This document shows, in pieces, positions 1-64,000 of a stretch of 64,000 nt of DNA. Location: contig CM026424.1 of NCBI GenBank assembly GCA_014871385.1, forward strand, positions 8,489,768 to 8,553,767. Direction: 5' to 3'. Source of the stretch: Ceratodon purpureus (Eukaryota > Streptophyta > Bryopsida > Pseudoditrichales > Ditrichaceae). The notes under the pieces are model-generated. The model was not told where the DNA came from and made no database searches. It saw only the letters and a program-made list of their open reading frames with translations. Each line of letters opens with the position of its first letter. The first letter of the stretch is position 1. The position numbers were made by a program, and so were the translations under genes.

Positions 1-1903
1 CACAATGACCATAATCATATCCCCAGACACTAACTGGTACCAAAACTTTAATCCATACATTGGCCCCTTCCCAGATACACACATCATTGCCCACTTCGCC
101 GCAGACACCATCACATATATAGAACCCACAATACCTCCCGACGTCAACACTGTAAGAAAAGAAATGTCAACCCTACAAATACTTTGCATTCATCACCAAA
201 ACAACAATATCGGTAATCGAGAACAAATGAATCAACTCAACTCCATCACAAATAATCTAAAAATACCACAGATTTACATACAAATTGCTCCTCCTACCCC
301 TTTAAATACCCCGGTTAAACCCAGTAAGAAATGGTCCAAATTAGACTACCCTAATACACTAACAAATAGCCACACACACATCCCCCCAATCCCAAACTAC
401 CATACAAACCTACCACTAAAATTCGAAGCCCAACTTAGTTACTACACCGATGGCTCCTTCATACCTCCAAAAGAAATTGGCCCCAATAATGAATGGATGA
501 GGGAAAAAGCTGGATATGGCATTTACAGCCCTAAAGGTATTAACATCCCCAAAAGACTCCATGGACACCAAAACATTCTACGAGCTGAAATGATGGCTAT
601 ACACGAAACACTAAAAATCATTAACACACAATTTCCTAATGAACCCGCATATATATTTACTGACTGCCTAAACGTACTATATCTACTAAACACGCAAATT
701 AAACACCCCACACTACATAATAGTCACCCGGACCAAACCACACTTGCCTCAATGGTAGAACTACTCCAACAAAGAATACAACCCATTTCTCTACACAAAG
801 TCAAAGCACACGTCAACATTGATGGAAACGAGAAAGCAGATAAACTAGCAAAAATTGGTGTCGACCTTGAATATACTACTGCCGAACACCCACACGAACA
901 CGCGCATGCTACCCCATACTACTACCAAAAAGATGTATGGCCATCCATGATAGATATGCCAGACAAAGGACCAGTTAGAAACCTAGAAAAACAAATCAAG
1001 AAATACGACAGGGAAAAAAACTTAGAAATTATGGCCATACAAACTCCCAATATTTACAAATGGACAGCAAATGAAGATATAGACAATGAACTCTCCAATG
1101 AATTCTGGAAAAATCCAATCATTACAGACAAACAAAAAACATGCCTTATTAAATTTCGTACTGGAACGTACATGGGCCATGCTAGAAAACAAATGTTTTT
1201 TGGAAGAGAAAGATTTCCATCCATCACATGTCCTATTTGTAGATCACACGAACCGGACACATGGTTACATGTTTTACTCACATGCCAACAACAACACATA
1301 CATTCACTCCGCGTCAAAAGACACAATAAAGCAGTTTGGGAAATCCGTAAATTACTAATCTCATCAGAAAAATCCCGATGCTTTATTCTCATGAATGCTG
1401 GAACCTTCAATGATAAGCCTCCAGAAAATACAGTACCAAATTGGTTACTCCCTTGCACATGTGGCACACAAAGATGCCACTGTAACTCAAGATTTAGACC
1501 AGACATCTTGTGTGTGAAAGGCCTACCTTACCAAAGTGAACCCCCTTCTGAAATTAACCCCAACCTTACAATACAATTTATTGAATTTACATTTTGCAAC
1601 GACAGATTCTCCCCAGAAACACTCCAAGCCAAAACCAACAAATACAATCCACTAATCGCTAATATCACTGCTCTAGGATGGAAAGTTGACCCTCTTATCG
1701 TCATTACAGCTGGAGCTAGAGCAACTACACACATTCCATCAATGAAATCACTTGAAGAAAAATTCCAAATACCAATGCCCACCATCAAAAACACCTTCAA
1801 AAACATAAACACTATCGCCATACAATACGCCATGTCCATTCTACTCCACAAAAGAAGAATAGAAAATCACCAACCGATCCCTCAAACATTAGATCCCCCT
1901 TAG
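1..1903 (+). CDS. LINE-type polyprotein, C-terminal part (RNase H, zinc knuckle, restriction-like endonuclease)
   Basis: The reading frame is open to the left edge, so the ATG at position 5 is probably not the true start and the reverse transcriptase would lie outside the window. About residues 143-285 form a type I RNase H with acidic residues in YTDGS, RAEMMA, FTDCL and GNEKADKLA. A zinc motif follows (CPIC, then a spaced H and C in TWLHVLLTC). The C-terminus has a PD-(D/E)xK-like pattern: RFRPDI, then IEFTF, then K and KY residues, as in the restriction-like nucleases of early-branching LINEs. This RNase H then zinc then nuclease order fits Dualen/RandI-type elements of algae and plants; that family name is inferred. 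There are no internal stops, so the copy may be young. The A/T-rich tail after the stop resembles a LINE 3' end. Confidence 0.72.
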   Translation, partial: TMTIIISPDTNWYQNFNPYIGPFPDTHIIAHFAADTITYIEPTIPPDVNTVRKEMSTLQILCIHHQNNNIGNREQMNQLNSITNNLKIPQIYIQIAPPTPLNTPVKPSKKWSKLDYPNTLTNSHTHIPPIPNYHTNLPLKFEAQLSYYTDGSFIPPKEIGPNNEWMREKAGYGIYSPKGINIPKRLHGHQNILRAEMMAIHETLKIINTQFPNEPAYIFTDCLNVLYLLNTQIKHPTLHNSHPDQTTLASMVELLQQRIQPISLHKVKAHVNIDGNEKADKLAKIGVDLEYTTAEHPHEHAHATPYYYQKDVWPSMIDMPDKGPVRNLEKQIKKYDREKNLEIMAIQTPNIYKWTANEDIDNELSNEFWKNPIITDKQKTCLIKFRTGTYMGHARKQMFFGRERFPSITCPICRSHEPDTWLHVLLTCQQQHIHSLRVKRHNKAVWEIRKLLISSEKSRCFILMNAGTFNDKPPENTVPNWLLPCTCGTQRCHCNSRFRPDILCVKGLPYQSEPPSEINPNLTIQFIEFTFCNDRFSPETLQAKTNKYNPLIANITALGWKVDPLIVITAGARATTHIPSMKSLEEKFQIPMPTIKNTFKNINTIAIQYAMSILLHKRRIENHQPIPQTLDPP

Positions 1904-1960
1904 TAAGAACTTTAGAATAAAATAAAAATAAAATAAAAATAAAATTTAAAATTTTGGTAG
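1904..1960 (+). repeat. A-rich AAAAT-type tail downstream of the LINE ORF
   Basis: After the stop codon comes a run of repeated aaaat/aaaata units. Such simple tails are typical of the 3' end of target-primed retrotransposons. The exact 3' end of the element and its target duplication cannot be set because the 5' end is outside the window. Confidence 0.4.
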
Positions 1961-2123
1961 TAGCTAGAGCCACTCTATTTAATTGTTAGCATACAGGTGT
2001 CAAGTCTCTTCTTGTCACTTCTCGCAAAGGGGGCTGTTGGTTGGCACAACTTATTTCCTGCTCGTGATCGCTCACTCAGCAGTATCAAACCACTCCATCC
2101 CCCACATCCACTCAAACGAGTCC

Positions 2124-2196
2124 ATCAGGGTTCGAACCCGGACCAGATCAATGAGACAAACGCTCACATCCAACCAACAAATGAGCTCGTGGCTTG
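2124..2196 (-). repeat. tRNA-derived SINE-like segment
   Basis: On the minus strand a GAGCTCA...TTGGTTGG stretch (like a tRNA D-arm/A box) is followed, at tRNA-like spacing, by a perfect B box GGGTTCGAACCC (2128-2139). The acceptor ends do not pair, so a functional tRNA is unlikely; a tRNA-derived SINE head is the better reading. No target duplication was identified. Confidence 0.42.
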
Positions 2197-2733
2197 ATGT
2201 CCATAACATCACCACAAACTATTCTATACGCCTGTTTTCACTGGTTTCTTGTTACTGGTTACTTGTGACTAAAGTGTCTACTCTCGAAAGGGGGGAGTAG
2301 ATCTTTACTTCCATACCTTTGTCCTGTGGGCTTTGGATTGGGGGTAGGTCGAACAGACACTTAATTCACGTCGGTCTCCTCCGGAGACCGAAGTTTCTCT
2401 CTCTCTCTGAAACAGGGTCTACCATAAGAAATTAATATTATAGCCTTATAGGCTATAAATTTAAAAACTCAAAATACAACTCAAAGTATAGTATAGCACT
2501 TTCGATCCATTCAAAAGGAAACATGAAAGTTATTTGCAAATTCAATCCTTTACACATGCTTCTAAAGCTTCATTTGTTTTTTTTGGAAGGCATCTTTGCC
2601 TTATAAATAATGGTATAGACGTATAGACATTTATATTATCATTGGACTACATATTTCAGTGTAAAAAGTTGAGTATTCACTTGCTTTACATATGCAATGA
2701 CAGATTTACAAATAACTTAAAACAGGTACCTCT

Positions 2734-2865
2734 CACTAGTGGAAAAGGTGTCTGAGTACACCAAAGGAGAACACCAAGCAGTGGCGGATTACACCAAAAA
2801 TTTGAAATTTTTGGTGTAATCCGCCATTGCTTGGTGTTCTCCTTTGGTGTCCTTTTCCACTCGTG
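2734..2865. mobile_element. CACTA-type foldback MITE, 132 bp
   Basis: The element is almost one long hairpin: its two halves are near-perfect inverted copies meeting near 2808. It begins CACTAGTGGAAAAGG and ends in the near inverse CCTTTTCCACTCGTG. A 3-bp TCT lies on both sides (2731-2733 and 2866-2868), the duplication length of CACTA/EnSpm elements. There is no coding capacity. A hairpin like this could yield small RNAs if transcribed; that is inference. Confidence 0.8.
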
Positions 2866-2869
2866 TCTA

Positions 2870-3835
2870 TTACTAATGAGCTCAAAAAGACAAAACTCTT
2901 AAATTCATCAATCTCCTTTTTTGACCTGGATGTGTTGTTTTGACTTCCCAAAAATGTTGCTTTCAGGAGACAATAGCCATCGCCGGAGATGTAGTTTATT
3001 GTTGCTTTTCTATTTCTAAGGTGTGATTATTTTTTGATGCACTAAACATCTCATGAGCCTTCAACAAAAGTTTGTTGAAATAGCATAGACAGTTAAGGTG
3101 CGATTGATACCTGGTTCACTTGTTAATTTCATTGTGATAGGATGGTTGTAAAAAGTTGACCATCTTACCATTATGTTATATTATCATTGGACTACATATT
3201 TCCAACCATCCTACCATAATGAAATTAATATTATAGGCTCTAATCTCAAAAGAAATCAAAATACGACTGAAAGTGTAGCACTTTTGAAGGAGGTACGTGT
3301 GACGTGACAACCGAGCACATGAATAAGGTTTTGATAGGGATTGTGAGGGTGGAGGCTCAAAAGATATGTGTGTTGGAGATATGAAGTCCAGATCCAGCAA
3401 GTGTGTTAAAGTTAATGGGTTTAAAGCGTCAACCAAAAGTGCATTGTTGTGAAGCAAAATGGCATCATGTGTAAATATATTGTGAAATGTTATGAAAGTT
3501 TTGTACAAAGTAAACTAAAAAAAACTAAAAAAAAATGAAAGGATAAGTAATAAAAAAGGAAGATATCAGTGAGATAACGGGAAAGAGAAAGAACCTTGGT
3601 AATAACTACAAGACTTAAGAATTATTTTATTATTTTGGATAGATAGCTCGAGCTAACAATTACCTCTCTAGTTTTCACTAGTAGTGCCAAGCCACGTAGT
3701 CATAAGCTCGTTCAAATGATCCCTATGGATTTCGAATCGAGAAGAGAGTTCTGACCCTTAAAGTACATTATCAATTAAAATTTGAGTTTTTGCAACTTGA
3801 CATTCAACAAGGGATGCTAAAGAGATTTACGTTCC

Positions 3836-3923
<88 letters not shown>

Positions 3924-6086
3924 TATATATATATATGAGTACGAGGGAGACTATAAAATCCTTTGGAGAGGCTTCCAAGTGATGCCTTCTTGCTAGAAAG
4001 CATTCAAATAATAAGAAGAAGGACCACCAAAGAATTTTGTTAGTTTGATTTTTTAATTTTTTATTTCGACTATCAATTCAACCTTATATACCTCTTGGAC
4101 TTTAGTCTTACACTGATGCTTAAACGTCCAGAAGGAGAGGCTGGGCCTTCTTGACCACCAAAACAACCATATATAGGATAGTGATGGCATAAAAACCTTC
4201 AACAAAATGTTTGAAGCCCATTAGTGATTTTGTTGCAACTTGAATGTGTTGAAATCGGAAGTTGAGATGTGATATTTTAAAGATTCAGAAATTTTGAAAC
4301 CTTGAACGATAATCAGTACTCTTGTGTCTCTAGCCTATAAAAAGAAATTGTTGCTATCAAGGTTGGTGAGAAGAGTCAGTTAATCCATTGTAAGTTTTTT
4401 ACTGATTTTCGAGCCAAAATGGCCAAAAACATACATAGCCTGATTTCTAAATTAGGCATCATATAAAATTTGTAACCGTAGGATTTTGTATCTACCTTGT
4501 ATAAAAAGGGATATACCAAATTGGATGACAATCCACCGTCAAATTTGGAGACTCTAATGTTCGAAGTCATTATAAAAGTTTTTTTTTGGCACTTGAGAAG
4601 CAATGTACCTAAGTTGTGATACTCAAAAATTATAATTTGCAAAAAATTTGATTGACATGTATCTAAGTTAAGTTTACGCTCACCAACTCTAAGCTCTATA
4701 CAAGCTTAGAAAGGAAAAAAGTCCTTATTTTAGTCATTGGATGTGGGCACAATGCCTTACATTTTTCTAATTTAAAACGACCAAAAAAGGCAACCAAAAC
4801 ATCTCCAAAGAAAAATCCAAACCCCAGATATATTCTGTCAGTGAAAAAAAACTTCAAAAACTTTCAATAAAATCGGAGTAAACTATAATTTTTGTTAATT
4901 ATTGAAGTGCAAACAATATGATTTCTTGTAATTTTGATGCGGCAAATGTGAAATAGTAGGTCATGTAGATGGATATGTTGCTACATCACAAAAACATGAT
5001 GACATATATTAGCTTTAGATGAGGATTGAAGGTTGGATATACAATTTTTTGTGGATGAAAAAGATTTGTTGGATGAAAACGGACCTATGGATAATAATTG
5101 TCACCAGATGAAAACTTTGCGGGCATGAAAATAAACATTTTGGATGAGAACTGTTAGTTAGATAAAGAGTGTCGGCATGAAGAAAACTTTCAAGATTATG
5201 TATGGATCGAAAAATAGTGGGCCCATTATGTTGCAAGTGTTCATTCTTCAAAATTTAGTCTTGTAACTTTTTTGCCCATGTCAATGACAAACAACTTGGC
5301 AATGGACAAAAAATAGGAGATTGTGATTAATTATTGGCTGCCTAGATTATTTAAGGCAAATTCTTCTAAAATCCATAATTTTTGCATTATTATTTTAAAT
5401 GCAAGTTTGAAATTGTGCCATTGGAAAACTACCGGTTAAAGTTACGTGTAATAAAAATATTAGAAAATTCAAAAGTCTAGGAGCTTAAAATAACGTGCCT
5501 AGCAATGTTGCAACTACAATGTTGTCTCAAAGAACTTTAGAGATTAAAGCAAACCATGCAAATGTAAAAAATTTGGATACTTTGAAATGTCTTTAAACTT
5601 CATCTGATTTCTTCAAAGTTATATAAATGGTTGAAGATAAGGTAAAGATGATAACCAATGACAAGTTGAATTCATGTGGCATAGATATAAACTCATGTGG
5701 ACCTTCGGAGAAGGTTAAAAGATGGATTCGTCTCTCTCCTTCCCCATTGTTTTTTTGTGAGTGTAATGTGCGCGAGTAATATTTTAGTATTTATTGTGAA
5801 TTTATCAATGAAATTTTGGCAAAGTGCATCTTTTCTTATTGTGGTTTCAAAATGTTATAGAGTGTGTAATTTTTTAAAAACTTTTTATGCAAAGGTTATG
5901 CGTCTTACAATAGAAGAGTATTTAAGCACTAATATACAATATGCTTGCCAAATATTCACAATACTTTTGCTTCAAGAAATACGGATCAAAGTTGTCTCTT
6001 GGTTTTTGGTCTTGAAGAAACTTTTTTGTAAATGCCAATCAATGTCCAAATTATGTAACTCAACTTTAAAATGATATGTGATATTT
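2870..6086. other. AT-rich intergenic DNA, no supported gene
   Basis: Only short unsupported frames are present. Pieces of 2430-2680 recur at 3160-3290 (for example the words ATCATTGGACTACATATTTC and AATTAATATTATAG), so part of this stretch is an old local duplication or repeat. A long TTA microsatellite lies at 3836-3924. Nothing else is recognisable. Confidence 0.6.
3836..3924. repeat. (TTA)n microsatellite running into (TA)n
   Basis: About 28 uninterrupted TTA units are followed by a short TA tract. The poly-leucine frame across it is an artefact of the repeat. Confidence 0.97.
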
Positions 6087-7432
6087 CACTAGTACAGATA
6101 CTGACGTTCTCCATGACCATTTTTGGTGTAAAGCAATGGACCAGCGCCATTTTCACTCTCGGAGCAAGGTGTAGTGTTCGTTCAGAGCTCAGGCGACTTC
6201 GTCACAAGCGACAAAAGGTGGGGCCTGGCCTGAGAGCGAGATCGTTGGTCGTAGGATTTGGATCGATGTGCGGCATCCCAACCTTGATGGAGTCCGACGT
6301 GGATCAGTTGTTCGGTTGTTACCGAGGTGATAAGGTGAATTGGCGAGGTCACGGGACGTGACATCCAGGTCACCAGATTTTCTGTGGCCGAGTATGGAAC
6401 CCGCAGGTGGCTCTTGCAGCGCACCTGTCGGAGCAACATTTTTTCGTCAAATTCGGAGGCCCTTGGTATCACCTAATTGTCTTCACTATTCTTCATCTTC
6501 CAGGATGCCTTGGAATTGCGAATATATCTCCACCACCGGTCGCTGATGAAGTACGCAGATAGGATGGAAGCTTCAAAGATTGGGCTCATCGGCTTGATGA
6601 GCATGAAGCCTTCAGAGCTAGCCTCCAAGTTCAAGATGCGAAAGACTCACGTCGCCACTTTTGTTGACGCATCACTAGCCTGTGGCATGCAAATACCTTT
6701 CGATCTTCCCAGAATGTCGTCAGCTAGACGCCGCTCCTCCACAGCTTCTCGGCTTAGCGAGGATGCAAACTCGGTGCGGTACATTGAATTGCCGAAATCG
6801 AAACCACATAAAACTCCACCAATGTACGAGAACTCAACCCACGGAATACACTACCAGACAACACGTATATGAAAACAGAGATTTCACGCACCTAGGTTTT
6901 CATGTATATGACGAAACTCTGTACCAAAAACGGCGAGACAGAGATCAAAGAAACGGCAGAATGCAGGGAGTAGAAGTAGATGCAAATGGCAGGAGGGGAG
7001 CAAGTCTACTTACCATGGAGACGTGGGTGCGCAACTTGGCGATGGCTATGGCAACTCAAGAGCTGCTCTGTGTCGAAAGAATTGGCTTGTCTTTCGGTTT
7101 GGGTTTTGAAGCCCCCTTCACCGCCCGCTATTGCCGCCCCGTTCCTTCCTTCCACACTTCTTCAGAGAGGGGTACCTGTGAGTTTTTGAGATGTGCAATT
7201 GCGTAGATATGGTCGCTTCAAAAAGTAAACGGTCAAAATAAGGTGAAACTCTTCGCAGAGGTGAGAACACAGCGAGTGCGCCACATTGCTCGCGGCGGGA
7301 AAGACGTGGATTCGTCAAACACCCGGGAGGGTCAGCGGAACCTGCGGGGACCTTCCATAATCCCTCGCAGCAGTGGAAAAACGACACTTTCCATAATCCC
7401 CGGAATGGAGAACGTCAGTATCTGTACTAGTG
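6087..7432. mobile_element. Non-autonomous CACTA-like transposon, 1346 bp
   Basis: Perfect 26-bp terminal inverted repeats occupy 6087-6112 and 7407-7432, starting CACTAGTACAGATACTGACG. The flanks carry the 3-bp duplication TTT (6084-6086 and 7433-7435), as expected for CACTA/EnSpm. The interior is more GC-rich than its surroundings and has several overlapping short frames but no recognisable transposase, so movement would need a transposase in trans. The perfect ends suggest recent activity. Confidence 0.88.
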
Positions 7433-7435
7433 TTT

Positions 7436-9054
7436 AGTGTGATAACACCACTTCCAATGGGTTGGTTTCTTCAACAACCTTTCCTTATGCAAGCGGTTAA
7501 TAGCTCTTACAAGTTCTAGGTGATTCTTCTTTACAAGCAATAGACTGAATCAAGAAGCAAATCTTTATCTATAAAACATGTTAGGTTTCTATATCTGAAA
7601 GAACTTGAATAGATAGTTCTTGATTCAAAACTTGATAAGTTCCCGTCTCATTGAACGGTTTTCCAATACCCTTGGAGGAATGCTTTCCTACACAATTGAG
7701 CATTCAACTTCTCTCACAATGCACATTGCAACATTCCATCACTACAAGTAAAGTGATAATTTTTCATTCCAATTTTGAGCTAGTGGAGAAATGGTAAGTG
7801 AGAATTGCCACAACAAACAAGGAAAAGCTACCTCTTCCACATTTCCATTCAGGGAGAAGTAATAAGTTTGCTAGCAATGCATCATAAAACTGCTGTATGT
7901 GGCTTGTATGGGTTGCATTGACTCTAGACTAATATGTTTGATTGATACTTTCCAGTGAGCACCACTTGCAATTTTCGCACAGTTCTTAATTCCGAAGCAG
8001 GTAGTAGTCACAGGGCTCTTTCTGCCAAATCAGTTTCCTGCGTCCGACCTTCCTGTGAAGTCACTTCTCCCAAACTTCAGTCTTCAAATGCTTCAGTGTG
8101 TCAAATCCCTCGGCCCCCTTGGCAATCTGTGCGGTCTCGTAGTATTCAGGACAACCTCTTCGTCGGCGACATGCCAGTAATGTAAACACACTTCAACCAC
8201 CAATTCATACTCAATTTATTAGACTTATCACCTGATTCATACCAACGAACTACTCCGTAGTAATCCTGTTGAGTGCACTTTGAAGGTTGGACATGATTTC
8301 TTTGGCATCTTTAGACGAGATTATATGGGAACAACCTTGTTAGGTGGTCACCGATTCATTAATAAAGTCCAAGGTATGTCACATCCTAAAAATTGTCCCT
8401 GGCAGTCGTAGACTCTGCCGTGCTCCGCTGAAAGCATGTAAATAGTTGGAGATAGACTCATGTTTATAAAGAGTCCGGACTTCGTAGCAGAGAGACAGAA
8501 GTGGTATATCTACATGCAAGACATCGATCATGTACATCAAGGTACTAGTCCACTCTCTTCAAAGAACATTGTTAACATGAATTCAGTTAGTCAGCGACTC
8601 AGCTTCAAGCAGTTCTGTGAAGTTTGAGCCATTTTTAGAGGTCTTTCGTCGAGAATGCATTCACTTTACTAAAATATGCCTCTTGTGAAATGCCATAAGT
8701 GGCATAATTTTGTGGTGCCATTTGCAGAAAACCGATATCAGCAACCGCACAGGCGAATTTTCCATGCAAGATGACATCGAGACATATTAGAATGCGAAAT
8801 TGGGAGCTCAACTAGTAGAATTGCCAGAGATATTATCGATATGATTGTGGCTATGGTACCGAATCTTAGCTGAGAATGAACAATCTAGTTTTCAGGTATG
8901 GAGTGCAGCTCATATGTACAGCTTGAATATTGCAGCACAATTCGGGATTGCACAATCAGTCAGGCTCACTCAGTCTATTGATAAGTTGGAGTATCGATTA
9001 GCAGCATGGTACCTTCGATGGGTGCAGCAAGATTCTTGGTTTTTGCAGGCGTGG
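7436..9054. other. Intergenic DNA downstream of the metacaspase gene
   Basis: No convincing gene is visible. The proximal part (about 8.8-9.05 kb) probably contains the 3' untranslated region of the minus-strand metacaspase gene. A slightly GC-richer patch near 7960-8190 has a short open frame without recognisable similarity. Confidence 0.45.
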
Positions 9055-11667
9055 TTAGTAACAGATGAACACATTGTGCGCCTGCTGGGGAGTAGAGTAG
9101 AGGCACGGGTGCTGCTTGTAAGGTTTCTTGGCGAGGCGATGGCGGGATTCGTACACTAATCGATGGTTATCAAGAAGGCTTGCTTTGTGCTCCTCAATAA
9201 TGTCCAGAATCACCTTCGTGAAAGCACCGTGGATAACGTTCCTGTGCTCGTTCGCAAGCTCATCCGACTGGCAAGCAGTGATGAGCACGCACCGGTCGGG
9301 GCGCTTCGGAATTTGATGGAGGGTTGACGTGGGAGTCACCCCTGACGCCGATGTTGTTGCGCGAAGGTACTTATCAATCCTCGTTTTGGGGTCGTGTAAT
9401 TTCGAGTTCAGGAAGTCGATGCTCTTATTACTTATACGTTTCAGAATCCCCCTGGCGCTCGAGCTTCCTCCCTACATCAACCAAGCAATCACGAATGCAA
9501 TTAGCTTACGTCTCTTACCAGTGCTTCGTTACTCTTTCCTGAACTCACTTAAGGTTTGCGGAGAATTATACCTTGTTAGTGAGCCCGTCGAGAATGGTAG
9601 CCACGACAGCTTTGCAAGTAATACTGGACTTTTCGCCGAACAAGTCGTAGAGATTCGTCCGGATGTTGCCAGCTTCGACTTTGCGTCCTGCGCGTTCACT
9701 CAGCTTTCGTGTCACTGCGTGAAGAGGCATCGATCTCTTCTTTGCGTATATATCTCCTCCACCCCCTGGACAGGAATTAGGTCTGCCATGAGACCAGGCT
9801 CCCGGTAGCTCAGGTCTTCCATGGACGTCAATCCTGAAGCCAGCGTCGTGGTTATCTCCAAATGCCGGCCCATTGACCACAGCAGGTTTTGCTGCCCAGG
9901 GGGGTTGAAATTGAGCGAGCCCTCCTTGCATAGCTTGGCCGCTGTATCTGTCATGGCCTGCTGTGCCATAGCCACCGCTACCAAGATCACTTCCCCATCG
10001 CTGCATTGAAGGATGGGATCCAAATGGATTCGGCTCACTTGGGTCTGGAGCGCCTGCGTGAGAGTGAGTAGAAGCATAAGGTCCAGGATCGCTCAGAGTG
10101 TACTTCAATGGAGGAGGATATTGCCAGGGTGCGTTTGCATCGTTGTAGAAACTGCCTGAAATATCTGGTGATGGATACAAGCAATGCCTGCCAGAAAACA
10201 TAACCAGAACCTCAAAAACAGAGCACAATGACAAAAGGGATTTTATGCTAAGAGCAGCGAACCTTCTGTTGCACTACAAGAGGAGGATCGTGAGGGATTC
10301 TTACTGGTGTGGGAGAATCAGTTCGCTGTGGTTGTGAGAGAAGCTGCTGCGGTTCTGATCTTGGGGTGGGTAATGTTGATGTCCTCCATAGCTCTCATTG
10401 TATGGTGCTCCACCGAATCCCCTGGTCGACAGTGATCTGCGTGCATGACTGGATCTGAGAAAACGTTGTACGTTGTGTGCTTTCGTAGATCCCAACATGT
10501 GTTGAATCCTGTCTTTCTTGAGTTGCCTGTCGCGCTGCAGGGAGCCAGTGGAGGTTGCGAATGCTTTTTGCGCTGCATTCTGCTTTTCAGGAGTGCTCTC
10601 TTCTTCTACCAACATACTCTCCAATATGTCCGACATGGACACATTCTGCTGCTGTGAAGTCACATAAATGGCTATCAAATCCAGCAAACTCATATCCATA
10701 CTAGCAGAATTGGCTGCTTGCATCATGGCCAGAACCTCCAAAAGCGACACGCTCGGGTCCTGTGAAGAAACGGATCCCAGCATACTTGCTAAAATTTCTA
10801 TCATAACCTCGTCACTCACGACGACAGGCTCTTCTTCCTCATCACTTTCTTCCTCTTGGGGTTGTGGTCCGAGGGAGCTCAAGAGAGAAGTGGGTTTTGT
10901 ATGCACGGAGCCCACTTGCTGCTCCGAATGAGCGATCAACCCTCCGCTATGGCAGCAATCAGCAATGAAGGTGAACGCCACTCCATCCGGAATTTTGTCC
11001 ACAAGAATGCGAAAATCATCATCTGCATAAGTGCATCAAGGAGAACGACTGAGCAAATGCCGGTAAAACCAGTAAGAAAGTTTCCGAATGGACATTGCAA
11101 CTTCCCCTTCTAAGTATCATACAAATTCCATCATATTCTACAGAAGAAGAAATCAAACAGGTCTGGACTATGTACGCACCTGTTATCATGTTGAAGTCCA
11201 CCGGCACAATGGCCTCCTTCATGCCCGTCTCGTCCGGCTCCCCTTCCGGTGGCAACTGCATATATCCAAAGTCCAAAATGCGAACACGTCAAGTCCTTCG
11301 ACACCCAGCAATGCTTCTGGATTCATCACAACATTGCGTAACTCAAACAACCACAGCAATGTATAAGTACTAGTAACCGCTTGCTTGCCTGCACACCATG
11401 CCCGCTGAAATGGAAGATGATGCAATCACCCCACTGCAAACCCGTAGTGAGTTCGCAAAGCTTTTCACGAATGACTTCTCCCGTCGGCATCATCCGGGGG
11501 CTGGTGCCAGGCCTGTCCACGAGCGTGCAGATCGTCTCCTTCGGAAACCCATACCGACTAACCAAACACTCCCCCAGACGCTCCACATCGTTCCAGCACC
11601 CTCGCAGCTTGTTCTCTGGGTCGTCAGTGTAGTTGATTCCCACCAGCAGCGCTCTCTTCCGCCCCAT
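9055..11667 (-). CDS. Type II metacaspase (multi-exon)
   Basis: A caspase-fold cysteine protease that would cleave after Arg/Lys in stress or cell-death settings, probably calcium dependent. Exons on the minus strand are 11667-11389, 11255-11180, 11022-10305, 10187-9572 and about 9450-9055; phases agree across the first four. The His of FHFSGHG is residue 90 and the Cys of DCCHSGG is residue 142, giving the catalytic dyad. The motifs MITDDDFRILV and GNIRTNLYDLFGE and the p10-like LITACQSDE mark the type II class. The first intron appears to use a GC donor (CAG then GCAAGC). About 690 residues is long for type II (usually about 350-430); the excess is an acidic then Pro/Gly/Tyr-rich linker in exons 3 and 4. 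The last intron boundary is uncertain. Confidence 0.83.
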
Positions 11668-12555
11668 GGAATGAAACTCACTCCCTAACCTCTAACGTAT
11701 CCCTCGAGAATGCTAGATCGACCAAGCCTTTTCTCCCCAAACAACAACTCCTCTTAACAACACTCCCGAGCTTGCAATCCGGCATAGATGTATGCACCCG
11801 CCAAACTAACACTAACTTACGTTACCCACGAGCCTCTTCTCACACCACATCCTTGCATACAAATGTTTCTCCAGCTGCAATCTTTCCGCAAATTCCTACC
11901 ATCATCAACTTGCAGACGAGGAACTTCTCTTACCGACTGCGACAAGTTGTTTCTGACACATTGGGATAGTCAACGCTATGACACATTAACTTAATAGTTG
12001 TTTATTCCCATGTCTAGAATCTCTTAATTAGTTCCGTGCAACTCTATTCGTGAGTTGTCGATATCAATAGGAAGCGCGTTTCTGACAAATATGGTCTCCA
12101 TCTTAGTCATCACCTTCGTTACAATAGCAACTTGTGACTGCATCGATGCGGGGATGATGACGATGGCAGTTGCAACTTGGGAATATTTGTGGTGGAAGTG
12201 TAGGAAGAAGCACTTCTATCTCAGCTCGTGGGTTTGTTTGCATCGGCGATGGTCATGGGGAATCAGGATACAATTAGCACAAGTTCAAGTGGCTGGACTT
12301 TACTTGCCGACATCAGCTGCATCTCTGGATTCTCCCAATTCATAGGAGATGTGGCTCACATGAAAAATGAGCATCTATGATTTTAGTGTAGAGTCCGATC
12401 AAATTAGAGAATGAAGGGAATACGTTTTACTATGATAGAATCAGAGCTTCTCCAGGGGCCCTTTCCAACACGCCAACAGAATAGAACAGCATTGTGATTA
12501 GTGTCAATGGCAATCAATTCCCCACCAAGAAGTCACCAACGCCAAGCACTTCAAG
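11668..12555. other. Upstream region of the metacaspase gene, otherwise no gene
   Basis: This holds the presumed promoter and 5' untranslated region of the minus-strand metacaspase. No other supported coding sequence is seen; the short frames lack codon-level or motif support. Confidence 0.4.
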
Positions 12556-13523
12556 CAGTGGTGATTTTTCACACGGTCCCTAACATGTCCAGGGACATGT
12601 TCTTGGAAAAAAAACATTTCTAGTGGACGGGTTCTCTGAAAATGAACCGGTTTTTGGACGTGTCAAATTCACTTTGGACGGGTTCTAAAAATATATATTT
12701 TTTTGACAATTTTTTCCAAAAAAATGAATGATGCAAATATCAATTACATCATGTCATATATGACATGTGAATGTGAACATAATGGAGTCAAACCACTAAC
12801 ACCTAATCAAAATATCAATCTTCAAGAGCTTGATTCACATGCACACATTGATTTATCAACCACAATATTTAGAACCTTTTTAAAACAACGTCAGAGATCA
12901 AAATTGAAGGTAAACTAAGTAATTGTATATAAACATTTTCAATTTTTTCAAAAAAGAAGAAGAACTTACCATTCAAACAAGTAGATGAATTCTTCTGTTC
13001 TTCATATTTCTCCAAACAAGCATCACTGCATTCCAATTGATGTTTACAATTGCATTATTTGCACATGAAATGCACATCAAAGCATCTAATGTCTCCAACT
13101 TCAAGCTAGTACGGAGATAACTCTTGATAAGGTTTTGTTGGAAAAACCCCTTTCACATATTGCAGTATTCACATGAATCAAATAACTCTCTTCACAAGTT
13201 TCTCAAAACTAAATCTAAAGCCTACGTTGATTTCTTTTATACATTACTTCTCTATCACTTGAAAAAATTAAAAAAATTAAAATAAACAGACATGCCTAAG
13301 TCCTCAAGGTTACAACATGTTGGAGTCCAGCTTGGACAAGTCGCAGCAGCAGCAAGAGGCAGCAGATAACATGAGCAGCCAAGAAGAAGCTCAGATGCAA
13401 AAAAAAGAAAAAAAAATCACAAAAAAAACAAGCCGCTCGCAGTCTGGCGTAGGCTCTGCTACAGAGCTGCAACAGCTCTAGTCGCTGTGGACCGGGCCGG
13501 GCTACAAGAGTGCAGCGGGCCTG

Positions 13524-13574
<51 letters not shown>

Positions 13575-13737
13575 TTTTTTATTGATTTTAAATTTTTAAA
13601 TTTTATTTTATAAACATTAGTACGGGACGGGTATTCCTTTTTTGAACCGGTTTTTGGACGGGTTCCATTTTTTTTTGCCTTTCAATTCAAGGTTTTTGGA
13701 CATGGACAGGTTAAAACTTTGTGAAAAATCAGCCCTG
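12556..13737. mobile_element. Non-autonomous hAT element, 1182 bp, exact 8-bp target duplication
   Basis: The ends are near-perfect inverted repeats: left CAGTGGTGATTTTTCACA and right, read inward, CAGGGCTGATTTTTCACA. ACTTCAAG lies directly on both sides (12548-12555 and 13738-13745), the 8-bp duplication typical of hAT elements. Words such as GGACGGGTTC and GAACCGGTTTTTGGACG recur near both ends and may be subterminal transposase sites. The interior has a TA microsatellite and no transposase. The ends differ from those of the 16.7-kb hAT at 41038-57758, so that element is probably not its direct source. Confidence 0.88.
13524..13572. repeat. (TA)n microsatellite
   Basis: About 24 TA units inside the 1.18-kb non-autonomous hAT element. 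Confidence 0.97.
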
Positions 13738-13813
13738 ACTTCAAGTACAACGCCATTTTGCAGGAAAGGGGGTAAGCTTTTGGCACCTCATTTTGTGGGT
13801 TGACCTTATTCAT

Positions 13814-14180
13814 TTTTGTGTTAGACTTTTCAGAGGGCTTGTCATATCAAAGAGGGAGGGGCGAGGGGAAGGCTTTGGAGTTGCAAGGAAGGAGAGGTGG
13901 ACAAAGAGCAGTCCGAAAAAGGGCAACGGAAGGGACCTCAAAGTTGCATTGGCTTTGGCTTCGGTTGTCGTTGGTGAGAGGTTCACCCGTGGGGCGCCAT
14001 CACGGTGTTGGTGTGAGGAAGTGACCCTCCGGTGCCAAAAATGGCACTAAATAGATGTCGTTGACGCGTTAAAACACTCACTACTAGTGTAGAAGCTCTT
14101 AGAAGCTGTCCTCATAATATTAAGTAATACATACAGTTAACAAAAATTCTCAAACATATCTCAAGACGAAGGCATGATTA
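13814..14180. repeat. Dispersed repeat, copy 1 of 2
   Basis: A roughly 370-bp segment recurs in direct orientation at 23825-24186 with many substitutions and small indels. Shared words include GACTTTTCAGAGGGC, GCAGTCCGAAAAAGGG/C, TGGTGAGAGGTTCAC and ATATCTCAAGACGAAGGCAT. Both copies hold an ACTAGTG word about 85-95 bp from the right end. No open frame is conserved between copies, so this is a non-coding repeat of unknown class. Confidence 0.8.
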
Positions 14181-14724
14181 ACAAGTATCCTCAATTCCAA
14201 ATTCCAAATTCATTTTCCTTTTATGTACCTGCAAATGCAATACTTGGAACATTATTTTAAAATTGTCCATAGAAAATCATATGCAATCCATTTTGTCAAA
14301 TAGTACATGCCGTTTCTTAATATTCAACTTTGGAAACCCATACAAGTGCTACTTCTTATCATCTTTTCCAACGTTTTTTTAAGTGGCTAAATATAGCCAC
14401 ATAGACTATACAATTGGTGACGTGGCGATGTTACACATAGGAAAAGACAAGGTGGAGTTGAGGGAGGTGGCTGGGATTTGATATCTTAGGTCACCCACCT
14501 CGCCTACTCACTACCCTCTCCATCGTTTTCTCTCTCCACCATCTCCTCCATGGCAATGTGCAAATGGCCATTAATGGCACCCTCCCTCCCTTCATTGGAT
14601 GCCACAACGCTCATTACTCCCTCTGCATTGAATGCCAATTGCCAGTTTGATCTGCTCAGCACATACCACAATTAGCATGTCAATCCGCTTTTCTTAGATC
14701 CTATGCAGCAGTTGTGCTTTCCAT

Positions 14725-15400
14725 TGAAACTTAAAGGCCTTGGAATTCCATCAGAATCTCCAAGGAGCAACGCTGAAATGAATCCTAGAACCAAATTTTC
14801 AAAAATAATACATTTTTGAAGGGATTTTGGAGCGGCATGAGGTTTCCTTGGTGCCAAAGACACTTCATGGGGTCCCTACGTCTCATGCAAGCTCCCAAAG
14901 ACCTTCTCATGAACATTTGACGTTTTCTAAAACTTTGATTCCGGCATTGATTTCAGCGCTGCTGTATGCAGATTCTGATGGAATTCCAAGGCCTCTAAGA
15001 TTTCCTTGGTGCCAAAAACACTTCAAGGGGTCTCCACATCTCATTCAATGCTCCTAAAGATTGTTTAATGAACATTTGATGTTTTCTAAAAATTTGGTTC
15101 TAGTATTGATTTCAGCGTTGTTGGTTGCAGATTCTAGTGGAATTCCAAGGCCTCTAAGGTTTCCTCGGTGCCAAAGACACTATAAGCGGTCCCCACATCT
15201 CATGCAATGCTCCCAAAGACCACCTCATGAGAATTTGATTTTTTTGGAATTTTGGTTTTGGTAATAATTTGAGCGTTGCTTTTTGTTAATTTGATGAATT
15301 TTTGGTGCCACAAGAAGTTGTATCGGGCCCAATACACGTCCAAGGAGGCACCAAATCTCATGCAAATGGTCCTAAAGACCTTCTCATGAACACTTTAATC
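14725..15400. repeat. Tandem repeat of about 158 bp with one inverted copy in front
   Basis: The word TTTCCTTGGTGCCAAAGACAC and its variants start at 14843, 15001 and 15160, with a decayed fourth copy near 15300, giving a unit of 158-159 bp. Units share CTCATGCAA...CTCCCAAAGACC and GGAATTCCAAGGCCTCTAAG. The segment 14725-14815 is a partial copy of the unit in the opposite orientation. The short frames across it follow the repeat and do not look like genes. Confidence 0.8.
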
Positions 15401-15697
15401 TTTAAAGAAACTAGATTTTTGTTAATCATATTGTTTTTAAGACAATAAGGAGCAATGTGTTTAATAGAGAATTCAAGCTCAAAACATATATAATGGATTT
15501 TAATTACTGAGTCATTTCAAGCTGACTATAGGTGAGTAGCTATGAATGAATCGAGTGCTTAATAGATGAGCATTTGTGACTATACCATAGGCAATAATGG
15601 AGATCCAAATATGCTTACTTAGTGTGTATTTTTGGATCCTAAACAAGTATGTGGGCTAGCATATTGAATTAGATCTGACCAATCCATTTGGTGTTAA

Positions 15698-16215
15698 CCT
15701 CTAAAAGACAAAGCAACCACTTTTGGGTTACGCTAGAAATAGAAAACCCAGTAAAATGCCCTAGACGGATCGGATTTAAGTGTTTTTTGTTCCTAACCTC
15801 TTTAGAATCAAGTTGAAAATAAGGATATGCTGAAATTTTAGTGAAAAAGTGAAACCCTGATTTTAGAAGAAAAAAAGCAACATGGGTCGGTGAGGTGTTT
15901 CTATAGTGAAGTTAGTGTTTCTATTGTGATAATGTTTCACCTGTACTTTGAGCACATTGTATAGTGAAATGAAGATCTCTCCTTGTGGATTTTTTTTTAG
16001 CGTTTTTGTTTTTGGGAATGCTTTTATGACCTTACTTTGTGGCTTTATTGTTTTGGGATTATCACAAACCCTTTTGAATTTGCCAAAAAATGCCATGTTC
16101 AAAAAAATAAAATTCATAGTGATACTAAAATGAAAAATTTTCTCACTTTGGAAAATGCAAGAATGGCACTTGAGGTACTGAAAAATTGTGGAAATACCCC
16201 TCTGTCCTTTAGAGG
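15698..16215. mobile_element. TTAA-flanked MITE, family member A, 518 bp
   Basis: Ends are CCTCTAAAAGACA on the left and, read inward, CCTCTAAAGGACA on the right, each next to TTAA (15694-15697 and 16216-16219). TTAA duplication is the hallmark of piggyBac-like elements. Two further members lie at 23390-23621 and 25430-26340. No transposase is encoded. Confidence 0.68.
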
Positions 16216-16219
16216 TTAA

Positions 16220-18049
16220 GTAGTGAGGAGCTTGCAGAGGTGCCAAAATCCAAGTTCAGTTTTCAATTCATATTAGTTCTTGATTGTTTGACTCAATGGC
16301 ATTCTCTTGTTGGAATAATATTAAAGCACTTGAGGGCATTCATGCTCATGCACACTTTGCTCATAGTTTGCTTCACATGATCCTTACTCGACAGTGTTTA
16401 AGGTGAGAATGGTAGACTGTATAAAAGTACTAGGATAAATTATCCAAGAGTACTACCTTCATACGCGATCAATGTTGCTAATCAAGTAGATGGAGTTTTT
16501 TATTGTATTTTTGGCATGGTTAGGGTAAAGCCTTAGTTTTTTGGATATAGAAGCTTATGAATATGATGCCGAGGCATCTTTTGATGCAGATAGTACTAAC
16601 TTCTCTGTTTTTACATCTTCATGTGGTCAGATAGATTCAAATTCCATAACATAGCTTAAGTTACATCTTCTTTACATTATATCACTTTTGTTGTCATTCA
16701 TTTTGTTGTAATTAAAATGTCACTTTGAATTTTGATCAATGTTCTTCCTTTTTGGTCTTCGGAGAAGCATACTTTGAGAAGAAGGTTGTCGAGAACAAAA
16801 AATTTAATTATAAAAAAACAAAAATTGGTTGGAAATAAAAATCAAGCAATCAAAGAAGAACCAAGAAATGGGAAGAATAAGTAAAAAAATGCAAAGATTT
16901 AAAAATTTAAAGTTTAAAATACCAATTCATTAAAAGCCAAAGTTTGAGTCCATTGTGCATGCAAGGCTATACACAAAAAAGGCTGAAAATAAAAATCAAC
17001 CACAAGTTTAAAATTGAAAAATTAAAAAATTTCCAAAATTTCAAATTATTTCCTTCCTTATGTATTATTGCAATGAGTGGTGCAGATACCTTCTTTCGGA
17101 TTCGAAGATCGTTGTGAGGTGTATTTCTTGGTACCAGGTGAAGTCAGTACATTGTCTTTTCAATGCTCCATTTCGACATTTTGACTCCCACCAGTTGCCA
17201 TTGAGTTGTGCAGTACGCTTCTCTTACTTCAACCCAAGGGTTGAATTTTCAATGATTGGATCGCAGGAATTGGTGGTAATATAATATGGTAGTGGAATAT
17301 TCGAGCTAGGTCGTCACTACACTGTAGCAAACCCGGCCCTTGGCGCATATTCGAGCTAGGTCGTCACTCCATGCCTTCTCTCTGCTCTACTTGGTTGTTT
17401 TCAAACCTTACTGCCGACTTGGTGGATGGAGTGACGTAAGTTATGTGCTTGTTTGAAGTGCTGGGGTGTGGAATCTATCTCCAGTGCTCGGGAGCGAGGA
17501 GCGGCGTTTTCAGATCCCCGACACTGCGTTCAGGTGATGATTCGCGCCAGAGTCTACTTCAGATTGTATGTTTCATGTATGCGTCCTCTTTCATACGCTG
17601 AGGAGTATGCAGGCATCGTGGTAGGCTTTGATTTTGGAAGCTGTCGGTAAGCACTAGAACGTGTAGTTTAGGTATACATAAAAGTTTGGTAATTTTAAAT
17701 ACTGTATAAAAAAGTTTTGCTGAGTCTCTTCGAGATAAGCGATTACTAGTCACCATAGAATCCCGTATGGGGGAACTACGATCAGCTGGTTTGTAGTCAT
17801 TGGTTTGTAGTCATTCATTTGGTCTTTTTTGAAACTTTAAAAGACTTTTTGAAACGTTTAGAAACGGTGCTTTTGCCACTATGGATAATGACGTCCGATT
17901 TTGGGATGATGCAGGGATCTACTAGAATCTATCGAAGAGTTCAACTTGTGCATACACAGCAGCGACGGCGACCCAAGAGGATTTGTGTATGCTCAAAGGC
18001 TACATTGTTCAGAAATAGCAGCAGGAATGTGATGCTAAGATAGGCCGGC
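16220..18049. other. Intergenic DNA upstream of the TIR-NB-LRR gene
   Basis: No supported gene. A 22-bp word beginning ATATTCGAGCTAGGTCG occurs twice in direct orientation (17297-17318 and 17347-17368) with a 28-bp spacer. The proximal kilobase is the presumed promoter of the resistance gene starting at 18050. Confidence 0.5.
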
Positions 18050-21000
18050 ATGATGGAGGTGGAACTAGCCAAATGCTGCGTTTGTGATGCTTGCCAGTTG
18101 TGGCCTTTTGTCAACATACGTTTCCACTCCTGGTGGTGCGAGGATTTCAATCTCTGCGAGGTGTGTCACCACAAGTATGGCCTTGAGCTTCCTTCGCCGC
18201 ATCAAAGCAACCCCTCCAGTGTAGCAGTTCACACAGAAAACACAAAGAATCACGTGAGCTTGGAGAGGGCATCTGGATGTATTCAACCTTCCTTTTCGAA
18301 ACCCCCAGATGGCCGGTGGTCATACCGAGGACAAGAATCGTTTCGAGAGAAGCTGGAGGAAGATTGGCCTCGTAGGTATAAGATTGCCAGGAATTGTTTC
18401 GCATGGATTCAAAAGATTCCCATGTCAGTGGACAGCGGTATGGCGACCATCTTTGAGGATATAAAGTCCAAGGATAGTTCACAGGTTTTTGCTGATTTCT
18501 GACTTTTGTCCATATTCCCATAGCTTGATATGATCTTTTAACCTACCAGATGAGCAGTGAACAGGTTCTATCAGATGTAGGCTCAAATTGTGAAATTTCG
18601 CTCGGACTCTAGTTTGCTCATAAATTGAAGCATGAAACCTAAGCTGTATTAGTCTCAAAATTGAATTAAGCTTTAGCAGATAGATGTTCAGACTTCCACC
18701 GAACTTCATGTATGAATGTAAGTTTGGAAGCTCACAACAAATAGTGACTATCAACACGTTTCTGGGATTCGGAAGTATTATTGCTGGAGGACGTGTCATG
18801 TTAGAAGGTTCTGTACTTTGAAACATTTTTCTTCTGGTCATGGTATCATTGGACTGTGCTTCTGAATTTTTTAACATGAATTTTCAGGAGATAGCAGCTG
18901 AACAAACAGCCGAGACTCCTTACAAATTGGACGAAACCGAAGTGTGCAATGGCAGGTATGTAAATTTCTTAACATTGGAAACTTCACTTGGAAATATAGA
19001 ATCGCTCATGAGGTTCAGTACCTGAAATATCTTGTAAGCTTGGAGTTCATGTTAGATGTATATTCTCCCAGGCACTTCTTCAATGTTTTTCTAGTTCTTA
19101 AACAAAAGTTTATAAGTTTCGACTAGACAATATCACAACATGCTTGAATGTGCTGATTTACTGTGCAGGTATCCACGGTGCTTGACGCCCAAGCATAAAA
19201 TATTTTTGAGTCATGCCGGTCCTGAGAAAGGCTTTGTGGAACAACTTAATATTGACCTGGAGGGAATCCATCACTTTGGGGTATTTTTTGACAAAGATGG
19301 AGATAGTCTTCCAAAAGGAGAACAATTTCCAGGGCGGATTTTTGAAGCAGCAAGGAATTGTGAGTTGGGGGTGGTGGTGATGTCTGATGAATATTTTCAT
19401 AGAAAATGGCCCATGTTGGAATTGGCGGCTTTTGTGAAAGAAAGCAGAAAGCGTGAGTCTTTCAAGATATTGCCTTTATTTTACAAGCTCACTGCTGCAG
19501 AATTCAAACAAGAAGACAGACAAAAACGGTGGTTTGAATCTTGGAATAGATTTTCGCCAAGAATTGATGTGCAGGAATGGAAGGATGCTTTGAAGGTTTT
19601 GGCAAAATATAATGGCATGTCATTTGTAAGTGCAAATGGTGATGTGGTTTACAGAGCAGAAATTAAAGAAGAAATTTGGAAGACAGTCACCCCATATATC
19701 AAAGAAGACGATTCTCACATCCTTGGAAGTGTACGCATGAGTAAGGTGATTGAAAAGGTAAGTCAATGTAGCATGTGCTTATATCCCTTTTCTGAATATT
19801 TTATTTTTATATGTATCTAAGTTCAGTTTGTATCAAATATTATTGCACTGTATATGAAAAGCTAGTTGCCAAGTTTTCACTGTAAGTGTTTTGGTTTCAT
19901 TCTAGGAACTCGGGGTCTTTGATGATGATAGATTTTCGTCACCAAATTCCCCACAACCACGATTTATTGGCATGTATGGATCGGGAGGGGAAGGCAAGAC
20001 TACAATGTGTAAAGTGGTTTGCAATAACTTGCTCCAAGCATTTCGAGGGAAAGTTTGTCACATTGAGCTAGGAAGCAAGCCAAACCCTTTGGATTTGCAA
20101 AAGCAATTACTACAATTATTCTTGAATTTGGAAAAAATTGACATGTTGGTGACAAATGTACTGAAGGTACGTGCTTTTGCAGTGTATTGTCTTTTTCTCT
20201 TCTCTACGTGGAGACCCTCTCTATGTTCATATTTGTGTAGAGATCCTTTGGTAGTTCTTCTAGTAGTTTTGAGTTGTCTTTTTTAATCAAGGTGCAACAA
20301 TACATGGTTGGATGATGTGTTAACTCCTGATATAGCTTCTTGTGTGCATGTAATGCATATACTCATCTAACTGTTGAATTTAAATTGTCCAAATGATACT
20401 GAAACGGGAGCCTGTGCTTCTTATCATTGTGTAGGGACGTTATCTTCTGAAAGAGCATCTTCCCAACCACTGTGTTTTATTGGTTCTTGATAATGTGTGG
20501 GACAATGTTGATGCTTTGGAAGAAGCTAAGAGTTACCTCACCTTACCATTCAAAAAAGGGAGTATTGTGTTAGTTACATCACGTACTATGGAAACACTGA
20601 AACGAATTCCAGTTGACATCAAGTGGCATAAGTTTTTTGAAATGCCCGTCTTGGAAGTTGAAGAAGCAAGAAGCTTATTGGCACAAAGTGCAGGGTGCAG
20701 TATATCTAGCCTTAATTCTGAAGCAGAAAAAGAAGAATTAGAAAGACTATTGAACGTGTGTTGTTTTAACTCTGCTACCAAGAAGTCAAGATATCACCCC
20801 TTTATCATCAAGGTGTTGGGTGCCAAGGTTGGCAATGATCCATCAAAATGGAAAGACATCATGGGCTTCAAGCATGTCATCAATGAGAAGAGGAACCCTT
20901 TCTTCTCTCGTTTGAGGTTAGGTTACGATGATTTGCCCAAGAAAACACAGAAAATGTATCTGGATTTGGTCCTGTGCATTGGCCAAACTCATCCAAGGCC

Positions 21001-22799
21001 CATAAATACAAAGTACAAAACCGCTGTGGACCGGTATTTCGAAACCACATGGGGTGAAGATCGTAAATCTATTGCAGGATTTGTAAGTGATCTCAATCCG
21101 TTTCTGAGATCTATAATTATGCTTTAGAGTCTAGGTAAGATATTCGGGACCATATGGATTTGAGTTCACCTACACGACTGAACTTTTAGATGATGTGCAG
21201 CTGCAGGTACTCCAAACCAAGGCTCTTTTGGAGAAAACGATTTCTGAAGGAGAAGATGCCTTCTACATACACGATCTTTATATTGAGTTCGCACAGCTGG
21301 AGGTGATTGAAGAAGGTCTTGAACACGAGAAAACATGCGTTCTTAAACCGGAAGGTGACGACCGGTACTTCCAAAAAGGCAGGCTTTCGATTGAAGGAGG
21401 CGACTTCACAAGCTTAGCCAAGCTCAACCTCTGCCGCAAATGCAACGAGCCAGACCTCATGAATGTGAACAACTGCAAGAAGCTGACAAATTTGGATCTC
21501 CGAGGAATGAACAACTTGTCAAAACTCTATGTGGCCACGGGCTGCTCGGAGCTTCTCAAGATTCACGTTGAAAACATACCAACGCTTCATGATCTCTTCT
21601 GGACGAGCGGATGCAGTAACGGTTTCAATTTCCCGAGCTTGGCTGGGTTGGTTGCGTTGCGAAAACTTGAGATATGGGATTGCCATGCGTACGCCACGAA
21701 GGAAGTGTGGGGAACTCATGATTTGAATGGAGGATATACAAGTAGCAGTGCAAGTGGAACAGCAACTCGCTCCGAATGGCCATCCCTCATTGATTCTGTG
21801 CTGAACCTGATTCATTCCAGAAGGAAAATCACGCCTGCCGAGCAAATCGTTGATTTTTCCGCATGTACCAAGCTTGAAATGTTTCGAATAACCAACGTCC
21901 CTGGTATTATCAGGCTTTCCAACTTGGAAGGGTTGAAATGCGTCCGTTACCTCACTCTTTACTGTCTTCCTGACTTGGTCGAATTGCCTGATCTGAGCTG
22001 CCTGATATCCTTAACCGATATGCGTCTGAGGGGTCTACCGAAGCTAAACCGACTGCTAGGATTACATGGTTTGTCGAAGCTGGGAAGGCTTGATCTTCGC
22101 ACTTGCCCCCTTATCACAGAACTTCCTGGAATTGAGCTTCTTTCTGAGCTCCAAACCGTAGGTTGTTGGTACACATCTTTACAAGGCCTGCCGAATTTGA
22201 GTAGGTTGCAGAAGCTGCGGGCGTTGTATTTGGTCGGATGTGAAAGGCTGACGGGGTTAGGAAGCATTGGAGCATTACATGGCTTGGAATTGTTGGATGT
22301 ATCAAACTGCAGGAACTTCTCTGAGCTACCTGCTGAGCTGAGGACCTCGCCACTGGAGAATTTGAATGTGAGCGGGACATCAGTATCGGAGATTCCTGAC
22401 ATTGGAGATTACCGGAGCCTCCAGTATCTGTGCTGTGCAAAGTCTAGGATGGCAGGGTTATCGGATCTGAGTAATCTGCAATTCTTGAGAACCGTCGACC
22501 TTTCGTTCTGTTTGGAACTCCGGTGTGTTCCGAAATCGATTGCGTTGCCGACTTTGGAAATATTTGATGTGCGGGGCTGTGCTGCGCTGGAATATTGTCC
22601 TGATTTTACGAATTCGCGGGCCTTGAAAGAGCTCTACCTGTGTCCTTTGGTGGATCCGAATTCGATAAAGGTACCGAATGAAGATGGCCCGTTGCCACGA
22701 GAAGGGCAACAGCTGCATGGAGATGACATGGTCACCAATAAAAGGCAGCTCAGTGACGGGGAAACCGGTACAGAGAAGAAGATGAAGAGAACACACTAG
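18050..22799 (+). CDS. TIR-NB-LRR immune receptor with an N-terminal ZZ-like zinc-finger exon
   Basis: An intracellular immune receptor. Exons 18050-18484, 18888-18955, 19169-19757, 19906-20166, 20435-21082 and 21201-22799 join in phase to 1199 codons, each with GT-AG borders; an in-frame stop just before the ATG supports the start. Residues 9-44 resemble a ZZ zinc finger (CDAC, then IRFHSWWCEDFNLCEVC), but one expected Cys is Ser27. TIR is about 177-310, with LSHAG and the Glu252 of PMLEL at the position of the plant TIR NADase glutamate. NB-ARC has P-loop GSGGEGKTT (Lys395), LLVLDNVWD (Asp470), GSIVLVTSRT and an IHD in place of MHD (691-692). LRRs follow from about 720 to 1150, with a basic tail. 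The gene looks intact. Whether the zinc finger is present in transcripts needs RNA evidence. Confidence 0.85.
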
Positions 22800-23389
22800 C
22801 AATTGTTCACTTGGTAGCAAATATATAGTCGTTTGGTCCTGGAGTAGGAGATTTATATTTGTAGAATTCCTACACAATCGTTGGATTAGCATTGCTGATT
22901 AAAAGCTTAACGGAGATTAGCTTTATGGAAGAGTTTGTATTTTGTAGTAGAACGATATTGAAGGACTTTGAATAATGTGCATTGAGGCTGTGGGTTTGTG
23001 AATTATATTGAGCATGTCGAACGTATGTGTCGAGCCCAGGGGCATCAGGTATCCTTCAACCACTGTGAGTATAGTGTGAGGCCCCGCGAATGGGGCCTCA
23101 CACTACGTGATAGTACATAGTATTTTAAAGTATGTTAATGATAACATAAACACGCCTACTAAAAATTTGTAGTTCCTCTAGGCTCAAAATGTTGAATATA
23201 ATTGTTGTAGACACCAGTATCTCAAGATTAATTAAAAGGCTATCTCCTCTAAGAATTAAAATTGCTCTTTTCACGTTGATTTGTTATTGTGAACCTCAAT
23301 TCTTTAGCTTACACAGTTGTCCAAATATGGTTAAATTTTGAATACAAAATCTCCTTTAGCACGTAGAAATCAAAGAGATTGTCCATTAA
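22800..23389. other. 3' flank of the resistance gene with a perfect hairpin
   Basis: This holds the probable 3' untranslated region. A 14-bp perfect inverted repeat, TAGTGTGAGGCCCC and its complement (23072-23085 and 23092-23105), is separated by a 6-bp loop and stands out in AT-rich DNA. Its role is unknown; it may be a remnant of a foldback element. No gene is visible. Confidence 0.55.
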
Positions 23390-23621
23390 CCCCTAAAATT
23401 CCACAAAACCCAAAGTGGGTTGCAGGGAACTTCCGCAAGCTACCACAATTAGGATTTTTAATATTTCTTGACAAGATTTTTTTAGTGAACATGATAAATC
23501 ATAATCTTTATGGGCTTGAAATTTCAGCATTTAAAAAAATATCAAATAAAAAGGATTTTTTTTGAAATTTTCAGCATTTTAGAAGTGAAAATTGGCAAAA
23601 ACGGTCTTGGAATTTTAGGGG
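23390..23621. mobile_element. TTAA-flanked MITE, family member B, 232 bp
   Basis: Perfect 14-bp ends CCCCTAAAATTCCA on both sides, immediately bordered by TTAA (23386-23389 and 23622-23625). Same family layout as the elements at 15698 and 25430. No coding capacity. Confidence 0.76.
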
Positions 23622-23824
23622 TTAATGATGTAATCAACCTCCTATGTTATATGTTCCTTTTTGGTCTCAAAGTTCACTATATAACACATACAATATTAGG
23701 ACTCTAACTTTTTAGTATGCAGTCGGAACAACTCATAGCAGTTAGGATGTAGCTAATACTTTCAAAACACATTCCTCAATACATTTATCAATTCCACATC
23801 ATGGAAGCCATAATCACCTGCGTC

Positions 23825-24186
23825 CTTTTTTGTATTGGACTTTTCAGAGGGCGTGTCATATCAAAAGGGAGGGGCGAGGGAAAGGCTTCCGAGTTGTGAG
23901 GAAGGAGAGGTGGGCAAAGAGCAGTCCGAAAAAGGCTCAAGGAGGGACCGCAAAGTTGCATTGACTTCGGTTGCTGTTGGTGAGAGGTTCACTGCTGGGG
24001 TGCAATCATGGTGTTGGTGTGAGTGATCCACCGGTGCCAAAAATGGTACTAAACAGATGCCCTTGATGCATTAAAACACTCTCCACTAGTGGAAAAGCTC
24101 TCAGAAGTTATCCTCATAATCTTAAGTAACACATGTACAGTTGGCGAAAATTCTTAAACATATCTCAAGACGAAGGCATAATTAAG
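23825..24186. repeat. Dispersed repeat, copy 2 of 2
   Basis: Direct-orientation partner of 13814-14180. The pair brackets the resistance-gene interval at a distance of about 10 kb. Divergence and the absence of terminal TG/CA or priming sites argue against a pair of LTRs. Confidence 0.8.
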
Positions 24187-24189
24187 ACA

Positions 24190-25425
24190 ATTCCCAAGCT
24201 TGTTGAAGATGCTCATGCAAGTGCTTTTCCTATTTGTTTGTTAGGTCTTTCAAAGACTACTGCGATCGATGACATACCTCATGATTCACAGGTTATTGTC
24301 ACTCATCCTACATTGCCTATTACAGGGTACATTCACATCTCATGTTGGCATGCGCAGGGAACTCCGAAATTAGTAGGAAATTTGTCACCAAAGAACCCTA
24401 CGTGCATGCAGGGCAGGCTTTTTTCATAGCCATCTCATTCTAGCACGGAGTGACATTTTGTAGGTAGGAGAGCTATGATTTCATAGGGTGATGTGATGGA
24501 AGAGCTAGGACGATAATCGTAGGTGAAAACATGTTGGATGAAGTTTGTTCGTCAAGTCTACTTCGGTATAATGGAGGCTGGCACATGTGCAAACATGGAA
24601 TCATGATCACTATGCTGTAATTTATTTGATTTGTGGTTAAGTTGATGCTCATGTGCGTTGAGTGATAACTCAAAACTGAATTTACCCAATTTGCTTAGTT
24701 TGGAATTACAAATTGTTCATCAGGTACACTTTTAAAATGAAAAATATGATTTGACATTTAGAAGAACGTTGAATATATGATTTTATTGCTTTAAAATGAC
24801 AGACACGAATTGATATTCAAAAAACAATAATTAAAGTTGACTCGAACAATTTAACAACAAAATTATTTGGATGCATAATTTTTTCTTGACCACTCTTGAA
24901 ATAATGCCTTCCTAAGTTCTCTTTTACCCATCCTTTTAGATAATTCCTTTGTAGGTGTTGGAACAATATTATCTGGTTTCTAACTATCCAGCTCGAATCA
25001 AATGTATTTTGTTGTTTAGTGGTAGTACCTTTGGCCGTATAACACTTCAATAGCGTAGGTTCATAGCAGCTTCGGCATTCTTTTGCCCAATAATTAATTA
25101 AAGTGGAAAAAGTGGTTAGGCAGTTTGAAAAATAATATCTCAAAAGTTGTGCAACTCTAAAGTATAATTAAATATAAGTTAAGCATTCATCCAATTTTGT
25201 AATTAGTTAGGGTTACTTTCAAAATGGATGACGGCTGCTTATACATTTGACTTTACCCTAATCACTTGCATTAGTAACCTTAAGCAGACTTATTGTAGTG
25301 TATGCTGTAGTTTTATCGTGTATCAATGGTTTTTGTATGTAGGGAAGTGATTGTGAGCCCACGAGACCCTTGTGAGCTTCACAGCAAGCATAAGTGTCAG
25401 CTGAACTTGTAGAGTTTATGACGTG
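24190..25425. other. AT-rich intergenic DNA, no supported gene
   Basis: Only short frames without motifs. Nothing recognisable was seen. Confidence 0.55.
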
Positions 25426-25429
25426 TTAA

Positions 25430-26340
25430 CCCCTAAAGGACCATTGTCCTAGAATGGGCTTTTTTAGAATTCGGGCATGTACCTGTGACTTCAATTGAAG
25501 TCGAGATTTTTTGAAACTTTTTGTGAATGTAGGCCATAACAAGAACTTTCAGGGAATCTAATTTTTTTTCAATTGGAAATTTATAAAAATAGTTATGGTA
25601 CTCAAAGTGGAAAAAGCTGCTCAAAGGGCAATTCGGGCAGCCATGCTAAATATATCAATTACCTCTGAAAATATTTCTATAAATACTTCATGATGTCATC
25701 TTTGAGGTTTCCAAAAAAAAACAACTTTGAGTGCATAATGTTCACTCCACAAAATATCAAAGTTTTCTCACCGTTTCGGGCAGTGTACTAAAAAAACTTC
25801 TTCTTTCCTTCATAAAAGTTACAAAAAATATTATTTTTGGTTTTTTCTTTTTTTCAGTAAAAATATGGACATCAATCTTTACTTTGACCATTTGGATTGG
25901 GAATTTATTGAATAATATAATTTCTAGGAAAGAAATAAGATTTAGCACTCTTATGTATTCAACTTAACTAAAATATTGTTTTCAACATGCTACACTTGAC
26001 TTTTTGTTTTTATAAATTACCTAACTTAGTCTTCTTTGACATGCACCAAAACCACCAAAATCCATAATGCAAAAAACCTAAGAAAAAAAAAGTTAGAGTG
26101 TATCAACCTAGTCAAAACTCTTGTCAAAAAAGTTTGTTTTTAAATTTCAATTGCTATAATCTTCTAATCTCTATGTTCGATTAAATTGAAATTTTTTGAG
26201 CTGTCTATTACAATAATTTAGTTGAAGATCTTACGGTTATAATTAGAAAATAATGATTTTTTAGTCATTCAAGCTTTTTACATTAGAAATGGCAGTTTTG
26301 GAGCGTTTTTTGGTGAAACATAGTCAAAGAACTTTAGGGG
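25430..26340. mobile_element. TTAA-flanked MITE, family member C, 911 bp
   Basis: Ends CCCCTAAAG on the left and the inverse CTTTAGGGG on the right, bordered by TTAA (25426-25429 and 26341-26344). The inverted match is short (9 bp, then imperfect), so this member is less certain than B. The interior is very AT-rich and non-coding. Confidence 0.62.
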
Positions 26341-26344
26341 TTAA

Positions 26345-27811
26345 AGTCACTGTAGAATATATTTGGCACTATTTTATTAGATTTTCTCTCATGCCACTTG
26401 AATTTACGTAGGTTTGGGCAGTTGTGTAATTTCATTTATTCATTTTTGAGCAATTACACTTATGAATTTCCGGAAAATTTGGGCAGTCTTGTAAATAATT
26501 ATTTTCTTCCAAGCTGCTATGAACCTAGGGTAATCCCACTTGAATGGGATATGCAGAGTCACCCAATAAATAGGGATGTACAATTGTTTTTTCTTTATCA
26601 ACAAGTTGAAGTTGTAGTTTCTTAGGGAGTTCATCATTCTTCATCCTCTACCAAATGGAAGACATCCTTAGATGTCTCGCATCGTGAGTACCGCCAAGGG
26701 AACGCATAAATACATCTAGAAACCGTCGTTGATGATCACAAATTCCTTGCAAAAGTACAGAGTGGGAGTGGTGCCGATCATAGTAATCATCATGAACTTA
26801 TTGAAGTGTTGGTTTTTTACTCAACACAATGTGAAAACCGTCAATTGCCCCCTACATATATGGAATATTTGTCATTTCTTCAAAGCCATCCATAATTGTC
26901 TGGAATTCTTGTCCTTTGGGGATTTAAATTTTTTTATTATAAAAGTTATTCACTAATACTTCACATATCATGCGGGTATACTTAGAAGTTGTAGATGCAC
27001 CAATTCAAAGAAACGATCATGTTTTTTTGACAAGTCCACCAAAAGCAAGTCTATGATTGCCACCTCCACTGCTTTTGCTGCTAGAATTTTATTTCTAAAA
27101 TGTGTGTCCTTTTTAGTTAGTTAGATATCCACCTTGATAAACTTCATTTCATTGTATTTGTGATCGATATTTCATCCATATAAATCGATTTGGATTCCAA
27201 TATCGTCGAGGTAAAAAAACACTTTTCATAGCTAGTGGTATACTATATATAAGACGAAAAATATGTAGTTTCAAAGTACTTTTTATAGAAGAATTTTCAA
27301 ACAACATAAATAGTAACATCAAAAAGTTTCTACATGCTATTGAATTTCTAAATTGTCTTGCCATGATTACTATTTCTCAAGAGTAATAGATTATAAATAA
27401 ATACATTTATATTCAAACAGATAGTATCAAAATCTTAAGTAATAAAGGCCGATGGCTCTTTAAATTAAAATTGACACTTTTATTTTACTGAACTATGAGC
27501 ATCAAAATATATTATATGAAGTAAAAGTTAAACTCTACAATACTTTACTTTGACATTGATTTTTATTCCTAAAATAGATCACACTCTATATTAAATCACA
27601 TTTTACATTACAAAATCACTTTTACTTTATAAAACTATTTATGGAATTAAAGTAAACTTTTGATATGCATCTCTCATTTTTAAAAGTATAGTAAAAGGCT
27701 ACCTAGTATATAAACCTATATAGACATGTCTTTTCCTATATTTTTCTTGTTGTGTTGTATTTCTTTTCATCTATTTTTGTTGTTGAGTGGAATTTATTTT
27801 ATTTTTACAAT
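26345..27811. other. AT-rich intergenic DNA, no supported gene
   Basis: No frame with recognisable motifs. The last part is the presumed upstream region of the trihelix gene that begins at 27812. Confidence 0.5.
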
Positions 27812-27968
27812 ATGGGGTGTGGGAACATTCAGAATGATGGGGTGAAAACCCGTAGTAAATTACAGAATATTGGGGTGAGAACTCGAAGTCGGTCACTGAA
27901 AGGTGGTTCAGGACCTAGTGCCGCGGAAGATAATACTGGAAGAATTACATCCATTAGGAGCAGTTTGG
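27812..27968 (+). pseudogene. Trihelix protein gene, 5' exon, separated from the rest by unit 2
   Basis: An ATG at 27812 opens a short basic, Ser/Thr/Arg-rich N-terminus (MGCGNIQNDGVKTRS...). It runs into the left inverted end of unit 2 and would continue, without the insertion, at the trihelix exon at 38780. The link is inferred from adjacency at both ends of the insertion and from reading direction; there is no sequence overlap that proves it. Confidence 0.5.
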
Positions 27969-28718
27969 GGTCTCCAACGGGCCTTTTCCATGCTTTCCGT
28001 GCCAAAGTTTTAGGCATGCCCGTGCACTTTACCTGCTGGCACCAACTGTGCCAGCAGGTCGCCAAAAGCGAGCCAAATCGCGAATGGGGGGGTCCGGCCA
28101 ATGGTCGCGCAGGAAGGCTTCCCTCCCCCGCGCGTGTAGTCCCGCAGGTCGAGAACGGAGCCTCTTCGCGCACGGAATTCGAGCATTGCAGAAGGGTGTC
28201 AGCGGTGGTGGGCTTTATGAACGCCTGCGAAACTGACTCCACAGGCCACCTACCGAAATCGAATTGCCGCTCCCCCTTTGAGATGCAACGTGCACAAGGT
28301 GTTGATGTCGAAATGCTGCCAACGGTCATTCCGAACCTCATGCGTTCCCCTGAGAGAGTTGTCGTTGTTGCGTTGTCAAGCAGGATGGAGCGGTGGAGGC
28401 CTCCAAAGGCTGGGCGAAGTTGTTCGATTTGGGTTGTGGGTGGTCACGCATTGTGCAGTAGAGATTTAGGGTTTAGCTGTAGTGGTCTTCCAACGCTGCC
28501 AGCGGTCTGCCATCCACATAGGTTGGAGAGAGTACCTGAGTTGGGAATTGGGGTTTCGGGATGAGGTTTTAGGGTAGGTCGTACCTTGGTTGCGAGGCCG
28601 TGGACGCAGGTTTCAGCCGTTCGTGATGGCGGAGGGTTTGTTGACAGCGTGTAGTTCTAGCGGATGATGACAGCGACGACACCATTTGTAAGTTTTTGAG
28701 TTCACAGTCGAAAATTTC

Positions 28719-30057
28719 ATGCATTCTAGTGGTATGGCTTCACGGCCAAACTCCCTCGTACAGAGTGTCATTCTGCATAATACTCAAGACTTGGAGGGCA
28801 ACTGGATCCCCATGAAGGTGGATCGTGATTCATGGGTTATGCTGCAACCAGCTTCGGATGGGCCTTGGGGTAGAGAGGCAAGGCGACATGGTGGAGAAAA
28901 TTTTCGGGGGGCCTTCAAAGCGCAGATCAGAGATTTCTCTTGGATCTCCACGGAGCATGGAGCATGCGACCTCGATAAGGTGCTTGTGCAACATGCATAT
29001 CAACCAAGGCATCTGCGCTTGGATCCTGCGGAGGCAGCAACCAAATTGGGAATGGCAAACTACCTGTACGCGTCGGTTTCGGAGGATTGGGTACATCCCG
29101 CATCTATCCTTGGTCCCATTCTTGTGCTCCATGTTGAGATTGGGGAGGCAACACGGAATCGACAGAGCCACGCGGAGTTGCTGGACATAGGTACATTCTT
29201 CCTTGGTGGTCTGTATTTGCCTCCAACAGGTGACACGCTGTACGGGAAGGTTGAAGCACTCCCGCTTCCAGGGTTCAACGATGTGGAGTGGCCTTTGCCA
29301 GACATGCACACATCTGAGGCGTTTAGAACAAAGCTCACTCTCGATTTTGCAAATGCTATGAAAGCAACAACTGGTAGCAGCTTCGTCCACCAGCAATGGT
29401 TTATGCCAATCCATGTTATGGTTGATTTGTTTGCGGTAGCTGCTGACAGCATTAGGCGGACACCTACATTGTTTGTTTTGAGTAGTCCATCCGAGGCTCT
29501 GCTGAGCAGTCTAATGAACCCAGGGTGGAACGAGAAGTTCCACATTGGCCAAGATGTCATCAAGTGCGTTGCCAACAGGACCAACATTGTTTTCCGCTAT
29601 CACGTGGGAAGACAAACATTATACACCAGGTTCATGTATACAAGGTATAGGGGGGCTGCCAACAGTCAGTGGGAAGCCTTGGATCACCTACCAGAGGAGG
29701 TGATGGTGGAAGTGTCTTGTATGTTTAGGGGGAACTTGCTGCCAACATTCGAAGTTGGCAAGGGTTGGCCAGTATCCCACCTGCGGCACGAAATTGCAAT
29801 GGCACTTGGAGATGACGTACCTGGGCAGTACAACCTGGTTTTGATAGAGGCCAACGGTGTTCGTGAGAAAAAGGTACGAGTCTAGCCGAATTCATGTAGT
29901 CGTTTTGATGTGTTGGGAATTGGCTGTTCAGAGCTCCTTGCTGCCAGCAAACGAAAATGACAGGATTTGTTGGATGCAGATCAACCAGCGCCATGAGAGA
30001 CACCTTACAGCTGCGGATGTCACGGTTCCCAAAAGGATGAAGATTGTGGAGCTGTAG
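28719..30057 (+). CDS. Unit 2 gene A: unknown 426-aa protein
   Basis: Two exons, 28719-29873 and 29932-30057, join in phase with a GTACGA donor and a TTCAG acceptor. The body (1-330) is not recognised. It is globular with few low-complexity stretches, which argues for a real protein. The last 90 or so residues, from FRGNLLPTFEVGKGWP to VPKRMKIVEL, alternate short beta-like strands around one helix and could be a small ubiquitin-like fold; this is a guess from pattern only. Copies of TGCTGCCAGCA lie in the second exon 6 nt after the acceptor and in the 3' flank (30229, 30408). A second ATG at 28734 is also possible. Confidence 0.62.
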
Positions 30058-30059
30058 GA

Positions 30060-31033
30060 AAAGTGATTTCGGGGATGGGTAGTCACAGTATGTGGGAAGT
30101 CATTAGGTTCTTCGCGAAGTCGTTAGCGAGTTCAGGTAGTGGTTTTGCTTACCATTCAGGACTTTCTGTGGGACATCCTGTATTAACGTGTTATATGGAG
30201 GCAAATTTGTGATTACCCTTGATCTTCGTGCTGCCAGCGGAAATAGAAAAGAAAAACAGTTACAATTACCACTGGTGAATCCTAGGGTGCAAAATGAAAA
30301 ATAGAATAAAATACAAGAAGTCTGAAGAATGGCCGGGGTTTCAGAGGGCCTGGGTCTGAATCGCAAAATTGCTTCGAACTTGTGGTGGCGCCATTGACGC
30401 TGGAGCCTGCTGCCAGCGCAAAATAAGAAAAGAAAAACAATTGCATACAATAGAGCACATGACCCTTCAGAGGCACAAAATGGAGTTTGGCACTTGACAA
30501 ATATGAAGTAATTAGGAAGGAATGTAAAGTTTGTTACTTCCTCCGAAGAGGCTGGCTCCTTCGTGAACCTGGTGCTCTGAACTGGCAACGGCGGGCACAA
30601 TGCAGCTCTTGGTGCCAACAAAGACGAAAAAATGAAGGTTGCAAATAAAAAAAGAACCACGCTCGATTCTAATAGAACAAGATAAAAATAAAAAACAGTT
30701 GTACATAAGAGATGAAGTAGGTCGCAGATGGTAAATAACAACAATGGCCAAAATTGAAAGGGACCATGGTGGCGAATAATGAAAGAAGAAAAAAAAAATG
30801 GCGGCTAAAGAGCAGCCCTTGCTGTCAGCAGTCCACAATAAAGAAGAAATACAGTTGCGAATAAAAAGGAAGGGTTACAAGAATGCCATATCTTTCAAAG
30901 AGACATGGCAGTCCAGAGGCAAATTGTTTTCAAGTTCGGAAAAGTTTAAGAAAGGTGGCCCATAAAAGTCCGGACCAAAAGTCGCTGCCAGCAAACCCCT
31001 AACCCGGCCTACAAAACTATCCAAGGTGGGAAT
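30060..31033. other. Intergenic DNA between convergent genes A and B of unit 2
   Basis: Holds the presumed 3' untranslated regions of both genes. Four copies of the TGCTGNCAGCA-type word occur (near 30229, 30408, 30826 and 30986). The minus-strand frames across it are low-complexity and lack support. Confidence 0.55.
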
Positions 31034-32969
31034 CTACTCCACGTTTGCGTTTGTGGCAATTGCCTCAACAAGGCTCGACAGTCCCTCCATGTTGGTGTCG
31101 TCCTCGTTCTTCTCTGCTTCAGGTGGTCCTTGCGTGGTGGCGGATGAGTCCTTGTTCCCATCTCCAGATAGGGCTGCCTGGGTCTCCTGAGGAGAGCGTT
31201 GCGTGGGATCGAACGCCAGGGAGTCTGAGTCGGGGAGAGCATCCTCTGCAGTTGCTGGCAACAAACAAGAGTTAGAAAACAAGAAAATGTAAATGTAACA
31301 ACAAGGCAGGCAACAAGAAATGGGTAGATGGGATGAGGGGCCACAAACCTTGGTCGCCCTTGGCCTTCTTCCACGGAAGCGCGGCCACTGAGGGGGCAGC
31401 GGGCCTCTTGCTGCCAGCACGTGGTGAAGCGGGCTCGGCCAGAAGGATCTCCTCCGTGAGGCGTAGTTCCTCCGCGGCCTTGGAGTCAAGGTCGAAGCCC
31501 CACTGCCCAAGCCACCCTCCAGTCATCCCCCGCTCGCATCGACGGCACCGGGCGTCCTGGGAGAAGACTGCCTCAAACATACAATGGGGATGTGCCAAGC
31601 AGCCGCAGAACAAAGGTACGCAGCAGGTGTCAACGAAGTAACGCTCGCAGAAGGGGCATGGGTCGTTCAGGGCTATTGGCAACACCTGGAACTCCAATGG
31701 ATAACGAGCCAGCACCTTCTTCGGGCGCAAGAAAGCTGAAGCCAACTCCAAGGCCGAGATCTCCGCTGTCAGCGCGGAGACCTCGGCGTGGCGTCTCTGC
31801 TCATCGGCTTCCATCTCCTCCAACTTCTTGTAGACCCTGTCAATGCGGGCTTGGGCCTCCATCAGTGCCTTGCTTGCAAGCCCCAGCTTGTCTTGGCCTA
31901 AGCGGGCCGCGTGATCAAAGCGCCTCTTCTCTTGGTCGTTGCCATCAGCCGCGGCCTTCTTGGAGGCCTCGCGGGCGGAGAAGATGTCGTCATAGAGCTT
32001 GGACTCCTCGGCCTCCTTGGCTTTGATGTAGTCCCGCTGGGTTGCAAGGTCGACCTTCACGCGGTCCCGGCTGGCCTCCACCTTCAGAAGTGCCGCCTCC
32101 AAGGACTTCTTCTTGAGGCGCTGCTGCTCCAGGACCTGCTTCGGATCCGTTGCCACCAAGGGCTGCACCTTGATGGCAACGGCAGCAAGGGCCTTCACGG
32201 CCTTCTTCTCAGCCACGGCCTTGGCAGGAGGGGGCAGGGATCTAGGTCCCCTGACCTTCTTCGCCTCCGCGGCCGTGATCAAAGCCTTGGAGGTGGCTCC
32301 AAGTGGCTTGGCTCCTCCGCTCGACTCCGCCCCTCCTCCCTTGCCCTTGCTGCCAGCACCGGGGATGTGGCCAGCGAGGAAGTCGATAATGGCTTCAATC
32401 TGCTCCCTCAAGGCCGGGGGAGTCAACTTCTGCGGATTACGCCCTGGCAGCTTCTCACGCCCCTTCACAATTGCCTCCGCCTTCTGGGCGAAGTTGACAT
32501 CCACGCCCTTCTCAAAGTAGAGGTGGCAAGCCCGAAGAAAGGAGGTCCCGAATGCCCAGTTGTCGGGGTCACCTCCATAAGTCCACCGGTACATCTCGCA
32601 GTATTTCCTCTGGGCCTCCGGATCCTCACAGTCAGCAACGTAGTGCCGCCCAGAAGAACGCTCTGGCCATCTGTCGATGAAGTCGGCCTTCCTGCAATGC
32701 TTGTCGCCGCTGAGGTCACTGAACTTCAACCCCTTGTTGGAGAGCTGCAAGGTGCGGGCGAAGAAGTCCTCATCGTAATCCGCAGCCTGCCTACCCAGCA
32801 GAAATGGGGCGAGGTGGTGGAGCTGTGCATGAAGTGCAGGGGGTAAGCCGTCCAAGTCGAAGGCGTCATCCCACGGCGTCTCAACATCGTTGCCATCCTC
32901 CTTGCTGTCAGCAACCTCGACGACCTCCTTCTTCACGACGGCCTCCTTTCCCTTCCTACGGCTCGACAT
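31034..32969 (-). CDS. Unit 2 gene B: coiled-coil RING-like protein, 610 aa
   Basis: The start MSSRRKGKEAVVKK is at 32969. Exons 32969-31349 and 31245-31034 join in phase to 611 codons; an alternative acceptor at 31254 inside the word GTTGCCAGCAAC is also in frame. Residues 60-200 are a globular region rich in aromatic residues (WAFGTSFLRACHLYFE). Then come an Ala/Lys-rich linker, a long coiled coil (about 300-415), and at about 440-495 a Cys/His cluster CPFC...CGC..HPHC...CRRC that resembles a RING finger. The tail is acidic. RING proteins usually act as ubiquitin or SUMO ligases; that role here is inferred. TGCTGNCAGCA words in the coding sequence encode AGSK and ADSK. Confidence 0.68.
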
Positions 32970-33065
32970 CCCTGGCGCTGGTAGTGCAAAAACAACACGT
33001 TTTACGAAAGGGGGATCGCGCATGGCAGCTGAAAAAGGGAAGACCACTGACAAGACATTATTCAT

Positions 33066-33900
33066 TCGGTTTAGTTGAATTTAGTTCTGAAAACATGAAG
33101 CCTCACAACTGAAAGGACCTTCGCGGCCATGGCTGAACGACCTCACCCAACTGTGCCATGCCCCTCTACGCATTGTACAACAACAAAGAGAAATTGCCAA
33201 AACAGAGTTGCAAAAACAAGCTGCTTACCTCTAAGCCGAAGCTCAGTCAGAGCTGTCTTCCGTTGCCGAAGCTCTCTTCGCCGCGCTGTAGCTCTCCTCT
33301 GCGCGGCCTGCTCTTCTCTTCCCCTTCTGCTCCCCTCTGCAGCCCGAACCCGCTCTCTACGCCTTCACTTCCCTCTTCCCCTTCAGCTTCCCTCTGCGCC
33401 GCGGCTATCCTTCGGCGCCGAAGCTCCCCAACGCCCCGCTGCTTCTCCCCGCTGCTCGCGCTGGCCTTCTTCACTGCTCCCTGAGGCGCCCTAGCTCCTC
33501 CCCGCCCCGCTGGTCGCACCTCCGCGCTGAGCTCCTACCGTTGCAGTGCCAGAGCTGTGGCCGCAGCCTTCCCCCCCCCCCCCCCCCCCCCTGCTGCCCG
33601 CGCAGCTGCTGCGGGCCCGATGCTCGTGACAGCCACCCAGCTCCTCACTCCCCCAACTCCTTCCTCAGAACTCGACCCCGCTCCTCGCGGCTCCGCCGAA
33701 CTCCGCACTCCTCAGCTCCCCCAAGCGCACCGCCCTCGCCCCTCCTCCTCACAGGTCCTCCACGGGTCGCACCTCCCAGTACGGCTGCACGGATGAGTCC
33801 TCCACGGCTCCCTCTGCACCCACAAAATCCTCACACCCCCCTCCGCCTAGTTCGAAATTGCGCTCTTCAACGGTAGAAATCAAGGGTATGGAGAAAGACA
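33066..33900 (-). promoter_or_regulatory. GC-rich upstream region of unit 2 gene B
   Basis: CpG-rich, C/T-skewed DNA with a run of 21 C (33571-33591) lies just upstream of gene B. The overlapping long frames in it are Pro/Ser/Arg low-complexity and look like composition artefacts. It is the probable promoter or untranslated leader; no TATA box could be assigned. Confidence 0.4.
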
Positions 33901-34474
33901 AAGGATGAAGAAGCCGAAGCACTACCGTGTCAGTGCAAACCCGAGGCGCCTGCTGGAAGCAAGAGCGCGGCAGTAGAAGAGAGGAGTGAAGCTAACAGTC
34001 AACCCCATATCTTTTTTCGGGAAGAAGGCCCAAGACTGGTGTGAAGGAGACTCTTGCTGGAGTCAACCGCCTGCCACGTGGGCAGCGTCCTTCAAGGGGG
34101 GTATGAGACTCTTAAGCAATGTTAATTAGGGGGGTCGTAAAGGAGGTGTTGGGAAGGTCACAGCAACCTTAATTGTCAATCATTTCCACGGCCTTATACA
34201 TCATTTCCCCATTTGATTTTAATTGCAACAAATTGGCATAGAAATTAAAATTAAAATTTAAGGGTGAGTGACATGTATGATTACTAAGACACATTCATTG
34301 AATTCATCATTATGAAGAGTTATAATCCCTTGGATTGGTCTTTCTAGTGAAATAACCACAAAACAAGTTTAGGGGAGAAACATGGTCTAACTCATTCAAA
34401 AAAAACATTGTTGCCAGCCACATTCTACATAGGTATAAGTTATAACATAATTACCAAGGCACATTGCGGTCAAG

Positions 34475-34560
34475 TCACACACGGCCATTGCTCGCGTCGT
34501 CACTGTCCTCATTGCTGCCAGCCACCTCACTGTCAGTGGACTCCCCTTCTTCTCCATGGG
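34475..34560 (-). CDS. Possible last exon of unit 2 gene C
   Basis: A short minus-strand frame, ending in a stop near 34475, encodes Glu/Ser/Asp-rich residues (STDSEVAGSNEDSDD) like the acidic tail of gene C just upstream. The gene C frame ends at 34801 but has a good donor GTATGA after codon NEP. An acceptor after GGGGAG would keep phase. The exon is tentative. Confidence 0.3.
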
Positions 34561-34800
34561 TGCCTCTTTAATAATTATCGAGATTAACTTAGCAATGGAT
34601 AAGCCATTTTAGGGAATTGCTCGAAAAAATCCTCATTTTTTGATAAATCTATCCGTAAATGGCTATTCTAGAATGAAACCAAAAAACATGTTAAAGAAGA
34701 TCCACTGTCTACTCCGATCAAAAAAATTAAAAAAAATTAAAAACTTGCTACATTATAGATGTCCATCCAATGAGTTTAGAACGCATAATTTGTACTCAAT

Positions 34801-37800
34801 TCATACAGGCTCGTTGCCAGCGTCATCGCTGTCCACGTTGTTGCCAGCGTCGTCACCGTCAGTTGAGTTGCGTCCTTCCTCAAGATCCACATTGTTGCCC
34901 TCCTCTCCGGGGTCATCTTCGTTGGCAGATCCTCTTGCTTGATCATTGTTGGCTCCATCACCTCCAACGGTGTTATCACACACCCAAGCTTTGCCAACAC
35001 GCCGTCGCCTTGACCGCCAATTCTCCAAAGCCCTGGCAGCATTTGATCGATGCCACTGTTCTCGCCTTCTACGTGTAGCCTCCATGCGGGCCTCATCGTC
35101 CGGGGTATTTAGAACCCTGGTGCACTCTAATTTCTTCTTATACCGATGCTGTATATTTCGGTACCAATGTTGGAATTGTTGCAAAATCACACTGATGCGC
35201 TCTTTGCCACCACCGTGAGCTGTATGCGCTTGATTCGCTGCCTTCGCTTGATGATGGGATTTCTCCATACCCTGGCAACTCCATACGGCCAGACTACCGT
35301 ATTCCTCCACAAACCAACTGCCATGCCTGACAATTACATGCTGTCAACAGCCACTCCAAGGTTAGTCCTGGATAGAGAATTGACGAAAGTGAGGTCAGCC
35401 ATCAACCCCTAATTCATCCCAAACCTCGTTCATATAACTCACCATGTAGTGCGACACATGCTCCTCTCCGAAGGCCTCCAAGAATGTTCTCCCCCACGTT
35501 TCTATCTTCCCTTTGAACTGGAGTCGTTGTTCTGCTGTCAGCACCAAGCCGCTAAAATATGGTAGAACCTCTTCAAAGGCTTGCCACATAGCAGCCCTTG
35601 CCCTACGATGTGCACCGCCGCCACTATTATTGCTCTCTGCTTGACATATGTCTTTCCAGGCCTTGTCGTTTCCAGACCATACGCTTGGTTTAAATAGTCT
35701 GCTAGCAACAACCCCACTGAAAGATGGCTTCTGTGGCACATTCTCTGTGCTGCCACTCAGTTTCGGATCCTTTCTAATCTCCACATTGCCACCGTGAGCC
35801 CCGATAGCTGACAAGGACTTCTCCATTTGCTCTATGGCTGTAGCCCTCAGTCTTTGATCTTGTATGTTCCAGACATAAATGATGTGTTGATGCACAATCT
35901 TCTCCGCTAGGCGAACTAGGGCGTGAAGTGTACAAATGTGCACTCTTTGCAACGGAATTGGCAAGATAGGCCTCCACCTTGTATGTGCACGCATGTCACA
36001 TGGTTCTGGCTCCACAGAGTTGGCAAACAGTCCCCCCACCCAGTTTGGTTTCCCACGTTTTCTGATGGCAGCACTCGCCTGGCTTGCTGTCCCTACGGTA
36101 GGCTTAGCCCTCTTCTGCTCGCAGTATATGCAGTTCATCGCACACGACGGCCCCGACTGAAGCCCGTACATACACTTGATCGTCTTCATGTCCGCAGCGA
36201 GATGCCACTCCACATGGAATTCTCCAACTTCAGGGACCGTGAGTTTCTCGCCACTGGACTGTGCTGCAATCACAGATGGAAATTTGGATTTCCCAAATAT
36301 CCACGACAGAACTTCGTAGGACTCTTTTTCCACTTGAAAGGTTGCCACTGGCCAGATTTCCTCCTCCGACTGGACTGAGAAAAACAGGGCATGGTTTCTC
36401 TGAATGTCTGGGTCGAGCGCCCTATTCATCAATGTGATGCTGACCCGTTCAAACTTCTTGCCATTGACAATCTCGGCCTCGTCCAATTTCATGACAAATA
36501 CCAGCGGTGCCCCTCTTAACTCTGTGGAAACATGGCGAGTGGATGTGTAAGTCACGGTTAATTGATAAATAACCCTGCTGGCAGCAAACTCTGAAAACAA
36601 CAGTCTGAGGTGATTACGTTACCTTCTTCCGTGATGCCGTAGAAGATCACCATGCTCCTTTGGACCACCTCAAGGTCTGTGAATAGGGAATTCTTGTCAG
36701 TCAAAACGACTTCCTTTACCATGTCCTCGGACTTCTTGTTCTTCTTAGAACTTGCTGGCAGCGTAAGTCGACCTTCAGCATGGTAGTATTCGCCAATATA
36801 CTGTGGCAGGTTTGCATTTAACTCCTGCCGAAGCAGTTTCACGTGATAGGGGCTCGGCAAAATACTCCCGGAGACTCCTTTGTTCAGAGCAGCAATGGGA
36901 GCCTTCACAGATTTGTAGAGAGCACCATATCCCCGATGGGAAACCCCTGCCTGGTCGCAAGCAGCAAGAATTTTGTCCGGTCCAATACTCTTACCAATCG
37001 ATTTGAGCACATTTTTCGCAATATCTGACTGAACATGTGCCATTGCAGGCTGAGAAGCGAGCGCTACACCTTCATGCCGTGACAAAATTCGAGCTAGTGC
37101 TACTGCAGTCCTATTTTGGGACTCTTTATCCCCCCGCAGTCGAGAGCACTTCCGGTTCTCTCGGTTCCTTTCGACAACAAACTGCACCACATCTGGTTGC
37201 AGCACTGTCCGCACAAGCTTCACTCTTGCTTTTGATCCACCTGATCCAGGTTTTAACTCGTGAATCCCTCTGAGAGCCCTCCTCCTATTTCGCATGCCCA
37301 TGGGGGTCTCCTTCTCGAAGCTGGCCCTCCGCTGGCAGCGGTCAACGTCTTCTTGGAGACCCCGCACATGGCGCTCCAATTGCTCCACCCTTTGGGCATG
37401 GCAATCACGGACAGCCTGTAATTCAGCTTGCAAATCCCTGCATTTCTTCTCTAACTCAAGGCAACGCATTCTCCCCAATTGGACATCTTGGGCTGCCCTT
37501 GAGTTGCTGGCCAGAGCTTCGCCTCTAAGCTGAAGCACTTCTTCGCTCAACTGTGCCAACTGGATCCGCGTCTCCTCCTGTGTAGAACCATGTACACAAT
37601 GATCCAGCAGCCTGTGTGTATATCCGCGAAGACCCTGCTCTCCATGACATATGAATTCAACAAACTCTTTTAGCGACTTGATTGGAGGTGGCTTCCCTGT
37701 CATTGGGTCAACAGGGTAAATGTCTCCATTGATCCACAAGTCAATGTTCGTGTCTCCACGCAACCTCCGTGTTGGAAACGAGCTCCTCATGCACAGCTCC

Positions 37801-37895
37801 ACTTGCGTAGAACCTCGTCTCATGACCGGGGCATAGCGTGTGTCCAGTGCAAAGTGGGGAATGTACTGATTGCTTCGTTCAGCCCTTGCTGCCAT
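34801..37895 (-). CDS. Unit 2 gene C: DDE-transposase-like protein, about 1000 aa
   Basis: Exons 37895-36623, 36590-35407 and 35340-34807 (minus strand) join in phase. Residues 100-200 form a coiled coil; 200-420 are basic and helical. A candidate catalytic core has Asp461 (FVMKLDEAE), Asp558 (WHLAADMK), a zinc-type insertion (CIYC, then HICTLHALVRLAEK) and Glu845 in SCQGMEKSHH, preceded by EHVSHYMVSYMNEVWDE. This D...D...CxxC...H..H...GxEK order resembles a widespread uncharacterised family of eukaryotic transposon proteins and, more distantly, the zinc-inserted RNase H folds of other cut-and-paste transposases. The tail is acidic. It is the likely mobilising enzyme of unit 2. Superfamily assignment is inferred, not shown. 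Confidence 0.66.
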
Positions 37896-38741
37896 CGTGG
37901 ACCCTACAGTCGGTAATCTTGATTGAATCTCCCCTGGTCACACTTGGTGATTTGCTGTTATTCGAGAGAACTTGTTCTGATCTTCGGACACCTCCTACAC
38001 CCAATGAAAAACTGAATTCACAACCTCAAATACTCCGAACCTAATTCGATAGACCTGCGTGGCATCTACAAGCGCTATCGACCACGAAACCTACATTGCC
38101 TTATGCCGTTGTGGCAGCAAGGGCTAATGAAATCGAAATTCAAATTGCTCAAAAACCCAGTAGCCCCTGAACACCCCACAAAGGTTTATCGAATTAGGTT
38201 AACTTACCTTCCCTTCAAGTACATCAGTTTTCATCTCTTCGTTGAAACCTTGGTCGCCGACTGAGAACAACCCCTCGCCGCCGTCGCTGCCAGCGGACGC
38301 TGCCAAGAAATGAATTGCAATCTCAATTTTGCTCCTCCGGTCTGGGGCGCCATCGCCACTCGGAATCTTTCCCGCAAATCACATACGATTGTGCGTCCCA
38401 CAGTGCCAACAACGACTTGCTTGAAGCAGAACAGGGCGCTTCGTTTTCTTGGTGCTGAACGGCGTAGAGCCGGTGGCGCCATCGCGCCCAGACCGTTGTG
38501 GCAGCAATTCGAAGTTGACAATCCGTGGATCGAGGCAACGGATCGAGGCACTTCATTAATCGCCGAGCAATAAATCCCAAGGATTGGCGCTCAACAACCA
38601 CCGTCCACGCCCTCTCGCCAACAAGGCAAAATCCGGCCACGCAACTCCCGTCCGTCCGCTTCGGGCAGCGTTTCAGACCCCTGCTGACAGCGACAGAGGG
38701 GGTTTTGGGCAGGCAGCCCACCTAATCCGGGCTGCCTTACA
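37896..38741 (-). promoter_or_regulatory. Upstream region of unit 2 gene C and subterminal DNA
   Basis: Contains the start region of gene C and the right end of unit 2. TGCTGNCAGCA-type words occur near 37889, 38113, 38285, 38501 and 38688. Close to the right end an inverted repeat, AGGCAGCCCACC...CCGGGCTGCCTT, lies at 38711-38737. No further gene is supported. Confidence 0.45.
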
Positions 38742-38779
38742 AGGCCCGTTGGAGACCTCATTTTTCCCCTAATGTCGTA

Positions 38780-39490
38780 GAGAGAAGTGGACTAAAGGTG
38801 AAGTTGAAGCATTGTTGGACGCATATGAACACAATTATGTCGAATTGGAGAGAGCTACACATGGCAAATTGCAGTGGAAGTATTGTGCAAACAATGTGAA
38901 TAATACACCTGGGAGGCCGAAGAATGCATTTTTTCGAGATGCTAAACAATGCAAAACCAAGATGGATAAACTACGAGAGCAATACAAGAATAAGAAGCTT
39001 AAAGAGGAGAAGAGTGGTTTGGGTACTGTTGATTGGCCCGATTCTTTGAAGCGACTGGACATGATTTTGGAGAGCATCCCTAAGACCGCCGGTCTTGATG
39101 GAGCTCGTGATGGAGGCAAGAAAGCTTCAAAATTGGGCCAAGATTTAAATAAAGATCCTCCCAAATTAGTGAATGAAAAGAAGAAAGAAGACAAACAAGA
39201 GGATGGAGTAACTCGACAAAAAATCAATAAATTCAAGAAAGAGTTCAATGAAGGTAAACTTAAACCTTTTGAAAAACTTATTTGGAACAAAATAAAAAAG
39301 CTATTGATACTTTATTTAAATTAAAAATGGATAGATTGGAATTGGAAAGAGGAAGATAAAAAATGCAGGAAGCTTTGGTAGCTGCCATTGCAGAAACTAA
39401 GAAGGCGAAGAAACTAAAAGATGAAGACATTAGTCGAAGTGTGGGAACTAAAAAGCGGAAGAAACCAGAAGATGAAGACATTAGTTGAAA
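38780..39490 (+). pseudogene. Trihelix (Myb/SANT-like) DNA-binding protein gene, decayed
   Basis: After an AG at 38779-38780 the frame reads REKWTKGEVEALLDAYEHNY, then a spaced AKQCKTKMDKLREQYK and WPDSLKRLDMILES: the tryptophan-helix pattern of trihelix (Myb_DNA-bind_4) domains of plant transcription factors. A Lys-rich region follows. The frame is then broken: a frame change near 39290, a stop near 39357 and another near 39488, although similar Lys-rich residues continue between them. The 5' exon is probably at 27812-27968, on the other side of unit 2. Reading frame breaks fit loss of function after the insertion, but may predate it. Confidence 0.62.
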
Positions 39491-40158
39491 TGAGGCTCGA
39501 GATCCGGATGAATATGACAGAACATGGTGTAATAACTTCCATTTGCTAATGATATTGCTTATGATATAAGGGATATTTAGGTAATTCTGGACAAAAAAAA
39601 GTCCAGAATTCAAAAATGACCAATGCGAACTCAGCGGACCGCCGATGGATGGAGACCACAGATGAACAGTGTCATTGTACATGAATACCACAGAATATGG
39701 AATGCAAAACTGGACATCGAGATGTGCATGGGCGGAATTTGCCAGTGATGGATATATGAACCCGAAGATTGCGACATATGATGCAGAATAAGAGTTACAA
39801 TGAATACTTTAAAGAATATCATGTTGATTCAAGTAATGAAATGTACAATACAGAGTCGGCGACCCGCCGATAATAGAACACGCTAAACTAACTAGTCCCG
39901 TAGCACTTTGAGTCATGAAGTCCTACAACATTAAGTCTACACCCAGCACTATGTACCAAGTTGACGTAAATCCTATCACATTATAACCTACTCGGAAAAC
40001 TATTTCCCTAAAAGCATAGCCGTAAGGTCAATGAGTAAATCATATATTTGAAGGCCGCACAAACGGGTCGACCAAGTCGGCGGGCAGCCGATGGAAGGTG
40101 TTCTGTTGGTCAGGAGGAGGGAAGAAGTGCAAGTTGGCGGCGAAAAAGTCCGCCTAAC

Positions 40159-40836
40159 TCAGTCCCAGCAAACTTCAGTCCAGTCCACTCGTGCACGTCC
40201 AAACTTTCTCGCAGCTTCAATTGCCCAGTGCACTTGCCCCGGCCTACACGCCTGCGCCATATACTCCGGTACAGATCCGAACTTGTGCAAGGGATAAACC
40301 AGAGGAAGGATATCTGTAGCAATATTAGGTATAACGCCGTCATCGTTCGGAAAGTTTAGATGACCCTGAAAAGGCCAAGGAATGTAGCACATACAGTTTG
40401 GTGTCCTCCTCAATGACCTCGGGTCAACATCCACAAATAGCACCTGATCTAGTTTGCAGACGTTTCTAGACTGTACCTTGGAGCAAACTTGACCTAACGT
40501 CTTATAACTCCAGGGGAAATTCTCCCGGTCGATAAGGTCACTTCTGCTATACACGAAGGACAGCCTCTCCATTACACCGGCCGGCAGAATATGTGTGAGT
40601 AAAGGCTTCAGTTCTCCCAAGGGCATCTTCGACCACAGACCAACATGGAAATGCAAGAAAAGCATGTCGAAAAGCTTCTTCAAACCTGGGCGCTTCACTA
40701 CATTCCGATGCGTATCCCATGGCAAAGCCTCTATCCTGGGATCCACATAGCAGAGAAGGCCATTGACGCATAGGACAATACATTTCTTGACATGATGAGG
40801 TGGACCGTGAAGGCATTTGAAATAAAACGAGGAACC
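40159..40836 (-). CDS. Unit 3 HAD gene 3: degenerate FCP1/NIF-like domain
   Basis: An exon begins after CTTCAG at 40837. It reads VKKCIVLCVNGLLCYVD where the relatives at 59230 and 57875 read YFLVLDINGLLLVQ and YYLVLDIKGLLI. The order continues in parallel: RPGLKKLFD for RPGLEKFLE, FHVGLWSKM for FEVVFWSCV, and VLFVDVDPRS for TLLVDDSPY. The nucleophile Asp of motif I is Cys here, so phosphatase activity is unlikely. The C-terminal 60 residues differ from the relatives. An upstream exon must exist; its location was not found, and the hAT insertion lies only about 200 bp upstream. Confidence 0.62.
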   Translation of the reverse strand, partial: GSSFYFKCLHGPPHHVKKCIVLCVNGLLCYVDPRIEALPWDTHRNVVKRPGLKKLFDMLFLHFHVGLWSKMPLGELKPLLTHILPAGVMERLSFVYSRSDLIDRENFPWSYKTLGQVCSKVQSRNVCKLDQVLFVDVDPRSLRRTPNCMCYIPWPFQGHLNFPNDDGVIPNIATDILPLVYPLHKFGSVPEYMAQACRPGQVHWAIEAARKFGRARVDWTEVCWD

Positions 40837-41029
40837 CTGAAGAATATGAAATGCAATCAGTGAAGGAAATCAAGGAACAGGACGAAGTATATGAAAGAAA
40901 TGGACTACATTCAAAGTCGTCGGCGACCCGCCGACAAAACGATGCATTGAAGAAACCTCAAAGGTAAATGTGCAGCAAGTGAAATGTCATGCATGCATCT
41001 TCAAAAAGAAGTACCGAATTGCAGCATTG

Positions 41030-41037
41030 GAAACAAA
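41030..41037. repeat. Target-site duplication of the giant hAT, left copy
   Basis: GAAACAAA, directly before the CAGGG end. Identical to 57759-57766. Confidence 0.95.
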
Positions 41038-41039
41038 CA

Positions 41040-41950
41040 GGGTTGTTCAAATAGACGTCCGACCCGGCTCCGGACGTCAAGACGTCCGACCCGGACGTCC
41101 CCCGTCCCGGACGTGGCGTCCCCGACGCTCGAGAATTACGCCGCGGTAATAATTTTGCGACCCCGGAGGGGTAAAAACATTCCCCAGCCGTCCGATCGGC
41201 CGATCCCGCCACCACGCCTCATCTCGGCCGTCCGTTCGCGGGGACGGCCGCGGGGACGGCCGCGGAGACGGCCGCGGGGTCGTTGCGGACGGCCGCACGT
41301 CGATCCGACGGCCAAGATGCGGCCGTGCTGGCACATCGCGGGCCGTCGGATGTGGGCGGCCCTCTAGGGCCGTCGGATCCCACGGCCGTCGCCGCGGCCG
41401 ACCGCGGGGACGGCCTCGGGGACGGCCGCGGGATCCGACGGCCCGGATCGATCCCGGCGCCTGCCATCGGGGACCGCTCGATCGGCGCGGCCGACCGCGG
41501 GCCGTCCGATCCCGCGGCCGTCCCCGCGGTCGGCAACGGCGACGGCCGCGGGATCGGACGGCCCGCGGCAGCCATGGTCGGCCTGGGTGGGCCGTCCGAT
41601 CGGGCGGCCGTCTCCGCGGTCGGCCGCGGGGACGGCCACTGGATCGGACGGCCCTCCGCGGCCGACCATGGCCGCCGCGGAGGGCCGTCCGATCCCGCGG
41701 CCGTCCGCGTGGGCGACCGCGGGGAGACACGGCCGTTCGCGCGGCCGACCGCGTGCAGACGGGGCCGACCGCGGAGACGGCCGCGTCGGTCGGACGGCCA
41801 CGCGGCGCCATCGCCCGACGCGGCCGTCCGATCGGACGGCCGGCGCCTTCGGGCGGAGTCGCGCCCGATCGGACGGCCGCGGGGGCGTAGATCGGACGGC
41901 CGCGGGGACGGCCGTGGGGACGGCCGTGGGGACGGCGGCGAGGTCGGCTT
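41040..41950 (+). promoter_or_regulatory. GC-rich GGACGGCC array 1, upstream of the kinase-like gene
   Basis: About 900 bp of very GC-rich DNA made of GGACGGCC, GCGGCCGTCC and GATCGGACGGCC words in both orientations, in contrast to the AT-rich flanks. It ends at a TATA box at 41955. The first 85 bp are the subterminal GGACGTCC repeats of the element. The long frames on both strands across it are Arg/Pro/Gly artefacts of the repeat. Confidence 0.85.
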
Positions 41951-41970
41951 CCCCTATATAAGGGGAAGCC
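41946..41970 (+). promoter_or_regulatory. Palindromic TATA box of the kinase-like gene
   Basis: Arms GGCTTCCCCT and AGGGGAAGCC surround ATATA, giving CTATATAAGG at the centre. It lies directly after array 1 and about 270 bp before the ATG at 42230. A G-run occurs in the leader near 42090. Confidence 0.75.
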
Positions 41971-42229
41971 GCCTCTTCATTTTTTACCTTTTTTCTCTCT
42001 TTTCGAGTGAGGCTGATTGCTACTGGTGGGGGACTTGATCCTTCTCCGTTGGTCGTTCTCACCGGGAGGAAAGGGGTCCTTCATTTGGGGGGGGGGGGAC
42101 TTTTCGAATTTTTAAACGCTTTTTTTTAAAACCCTTTGGATTTGTATTGCTCTTATTAATCATTGTGGGAATTGAGGGTTTCTTTGGAGTTGCGGTTACG
42201 ATTTCTTGAAGCCTTGAAGGCTTTCCACG

Positions 42230-43705
42230 ATGCCGAAGAATAAGAAGCAGAAGAATGTGGGGGAATGGGCGAACAAATTCGATGACATGCCGAGCTTACA
42301 TTGCAAGGATTATATTGTGGCATTCATCGTGGAATTTTACCAGGAGAATACCCTTGTTTCATTGAATAGTCGTTACGTTCGGTATGAGGAAGATGGGCCC
42401 AGGAAATTCAAGTCAGAGATGGAGACAAAGATTAGGGATCGTTTGATGGATCCGTGCTGGCATTCGGATACACAGAAGCCCGGTTACGATCATTTCGTGT
42501 CACAACGTGCACACGATGCGTTATGGAATGCTAAAGAGGTTATTACTAAGTATGCAAAGGCGCAAAGGGGGGGAGTCCAGGCCTTCAAGGATACTATTGC
42601 AAAGGCAGATTGCTTCACGAGACTAATGGCGCCCCATAGCTCAAGAAAGCATCGACGGGCGTCTATTACTTGGTGGAATTCTCCGATTGGGATGGAGACG
42701 GCGGCTGACTTACGTAAACGGCATTTGACTATCTTGGCAGACTTTGCAGTTTTCTATTACTTGGACAAGGAAGTCCAGAGAGGTGGTTATGCTACCATAC
42801 GTAGGGTTCGTATCGAAGGAAACCCGCAAATCCCACCGTACTGGGAGTTTGCTGAGAAACGGCCGCTCAATTGGTCTATGAGGCCGGATTTGGCACGTGT
42901 GGACCACAACAATGAATCTCTTGCGATAAGGATTCCCCATCCTGGTGTCATCCGCTTCCAGGCCATTCATCAGTTGGAACATCTGGGATTCATGTTCTGG
43001 TGGAACGGTGGGACCCTTCGAGCCATGCTACAGAGAGACAACGAGGCCCCGGGTGACCTCCCCATCGACTACATCTTCAGAGAGAATGCAGACGACAGTC
43101 CGATTCTAGGGAAGCGTCTCCAACTTTTCCGAAGTAAGCGTACAGAGCTTGCTTGGGCATTGTGTAACATCATAGATGCCGTACACAAATACGGTTACCT
43201 CCACAATGACTTGTCACCGGACAACATCCTACTTCACTTTCCGGAAGATGAGTCCAAGATCTACATCGGGGTTTGTGATTGGGGCTTGATGACGAAGACA
43301 CTAGAGAACAGAAGGTCGCCTTGGGTTTTTGAGAATGTCCATCAGAAGGAGGAGACTATGAGGAGGCGATACTGGGTGGATCCTCGCGTGGTATACGTAC
43401 ACAAGGAAAACCAAGATATTCAAATCATTCCAGATTTGACGGTTGCATCGGAGGATTTCGCAGCTGCGAAGATAGCGGCGAAGATCAACAGGGGCAACAT
43501 GTGCACGGCATACCACGAAGCCGAGCCAGTAGAAACACGCCATTTCCAGAATATCGGAGAACTCGCAATGGTTTTCGAAGGTTACCTTGAGAGAGTTTGC
43601 CAAAACAACAGAGGAACGATTGGTGGACTCGGACATCTTATTAACCGTTTCAGAGATACACACAACTGGCCCACTCCCATCGAGCACTATCGCGAGGGTT
43701 ACTGA
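42230..43705 (+). CDS. Unit 1 gene 1: kinase-like protein, 491 aa
   Basis: Intronless. Residues 1-180 are not recognised except for CKDYIVAFIVEF near residue 25, which loosely recalls CKKYVKM/CKEYVKM in genes 2 and 3. From about 185 the sequence resembles a protein kinase: a Gly-loop-like QRGGYATIRRVRI, a catalytic loop HNDLSPDNILL (His325) and DWG (about 349) in place of DFG. A VAIK-type lysine is not obvious, so activity is uncertain; it could be a pseudokinase or an atypical kinase. It converges on gene 2 and has its own GC array and TATA box. Its role in the transposon is unknown; modifying the transposase or host silencing factors are possibilities. Confidence 0.72.
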   Translation: MPKNKKQKNVGEWANKFDDMPSLHCKDYIVAFIVEFYQENTLVSLNSRYVRYEEDGPRKFKSEMETKIRDRLMDPCWHSDTQKPGYDHFVSQRAHDALWNAKEVITKYAKAQRGGVQAFKDTIAKADCFTRLMAPHSSRKHRRASITWWNSPIGMETAADLRKRHLTILADFAVFYYLDKEVQRGGYATIRRVRIEGNPQIPPYWEFAEKRPLNWSMRPDLARVDHNNESLAIRIPHPGVIRFQAIHQLEHLGFMFWWNGGTLRAMLQRDNEAPGDLPIDYIFRENADDSPILGKRLQLFRSKRTELAWALCNIIDAVHKYGYLHNDLSPDNILLHFPEDESKIYIGVCDWGLMTKTLENRRSPWVFENVHQKEETMRRRYWVDPRVVYVHKENQDIQIIPDLTVASEDFAAAKIAAKINRGNMCTAYHEAEPVETRHFQNIGELAMVFEGYLERVCQNNRGTIGGLGHLINRFRDTHNWPTPIEHYREGY

Positions 43706-44655
43706 TATGGAGTTACATATCTACCTTTCCGTATTTCTATAAAAGCATAATGTTTTTTTTGTTACCGGACGGCGGGCATAGCTCTTAGTAGTGAATAGTC
43801 CTATTTACACTCTATATTATTATGAGATGTTGGAATCTCAATTTTTGTACACCGGTCAATATTTTGTTTATAAAGTTTACTTGCATTTGGTTCAAATATG
43901 GTCTCTGTACTAAGATTGGTCTATTTCTACCCCTTGTATTATGAGGAAAACGGATTGGCTCCACACATCTAGCTAAAAGTCAATACTCTCAATTCTAATT
44001 ATGAAAATTATGCGATATGTGAATTGTAACATTTATGCTTTGTAATTTTTATTCTTACAAATATTGGCAAGCGTATACTCAAGTTCTTTTCGTGAAGACG
44101 AAAGCGTAAGGGCCGCAAAACGTGATTGCTCATAATCCTTTGTACAAACAAATACCTTAGATATAAATATGCAGTCATCAAAAAATATCATTCACGATAT
44201 TCTTATTAATTTAGCCAAAAAAATAATTGAAAATTATTTTGCATACTGGTCTTGAGATTCATTATATTCTAGTGCTCGTAAGCCGTAGACTCGTAACCCA
44301 TGTCAATAGGAAGTTGTCATTTTAAAAATAGTGATATTGATAGTAATGTGCACTTCGAATACGGCTACAAGAATATTAAAAAGGTAAATTCCTTTCAAAT
44401 GTGAAGACAACTACAATATAAAAGACAACACAACTACACTCTAAAACACTAATTATATCTATTCTACTTGCAAAATGTGGCACGTGCCTGTATTCTTGAG
44501 TCCTTACATTTTAAACCTCCATCTACAAAACTGCAAACTACGTACATACTATGCTTGCATCTTTTACTTTCCGTTCTAAATTTGTAATATGCGAAGTCCA
44601 CATTAAAGTCTCGGTACGCTACGATGCTGTAGAAAGTACTACCATGCACCCCATT
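43706..44655. other. AT-rich spacer between convergent genes 1 and 2 of unit 1
   Basis: No supported gene. It should hold the 3' untranslated regions of both genes. Confidence 0.6.
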
Positions 44656-46218
44656 CTAATAGTCTCCCCTCCACCCTAATCCATTGTAGTCATATGGATG
44701 ATAATAGTTCCCATCATTGGGGAGTTCGCTTGGACCTCCCCGATTGTACGTTTCTTGTGGCCCGTGCCTTGCAGAATTTGTGGAGGCTCTCAGAAGTCTC
44801 TCTCTCTCCTCCATCAATCTTCAATTATCCCGTCTTAGGTGGAACGCATGATTCTCCATCTGTAGTACGTAATTTTGCCTTCTTCGCTCCAACTCTAGTT
44901 CTTCCTCAAAATAGCTATCTCTTACAACTCGACCGAGAGGGTATCCAAAAGGAGGAGGTGGTACTCCGTCATCGCGATGAACTACGTTGCGGTTGTCCCC
45001 GCTATTGTGATCAGTACCGTCGGTGTGATAACCTAGAGGTGGAGGAAATATTCCAGGCGGAGTCCGCGAAGATGATCTGTAATCATCTTCTGCAAATAGG
45101 GCAGATGGGGTACCATGACCACCATATCCGCGGTATGGAGGGGGAGTTGCGTAATCATCACGACCGAGTCTCTGCGTATCTTCTTCGCGATGTGGGGAAT
45201 AACCGTGAGGTACCTCTCTCGGATGTGTTCGATGGCGCGGACTAGCACTCCTTGGAGGACTCGGTATTTCCGACCAGCCGTCGTCATAGTTACTAAAGTA
45301 TCTTGATCCCGTTGCATAATCTGGCCACGGTCGTCCCCCATAGGGTCCATACGTGCTATCCGCAAAGTCAAAGGGTAAATCAGCTCCTTCCGGTTCCCCG
45401 TGGCCATAGCCTTGTTCGTGGGGTCCCATGTCCTGACAATCTAGCGAACGATGTCCCCCGTGGGCAGAGCTTTGTCCATACTCCTCATGGTTGGTACGTG
45501 ATGACTCTCTGGCACGATGCCCTCTGCGATTCCTTGGATTTTCGTTTGAGCGACGCCCTCGATAGTTGTCTTCATCAGCATAGCTTAAACGACGTCTCTC
45601 CTGTTCCTCATCATTATATTCGATGGCTAGAGTTTGTATTCCTGCATCTTGTGCCGGTGGACTCCGACGGTTTGAAATATGTAATGGGGGACAATCGCTA
45701 TGTCCACTCCAGTCTGTTACAAGATCCATGCTGTCTCTGTTCATTCTATCTGTCCTCAGGCCCGAGACTGTAGTCCAGTCAACCCTCTTATGTAAGACTA
45801 TCTCCGCCCACACCATTGCCATATTCGAATACAACATGATATGAGGTCGGGAGTTCTGGATTCGTGCTGCTCGAAAAACCTCGTTGTATCGAATTTTGAA
45901 ATGATTACTTTCACAATTGTCGATCCTGATTTCTCCCCGTGTTGCTTGTTTCTCCGCAGCCTCGGTACGTAGATGTACTGGGATCAACTTCATGAGGTGC
46001 TTCATCTTGACATATTCCTTGCAAGTTACCATCCGCCATGGTGATGGTTCCCCCTCCCATCCAATCTCTGCTACACAATCAGGGTCATTCGTAGCGTATG
46101 GATCCAAGGGGTGTTTCCTTTTAGGAGTGGAGGGTCCTCCCCGGTCGTTACGAGGCATGGCGAAAGTCCGGTAAGCGAGTAGCTGTGAATACCGTGTATC
46201 GTACCAACCTCGTAACAA
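44656..46218 (-). CDS. Unit 1 gene 2: protein with the YVKM domain and an Arg/Ser/Tyr-rich tail, 465 aa (longer if the stop is read through)
   Basis: ATG at 46218; the intronless frame reaches a TGA at 44821-44823. Beyond it the same frame stays open for about 55 codons (RLMEERERLL... to GLGWRGDY) to a stop near 44656, with the same Arg/Gly/Tyr-rich style, so the TGA looks like a recent nonsense change or a read-through site. Residues 60-150 match gene 3 of the element: TCKEYVKMKHLMKLIP for ECKKYVKMYHIDKLWP and VWAEIVLHKRVDWTT for VYAELILKRKISWCT. The C-terminal half is disordered, rich in R, S, Y, G, P and H, resembling RNA-binding or condensate-forming tails. Function unknown. Confidence 0.72.
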
Positions 46219-46493
46219 TGCCTGTAACTTCTCCCCACCGTATAAAAGTTGATTTAATCTCGTATATATCTAGTGCATAAGGACTAAAACAAAACCCAGA
46301 ACTCCTGCCAAAAAACCGTACGTATGAAGCACTATATTGTTGGTTTCATAATAACCAACAAACGGTGCTGACAACCCTAAACACAATCCCACGATAACCC
46401 GTGGGGAAGTAGTAAAAGCTTGGAGGAACGCAACTGAGCTGAAGTAAATCCAGCACATGTAGCACGAGCACCCAAGTGAAGAAAAAGGAAGAA

Positions 46494-46516
46494 GGGCCAG
46501 CCATTTATGCTGGCCC
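46494..46516 (-). promoter_or_regulatory. Palindromic TATA-like box of unit 1 gene 2
   Basis: Arms GGGCCAGC and GCTGGCCC surround CATTTAT, which reads ATAAATG on the minus strand. It lies between the GC array and the ATG, about 280 bp upstream. Confidence 0.6.
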
Positions 46517-46529
46517 GAACCCCTAGGCA

Positions 46530-47240
46530 GCCAGTTAGGTCAAACGACGGCCCCCCTACGGCCGTTGGATCTCGGGGAATGGAGAATCCAACGGCCGTAA
46601 CTGGTCCGTCGCGGGAGCGGTCGCGGCCGTCCACGATCGCGGCCGCGACCGGTCGTGCGGCCGCGACCGCTCCCCAAAGGGTGCGTCGGTGGACCGCCGC
46701 CCCGCGGTCGGGACGGCCGACCACGTCGACGGGCGTCCCCGGGGTCGGCCGCGGCCCACCGCGGGGACGGCCGTGCTCCACCCCGCGGTCGGAGGCTGCA
46801 GCGGCGTGGTCGGCCACGGCCGACCACGCCGACGGCCCTTCCGACCGCGGGGTGGGCCGTGGCCGTCGCCGGGGACGGCCGTGCTGAACCCCGCGGGGAC
46901 GGCCTTGTCCGACCCCGCGGGGACGGCCGTGCTCCACCCCGCGGTCGGCCACGGCCGTCCACGCGGTCGGCCAGGGCTGTCCACGCGGACGGACCTTTCG
47001 ACCGCGGGGTCGGCCGTGGCCGTCCCCGGGGTCGGGGGGCTGCGACCGCGGTGTCGGCCAAGGTCGTCCACGCGGGGTCGGCCGCGGCCGTCCACGCGGG
47101 GTCAGCCACGGCCGTCCCCGCGTGGACGGCCGTCGTCCGCAGCCGTAGGATCTTGTCGTCGGAGCAGATCCGACGGCCGTGGGCGACGGCCGTCCACGCG
47201 GGGTCGGCCGTGGCCGTCCCCGGGGACGGCCGGGGAGGGG
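46530..47240 (-). promoter_or_regulatory. GC-rich GGACGGCC array 2, upstream of unit 1 gene 2
   Basis: About 700 bp of CGGGGACGGCCG, CCGCGGTCGG and GGCCGTGGCCG words. It ends a few tens of bases before the TATA-like box of gene 2. The overlapping long frames are repeat artefacts. Confidence 0.82.
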
Positions 47241-49415
47241 GGGGGAGGGTCGAAGGAACTCCCCTCCCCTTGTGTTTTCTCTCCTCTCCTCCCCCCTCTC
47301 CTGCCCTACTCTCCCCACTCCTTCTTGTCCCAAACAATCCCACTTGGGATTGTTTGGAGAGCATATCTCCTACAAATGGAAAATTCAGACATATCCCGGA
47401 TATTGTGGGGAATGTCTTGAAGATCCTGTGATCGGGGAGGTGGGGTCGACGTTTGAAATTGGGATCCAATGAACTATGTGATATTTTGGTTCTTTGGGGG
47501 TGGATAACCCCCTAGGATCTACAAATAATGTGAACACATTTATGAAGAAGAATATATATCCTATTGAATGGAAAGAACCGTAAACATTGTGGGTACACTA
47601 AATCAGTTTTTACCAATTGTCATTTAAAGAAACGAAGTTACTCATGTTTTAGCATACGGTAATGAATTAACATTTTATACTAACGAATCAAAATAGTAAA
47701 TGTCAACAACAATATGATAAGAGGAACATCGTGGAGAGAATGCACTAGAAGTAATTCAACGCATAAATTGATGTACACACTTGGTTTTTCATGCGGTGCA
47801 CCTTACGTTTTAATGGTTAAGAGATTTGCATTTATATTTCACCGGTTTACGGTTTAGGGTAATCTCTTAGAAATATAGATCCAATTTCTTCTCGATTAGT
47901 GGTATACAATGAAAATATTTATATAGATTCTTTGACTCTAATTTTTAATGGAATGATTTACCCCAGTTTTATTTCTTTGATTTTGCATACTCTCGTTCTT
48001 TAGTATTATGCAAGAATCAAAAATAAAAACATAAATAGTAGTTTAGATTTTGAGAGAAACTGGAGATAATAATAAAGTGAAATAAACCAAAACAAACATT
48101 CAATTCTCTTGGGATTATGCAATTCATGGGAGGAATAAAACTCAAATCATTTGTTTTCATAACAAATGGTCCAATTCTAATTTCTCATGGCTGGTTTAGA
48201 GTTATTTGAAATATAAAAACTCTCCTTCCTCTTTAATGTCTTTTATTTTACAAACTTCCATACCGTAGTACTGTGTTATCATTTAAAAAAAAAAAAAAAA
48301 TCACTAGCTCACATTATGAGATGAGGAAGGGATAATAGTAAAAAACAAAATTAAAACAGAAAACATTCAACCGTCACTGAATAATGCCAATTTGCGAACG
48401 ACTATAATTGAAATCATTGTTTTTATAAACAACTCTAGTTTCCAACGCCCAGAATTGAGTTGTACCTTGCCACTTATATGAAATAAAATAAATAAATTAG
48501 GTAACACATTTACATTATACTCTATACAAATATATGTTTATTCATATACACTTTAACGTAAATATAAATATGGAATTGGATTCCAACTTGTACAATGTAT
48601 AGTAAATACGTACAAAAGTAATCACTTACTAATGACACAATGAGAGAATTTAACAAGCACGAATGAGAGAATTTAACAAGTAAAATGGTGGAATAGTGGT
48701 CGAATTAGTAAAATATACTTTAACATGGGTCATGGAGGAAATAAATCGAAATACGGACGTTCAAAACGATATGAAAGGAAGAAATTCACGAAATGACATT
48801 TATGGAGCTTCGAGGGTTGAAGTTCTGAATTAGACAAATTAAACGTTAAAAAAAGGGCATAAACTAGAGGGGAATAAACATAGAGGAAAATAAAGAAGAG
48901 GTAAATGAAAACAATATTCGAAAGTGGAAATTGTATAGAGGGAGGAACGTTAAAAGTACATAAAGAGATGGTAACTCGAATTAAATTGATAATATGAAGC
49001 TGTTTAATGAAAGTATAATAGAAGCACTTATGTATTTAAAAAAACAAAAATTCAAAGCGGAGAATAAGAAGACGGAGAACTATTTAGATTACAATTTCTG
49101 AAACAAGTTTAGATGAGTTCGATTTCTGCAAGGAACTTTTGGAGTGCGATGATAGACCACCTTGAAATGCGTACGATAGAAACAACAGAAATAATGATTC
49201 AAATAAATGACACATACATTAACTTCAGTGGAGCGTACGGAATAATGACTCGTTGAAGAATTTAGATGCTTTGCATACCATGAAGTATTTTAATTCATGT
49301 TTACATTAACTGCTGTTCTCATTTTAATTGGTGAAAGAAATTAACAGGTTTAGTGTAATATGTGGTCGGAAGATGTAGCATTATATGTTTTTTTCATTTG
49401 TATTTTAAAAATGGG
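47241..49415. other. AT-rich spacer between the divergent genes 2 and 3 of unit 1
   Basis: About 2.2 kb with no supported gene, sharply lower in GC than the arrays at both sides. A short direct repeat AGAGAATTTAACAAG occurs twice near 48640-48680 and an A-run at 48285-48300. Confidence 0.65.
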
Positions 49416-49990
49416 GGGGGAGGGAAATTTCCCGCGGCCGCGACGGCCTCGTCCCCACGGTCGGGGGTCGTTTCCACGGCCGTGCGCCGTCTCCGCGAGG
49501 GCCCGTCCGCGGGGACGGCCCTTCGATCGCGGCCGTGATCGAACGGCCGTCGCCTTGGAGACGGCCCCGATCGGACGGCCGCGGGCTGTCGCCGACGGTG
49601 CCGTCCCCGCGGCCGTCTCCAAGGCCCTCTACGCGGCCGTCCCCGTGCGGTCGGCCGCCATCGGACGGCGACGGCCGCGGGGACGGCCGCGATCGGAGGG
49701 CCGGAAGCCGCCCCCTCGGGGGCCGTCTCCAAGGCCGTCCCCTCGGCGACGGCCTTCATCGGACGGCCGTCGCCGAGGACACGGCCCGATCGGACGGCCG
49801 CGGAGGAACGGGCCTCCGCGGCCGTCGCCGTGGCCCCCGACCCGACGTCCCCCAACGGCCGTCGTCAGGTTCGGGACGACGGCCATTGGCCGCGGCCGTA
49901 GGTTCGGGGGGCGACGGCACTAGGCTCGGGGGGACGGCCGTAGGGTTGGGGGCCGTCGCCATATATGGCGACGGCCGTCCCCCACTTCCT
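49416..49990 (+). promoter_or_regulatory. GC-rich GGACGGCC array 3, upstream of the RING gene
   Basis: About 570 bp built from GATCGGACGGCC, GGGGACGGCC and CCGTCGCC words, similar to array 1. It ends around the palindromic TATA box at 49951-49976. Confidence 0.84.
49951..49976 (+). promoter_or_regulatory. Palindromic TATA box of the RING gene
   Basis: A perfect 26-bp palindrome: GGCCGTCGCC, then ATATAT, then GGCGACGGCC. The ATG is about 240 bp downstream. The same design is seen at 41946 and 46494. Confidence 0.75.
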
Positions 49991-50208
49991 CACTTCACTC
50001 TCCTCAATAGTCCCTCTCCTATTGCTACAGTTTCCCAATTCACTTGGGGGCTTGTTGGTACGTGGGGGTGAGGAGATGGGGGTCCCTTTTTATTGTGGGG
50101 GGGGGAGTTTTTGAATTTTCTGTATTCGTTATTTTGTAAACGTCATTTATCAACTCCTTGTTTTCTTTAAAACAAAACCATATCGTTTTTGTTTAAAACG
50201 AGGCTACT

Positions 50209-53200
50209 ATGGCGGATCCGGAACATGATGAGATTGGAGGAACCGGGAAGAGGAACAGGCCCAAGGGAATGTGCCACAACTTTTCTTGGGAGATCCTAGA
50301 CAACAAAAACATTGTAGCAGAAGAAGGCTGGGAATCTGTAGGGGAGATTTTCTGGACTTTCAAGGAGTGCAAGAAGTATGTGAAGATGTATCACATTGAC
50401 AAGTTATGGCCCCGAGAAGAACACGAGATGAACACACGGACTTTTAGTTGCAAGCCCTGGTCATGCATGGATGACCATTTCTTGCATCGGGCATATGAAG
50501 TCTGGACTACTATGTTTGGGCAACGGAAGCCCAGCAAAGGCCATTTCAATTATACCATTTGCAGTATGGTATATGCGGAGCTAATATTGAAGCGAAAGAT
50601 TAGTTGGTGTACGTACCCCACTACGAAAGACAGGCCGTTGCAAATTGGATGGATGGTAACAGACATTCCGGATTTATATCTGATCGATCCTTTGCAAGCA
50701 CAGAAGGTTGTAGCGGAGTTCCGAAAGCGGCAGTGGCCACATCTAAAGAGCTTTCCGAAGAATGAAGTAAAAAAATTACAGAATGAAACTCCGCATCGTC
50801 CAGAGGAAAAGAAGCCCGTTGCCATTGCCAATGTGATCGCTACGATGTTCCCCGTTGCCACAGAAACTAATGCCCCTACTATTCCTAGAGCAGACCTGGA
50901 AATCACGGTGAAATCTTCCTACGATACAAAGGGCAAGGCAGCCGTAGATGAGGTGGAAGTGGAGGTGGAAGTGGAGGTGGACAATGACTGCTCAACACAT
51001 ATTACGGCTGCGGAAGCCGGATGCTCCAACCCTTGTTCAGTGGATGATGGTCCAAGTTCCTTGTCAATAGTACAAGTGCCTACCGAAGAGGATAGCACAA
51101 AGGATGCAGTTCATTCCATTTCGGAGATTATGGAGCTGGTGAAGTCGATGCCAAACAATGAATCATTGAAGGAGTTACTAGATTTTAGCATCAAATTGAC
51201 GGAGGTGTCCTCTGATGAACAGCGTGGGGGCTTAGAGAATACCACAGAGGGAGACGCTGCAAGAAAAACCACGGAGGAAGTGCAACAAATTCATAATGTG
51301 TTGAAGATTGCACACACCCTGAAAGAAGGGGCTTCCGTATTAGGCGCTATGGCACCAGATCTCATAAATATGGCTCATGCATTTGGAAGTATCACTCCGA
51401 GCATGATACAGGGTGCCCTCGGCTTTGACACTTTGGCATCTTCCATTAAGCCTCTTCTGGAAGACCGTGTGAAATTAGGCGAAGAGAACATGTCCCTGAG
51501 TAAGGATTTAATGGATGCAACGGAACAAATCAAGAGTTTGACAAGAAGGTTGGACCATGTGAAGATGAGTTTTTTTGCACAATTGGAAGAGTGCAAAATC
51601 TACCACCCGGTAGAGAAGGAGAAAAACAAAACAAAAGAAGTGAAACCTACGGTGAAGAAGGAAGTGGTGAAGGTGGAAGGAAAGGATCGTATCATTGAAG
51701 TACTGAGCGATGGTGAGGATTCCGATGACCTTGGCCTTTCTAAATTTTCAAATAAAAGTGGAGATGGGGCCACACAAGGGATGGCGTCTCAGAAGTCTAA
51801 AATGACATCTGGTCCAGTTCCATTGGACATTGGCTGTAGCCAAGCAACACCAGGACATGAGGATAGAGGAAAAGGGCCAATGGATGATTCAATAGAATTA
51901 GACATTCTTTTACGGGATTTGGAGGTGGCTAGAAAGGAAAGAGACGAGGCCCGTACGGAACTGGAAAGGCTGAAGACCACCATAAGGATGGTAGATGATA
52001 CACCATCTTCCATAAGGGCATTATCATGGCTTGGTTGGGTCCACAAACTACGAGATAAGGAGACAATAGTCTCTAGAGCACAACAGGATATGAAGAAATG
52101 TGCAATTACTTCTATGGATGTCCAAGAAGCTATCCAATCATCTTTACAGAAGTATAACGAGGCAGCAGCCAAGGGCGGCGAGGATGCTACAAAAATCACG
52201 ATATGGCGCGATGTAGGAGAAATGATGGAGCGCACATTACATAGTTCCAAAAATAAAGAAGGGGTCATTGACTGGGCGCTAGAGGTCGAGGAGGGGTGGA
52301 TGCCGTACGATGTACTATCATCTCATTTGGATGAATCGAAACGTGTGGTTATCCATACCCGCAAACCGTCGGAGGAATATTCGAAGGAAACGTGTCCCAT
52401 CTGTCAACAATATTTTGGGCCGGAAGGGGCCTTTGAGATGGGAAATTGTAATCACAAGTTCCACATAACCTGCATCGCGAAGGCTGCTTTAAACAACAAA
52501 CAGTGTGTTATGTGTCGCTCCCCAGTTAGTTCACGTTTTTACGAGATGCTGGGACTACAACACGTGATGCCGCCTGGGCATGAGTTTGATCGGTGGAATT
52601 TACCACTAGACCAACTACCTAAGAAAGAGCTGAATTATTATGATTGGGGCAAATCACTGGCTTGGAACCCGGAGACAATGACTCACCAACTATCTACGGC
52701 TAACGATGCCGGAATGGACGATTTTTCATGGATGACACACGACTATGAGGTGGAGATGAGGGCAAGTGAAATTCCGGATGCCAAGGACCGAGAATTTTTT
52801 TGTAGGAACTTCGGTGGACATTGGAGTATACATCGCAATCGCTTCTTCCGGTTTCCAAAACCGGAAGTTGTGGTAGATGCCGACGGTAAGAGAAGAGAAG
52901 TAGAACGGGACTATGGCCAACTTGATGAGTACAAGATGTATGACAGAACCCCGGTTGGTAGAGCACTTGTATTGGCCAAACTAGAAGAAGCCATTCAGCA
53001 TCGTCGCACTTTTACAGAGGAATCCTTCAAATATTCGGACCTAGACTACTGGGTGATCACTAAGAAGTTTGACGATGCTCTTCATAAAATAGTTAACGAC
53101 TGGAGGAGGGCACTTCGTGCGGAGGATAATTCCTCTCGTTGGTCACGCAATAGGATTGAGAAGATTGTGCAAGAAACAGTAGCCAAGATTGACAAGGCAA

Positions 53201-53391
53201 AGGAGTTGTGGAACGGGAAGAATTCCAAGAAGCGCAATCGAGACAACCCTTATGAAGATGATCCCGAATGGGGGGAAGATAATCGTCGTTCTTTGGATCG
53301 CGTGGAAGAAGAATATCGATCGGGGGGTACGATTACACATCCAAGCCAGCGACGCCAAACTCGGAGGTCAAATGCAAACAATGGACGTTGA
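50209..53391 (+). CDS. Unit 1 gene 3: RING-H2 protein with the YVKM domain, 1060 aa
   Basis: Intronless. Residues 45-145 carry the domain shared with gene 2 (ECKKYVKMYHIDKLWP, then MVYAELILKRKISW). A long acidic, mostly disordered middle follows, with a coiled coil at about 560-610 (LRDLEVARKERDEARTELER). A RING-H2 finger lies at about 729-769: CPICQQYF, then CNHKFHITC, then CVMC, with the C3H2C3 ligand order. The remaining 290 residues include a Trp/Tyr/Phe-rich globular part and a basic C-terminus. RING-H2 proteins are typically E3 ubiquitin ligases; the target here is unknown. The gene converges on the transposase gene, with its own GC array and palindromic TATA box. The intact frame suggests selection. 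Confidence 0.8.
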   Translation: MADPEHDEIGGTGKRNRPKGMCHNFSWEILDNKNIVAEEGWESVGEIFWTFKECKKYVKMYHIDKLWPREEHEMNTRTFSCKPWSCMDDHFLHRAYEVWTTMFGQRKPSKGHFNYTICSMVYAELILKRKISWCTYPTTKDRPLQIGWMVTDIPDLYLIDPLQAQKVVAEFRKRQWPHLKSFPKNEVKKLQNETPHRPEEKKPVAIANVIATMFPVATETNAPTIPRADLEITVKSSYDTKGKAAVDEVEVEVEVEVDNDCSTHITAAEAGCSNPCSVDDGPSSLSIVQVPTEEDSTKDAVHSISEIMELVKSMPNNESLKELLDFSIKLTEVSSDEQRGGLENTTEGDAARKTTEEVQQIHNVLKIAHTLKEGASVLGAMAPDLINMAHAFGSITPSMIQGALGFDTLASSIKPLLEDRVKLGEENMSLSKDLMDATEQIKSLTRRLDHVKMSFFAQLEECKIYHPVEKEKNKTKEVKPTVKKEVVKVEGKDRIIEVLSDGEDSDDLGLSKFSNKSGDGATQGMASQKSKMTSGPVPLDIGCSQATPGHEDRGKGPMDDSIELDILLRDLEVARKERDEARTELERLKTTIRMVDDTPSSIRALSWLGWVHKLRDKETIVSRAQQDMKKCAITSMDVQEAIQSSLQKYNEAAAKGGEDATKITIWRDVGEMMERTLHSSKNKEGVIDWALEVEEGWMPYDVLSSHLDESKRVVIHTRKPSEEYSKETCPICQQYFGPEGAFEMGNCNHKFHITCIAKAALNNKQCVMCRSPVSSRFYEMLGLQHVMPPGHEFDRWNLPLDQLPKKELNYYDWGKSLAWNPETMTHQLSTANDAGMDDFSWMTHDYEVEMRASEIPDAKDREFFCRNFGGHWSIHRNRFFRFPKPEVVVDADGKRREVERDYGQLDEYKMYDRTPVGRALVLAKLEEAIQHRRTFTEESFKYSDLDYWVITKKFDDALHKIVNDWRRALRAEDNSSRWSRNRIEKIVQETVAKIDKAKELWNGKNSKKRNRDNPYEDDPEWGEDNRRSLDRVEEEYRSGGTITHPSQRRQTRRSNANNGR

Positions 53392-53855
53392 GTAGAGTAT
53401 TTACGTTGGACATGGTACCCGCATTACTACGGTTAATGTGACAATACACTGGGTGATAGTCGTATTTAGAGCAGTATATATATATATATATTGGTTGCGG
53501 AGCCGGGTGTATGGACTTTACACTACTTCTATATGTACTTGCAAAAATTACCTTTGGTTTTAATACAATTTCATTTATGTTTTATCGGAGTTGCATTTGT
53601 GTTGAAAGAATTGTTAGTACTTAGATGCATCGAACTTCATATGTAGATTGTGTACATTCATTACGAGAAAGAAATTGCGAGAAGTACAATCAAAGTAAAA
53701 ATAAGTACACAACGTGGAGGACAATATTGAAGAGGCAAGCACCACCGCTTAAATGAGATATAATATGATAATGGTTTCTAGAAATGGACATTCATAAAAG
53801 AGTGGCATTCTAGGGTGGTGCACTGGAAATGCCGCCTTCTAACTATCGTGCCCAA
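53392..53855. other. Spacer between convergent genes 3 and 4 of unit 1
   Basis: AT-rich, with a short TA tract near 53475; presumed 3' untranslated regions and no gene. Confidence 0.6.
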
Positions 53856-56800
53856 TCAGGCCACATAATCGCTGTCGTCCTTCACTTCGGCCCCACTAGG
53901 ACCGGAAGAATCGTATTCGTCATCGCCATCGCTCTCGCGTACCTTCTTCACCCTCGCCTTACTCTTCTTCTTTGACTCGAATGGGTTCAGGAATTTCTTT
54001 GGGCCATTCGGGTCATCCAAAGGAGTTTTTGGCCTACCAGGATTGAAAGCCAACACCTTCTGAGTCTTGTCTACAGCCTTTCGCTTGGACGTGGCTCTAG
54101 CAGGGGGTTTCTCAGGAAATATGTCCGGTTTTCCCAAAGCCAACTTCGGCCCAAAGAGATTCCCAATTGGAAGTCCGTCATCAGTAGAGAGGAGGCCCGG
54201 GTCCGCTTGTCGGGTTTGGACCAATCTCTTCCTACATTTCTCCGCTACTTCAGCAGCCTTAGCATCTGCCTTCATTTTTTTAGACAACTCAACCAACCTC
54301 GTGGACGATTCGAACCCGCCAACTTGGACCCTAGTCTTTGCAGTTCCAAACAATGTGCGAGATGCACCCGATACGGGTACGGGCACATCCTCCTTTGTAG
54401 TGGGTGGAACCATATCGTCCTTCAGGCGGTTGAAGTTTGGAGAAACAACCTTAGAAGTATCAATGGTGGGGTCTCCCTCTTTCTTTGGTATGACCAAATC
54501 CACGGTAGTATGAGAGGATCCTCCCCGGAGAATCTTATCACTGTTTAATAAACCGTCTCCATTCAAAAAAGAGGAAAGAGGAATCGTATCCTCCTCGTTG
54601 GTACCTTCTTCTTCGACATCATCATACTCGAAAGCACGCTCCATTGGCGCAGGAGAACAATGGGATTTTCCTTTCGGAGACACCTCGAGGTCGTCGACTG
54701 GGGCCTCGATGGGGGGGTCAATTGATAGATCATCGAAGGGTAGATCAACATCAGACTCACTAGAGTAGTCAACATCCTCGGTTTCCACGGCCTTCGGATC
54801 CTCCTTCCCCTCCAACTCCCCGTAGAACCTGCCTAAGGCACTCAACTTGGACTGGGAAATTATCTTGGAATTTGTATACACAAACACGAGGTCATTAGCC
54901 CTCTCCGGAAGTAAACGGTTTCGCTTCCTGTCGTGGACAAAGGAGTAGCTACTCCAATTCCGCTCGCATGAAGAAGAAGACAGGGGCTGAGCTAAAATCC
55001 TTTTTGCAATTGGGGAAATGAATTTACCAGCGGATCCGTATATATCCCACCAACCAGAAGGCGGCAGTTGTGACTTAGAGGATTCACGTACGTCACGAAA
55101 CGGAGGATAAGCTTCACGGAATGCAAAGAACTCTTCTATGACCACTTCCTTCAGTGTCGGAGGAGCCATCGACAACAAGACCTCCTTCGCCGATGCCATT
55201 GCATCAGTATCATTGCGAAGGTCCTCATCGTCAATAAGATAAGGGTTTAGAAGCGCAGCAGCACACTGTAAGGGTGATTTAATCATGGCTTTACGCTCGT
55301 AAAATGAGTCCTCGCAGTAATCAGCATTGTCTGAGTCTAGATTGAAGGGCTCATGGCGTAAAGAGAGAACATGCTTCTCAAGGTTGCGGAGAACAACGTA
55401 GGCTTTACCCAATGCCGATTCCTTCGCATCAAACTCTCGTAGGGCATATACAACGGGACTCGTCATCCACTTGAAGTTTGCACATTGCTCCCAGAAAACG
55501 TCATCCAAGACAACCCTCTTAACATCGCGTGAGATCTTCGCTTTGTCACGGGCAGATAAGGTCTTCTTCGTTTCGTAGTTTCTCCAGTCAGGATCCACAA
55601 CGCTCTGCTCCAATGCTCCTCGAACCTTCAGTAGACGGGAAATCATAATGTAGTGCGATGCAAACCTAGTCTGACCAGGCATCAGCAAGCTAAGTTTTGC
55701 CTCGTGCTTTCGAAATACCGAGAGTGGCATTTGCCTTATCTTTATGAACTTAACCAAGTTCTTAGCCCGATCTAGTAGCTCCTTCACCCACTTCATCTTA
55801 CTCCAATCCTCCAACAAAAGGTCCATCGCATGGGCAGCACATCCTTGGACAAATATGGATGGATAGAGTGCTTGGACCAACTTTCCGGCATTAAGCATCA
55901 CCGGAGCATTATCGTAGCATACTTGAATGATGTTCTGTTCTCCAACTTGTTGGATAAACTTCTCAATGACGGTTGCTACGAAAACAGCATCCTTCTCTTT
56001 CCCACTCGTGTCAACGGCTCCCAAGAATAACTCACCAGCTGGAGATACCAGCATTGCGTTTATTAGAGGGCGACTGCTTACAGAAGTCCACCCATCCAGG
56101 GCCAATGTTCCCCCGTACTTCCTAACACTTGAAAAAATCCTATCATTCAAGGAAGTCTCCAAATCAGTCCTTGCTTGGGCTAGTAAATTTGTTCGGAGAT
56201 GGTGGTAAGATGGAGGTGTGTATGATCTCTTCATGTTGGACGTCTTCAACACCGCGTCCTTGAAAGAGGCACTCTGAGCCACGTTAAACGAGATACTGTT
56301 CTCGTAAAAAAATGTGGCCCATGCTTTGTCGCATTCCCGCCTCTGAGTCTCTTCGAAGCCCTCTTGAAGGGTAGATTGCCTCTTTGCCTTCAAAGGAGGA
56401 AACGGTCCACTACCTTCCCCCGGAAAAGTGGAAATGAAAGGTACACCCTCACCAATTAAAACGGGTTCATTCTTCGGAGTAGAAACCCGGGATCCAGCGC
56501 ATGAGTCCACATCCATGGGAGTGTTCACTCTCGGGGATATATTGCCACGAGTCACCGGGGAAGTACTCTGCTCCGACATGAATATTCTGGAGTCGTTAGG
56601 GAATTTGCCACCGCAATTCTTGAACAAGGACAGTATAGCGGGTGACAAATTAGTGCAACGACCTACTCCACTAGTCCGTACCCCTAGAACTTTGTCATAG
56701 CCCAAATGACTGAGCATCCGCTCAATCCTCTTTGCGAAAGTGTTCTTGCATAGCATACATTGAACCATCTCAGTCTTCTTCTTCTCCGCATCGCTCATAT

Positions 56801-56936
56801 GGACTTCGGTATACCATGGGGAGTAACTTTTAGACGCCATTGGTGCACTTGATAGATCGCCCGGAAAAACTTCAAAAAATCGGGGTACCACGTCCTCAAG
56901 AGAACTAGAGCCTCCGAAGAAGCTCCAATTCAACAC
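53856..56936 (-). CDS. Unit 1 gene 4: hAT transposase (DUF659 type), 1026 aa
   Basis: Cut-and-paste transposase. The N-terminus has a BED-like zinc finger (CMLCKNTFAKRIERMLSHLGY, with a further Cys in GVGRC). The RNase H core shows LALDGWTS (Asp about 279), VCYDNAPVM (Asp about 340), GCAAHAMDLLL, and SSSCERNWSSYSFVHDRKRNRL at about 655 with the third acid and the hAT C-terminal dimerisation block ending RANDLVFVYTNSK. Residues from about 700 form an unusual 300-residue acidic then Lys-rich tail, absent from ordinary hAT transposases (usually 600-800 aa), perhaps for nuclear targeting or partner binding. The frame is intact, so the element should be autonomous. The gene has its own TATA box and GC array at 57047-57600. 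Confidence 0.92.
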   Translation of the reverse strand: MLNWSFFGGSSSLEDVVPRFFEVFPGDLSSAPMASKSYSPWYTEVHMSDAEKKKTEMVQCMLCKNTFAKRIERMLSHLGYDKVLGVRTSGVGRCTNLSPAILSLFKNCGGKFPNDSRIFMSEQSTSPVTRGNISPRVNTPMDVDSCAGSRVSTPKNEPVLIGEGVPFISTFPGEGSGPFPPLKAKRQSTLQEGFEETQRRECDKAWATFFYENSISFNVAQSASFKDAVLKTSNMKRSYTPPSYHHLRTNLLAQARTDLETSLNDRIFSSVRKYGGTLALDGWTSVSSRPLINAMLVSPAGELFLGAVDTSGKEKDAVFVATVIEKFIQQVGEQNIIQVCYDNAPVMLNAGKLVQALYPSIFVQGCAAHAMDLLLEDWSKMKWVKELLDRAKNLVKFIKIRQMPLSVFRKHEAKLSLLMPGQTRFASHYIMISRLLKVRGALEQSVVDPDWRNYETKKTLSARDKAKISRDVKRVVLDDVFWEQCANFKWMTSPVVYALREFDAKESALGKAYVVLRNLEKHVLSLRHEPFNLDSDNADYCEDSFYERKAMIKSPLQCAAALLNPYLIDDEDLRNDTDAMASAKEVLLSMAPPTLKEVVIEEFFAFREAYPPFRDVRESSKSQLPPSGWWDIYGSAGKFISPIAKRILAQPLSSSSCERNWSSYSFVHDRKRNRLLPERANDLVFVYTNSKIISQSKLSALGRFYGELEGKEDPKAVETEDVDYSSESDVDLPFDDLSIDPPIEAPVDDLEVSPKGKSHCSPAPMERAFEYDDVEEEGTNEEDTIPLSSFLNGDGLLNSDKILRGGSSHTTVDLVIPKKEGDPTIDTSKVVSPNFNRLKDDMVPPTTKEDVPVPVSGASRTLFGTAKTRVQVGGFESSTRLVELSKKMKADAKAAEVAEKCRKRLVQTRQADPGLLSTDDGLPIGNLFGPKLALGKPDIFPEKPPARATSKRKAVDKTQKVLAFNPGRPKTPLDDPNGPKKFLNPFESKKKSKARVKKVRESDGDDEYDSSGPSGAEVKDDSDYVA

Positions 56937-57046
56937 ACTTCTGAACGCCGCCGTTCACCATGCAATAGATACACACGTATATTAGTGGAACTAGTAGCAC
57001 ATGGAGTACAATTCAGAAGTGTAATGGCAACTTTCAGGAGGGGTCT

Positions 57047-57054
57047 TTTATACT
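57047..57054 (-). promoter_or_regulatory. TATA box of the hAT transposase gene
   Basis: GTATAAAA on the minus strand, about 110 bp upstream of the ATG and just after the GC array. Unlike the other three it is not inside a clear palindrome. Confidence 0.6.
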
Positions 57055-57089
57055 CATTCCCTGAAATCCCAAGGGGTAAGCCCTAAAAA

Positions 57090-57600
57090 TCAACGGAGGA
57101 CGGCCGTCGAGGCCGTAAGTCAACGAGGGGCCGTCCGATCATGGACTGTCACCGCCGTCGAAGGGGCCGTCGCCGGGGACGGCCCCCCGCTCCGCGGCGA
57201 CGGCAAGGGGCCGTCGCCGGGGACGGCCCCCCCCCCCCACCGCGGCGACGGCAAGGGGCCGTCGCCGGGGACGGCCCCCCCCCCACCGCGGTGACGGCAA
57301 GGGGCCGTCGGCGGGGACGGCCCCCCCCCACCGCGGCGACGGCAAGGGGCCGTCGCCGGGGACGGCCCCCCCCACCGCGGCGACGGCAAGGGGCCGTCGC
57401 CGGGGACGGCCCCCCCCACCGCGGCGACGGCAAGGGGCCGTCGCCGGGGACGGCCCCCCCCACCGCGGCGACGGCAAGGGGCCGTCCCCGGGGACGGCCC
57501 CCCCCCACCGCGGCGACGGCAAGGGGCCGTCGCCGGGGACGGCCCCTTCCCGACGCGTCCGACGGCCCCCCCCGCTCCGCGGCGACGGCCGCACCCTCCC
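57090..57600 (-). promoter_or_regulatory. GC-rich array 4: 44-48-bp tandem units upstream of the transposase gene
   Basis: About nine tandem units of 44-48 bp with the core AAGGGGCCGTCGCCGGGGAC and CCGCGGCGACGG, separated by C-runs of 6-11 bases that account for the length differences. It shares GGGGACGGCC with arrays 1-3 but is far more regular, so it probably expanded recently. Frames across it on both strands are artefacts. Confidence 0.86.
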
Positions 57601-57758
57601 CCGCAACCCCTCCGCCGCGTAGAAGATGTGGTTTCACCCCGGGGTGAAACCTATGCGGGTGATTTTTTTTTTCTAAGTCACAGGACGTCCCCTGGCGCTG
57701 GCGGACGTCCGCGGACGTCCCCACGTCCCGAGCGTCCCGGACGACCGTGACAACCCTG

Positions 57759-57766
57759 GAAACAAA
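57759..57766. repeat. Target-site duplication of the giant hAT, right copy
   Basis: GAAACAAA directly after the ACAACCCTG end, identical to 41030-41037. Confidence 0.95.
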
Positions 57767-57874
57767 TGTGTGGTGCAGGGAAGTTCAGAAAGGGAACAGT
57801 CTTAGCGTATTAAACTAAAGAGTGCAGAGTATCATATGTGATTTTTAAAACTAGTGGCGCCGCTGATATAGGCT

Positions 57875-58972
57875 CTAATCAGTCGGCTGCCCGCCGATGA
57901 TGGAACTACCAGGGGCCTCCGGAGGACAAGGTAAATTCACAAACCAAGATCCAGGATCACCCGGGACGTCAAACCCGCATGCATGAGAAGGAATAACCTC
58001 CCTATACTTTTGGTATTCGCGAGATCCTGGAAAAAGACGTGGCTTCCCCACGCTAGAATTCTTCCTACAATACTCCCGGACATCCAATCCAGACTGCTTA
58101 AGTCCTGCAAGGAATGGTGTAACTACCCTAGTTAAATAGGGATTGGGGGTGGGTTGAGGTTCTTTGCACTCTGCAGAGTCCCAGAAAAAAGAATTAGGAT
58201 GGACAGCGCTAAATGGATGATTAAGTACATTCCTACAAGGCCGGTCGTCTACCAGTAGGGTATTCTGGACAGTGGCACCTGATCGAGCCAGTAGCCTAGT
58301 GTCGCAGAAAAGTCTATCCAGACGCTTCAACAAGTACTCCCGTTTCCCATTCGGACTATTCCTTGTTGAGATATCACACCAGAATCCTGGAAGGCGTCTG
58401 TAATTGCTCCTGAGCAAAGGATGAATGGCTAACAGCTTCTGGAAGTGACGATCGAGATTCTTTTCAGAAACCGTGGACCAAAAGACTACCTCGAAATTCG
58501 CCGTGCAGAACTCTAGAAATGAAAGAAGTCCTGGTCTAGCCCGGATATGAATTTTTGTCTTCTGGTCATCACCGATATACCCGTGGTGCTCCGCGATGAG
58601 CAATCCCTTAATGTCAAGGACAAGGTAGTATCGTTGGAGAGGTACCTCAATATTACGCGCAATAATATCAGTGCTGACACTGACGGAATCATCGCGCGAG
58701 GAACCGGTGCGCGGGATCGCGACGTTGGTCTCGACGAACGAGGTGGAAGCCATCGCACACCGGCCAGAGCTATGTGCAGCAGACAGCGTCGGCGGCCCGC
58801 CGACTGGATAGTCGTACTCGTCCTCCCCATCACTTTCATTCTCGGCTTCCGCTCCCGGAGACTCTTCGACGTGAGCATCACCATCAGGAGATGTTGGGTA
58901 CTCCTCTAAGAGCATACTAAGAAGGGAAGGTCCCTGGTGCACTTCAATTTCAGCGTCATCCTCCAGTGACTC
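57875..58972 (-). CDS. Unit 3 HAD gene 2: FCP1/NIF-like phosphatase domain with an acidic N-terminus
   Basis: The exon starts after TTTTTCAG at 58973 and ends at a stop at 57875; at least one upstream exon is expected. An acidic, disordered N-terminal segment of about 100 residues precedes a HAD fold: YYLVLDIKGLLI, RARPGLLSFLEF, VVFWSTVSEKN, then TLLVDDRPCRNVLNHPFSAVHP. The order and spacing fit the plant FCP1/NIF-domain family whose motif I is LDLNGLL and whose motif III is LLLDDSPYK. The second motif I residue is Lys here, so activity may be altered. The unit 3 word GTCGGC-N5-GCCGAC is part of the coding sequence twice (GGPPT, and GGQPT at the C-terminus). Neighbour and paralogue of the gene at 59230. 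Confidence 0.7.
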   Translation of the reverse strand, partial: ESLEDDAEIEVHQGPSLLSMLLEEYPTSPDGDAHVEESPGAEAENESDGEDEYDYPVGGPPTLSAAHSSGRCAMASTSFVETNVAIPRTGSSRDDSVSVSTDIIARNIEVPLQRYYLVLDIKGLLIAEHHGYIGDDQKTKIHIRARPGLLSFLEFCTANFEVVFWSTVSEKNLDRHFQKLLAIHPLLRSNYRRLPGFWCDISTRNSPNGKREYLLKRLDRLFCDTRLLARSGATVQNTLLVDDRPCRNVLNHPFSAVHPNSFFWDSAECKEPQPTPNPYLTRVVTPFLAGLKQSGLDVREYCRKNSSVGKPRLFPGSREYQKYREVIPSHACGFDVPGDPGSWFVNLPCPPEAPGSSIIGGQPTD

Positions 58973-59229
58973 CTGAAAAATGAAGGACAAATTCCAAGAA
59001 AACATGGGTGATCAATCGCATGCTCACAATTCATACTTGCTCTAGTGTACAAATGGAGACACAATAAGATATCCACGACAGAATACACAGTCTCGACACT
59101 GAGTTCCGTTCTCATATATTTAAAAGGAGGAAAACTTTATTTACTGAAAAAGTCTAAATACATGAAGATCCCATCGGCGGGCAGCCGACTGAATCATGTG
59201 CATGCTCTCTAAAACAGTTTCTACATCTA

Positions 59230-60030
59230 CTATGTTCTCTTTCGTTTAAGGCAATCAATGTGTGGAGAGAAGAGACTATAAGCTTCATCCCCCGGAAACA
59301 GACGACGCTGACCGAATTCGGAGTGTTTCTGGCAGTACTCGGGCACGGGGAGTTTGGATTCTTTCAAACTGGTAAGCCAAGGAATCAATTCTCCAAGCAG
59401 ATAATTCCTCTTATTTTCCGACTCCTTCGACTCGAAGGTATATGGTGTAGGATGCACAGCGTTCCAAGGAGTGTTTGCGACATTCTTATAAGGGGAATCA
59501 TCAACCAAGAGAGTGTTAATTGAAGACGCCCCCGTCCCCTTCAGCCCGTCATTGAGGTCAAAGAGGGTCTGGAGTCTCTTCAAATAAAACTCCCTACTAG
59601 CCTTATGTACGCAAGTCTCGCAGAAACTCTGGTCAAACTTGTAGCGCACTTCGGCATCTAGACGAGGACAGCGCTGCTGCAACGCTGTCCACAGAATCTG
59701 GAACCTCTTTTCCTGAACGCAGCTCCAGAAGACCACCTCGAAATTGTCCAGGCAGAACTCTAGGAACTTCTCTAAACCCGGTCTAAGTTTAGTATTCCAC
59801 CTAGTGCCCTGCTTTGTCTGGACTAATAGCAGGCCGTTAATATCCAGAACCAGAAAGTACTTCAGCACTGGATCGTGTACCTGAGTACCAGCCTGTTCCG
59901 GGGCTATGTGAAGTAAATTCAGAGGTGGAGGTCCCTGCTCCAGAACTGCACTGGGTCTATCTTCGTGAAGTTTTCCATGGACTTCCTTGTCCGCGGACTC
60001 TGGAGTGACAGAAAACGAAGCAGAGGACAA
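59230..60030 (-). CDS. Unit 3 HAD gene 1: FCP1/NIF-like phosphatase domain
   Basis: The best preserved of three paralogues. Motif I is FLVLDINGLLL; then RPGLEKFLEF, VVFWSCVQEKR, KFDQSFCETC, and TLLVDDSPYKNVANTPWNAVHP. These match in order the plant FCP1/NIF-domain proteins (HAD phosphatase superfamily), so the ancestor may have been a captured host gene. The open frame has an ATG at 60030, but an in-frame acceptor CTCCAG near 60000 with the unit 3 word about 50 nt upstream suggests that the exon starts at 59999 and that an earlier exon is missing from this model. The 3' flank has an AATAAA-like signal near 59140 and another copy of the word at 59173. Confidence 0.72.
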   Translation of the reverse strand: MSSASFSVTPESADKEVHGKLHEDRPSAVLEQGPPPLNLLHIAPEQAGTQVHDPVLKYFLVLDINGLLLVQTKQGTRWNTKLRPGLEKFLEFCLDNFEVVFWSCVQEKRFQILWTALQQRCPRLDAEVRYKFDQSFCETCVHKASREFYLKRLQTLFDLNDGLKGTGASSINTLLVDDSPYKNVANTPWNAVHPTPYTFESKESENKRNYLLGELIPWLTSLKESKLPVPEYCQKHSEFGQRRLFPGDEAYSLFSPHIDCLKRKRT

Positions 60031-60231
60031 ACGTGACGGTTAGGATGACGGTCGGCGGACAGCCGACTTGCAAGCAACATTATTTGGAAAAAGGGAAAGC
60101 GTACAACTTGGCATTTACCGAAAATTTATTCATATTTGGCAGTACAAACATCTAACACAATCCTAGCGCCCGATCACTACACTAAATTATCAATGCAGGC
60201 ATTTAAAAGATGGACTGGGCCACCGCCTGAT

Positions 60232-63200
60232 TCACTGACCTCCACCTTTGTGCTTCTTCGGCCTAGGCTCCCGTTTGGATGCCCGCACAGGTGACAGAAC
60301 GTCCTCTGGAGCGTCCACATTCGTGGGACTCATGAGCAGATCCCCAGATGTGCCCTTCTTGGAGGAAGTCTTCTTCGAAGCAGCCTTCCGTTTGCCCTTC
60401 CCAGAGGACTCCTCCCCTTCCTGAACCCCTGAGGAATCACGGGATAAGTTACCTACAAGAGAGGAATCCTGCGCAGTACCATCGGTCTTACTTCTCTTCA
60501 TTGATCGTGTATACACCAAAGGGTTCTCATCCGGGCCAATCATCCGAGTTGCGCCCTTCACACCTTGAGTGACGAATGCGATTGACTTCCCTGTCAACTT
60601 GGTCTTCGCAGAGGGGTTAGATGAGGTTTGCTCGTCTGCCGTCGGCTGCCCGCCGACGGCAACAGGAGGAACATGCCCTTCAATGCTCACTGCAGGCTCC
60701 TGGGTTGGCTTCTGGACACGGAGAACCACTTCATCGTCAGGCCTCGATGCTAGAGGAACCTGCATCTTCTTTGGACGCCCCGCCTGGTCTAAATCACGTT
60801 CTGGCTCGGCGGGAGGAGTCTCCTGCTCTTGAAATGTAGGAGAAATAATACCGAAGCTGAGGGAGTCAGTTCCGGTCTCCCGTAGAACTTGCGACAGCGG
60901 TGGGTTCACGTAGCGAGGATTCGATTCTTCCAGTGGTAATACGTCGGGTTCTGGTTCATAGTCTAAGTCCTCCGTGTCTCGCTCCTCTACCTCTGCATCT
61001 CCAGTTGGAATGCGAGCCTCAGCTTGGTTGTCCTCGTTTCTTGGCTGTTCCTCAGCATCTCCAGCTTCATCTTCAACGTCTGGGTCAGGTACATCTGGTG
61101 GCTCCTCGTCGACATCGTCGTCGGAGTCCAGATAACTCTGTGAGCGAACCCCCGCAGTCTTCTCCGAACCCATACATCCACCCTTCCCGACCAAATGGGC
61201 CTCCTCCGCATTCACACCCAAGTCGGCAGCCGTGAGAGAGCCAGTCCTGCCTCTAGCAGAGGCGGGGACAGACGGCCCGGCCCCAGACTGCGTGGTCTGA
61301 ACTGGAGCTTGGACGGGCACGTTATAAACGCCCGGAATGAACGTCATATTCCGAACCCGACAGTGCGCTTCGTATCTCTCTTCCTCGGTACGCACGATCT
61401 CAATTACAGTCAAATGGTTTTTCTGCAGCAGAACAAGACGAAACGGATAACGAAATCTTCTACCCAAGAAACACGAAGGATTCAATCAGCGTCGGCTGCC
61501 CGCCGACGATCGGTGAGCAAACAGCGAAGGCACCAGAAGAGACTGCAGTAACTTACCAGAGGGAGGGCCGTGACGTTCCCCCCTCCCCAACAATTGATCA
61601 CCCGAACGTCCTCAATCTGCATCGCTTTCTCCAGAAGAGATTGGAGGAAAGAGTAACTAGCGTGGCAGTGTCCATTTGACCAATCCTCCCCAAGATGATC
61701 TTCTCCTTCGTCCACATAGGGAGGAAGCGGACGTTTCAAACCAGTGAAGTCCGAGAAGGTATTCCATGCATCCCCGGGCGTTGTTCTTGGATACATAACG
61801 GACACATGAACCTTGGGTCTAGAGTCAATGAGAGAACTCCTTTGAAACCCGGCGGAACTATCAGGGAAGTATTGCATAGTATGAACCGTCCACGAATTAC
61901 TCGTCAGCCTTGACACGCCTTGAAGAGTGTGATTACACTCAGCATCGAGTAGCCACAAGGATGGGGTGACAAGCTTATTCACCTTAATTGTATCTACCTC
62001 CCCATCCAGAATGACCTCCTCCTCCACCTCACGGTGAATCCTCTCAGCGACAGTTATAACGTGTTGTTGTCGCATGTTAGGCATCTCCTTTCCCGCTGGA
62101 TCGTAGCCAAAGACCACGAACATCTCATACTGCGCCTTGTTGAAGGAGAATGCTCCGCAAACGTCAAGAGCTGTGCACACTTCACCCAGGTCCTGTGCAA
62201 TCCGGGCATCGAACTGAACAGACGACTGCGAAGACTGGTCCACATCCGACTTCCAGTACTTTTGCACAATGTCTTTGAAGAATTCTGGTGTTGGCCCGTG
62301 CGACGGCGTGAGCGGATGATTCCGTCCCTTAAGCCACTCCTTCCCCTCAGGACTATCTTCCAAGTCAGCCCGAATATTACTAATCATTGTATCATTGAAC
62401 CCCTTCTCGACTTCAAGGGAATTCCAGTCATCCATGCTCCACTCAATATGCTTCCCAGTCCCTGGTTTCTTCAGTGCAAAGCCCCTGTAAATACACATGA
62501 GCTCGTTTCGGACAACATACTCGTATTTCACATGCTTACACCAATTCTCCAATGATGATCCATCCCGTTGAACCACCTCTTTCCCAGTGACCTTGACGTA
62601 CACTTTAAGGTCCAGAATTTCCTTGGCCAGCCTCTTGCATTCGTGGTCCCGAAGACCGATCACGTACTGCATGTCGTTGAGTGTTATGTCCCGGCGGGCT
62701 GGCTTTGGGGGAAATCCTGGTTTCAAACCGTCCTCCCCGATGATCCTCCCCTCCTCCCAGGCGTCGAACACCAGTTGCCACTCGTTGTATGTTTCGTCAG
62801 AGACGAAGACTAAGGGCAGCTTGAAGGTTTGGGACGTAGGGGACTTTCCGAGAATCGGACCGAGGTACTCCTTGCAGAACTCCTGCAAGGAAGAAGAAAA
62901 CGACATTGATAAATAAATCCCACTTCTACAATACGGAGAACCACTTGAGCGTCGGCGGGCCGCCGACGACCTTCAACTACATGTAAACAACAGGAAAAGA
63001 GGAAGATATGAATTACCTTCCATGCGCTGAAGTCATCTTTCTTGTCGATCCTCCCCCGCTCGATCCATTTGGCGCGCATCTTCGCCAGCTGGGACCTGAA
63101 ACTTACTTCGGCGACTTTATCCTTCACCTCGATGTTTAATGCGTTAGAGACCTTAATGAGGGTATCCTTGTTATCAACATATACAGGAATGATATCGTGG

Positions 63201-63658
63201 TTAAGGTAATACTGCCGCATAGGAGAGTCCAGTGGTTCCTTCTCTCCCAGTTCTCCACAAGCCTCAAACGTCTGCTGGCCCCCAATTATGTACCAATGAA
63301 TGAGCTCATCTTCATACCAAGGTACCAGCTTAGATGTGCCGTCATCCAGTGTAAGTGAATAGTTGACATTTAGGGCTGGCAATGGTCGAAGAAGTCTTTC
63401 CAAGCCTTTAAGCTTAATCTCGCCTGTCACTGGATCCTTTACTCTGGGGTCACCACTCATAGGAAGGCAGTACAGCTCGGGCTTCTTCCGGATTGCTCCA
63501 AGTCCTTTGTAGAAAAGACTTATCTGATCCTGCCTCTTCCTGAATATCGCTCTGTACTTAAATTCGTCGGGAGCTATGTGTATCCTGTTATATGGAATCT
63601 GACAAGGAAGGGCACGTTGCCCGTTGGGGAAGCAGTGCCCAAGTCCCTCCTCCAACGT
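60232..63658 (-). CDS. Unit 3: three-exon gene, possible ParB/sulfiredoxin-like N-terminus
   Basis: Exons on the minus strand: 63658-63017, 62882-61557 and about 61459-60232; the first junction is in phase, the second acceptor is uncertain by a base or two. An acceptor-like CCCACAG before 63658 implies further exons to the right. The first exon has IPYNRIHIAPDEFKYR and HWYIIGGQQTFEACGELG, reminiscent of the ParB/Srx fold (a GGxH/Q...A box after a strand); this call is tentative. The second exon is globular with many Trp and Cys residues and is not recognised. The third is long, acidic and disordered with a Lys-rich end (KRKAASKKTSSKK), like a nuclear protein. Copies of the unit 3 word lie in both introns and in exon 3. 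Confidence 0.55.
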
Positions 63659-64000
63659 CTGTGGGATCCGAAAAACTCAGAATAACCCGGAAGAGCCCCA
63701 TCCGGCGTAAGTATTCCATTACTTTTTCATTTTTTTTGGTTAATTAGGTAAAACTAGCTAGACACTAGCAGTATTAGGAGTTAACACAAACCGGATACTC
63801 CAGAAACGTTAAAACAGTTAACGCAGGAAGTATTCTCGGAACCTGGATTCCGAAACTCGGAAGATAAAACACGGAACGGGTGGACGATCCGAGTACTGAC
63901 CGTTACTGTAACCGCGTCAAGGATCCGAAGCGACGCGGAAGTCATCATGACCCGGATAGGCGTTTAACCCGGTACGTTGGCGGCTGCAATTACGGGCCGC
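63659..64000. other. Right window edge, intron or upstream DNA of the last unit 3 gene
   Basis: No frame is supported. ATCCG, CCGGA and ACCCGG words recur (near 63668, 63690, 63813, 63900, 63922 and 63953). They may be regulatory or terminal repeats of unit 3, but the end of the unit is not visible. Confidence 0.35.

Follow-up and report, generated by a model that had tools for sequence, protein, structure and literature searches.

A four-gene 16.7-kb hAT transposon family in the moss Ceratodon purpureus

The genome of Ceratodon purpureus carries a family of hAT transposons in which a 16.7-kb unit inserts precisely, making 8-bp duplications, with four genes travelling inside the full copies read. 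The family is represented by E1, a complete element in the window, which is the whole stretch of 64,000 nucleotides that was analysed (contig CM026424.1, positions 8,489,768 to 8,553,767; Table 1). Leaving aside what its additional genes do, the family is very probably a multi-gene hAT transposon that is autonomous. Textbooks present hATs as cut-and-paste transposons with a single gene, and Ac, Tam3, Tol2 and Hermes encode one protein in a few kilobases, whereas the E1 family has four genes in 16.7 kb. With Ac/Tam3-type and other hATs, E1 shares the 8-bp duplications, short inverted ends, subterminal motif clusters and hAT transposase domains.

Table 1. Features of E1 (positions are those of the window; a dot marks features given without strand)
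Feature	Position	Strand	Description
Complete hAT element E1	41038..57758	+	16,721 bp
Target-site duplication GAAACAAA, left copy	41030..41037	.	exact 8 bp
Target-site duplication GAAACAAA, right copy	57759..57766	.	exact 8 bp
Left terminal inverted repeat CAGGGTTGT	41038..41046	+	
Right terminal inverted repeat ACAACCCTG	57750..57758	+	
Left subterminal cluster GGACGTC/GACGTCC	41038..41187	+	5 matches in 150 bp
Right subterminal cluster GGACGTC/GACGTCC	57609..57758	+	6 matches in 150 bp
GC-rich palindromic GGACGGCC array directly upstream of kinase-like gene	41150..42010	.	approximate bounds
Kinase-like gene	42230..43705	+	491 aa from first ATG; Pkinase match
ORF2	44821..46158	-	445 aa from first ATG; N-terminal domain as in ORF3, remainder unmatched
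GC-rich palindromic array directly upstream of ORF2	46377..47420	.	approximate bounds
AT-rich stretch between ORF2 and ORF3 arrays, without long open frame	47500..49350	.	
GC-rich array directly upstream of ORF3	49400..50071	.	approximate bounds
ORF3	50209..53391	+	1060 aa from first ATG; RING-H2 at about residues 728-770; N-terminal domain as in ORF2
hAT transposase (ORF4)	53856..56843	-	994 aa from first ATG; DUF659 and hAT dimerisation domain
GC-rich palindromic array directly upstream of transposase gene	57087..57600	.	approximate bounds

The 9-bp inverted ends, the exact duplication GAAACAAA and the four open frames all lie where an earlier note on this DNA had placed them. The inverted match between CAGGGTTGT and ACAACCCTG is exactly 9 bp, giving short terminal inverted repeats as in the hAT superfamily. 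Beyond the terminal 150-bp stretches, GGACGTC/GACGTCC occurs only twice in the remaining element and three times elsewhere in the window, and the level of GACGTC in E1 (four on the left, three on the right) was reached in none of 500 dinucleotide shuffles at either end. The subterminal clusters claimed earlier are present at both ends, with the correction that the left end has a single full palindrome GGACGTCC and the right end three. Scans for tRNAs and Rfam families across the window found nothing.

Judging by their open frames, all four genes appear to be intronless. The transposase matches the Pfam families DUF659 (E 7e-36; 123.6 bits against a cut-off of 34.7) and Dimer_Tnp_hAT (E 6e-10; 39.3 bits against a cut-off of 21.4), and it carries the motifs LALDGWTS, VCYDNAP, QGCAAHAM and SSCERNWS in 11 of the 11 full copies, and residues D, D and E within the conserved motifs may be the catalytic ones. 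The match to Hermes is weak (E 0.09, in two aligned segments of which the first is not significant) but collinear around conserved motifs, since these segments line up with the first and the last transposase motif and with the C..H motif. ORF3, which has a RING-H2 match (Pfam, E 2e-7), is probably a ubiquitin ligase, and the N-terminal domain that it has in common with ORF2 is 34% identical over 111 aa. ORF2 itself matched no Pfam family up to E 1 and no solved structure better than E 0.45; it is the most variable of the four genes, and its open frame in most scored copies is 55 codons longer upstream than that of E1 (537 vs 482). The kinase-like gene matches Pkinase at E 3.6e-5, under the curated cut-off, and related frames were found at 86 scored places among 1138 candidates. 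All other frames of at least 120 aa in E1 overlap the GC arrays or the four genes. Structure prediction gave no usable model for the kinase-like protein (mean pLDDT 32; 7 aligned sequences) or for the ORF2/ORF3 N-terminal domain (mean pLDDT 38; 2 aligned sequences).

This gene content bears on a virus-related origin, in which a hAT transposase would have joined genes of a large DNA virus, much as Teratorn is reportedly a piggyBac element joined with a herpesvirus. A pair of kinase and RING ligase also occurs in large DNA viruses, and the kinase-like protein matches a serine-threonine kinase family of PHROG (E 3.5e-5), though this is expected of any kinase. On the other side, the four ORFs matched no capsid, polymerase or packaging family in Pfam, including the viral polymerase, integrase and capsid of Polinton/Maverick or Teratorn-like elements, and neither the kinase nor ORF3 had relatives among IMG/VR viral contigs in a search that detects close relatives only. 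A viral origin was rejected on the latter result and is given very little probability.

Genome-wide, 287 left and 292 right ends of the E1 type were found with up to two mismatches allowed, against 0 matches to either end with reversed-pattern controls. All 11 full copies read, E1 among them, carry the same four genes, collinear in the same order and orientation, the other ten having been picked for ends 16-17 kb apart, so that their completeness does not represent a random sample; all four frames are stop-free in 5 of the 11. Among 27 duplication entries, 22 are exact and all 22 differ from each other (16 of 20 entries in the first set, 6 of 7 further loci), while the other five comprise two with one mismatch, one made unreadable by N and two that do not match. 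E11 and C124, which have the same flanks and represent one locus seen twice, lack matching duplications. Two expectations of the earlier note, several full copies with the same genes and different duplications among them, are thus borne out. Precise insertion is also visible in copy E4 (16.8 kb), which lies in a repeat that has this site unoccupied in its other copies, the joined flanks of E4 aligning gap-free across the junction at 172 of 180 bases in L054 and 170 of 180 in L053. Full-length copies form two clusters of three, each with members on three chromosomes, that are 99.7-99.8% identical (ten copies compared here and for diversity, E2 being left out), which suggests that the whole unit spread recently.

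The spacing of paired ends was determined in a sample of 69 pairs, drawn from 123 of the left and 113 of the right ends and including a C124 pair that repeats the flanks of E11. Spacings of 16.3-17.2 kb account for 31 pairs and spacings of 4.0-5.4 kb for 28. The sharpness of the larger size class and the many insertions of the unit as a whole argue against a composite of separate one-gene transposons nested in a small hAT and co-moving by accident; this reading is highly improbable, even though the element often contains large insertions, as in the 31.9-kb and 40.2-kb pairs, whose duplications match. The short derivatives without the four genes are also flanked by matching duplications, which shows that little beyond the ends is needed in cis, and since these derivatives occur about as often as full-size pairs, the extra genes are not needed in cis either. 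None of the 30 paired elements shorter than 8 kb had a detected transposase among the matches listed for all 69 pairs (150 to DUF659 and 44 to the transposase), so a form with the transposase alone between these ends, which the earlier note had raised as a counter-case, was not seen.

Selection was assessed in the 11 full copies, without the seven extra kinase genes. In the transposase 11 of 5000 resamplings were as low as the observed value. For the three non-transposase genes pooled, variants present in at least two of the 11 copies comprise 36 non-synonymous changes and 0 stops, against 43.4 and 2.7 expected, and this deficit of amino-acid changes was reached in 19 of 5000 resamplings. Taken singly, ORF2 (269/5000) and ORF3 (167/5000) give a weak signal of constraint, and the kinase shows no significant constraint (1139/5000). 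Diversity is 0.0065-0.0086 in the kinase, ORF3 and transposase genes, against 0.0157-0.0158 in two intergenic stretches; ORF2, at 0.0152, is level with the latter, and both the gap between ORF3 and the transposase (0.0099) and the array of ORF3 (0.0103) come close to the genes.

These results bear on passive gene capture, by which an ordinary hAT would have taken up three host genes that now ride along and decay. Gene capture by DNA transposons is established, and both the lack of significant constraint on the kinase alone and the stops found in many copies, chiefly on C6, would agree with it. The pooled constraint, with no stop among the shared variants, speaks against passive capture, as do the presence of all four genes in every full copy read and the retention of an ORF3 homologue near a diverged transposase described below, and this reading is considered unlikely.

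The diverged transposase belongs to a second group in the same genome and is 34% identical to that of the E1 family over 676 aa. Its ORF3 homologue matches at E 3e-15 in the RING part and E 2e-12 in the N-terminal part. An ORF3 homologue lies downstream, on the same strand and within 30 kb, at 59 of 150 DUF659 loci, with a distance of 8.45-8.79 kb in 37 of the 59, compared with a mean of 0.8 and a maximum of 5 in a shifted control, which is crude in assuming one length for every contig but C6. For this pairing, the second-group ORF3 matches, at least 151 in number, were represented by the best 100 listed, and the DUF659 matches by all 150, E1-family copies included. In the 13 kb of the second group that were read, the kinase had no relative (best E 3.3), and the one match to ORF2 was to the N-terminal domain of the ORF3 homologue (E 6e-8). 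Because the second group keeps an ORF3 homologue near its transposase, ORF3 seems to be a long-standing partner of this transposase rather than recent cargo, and "cargo", as the earlier note called the additional genes, probably does not describe ORF3 correctly.

The array motif GGACGGCC is nearly confined within E1 to four clusters, each directly 5' of one gene, and 127 of the window's 141 matches fall inside the element. Gene starts could be located for 39 of the 44 genes in the 11 full copies, and all 39 have an upstream array, with 12-39 motif matches in the upstream 1150 bp against 0-1 in the downstream 1150 bp. Dense motif arrays are also known from VANDAL elements, which are Mutator-like. 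PMC5735166 describes VANDAL in Arabidopsis as multi-gene elements with VANC anti-silencing proteins and with dense noncoding motif arrays that change by repeat gain and loss, making them, like E1, multi-gene plant DNA transposons with dense arrays in their non-coding parts. The proteins and the motif are different, however, and anti-silencing is a property described for VANDAL. The array trait of VANDAL is present in E1, with its four arrays, and absent from the 13 kb of the second group examined, where one motif match and no GC array was found.

Lanisha, reportedly described from Ceratodon, would like E1 be a DNA transposon of C. purpureus. It was rejected as the identity of E1, being placed in PMC12730594 in an EnSpm-like lineage, in a group that mostly makes 2-5 bp duplications, as opposed to the DUF659/hAT transposase and 8-bp duplications of E1. 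The same source describes hAT7 of rust fungi, which has a TET/JBP dioxygenase gene beside its transposase and so resembles E1 as a hAT with an additional gene, but which is fungal, makes 7-bp duplications and has only TET/JBP named there as an extra gene, compared with 8 bp and three other genes in E1 (PMC12730594). Since a hAT with one extra gene has thus been published, the "new kind of giant eukaryotic transposon" proposed in the earlier note is too strong a wording, although a multi-gene hAT is supported.

Among larger elements, the fungal ToxhAT/ToxTA (14 kb) resembles E1 in its size, its several genes and its naming as a hAT; according to PMC12506042 it makes a TA duplication, probably belongs to Tc1/mariner and is called non-autonomous, and because of the TA duplications it was rejected as an earlier example of a large hAT. 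Starships are likewise large, multi-gene and eukaryotic, but are described there with a tyrosine recombinase and varied cargo, whereas E1 has a hAT transposase and a fixed gene set in the copies read (PMC12506042). The four ORFs gave no Pfam match to the DUF3435 tyrosine recombinase captain of Starships. No giant or multi-gene hAT in a moss was described in the titles and abstract openings listed by searches of an open-access library, and the whole word "hAT" occurs 0 times in both a review of giant transposons (PMC6431247) and one of plant gene capture (PMC13317346).

As an autonomous multi-gene hAT, E1 would move through ORF4, the transposase binding the terminal and subterminal GACGTC sites and cutting and pasting the entire 16.7-kb unit. 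The extra proteins may assist or protect the transposon: ORF3 with its RING-H2 domain, ORF2 with the same N-terminal domain and no RING, and the kinase-like protein could be helpers that sustain the element's expression or control its transposition, acting partly via the similar GC-rich arrays before all four genes, in the manner of VANC on the VANDAL motif arrays. This helper role is put forward tentatively. It is conceivable, though somewhat doubtful as a whole, that E1 represents an undescribed lineage of giant autonomous hATs that is probably a moss lineage, comprises two or more families whose transposases are only 34% identical and has an ancient helper combining the N-terminal domain and RING-H2. 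One family would in addition have a second helper gene and one for a kinase-like protein, and similar repeated arrays would regulate all these genes, giving a self-contained programme of transposition and counter-silencing that might work through ubiquitin and possibly phosphorylation rather than demethylation.

With a hAT lineage that keeps a set of four genes in 16.7 kb, spreads whole and retains one partner gene across deep divergence, the superfamily is shown to be capable of giving rise to complex elements. How a plant transposon benefits from a RING ligase and a kinase becomes a question open to testing, for which the arrays before all four genes offer direct access and the many short derivatives serve as natural controls.

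The hAT element of the window (E1; Table) is 16,721 bp long, with both ends read directly; it terminates in CAGGGTTGT on the left and ACAACCCTG on the right, and is flanked on both sides by the duplication GAAACAAA. GACGTC clusters at both ends exceed those in 500 of 500 shuffles of either end. Its four long frames match the description in the earlier note: a kinase-like gene (+), ORF2 (-), ORF3 (+) and a DUF659/hAT transposase (-). In Pfam the hAT transposase and the RING-H2 of ORF3 scored clearly, the kinase stayed below threshold and ORF2 matched no family; ORF2 has an N-terminal domain in common with ORF3. On visual inspection, the kinase-like protein contains a stretch resembling a glycine loop, a lysine within EFAEKRP, LHNDLSPDN and DWG. 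What we take to be its kinase motifs are retained as follows in 18 sequences (11 full copies and seven further kinase genes): VCDWG in 18, RGGYATIRR in 17, EFAEKRP in 17 and LHNDLSPDN in 15. E1 is located between members of a tandem cluster of NIF-type (CTD-phosphatase-like) genes, and a leucine-rich-repeat protein frame lies elsewhere in the window (Table).

Table. Locations of the element and of features mentioned in the text
Feature	Location	Strand	Details
E1	window 41038-57758		complete hAT element
NIF-type frame	window 40159-40869	-	flanks E1
NIF-type frame	window 57875-59011	-	flanks E1
NIF-type frame	window 59233-60039	-	flanks E1
Leucine-rich-repeat protein	window 21135-22799	+	frame of 554 aa
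E11	C8:10419895-10436548		full copy
Element left end	C5:3483775		flanked by second-group ORF3 residues 155-230
Element right end	C5:3887921		flanked by second-group ORF3 residues 2-158
Weaker ORF3 relatives (54-55%, 34%)	C3:24616841, C3:24684248, C3:24889095, C68, C87; C7:9095500, C1:5264652		open frames of 430-944 aa

E1-type elements are a family that moves. Across the genome searched (151 contigs totalling 362.5 Mb, including one of 110.5 Mb; C6 is presumably the large V chromosome of male Ceratodon purpureus), the left-end pattern occurs at 287 places and the right-end pattern at 292 (at most two mismatches), and reversed-pattern controls at none. Protein searches with the E1 genes, which score the best candidates alone and so do not give totals, found relatives of the kinase (86 of 1138 candidates), ORF2 (88 of 1115), ORF3 (43 of 1572) and transposase (44 of 1435). 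In a first set of 20 entries, 16 had exact 8-bp duplications, one had a single mismatch and one was masked by N; E11 and the element on contig C124 have no matching duplications. Of seven added loci, six had exact duplications and the seventh differed at a single base. The 22 exact duplications among these 27 entries, which span full-size, short and very long copies, all differ from one another. Full copy E4 (16,783 bp) is inserted in a repeat, other copies of which continue gap-free across the junction at loci L054 and L053, with 172 and 170 identities over 180 bases (one target base differs in L053), which is direct evidence for insertion of the entire unit in one step. Identical bases adjoin both ends at C124 and at the E11 locus. 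Two element ends on C5, 404 kb apart, each border a part of a second-group ORF3 (Table), the two parts being complementary; a single insertion may have been split there by a rearrangement or a misassembly.

Besides E1, ten full copies were retrieved, and all 11 are collinear with E1, insertions and deletions aside, and carry all four genes in constant order and orientation. All four frames are free of stops in five; in the other six, stops or frameshifts interrupt one or more of the genes. A survey of 123 left and 113 right ends (of 287 and 292) yielded 69 pairs, 28 at 4.0-5.4 kb, two at 7-8 kb, two at 13-15 kb, 31 at 16.3-17.2 kb and six over 24 kb. Among the matches listed, a transposase is held by 28 of 31 pairs near 16.7 kb, one of two at 13-15 kb and three of six over 24 kb. 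Transposase-only elements with E1 ends, which the earlier note named as a refuting case, were not seen among the 30 pairs under 8 kb: none holds a transposase among the matches listed (150 DUF659, 44 transposase), which are the best-scored ones, so that a decayed transposase could escape. The short class thus looks non-autonomous.

Sequence was read for five short copies, one of 7.8 kb and four of 4.3-5.1 kb. The first retains the left half with the kinase gene and lacks E1 positions ~7,360-15,970, comprising ORF3 and the transposase; one of the four smaller ones (C7) is an internally deleted form with none of the four genes, and both may reflect deletion after insertion. All five have matching duplications, so the short copies too were probably inserted by transposition, presumably with transposase from elsewhere. 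Three of the four smaller copies consist of element ends enclosing an unrelated interior. At L053, L054 and L055 this interior (~3 kb) is unrelated to the full element, includes inverted stretches of 0.6-0.9 kb and is found in both orientations; the E4 target falls within a copy of it.

ACGGCC/GGCCGT motifs form four clusters in E1, one directly upstream of each gene start on whichever strand, and are single or few elsewhere in the element. These arrays contain many inverted repeats and were present at all 39 gene starts located, of 44 in 11 copies. Three of the arrays differ widely in length between copies, with 23%, 26% and 57% of their columns gapped in one copy or another, against 4% in the ORF3 array. 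In arrangement they resemble the motif arrays of VANDAL elements, to which VANC proteins bind (PMC5735166).

Pooled over all pairs, dN/dS was 0.54 for the kinase (including seven extra copies), 0.46 for ORF2, 0.48 for ORF3 and 0.37 for the transposase; related copies share history, so these and the following selection and diversity figures are indications, not independent tests. Variants shared by two or more of the 11 full copies, none of these variants a stop, were compared with 5000 rounds reassigning the observed mutation types to like sites. Amino-acid changes were below expectation in the transposase (11 of 5000 reassignments) and in kinase, ORF2 and ORF3 pooled (19 of 5000); singly, ORF3 gave 167, ORF2 269 and the kinase 1139 of 5000. 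Diversity across ten copies was 0.0065-0.0086 in transposase, ORF3 and kinase and 0.0152 in ORF2. Two intergenic stretches gave 0.0157 and 0.0158, the gap between ORF3 and the transposase gene 0.0099 and the ORF3 array 0.0103; the left end had 0.0071 and the right end 0.

The DUF659 search (best 150 of 903) revealed a second abundant transposase class beside the E1 type. In the one copy read, over 13 kb, the transposase has 34% identity to that of E1 over 676 aa, and a 1130-aa open frame ~5.8 kb beyond its stop has the N-terminal domain of ORF2/ORF3 type and a RING just under the Pfam cut-off (24.4 versus 27.3 bits); GC arrays were absent from these 13 kb. Across the genome this frame, an ORF3 homologue, follows within 30 kb downstream and in the same orientation at 59 of the 150 DUF659 matches listed (37 at 8.45-8.79 kb), against a mean of 0.8 and maximum of 5 in a crude shifted control. 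The stretch just past this homologue (best 40 of 110) is preceded by the homologue within 5 kb at 35 of the 40 listed places, in most cases with constant spacing, and at 26 of the 40 a DUF659 match also lies upstream, at 5-16 kb, so the repeated unit is at least ~12.6 kb. Its transposase and copy number suggest that the second group is itself a transposon, which would make 8-bp duplications. Transposase and ORF3 are in tandem there and tail to tail in the E1 family. Weaker ORF3 relatives (Table) suggest further families.

The earlier note was right in its core claim that E1 is a giant hAT transposon carrying four genes as a set; of its 'cargo genes', ORF3 is better called a partner. For the extra proteins, protecting or assisting the element is the favoured inference. 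No counterpart of the four-gene architecture was found in the literature searched and E1 is a hAT in the defining features tested, with a tentative reading of the catalytic residues; it is therefore a variant within hAT, apparently new in architecture.
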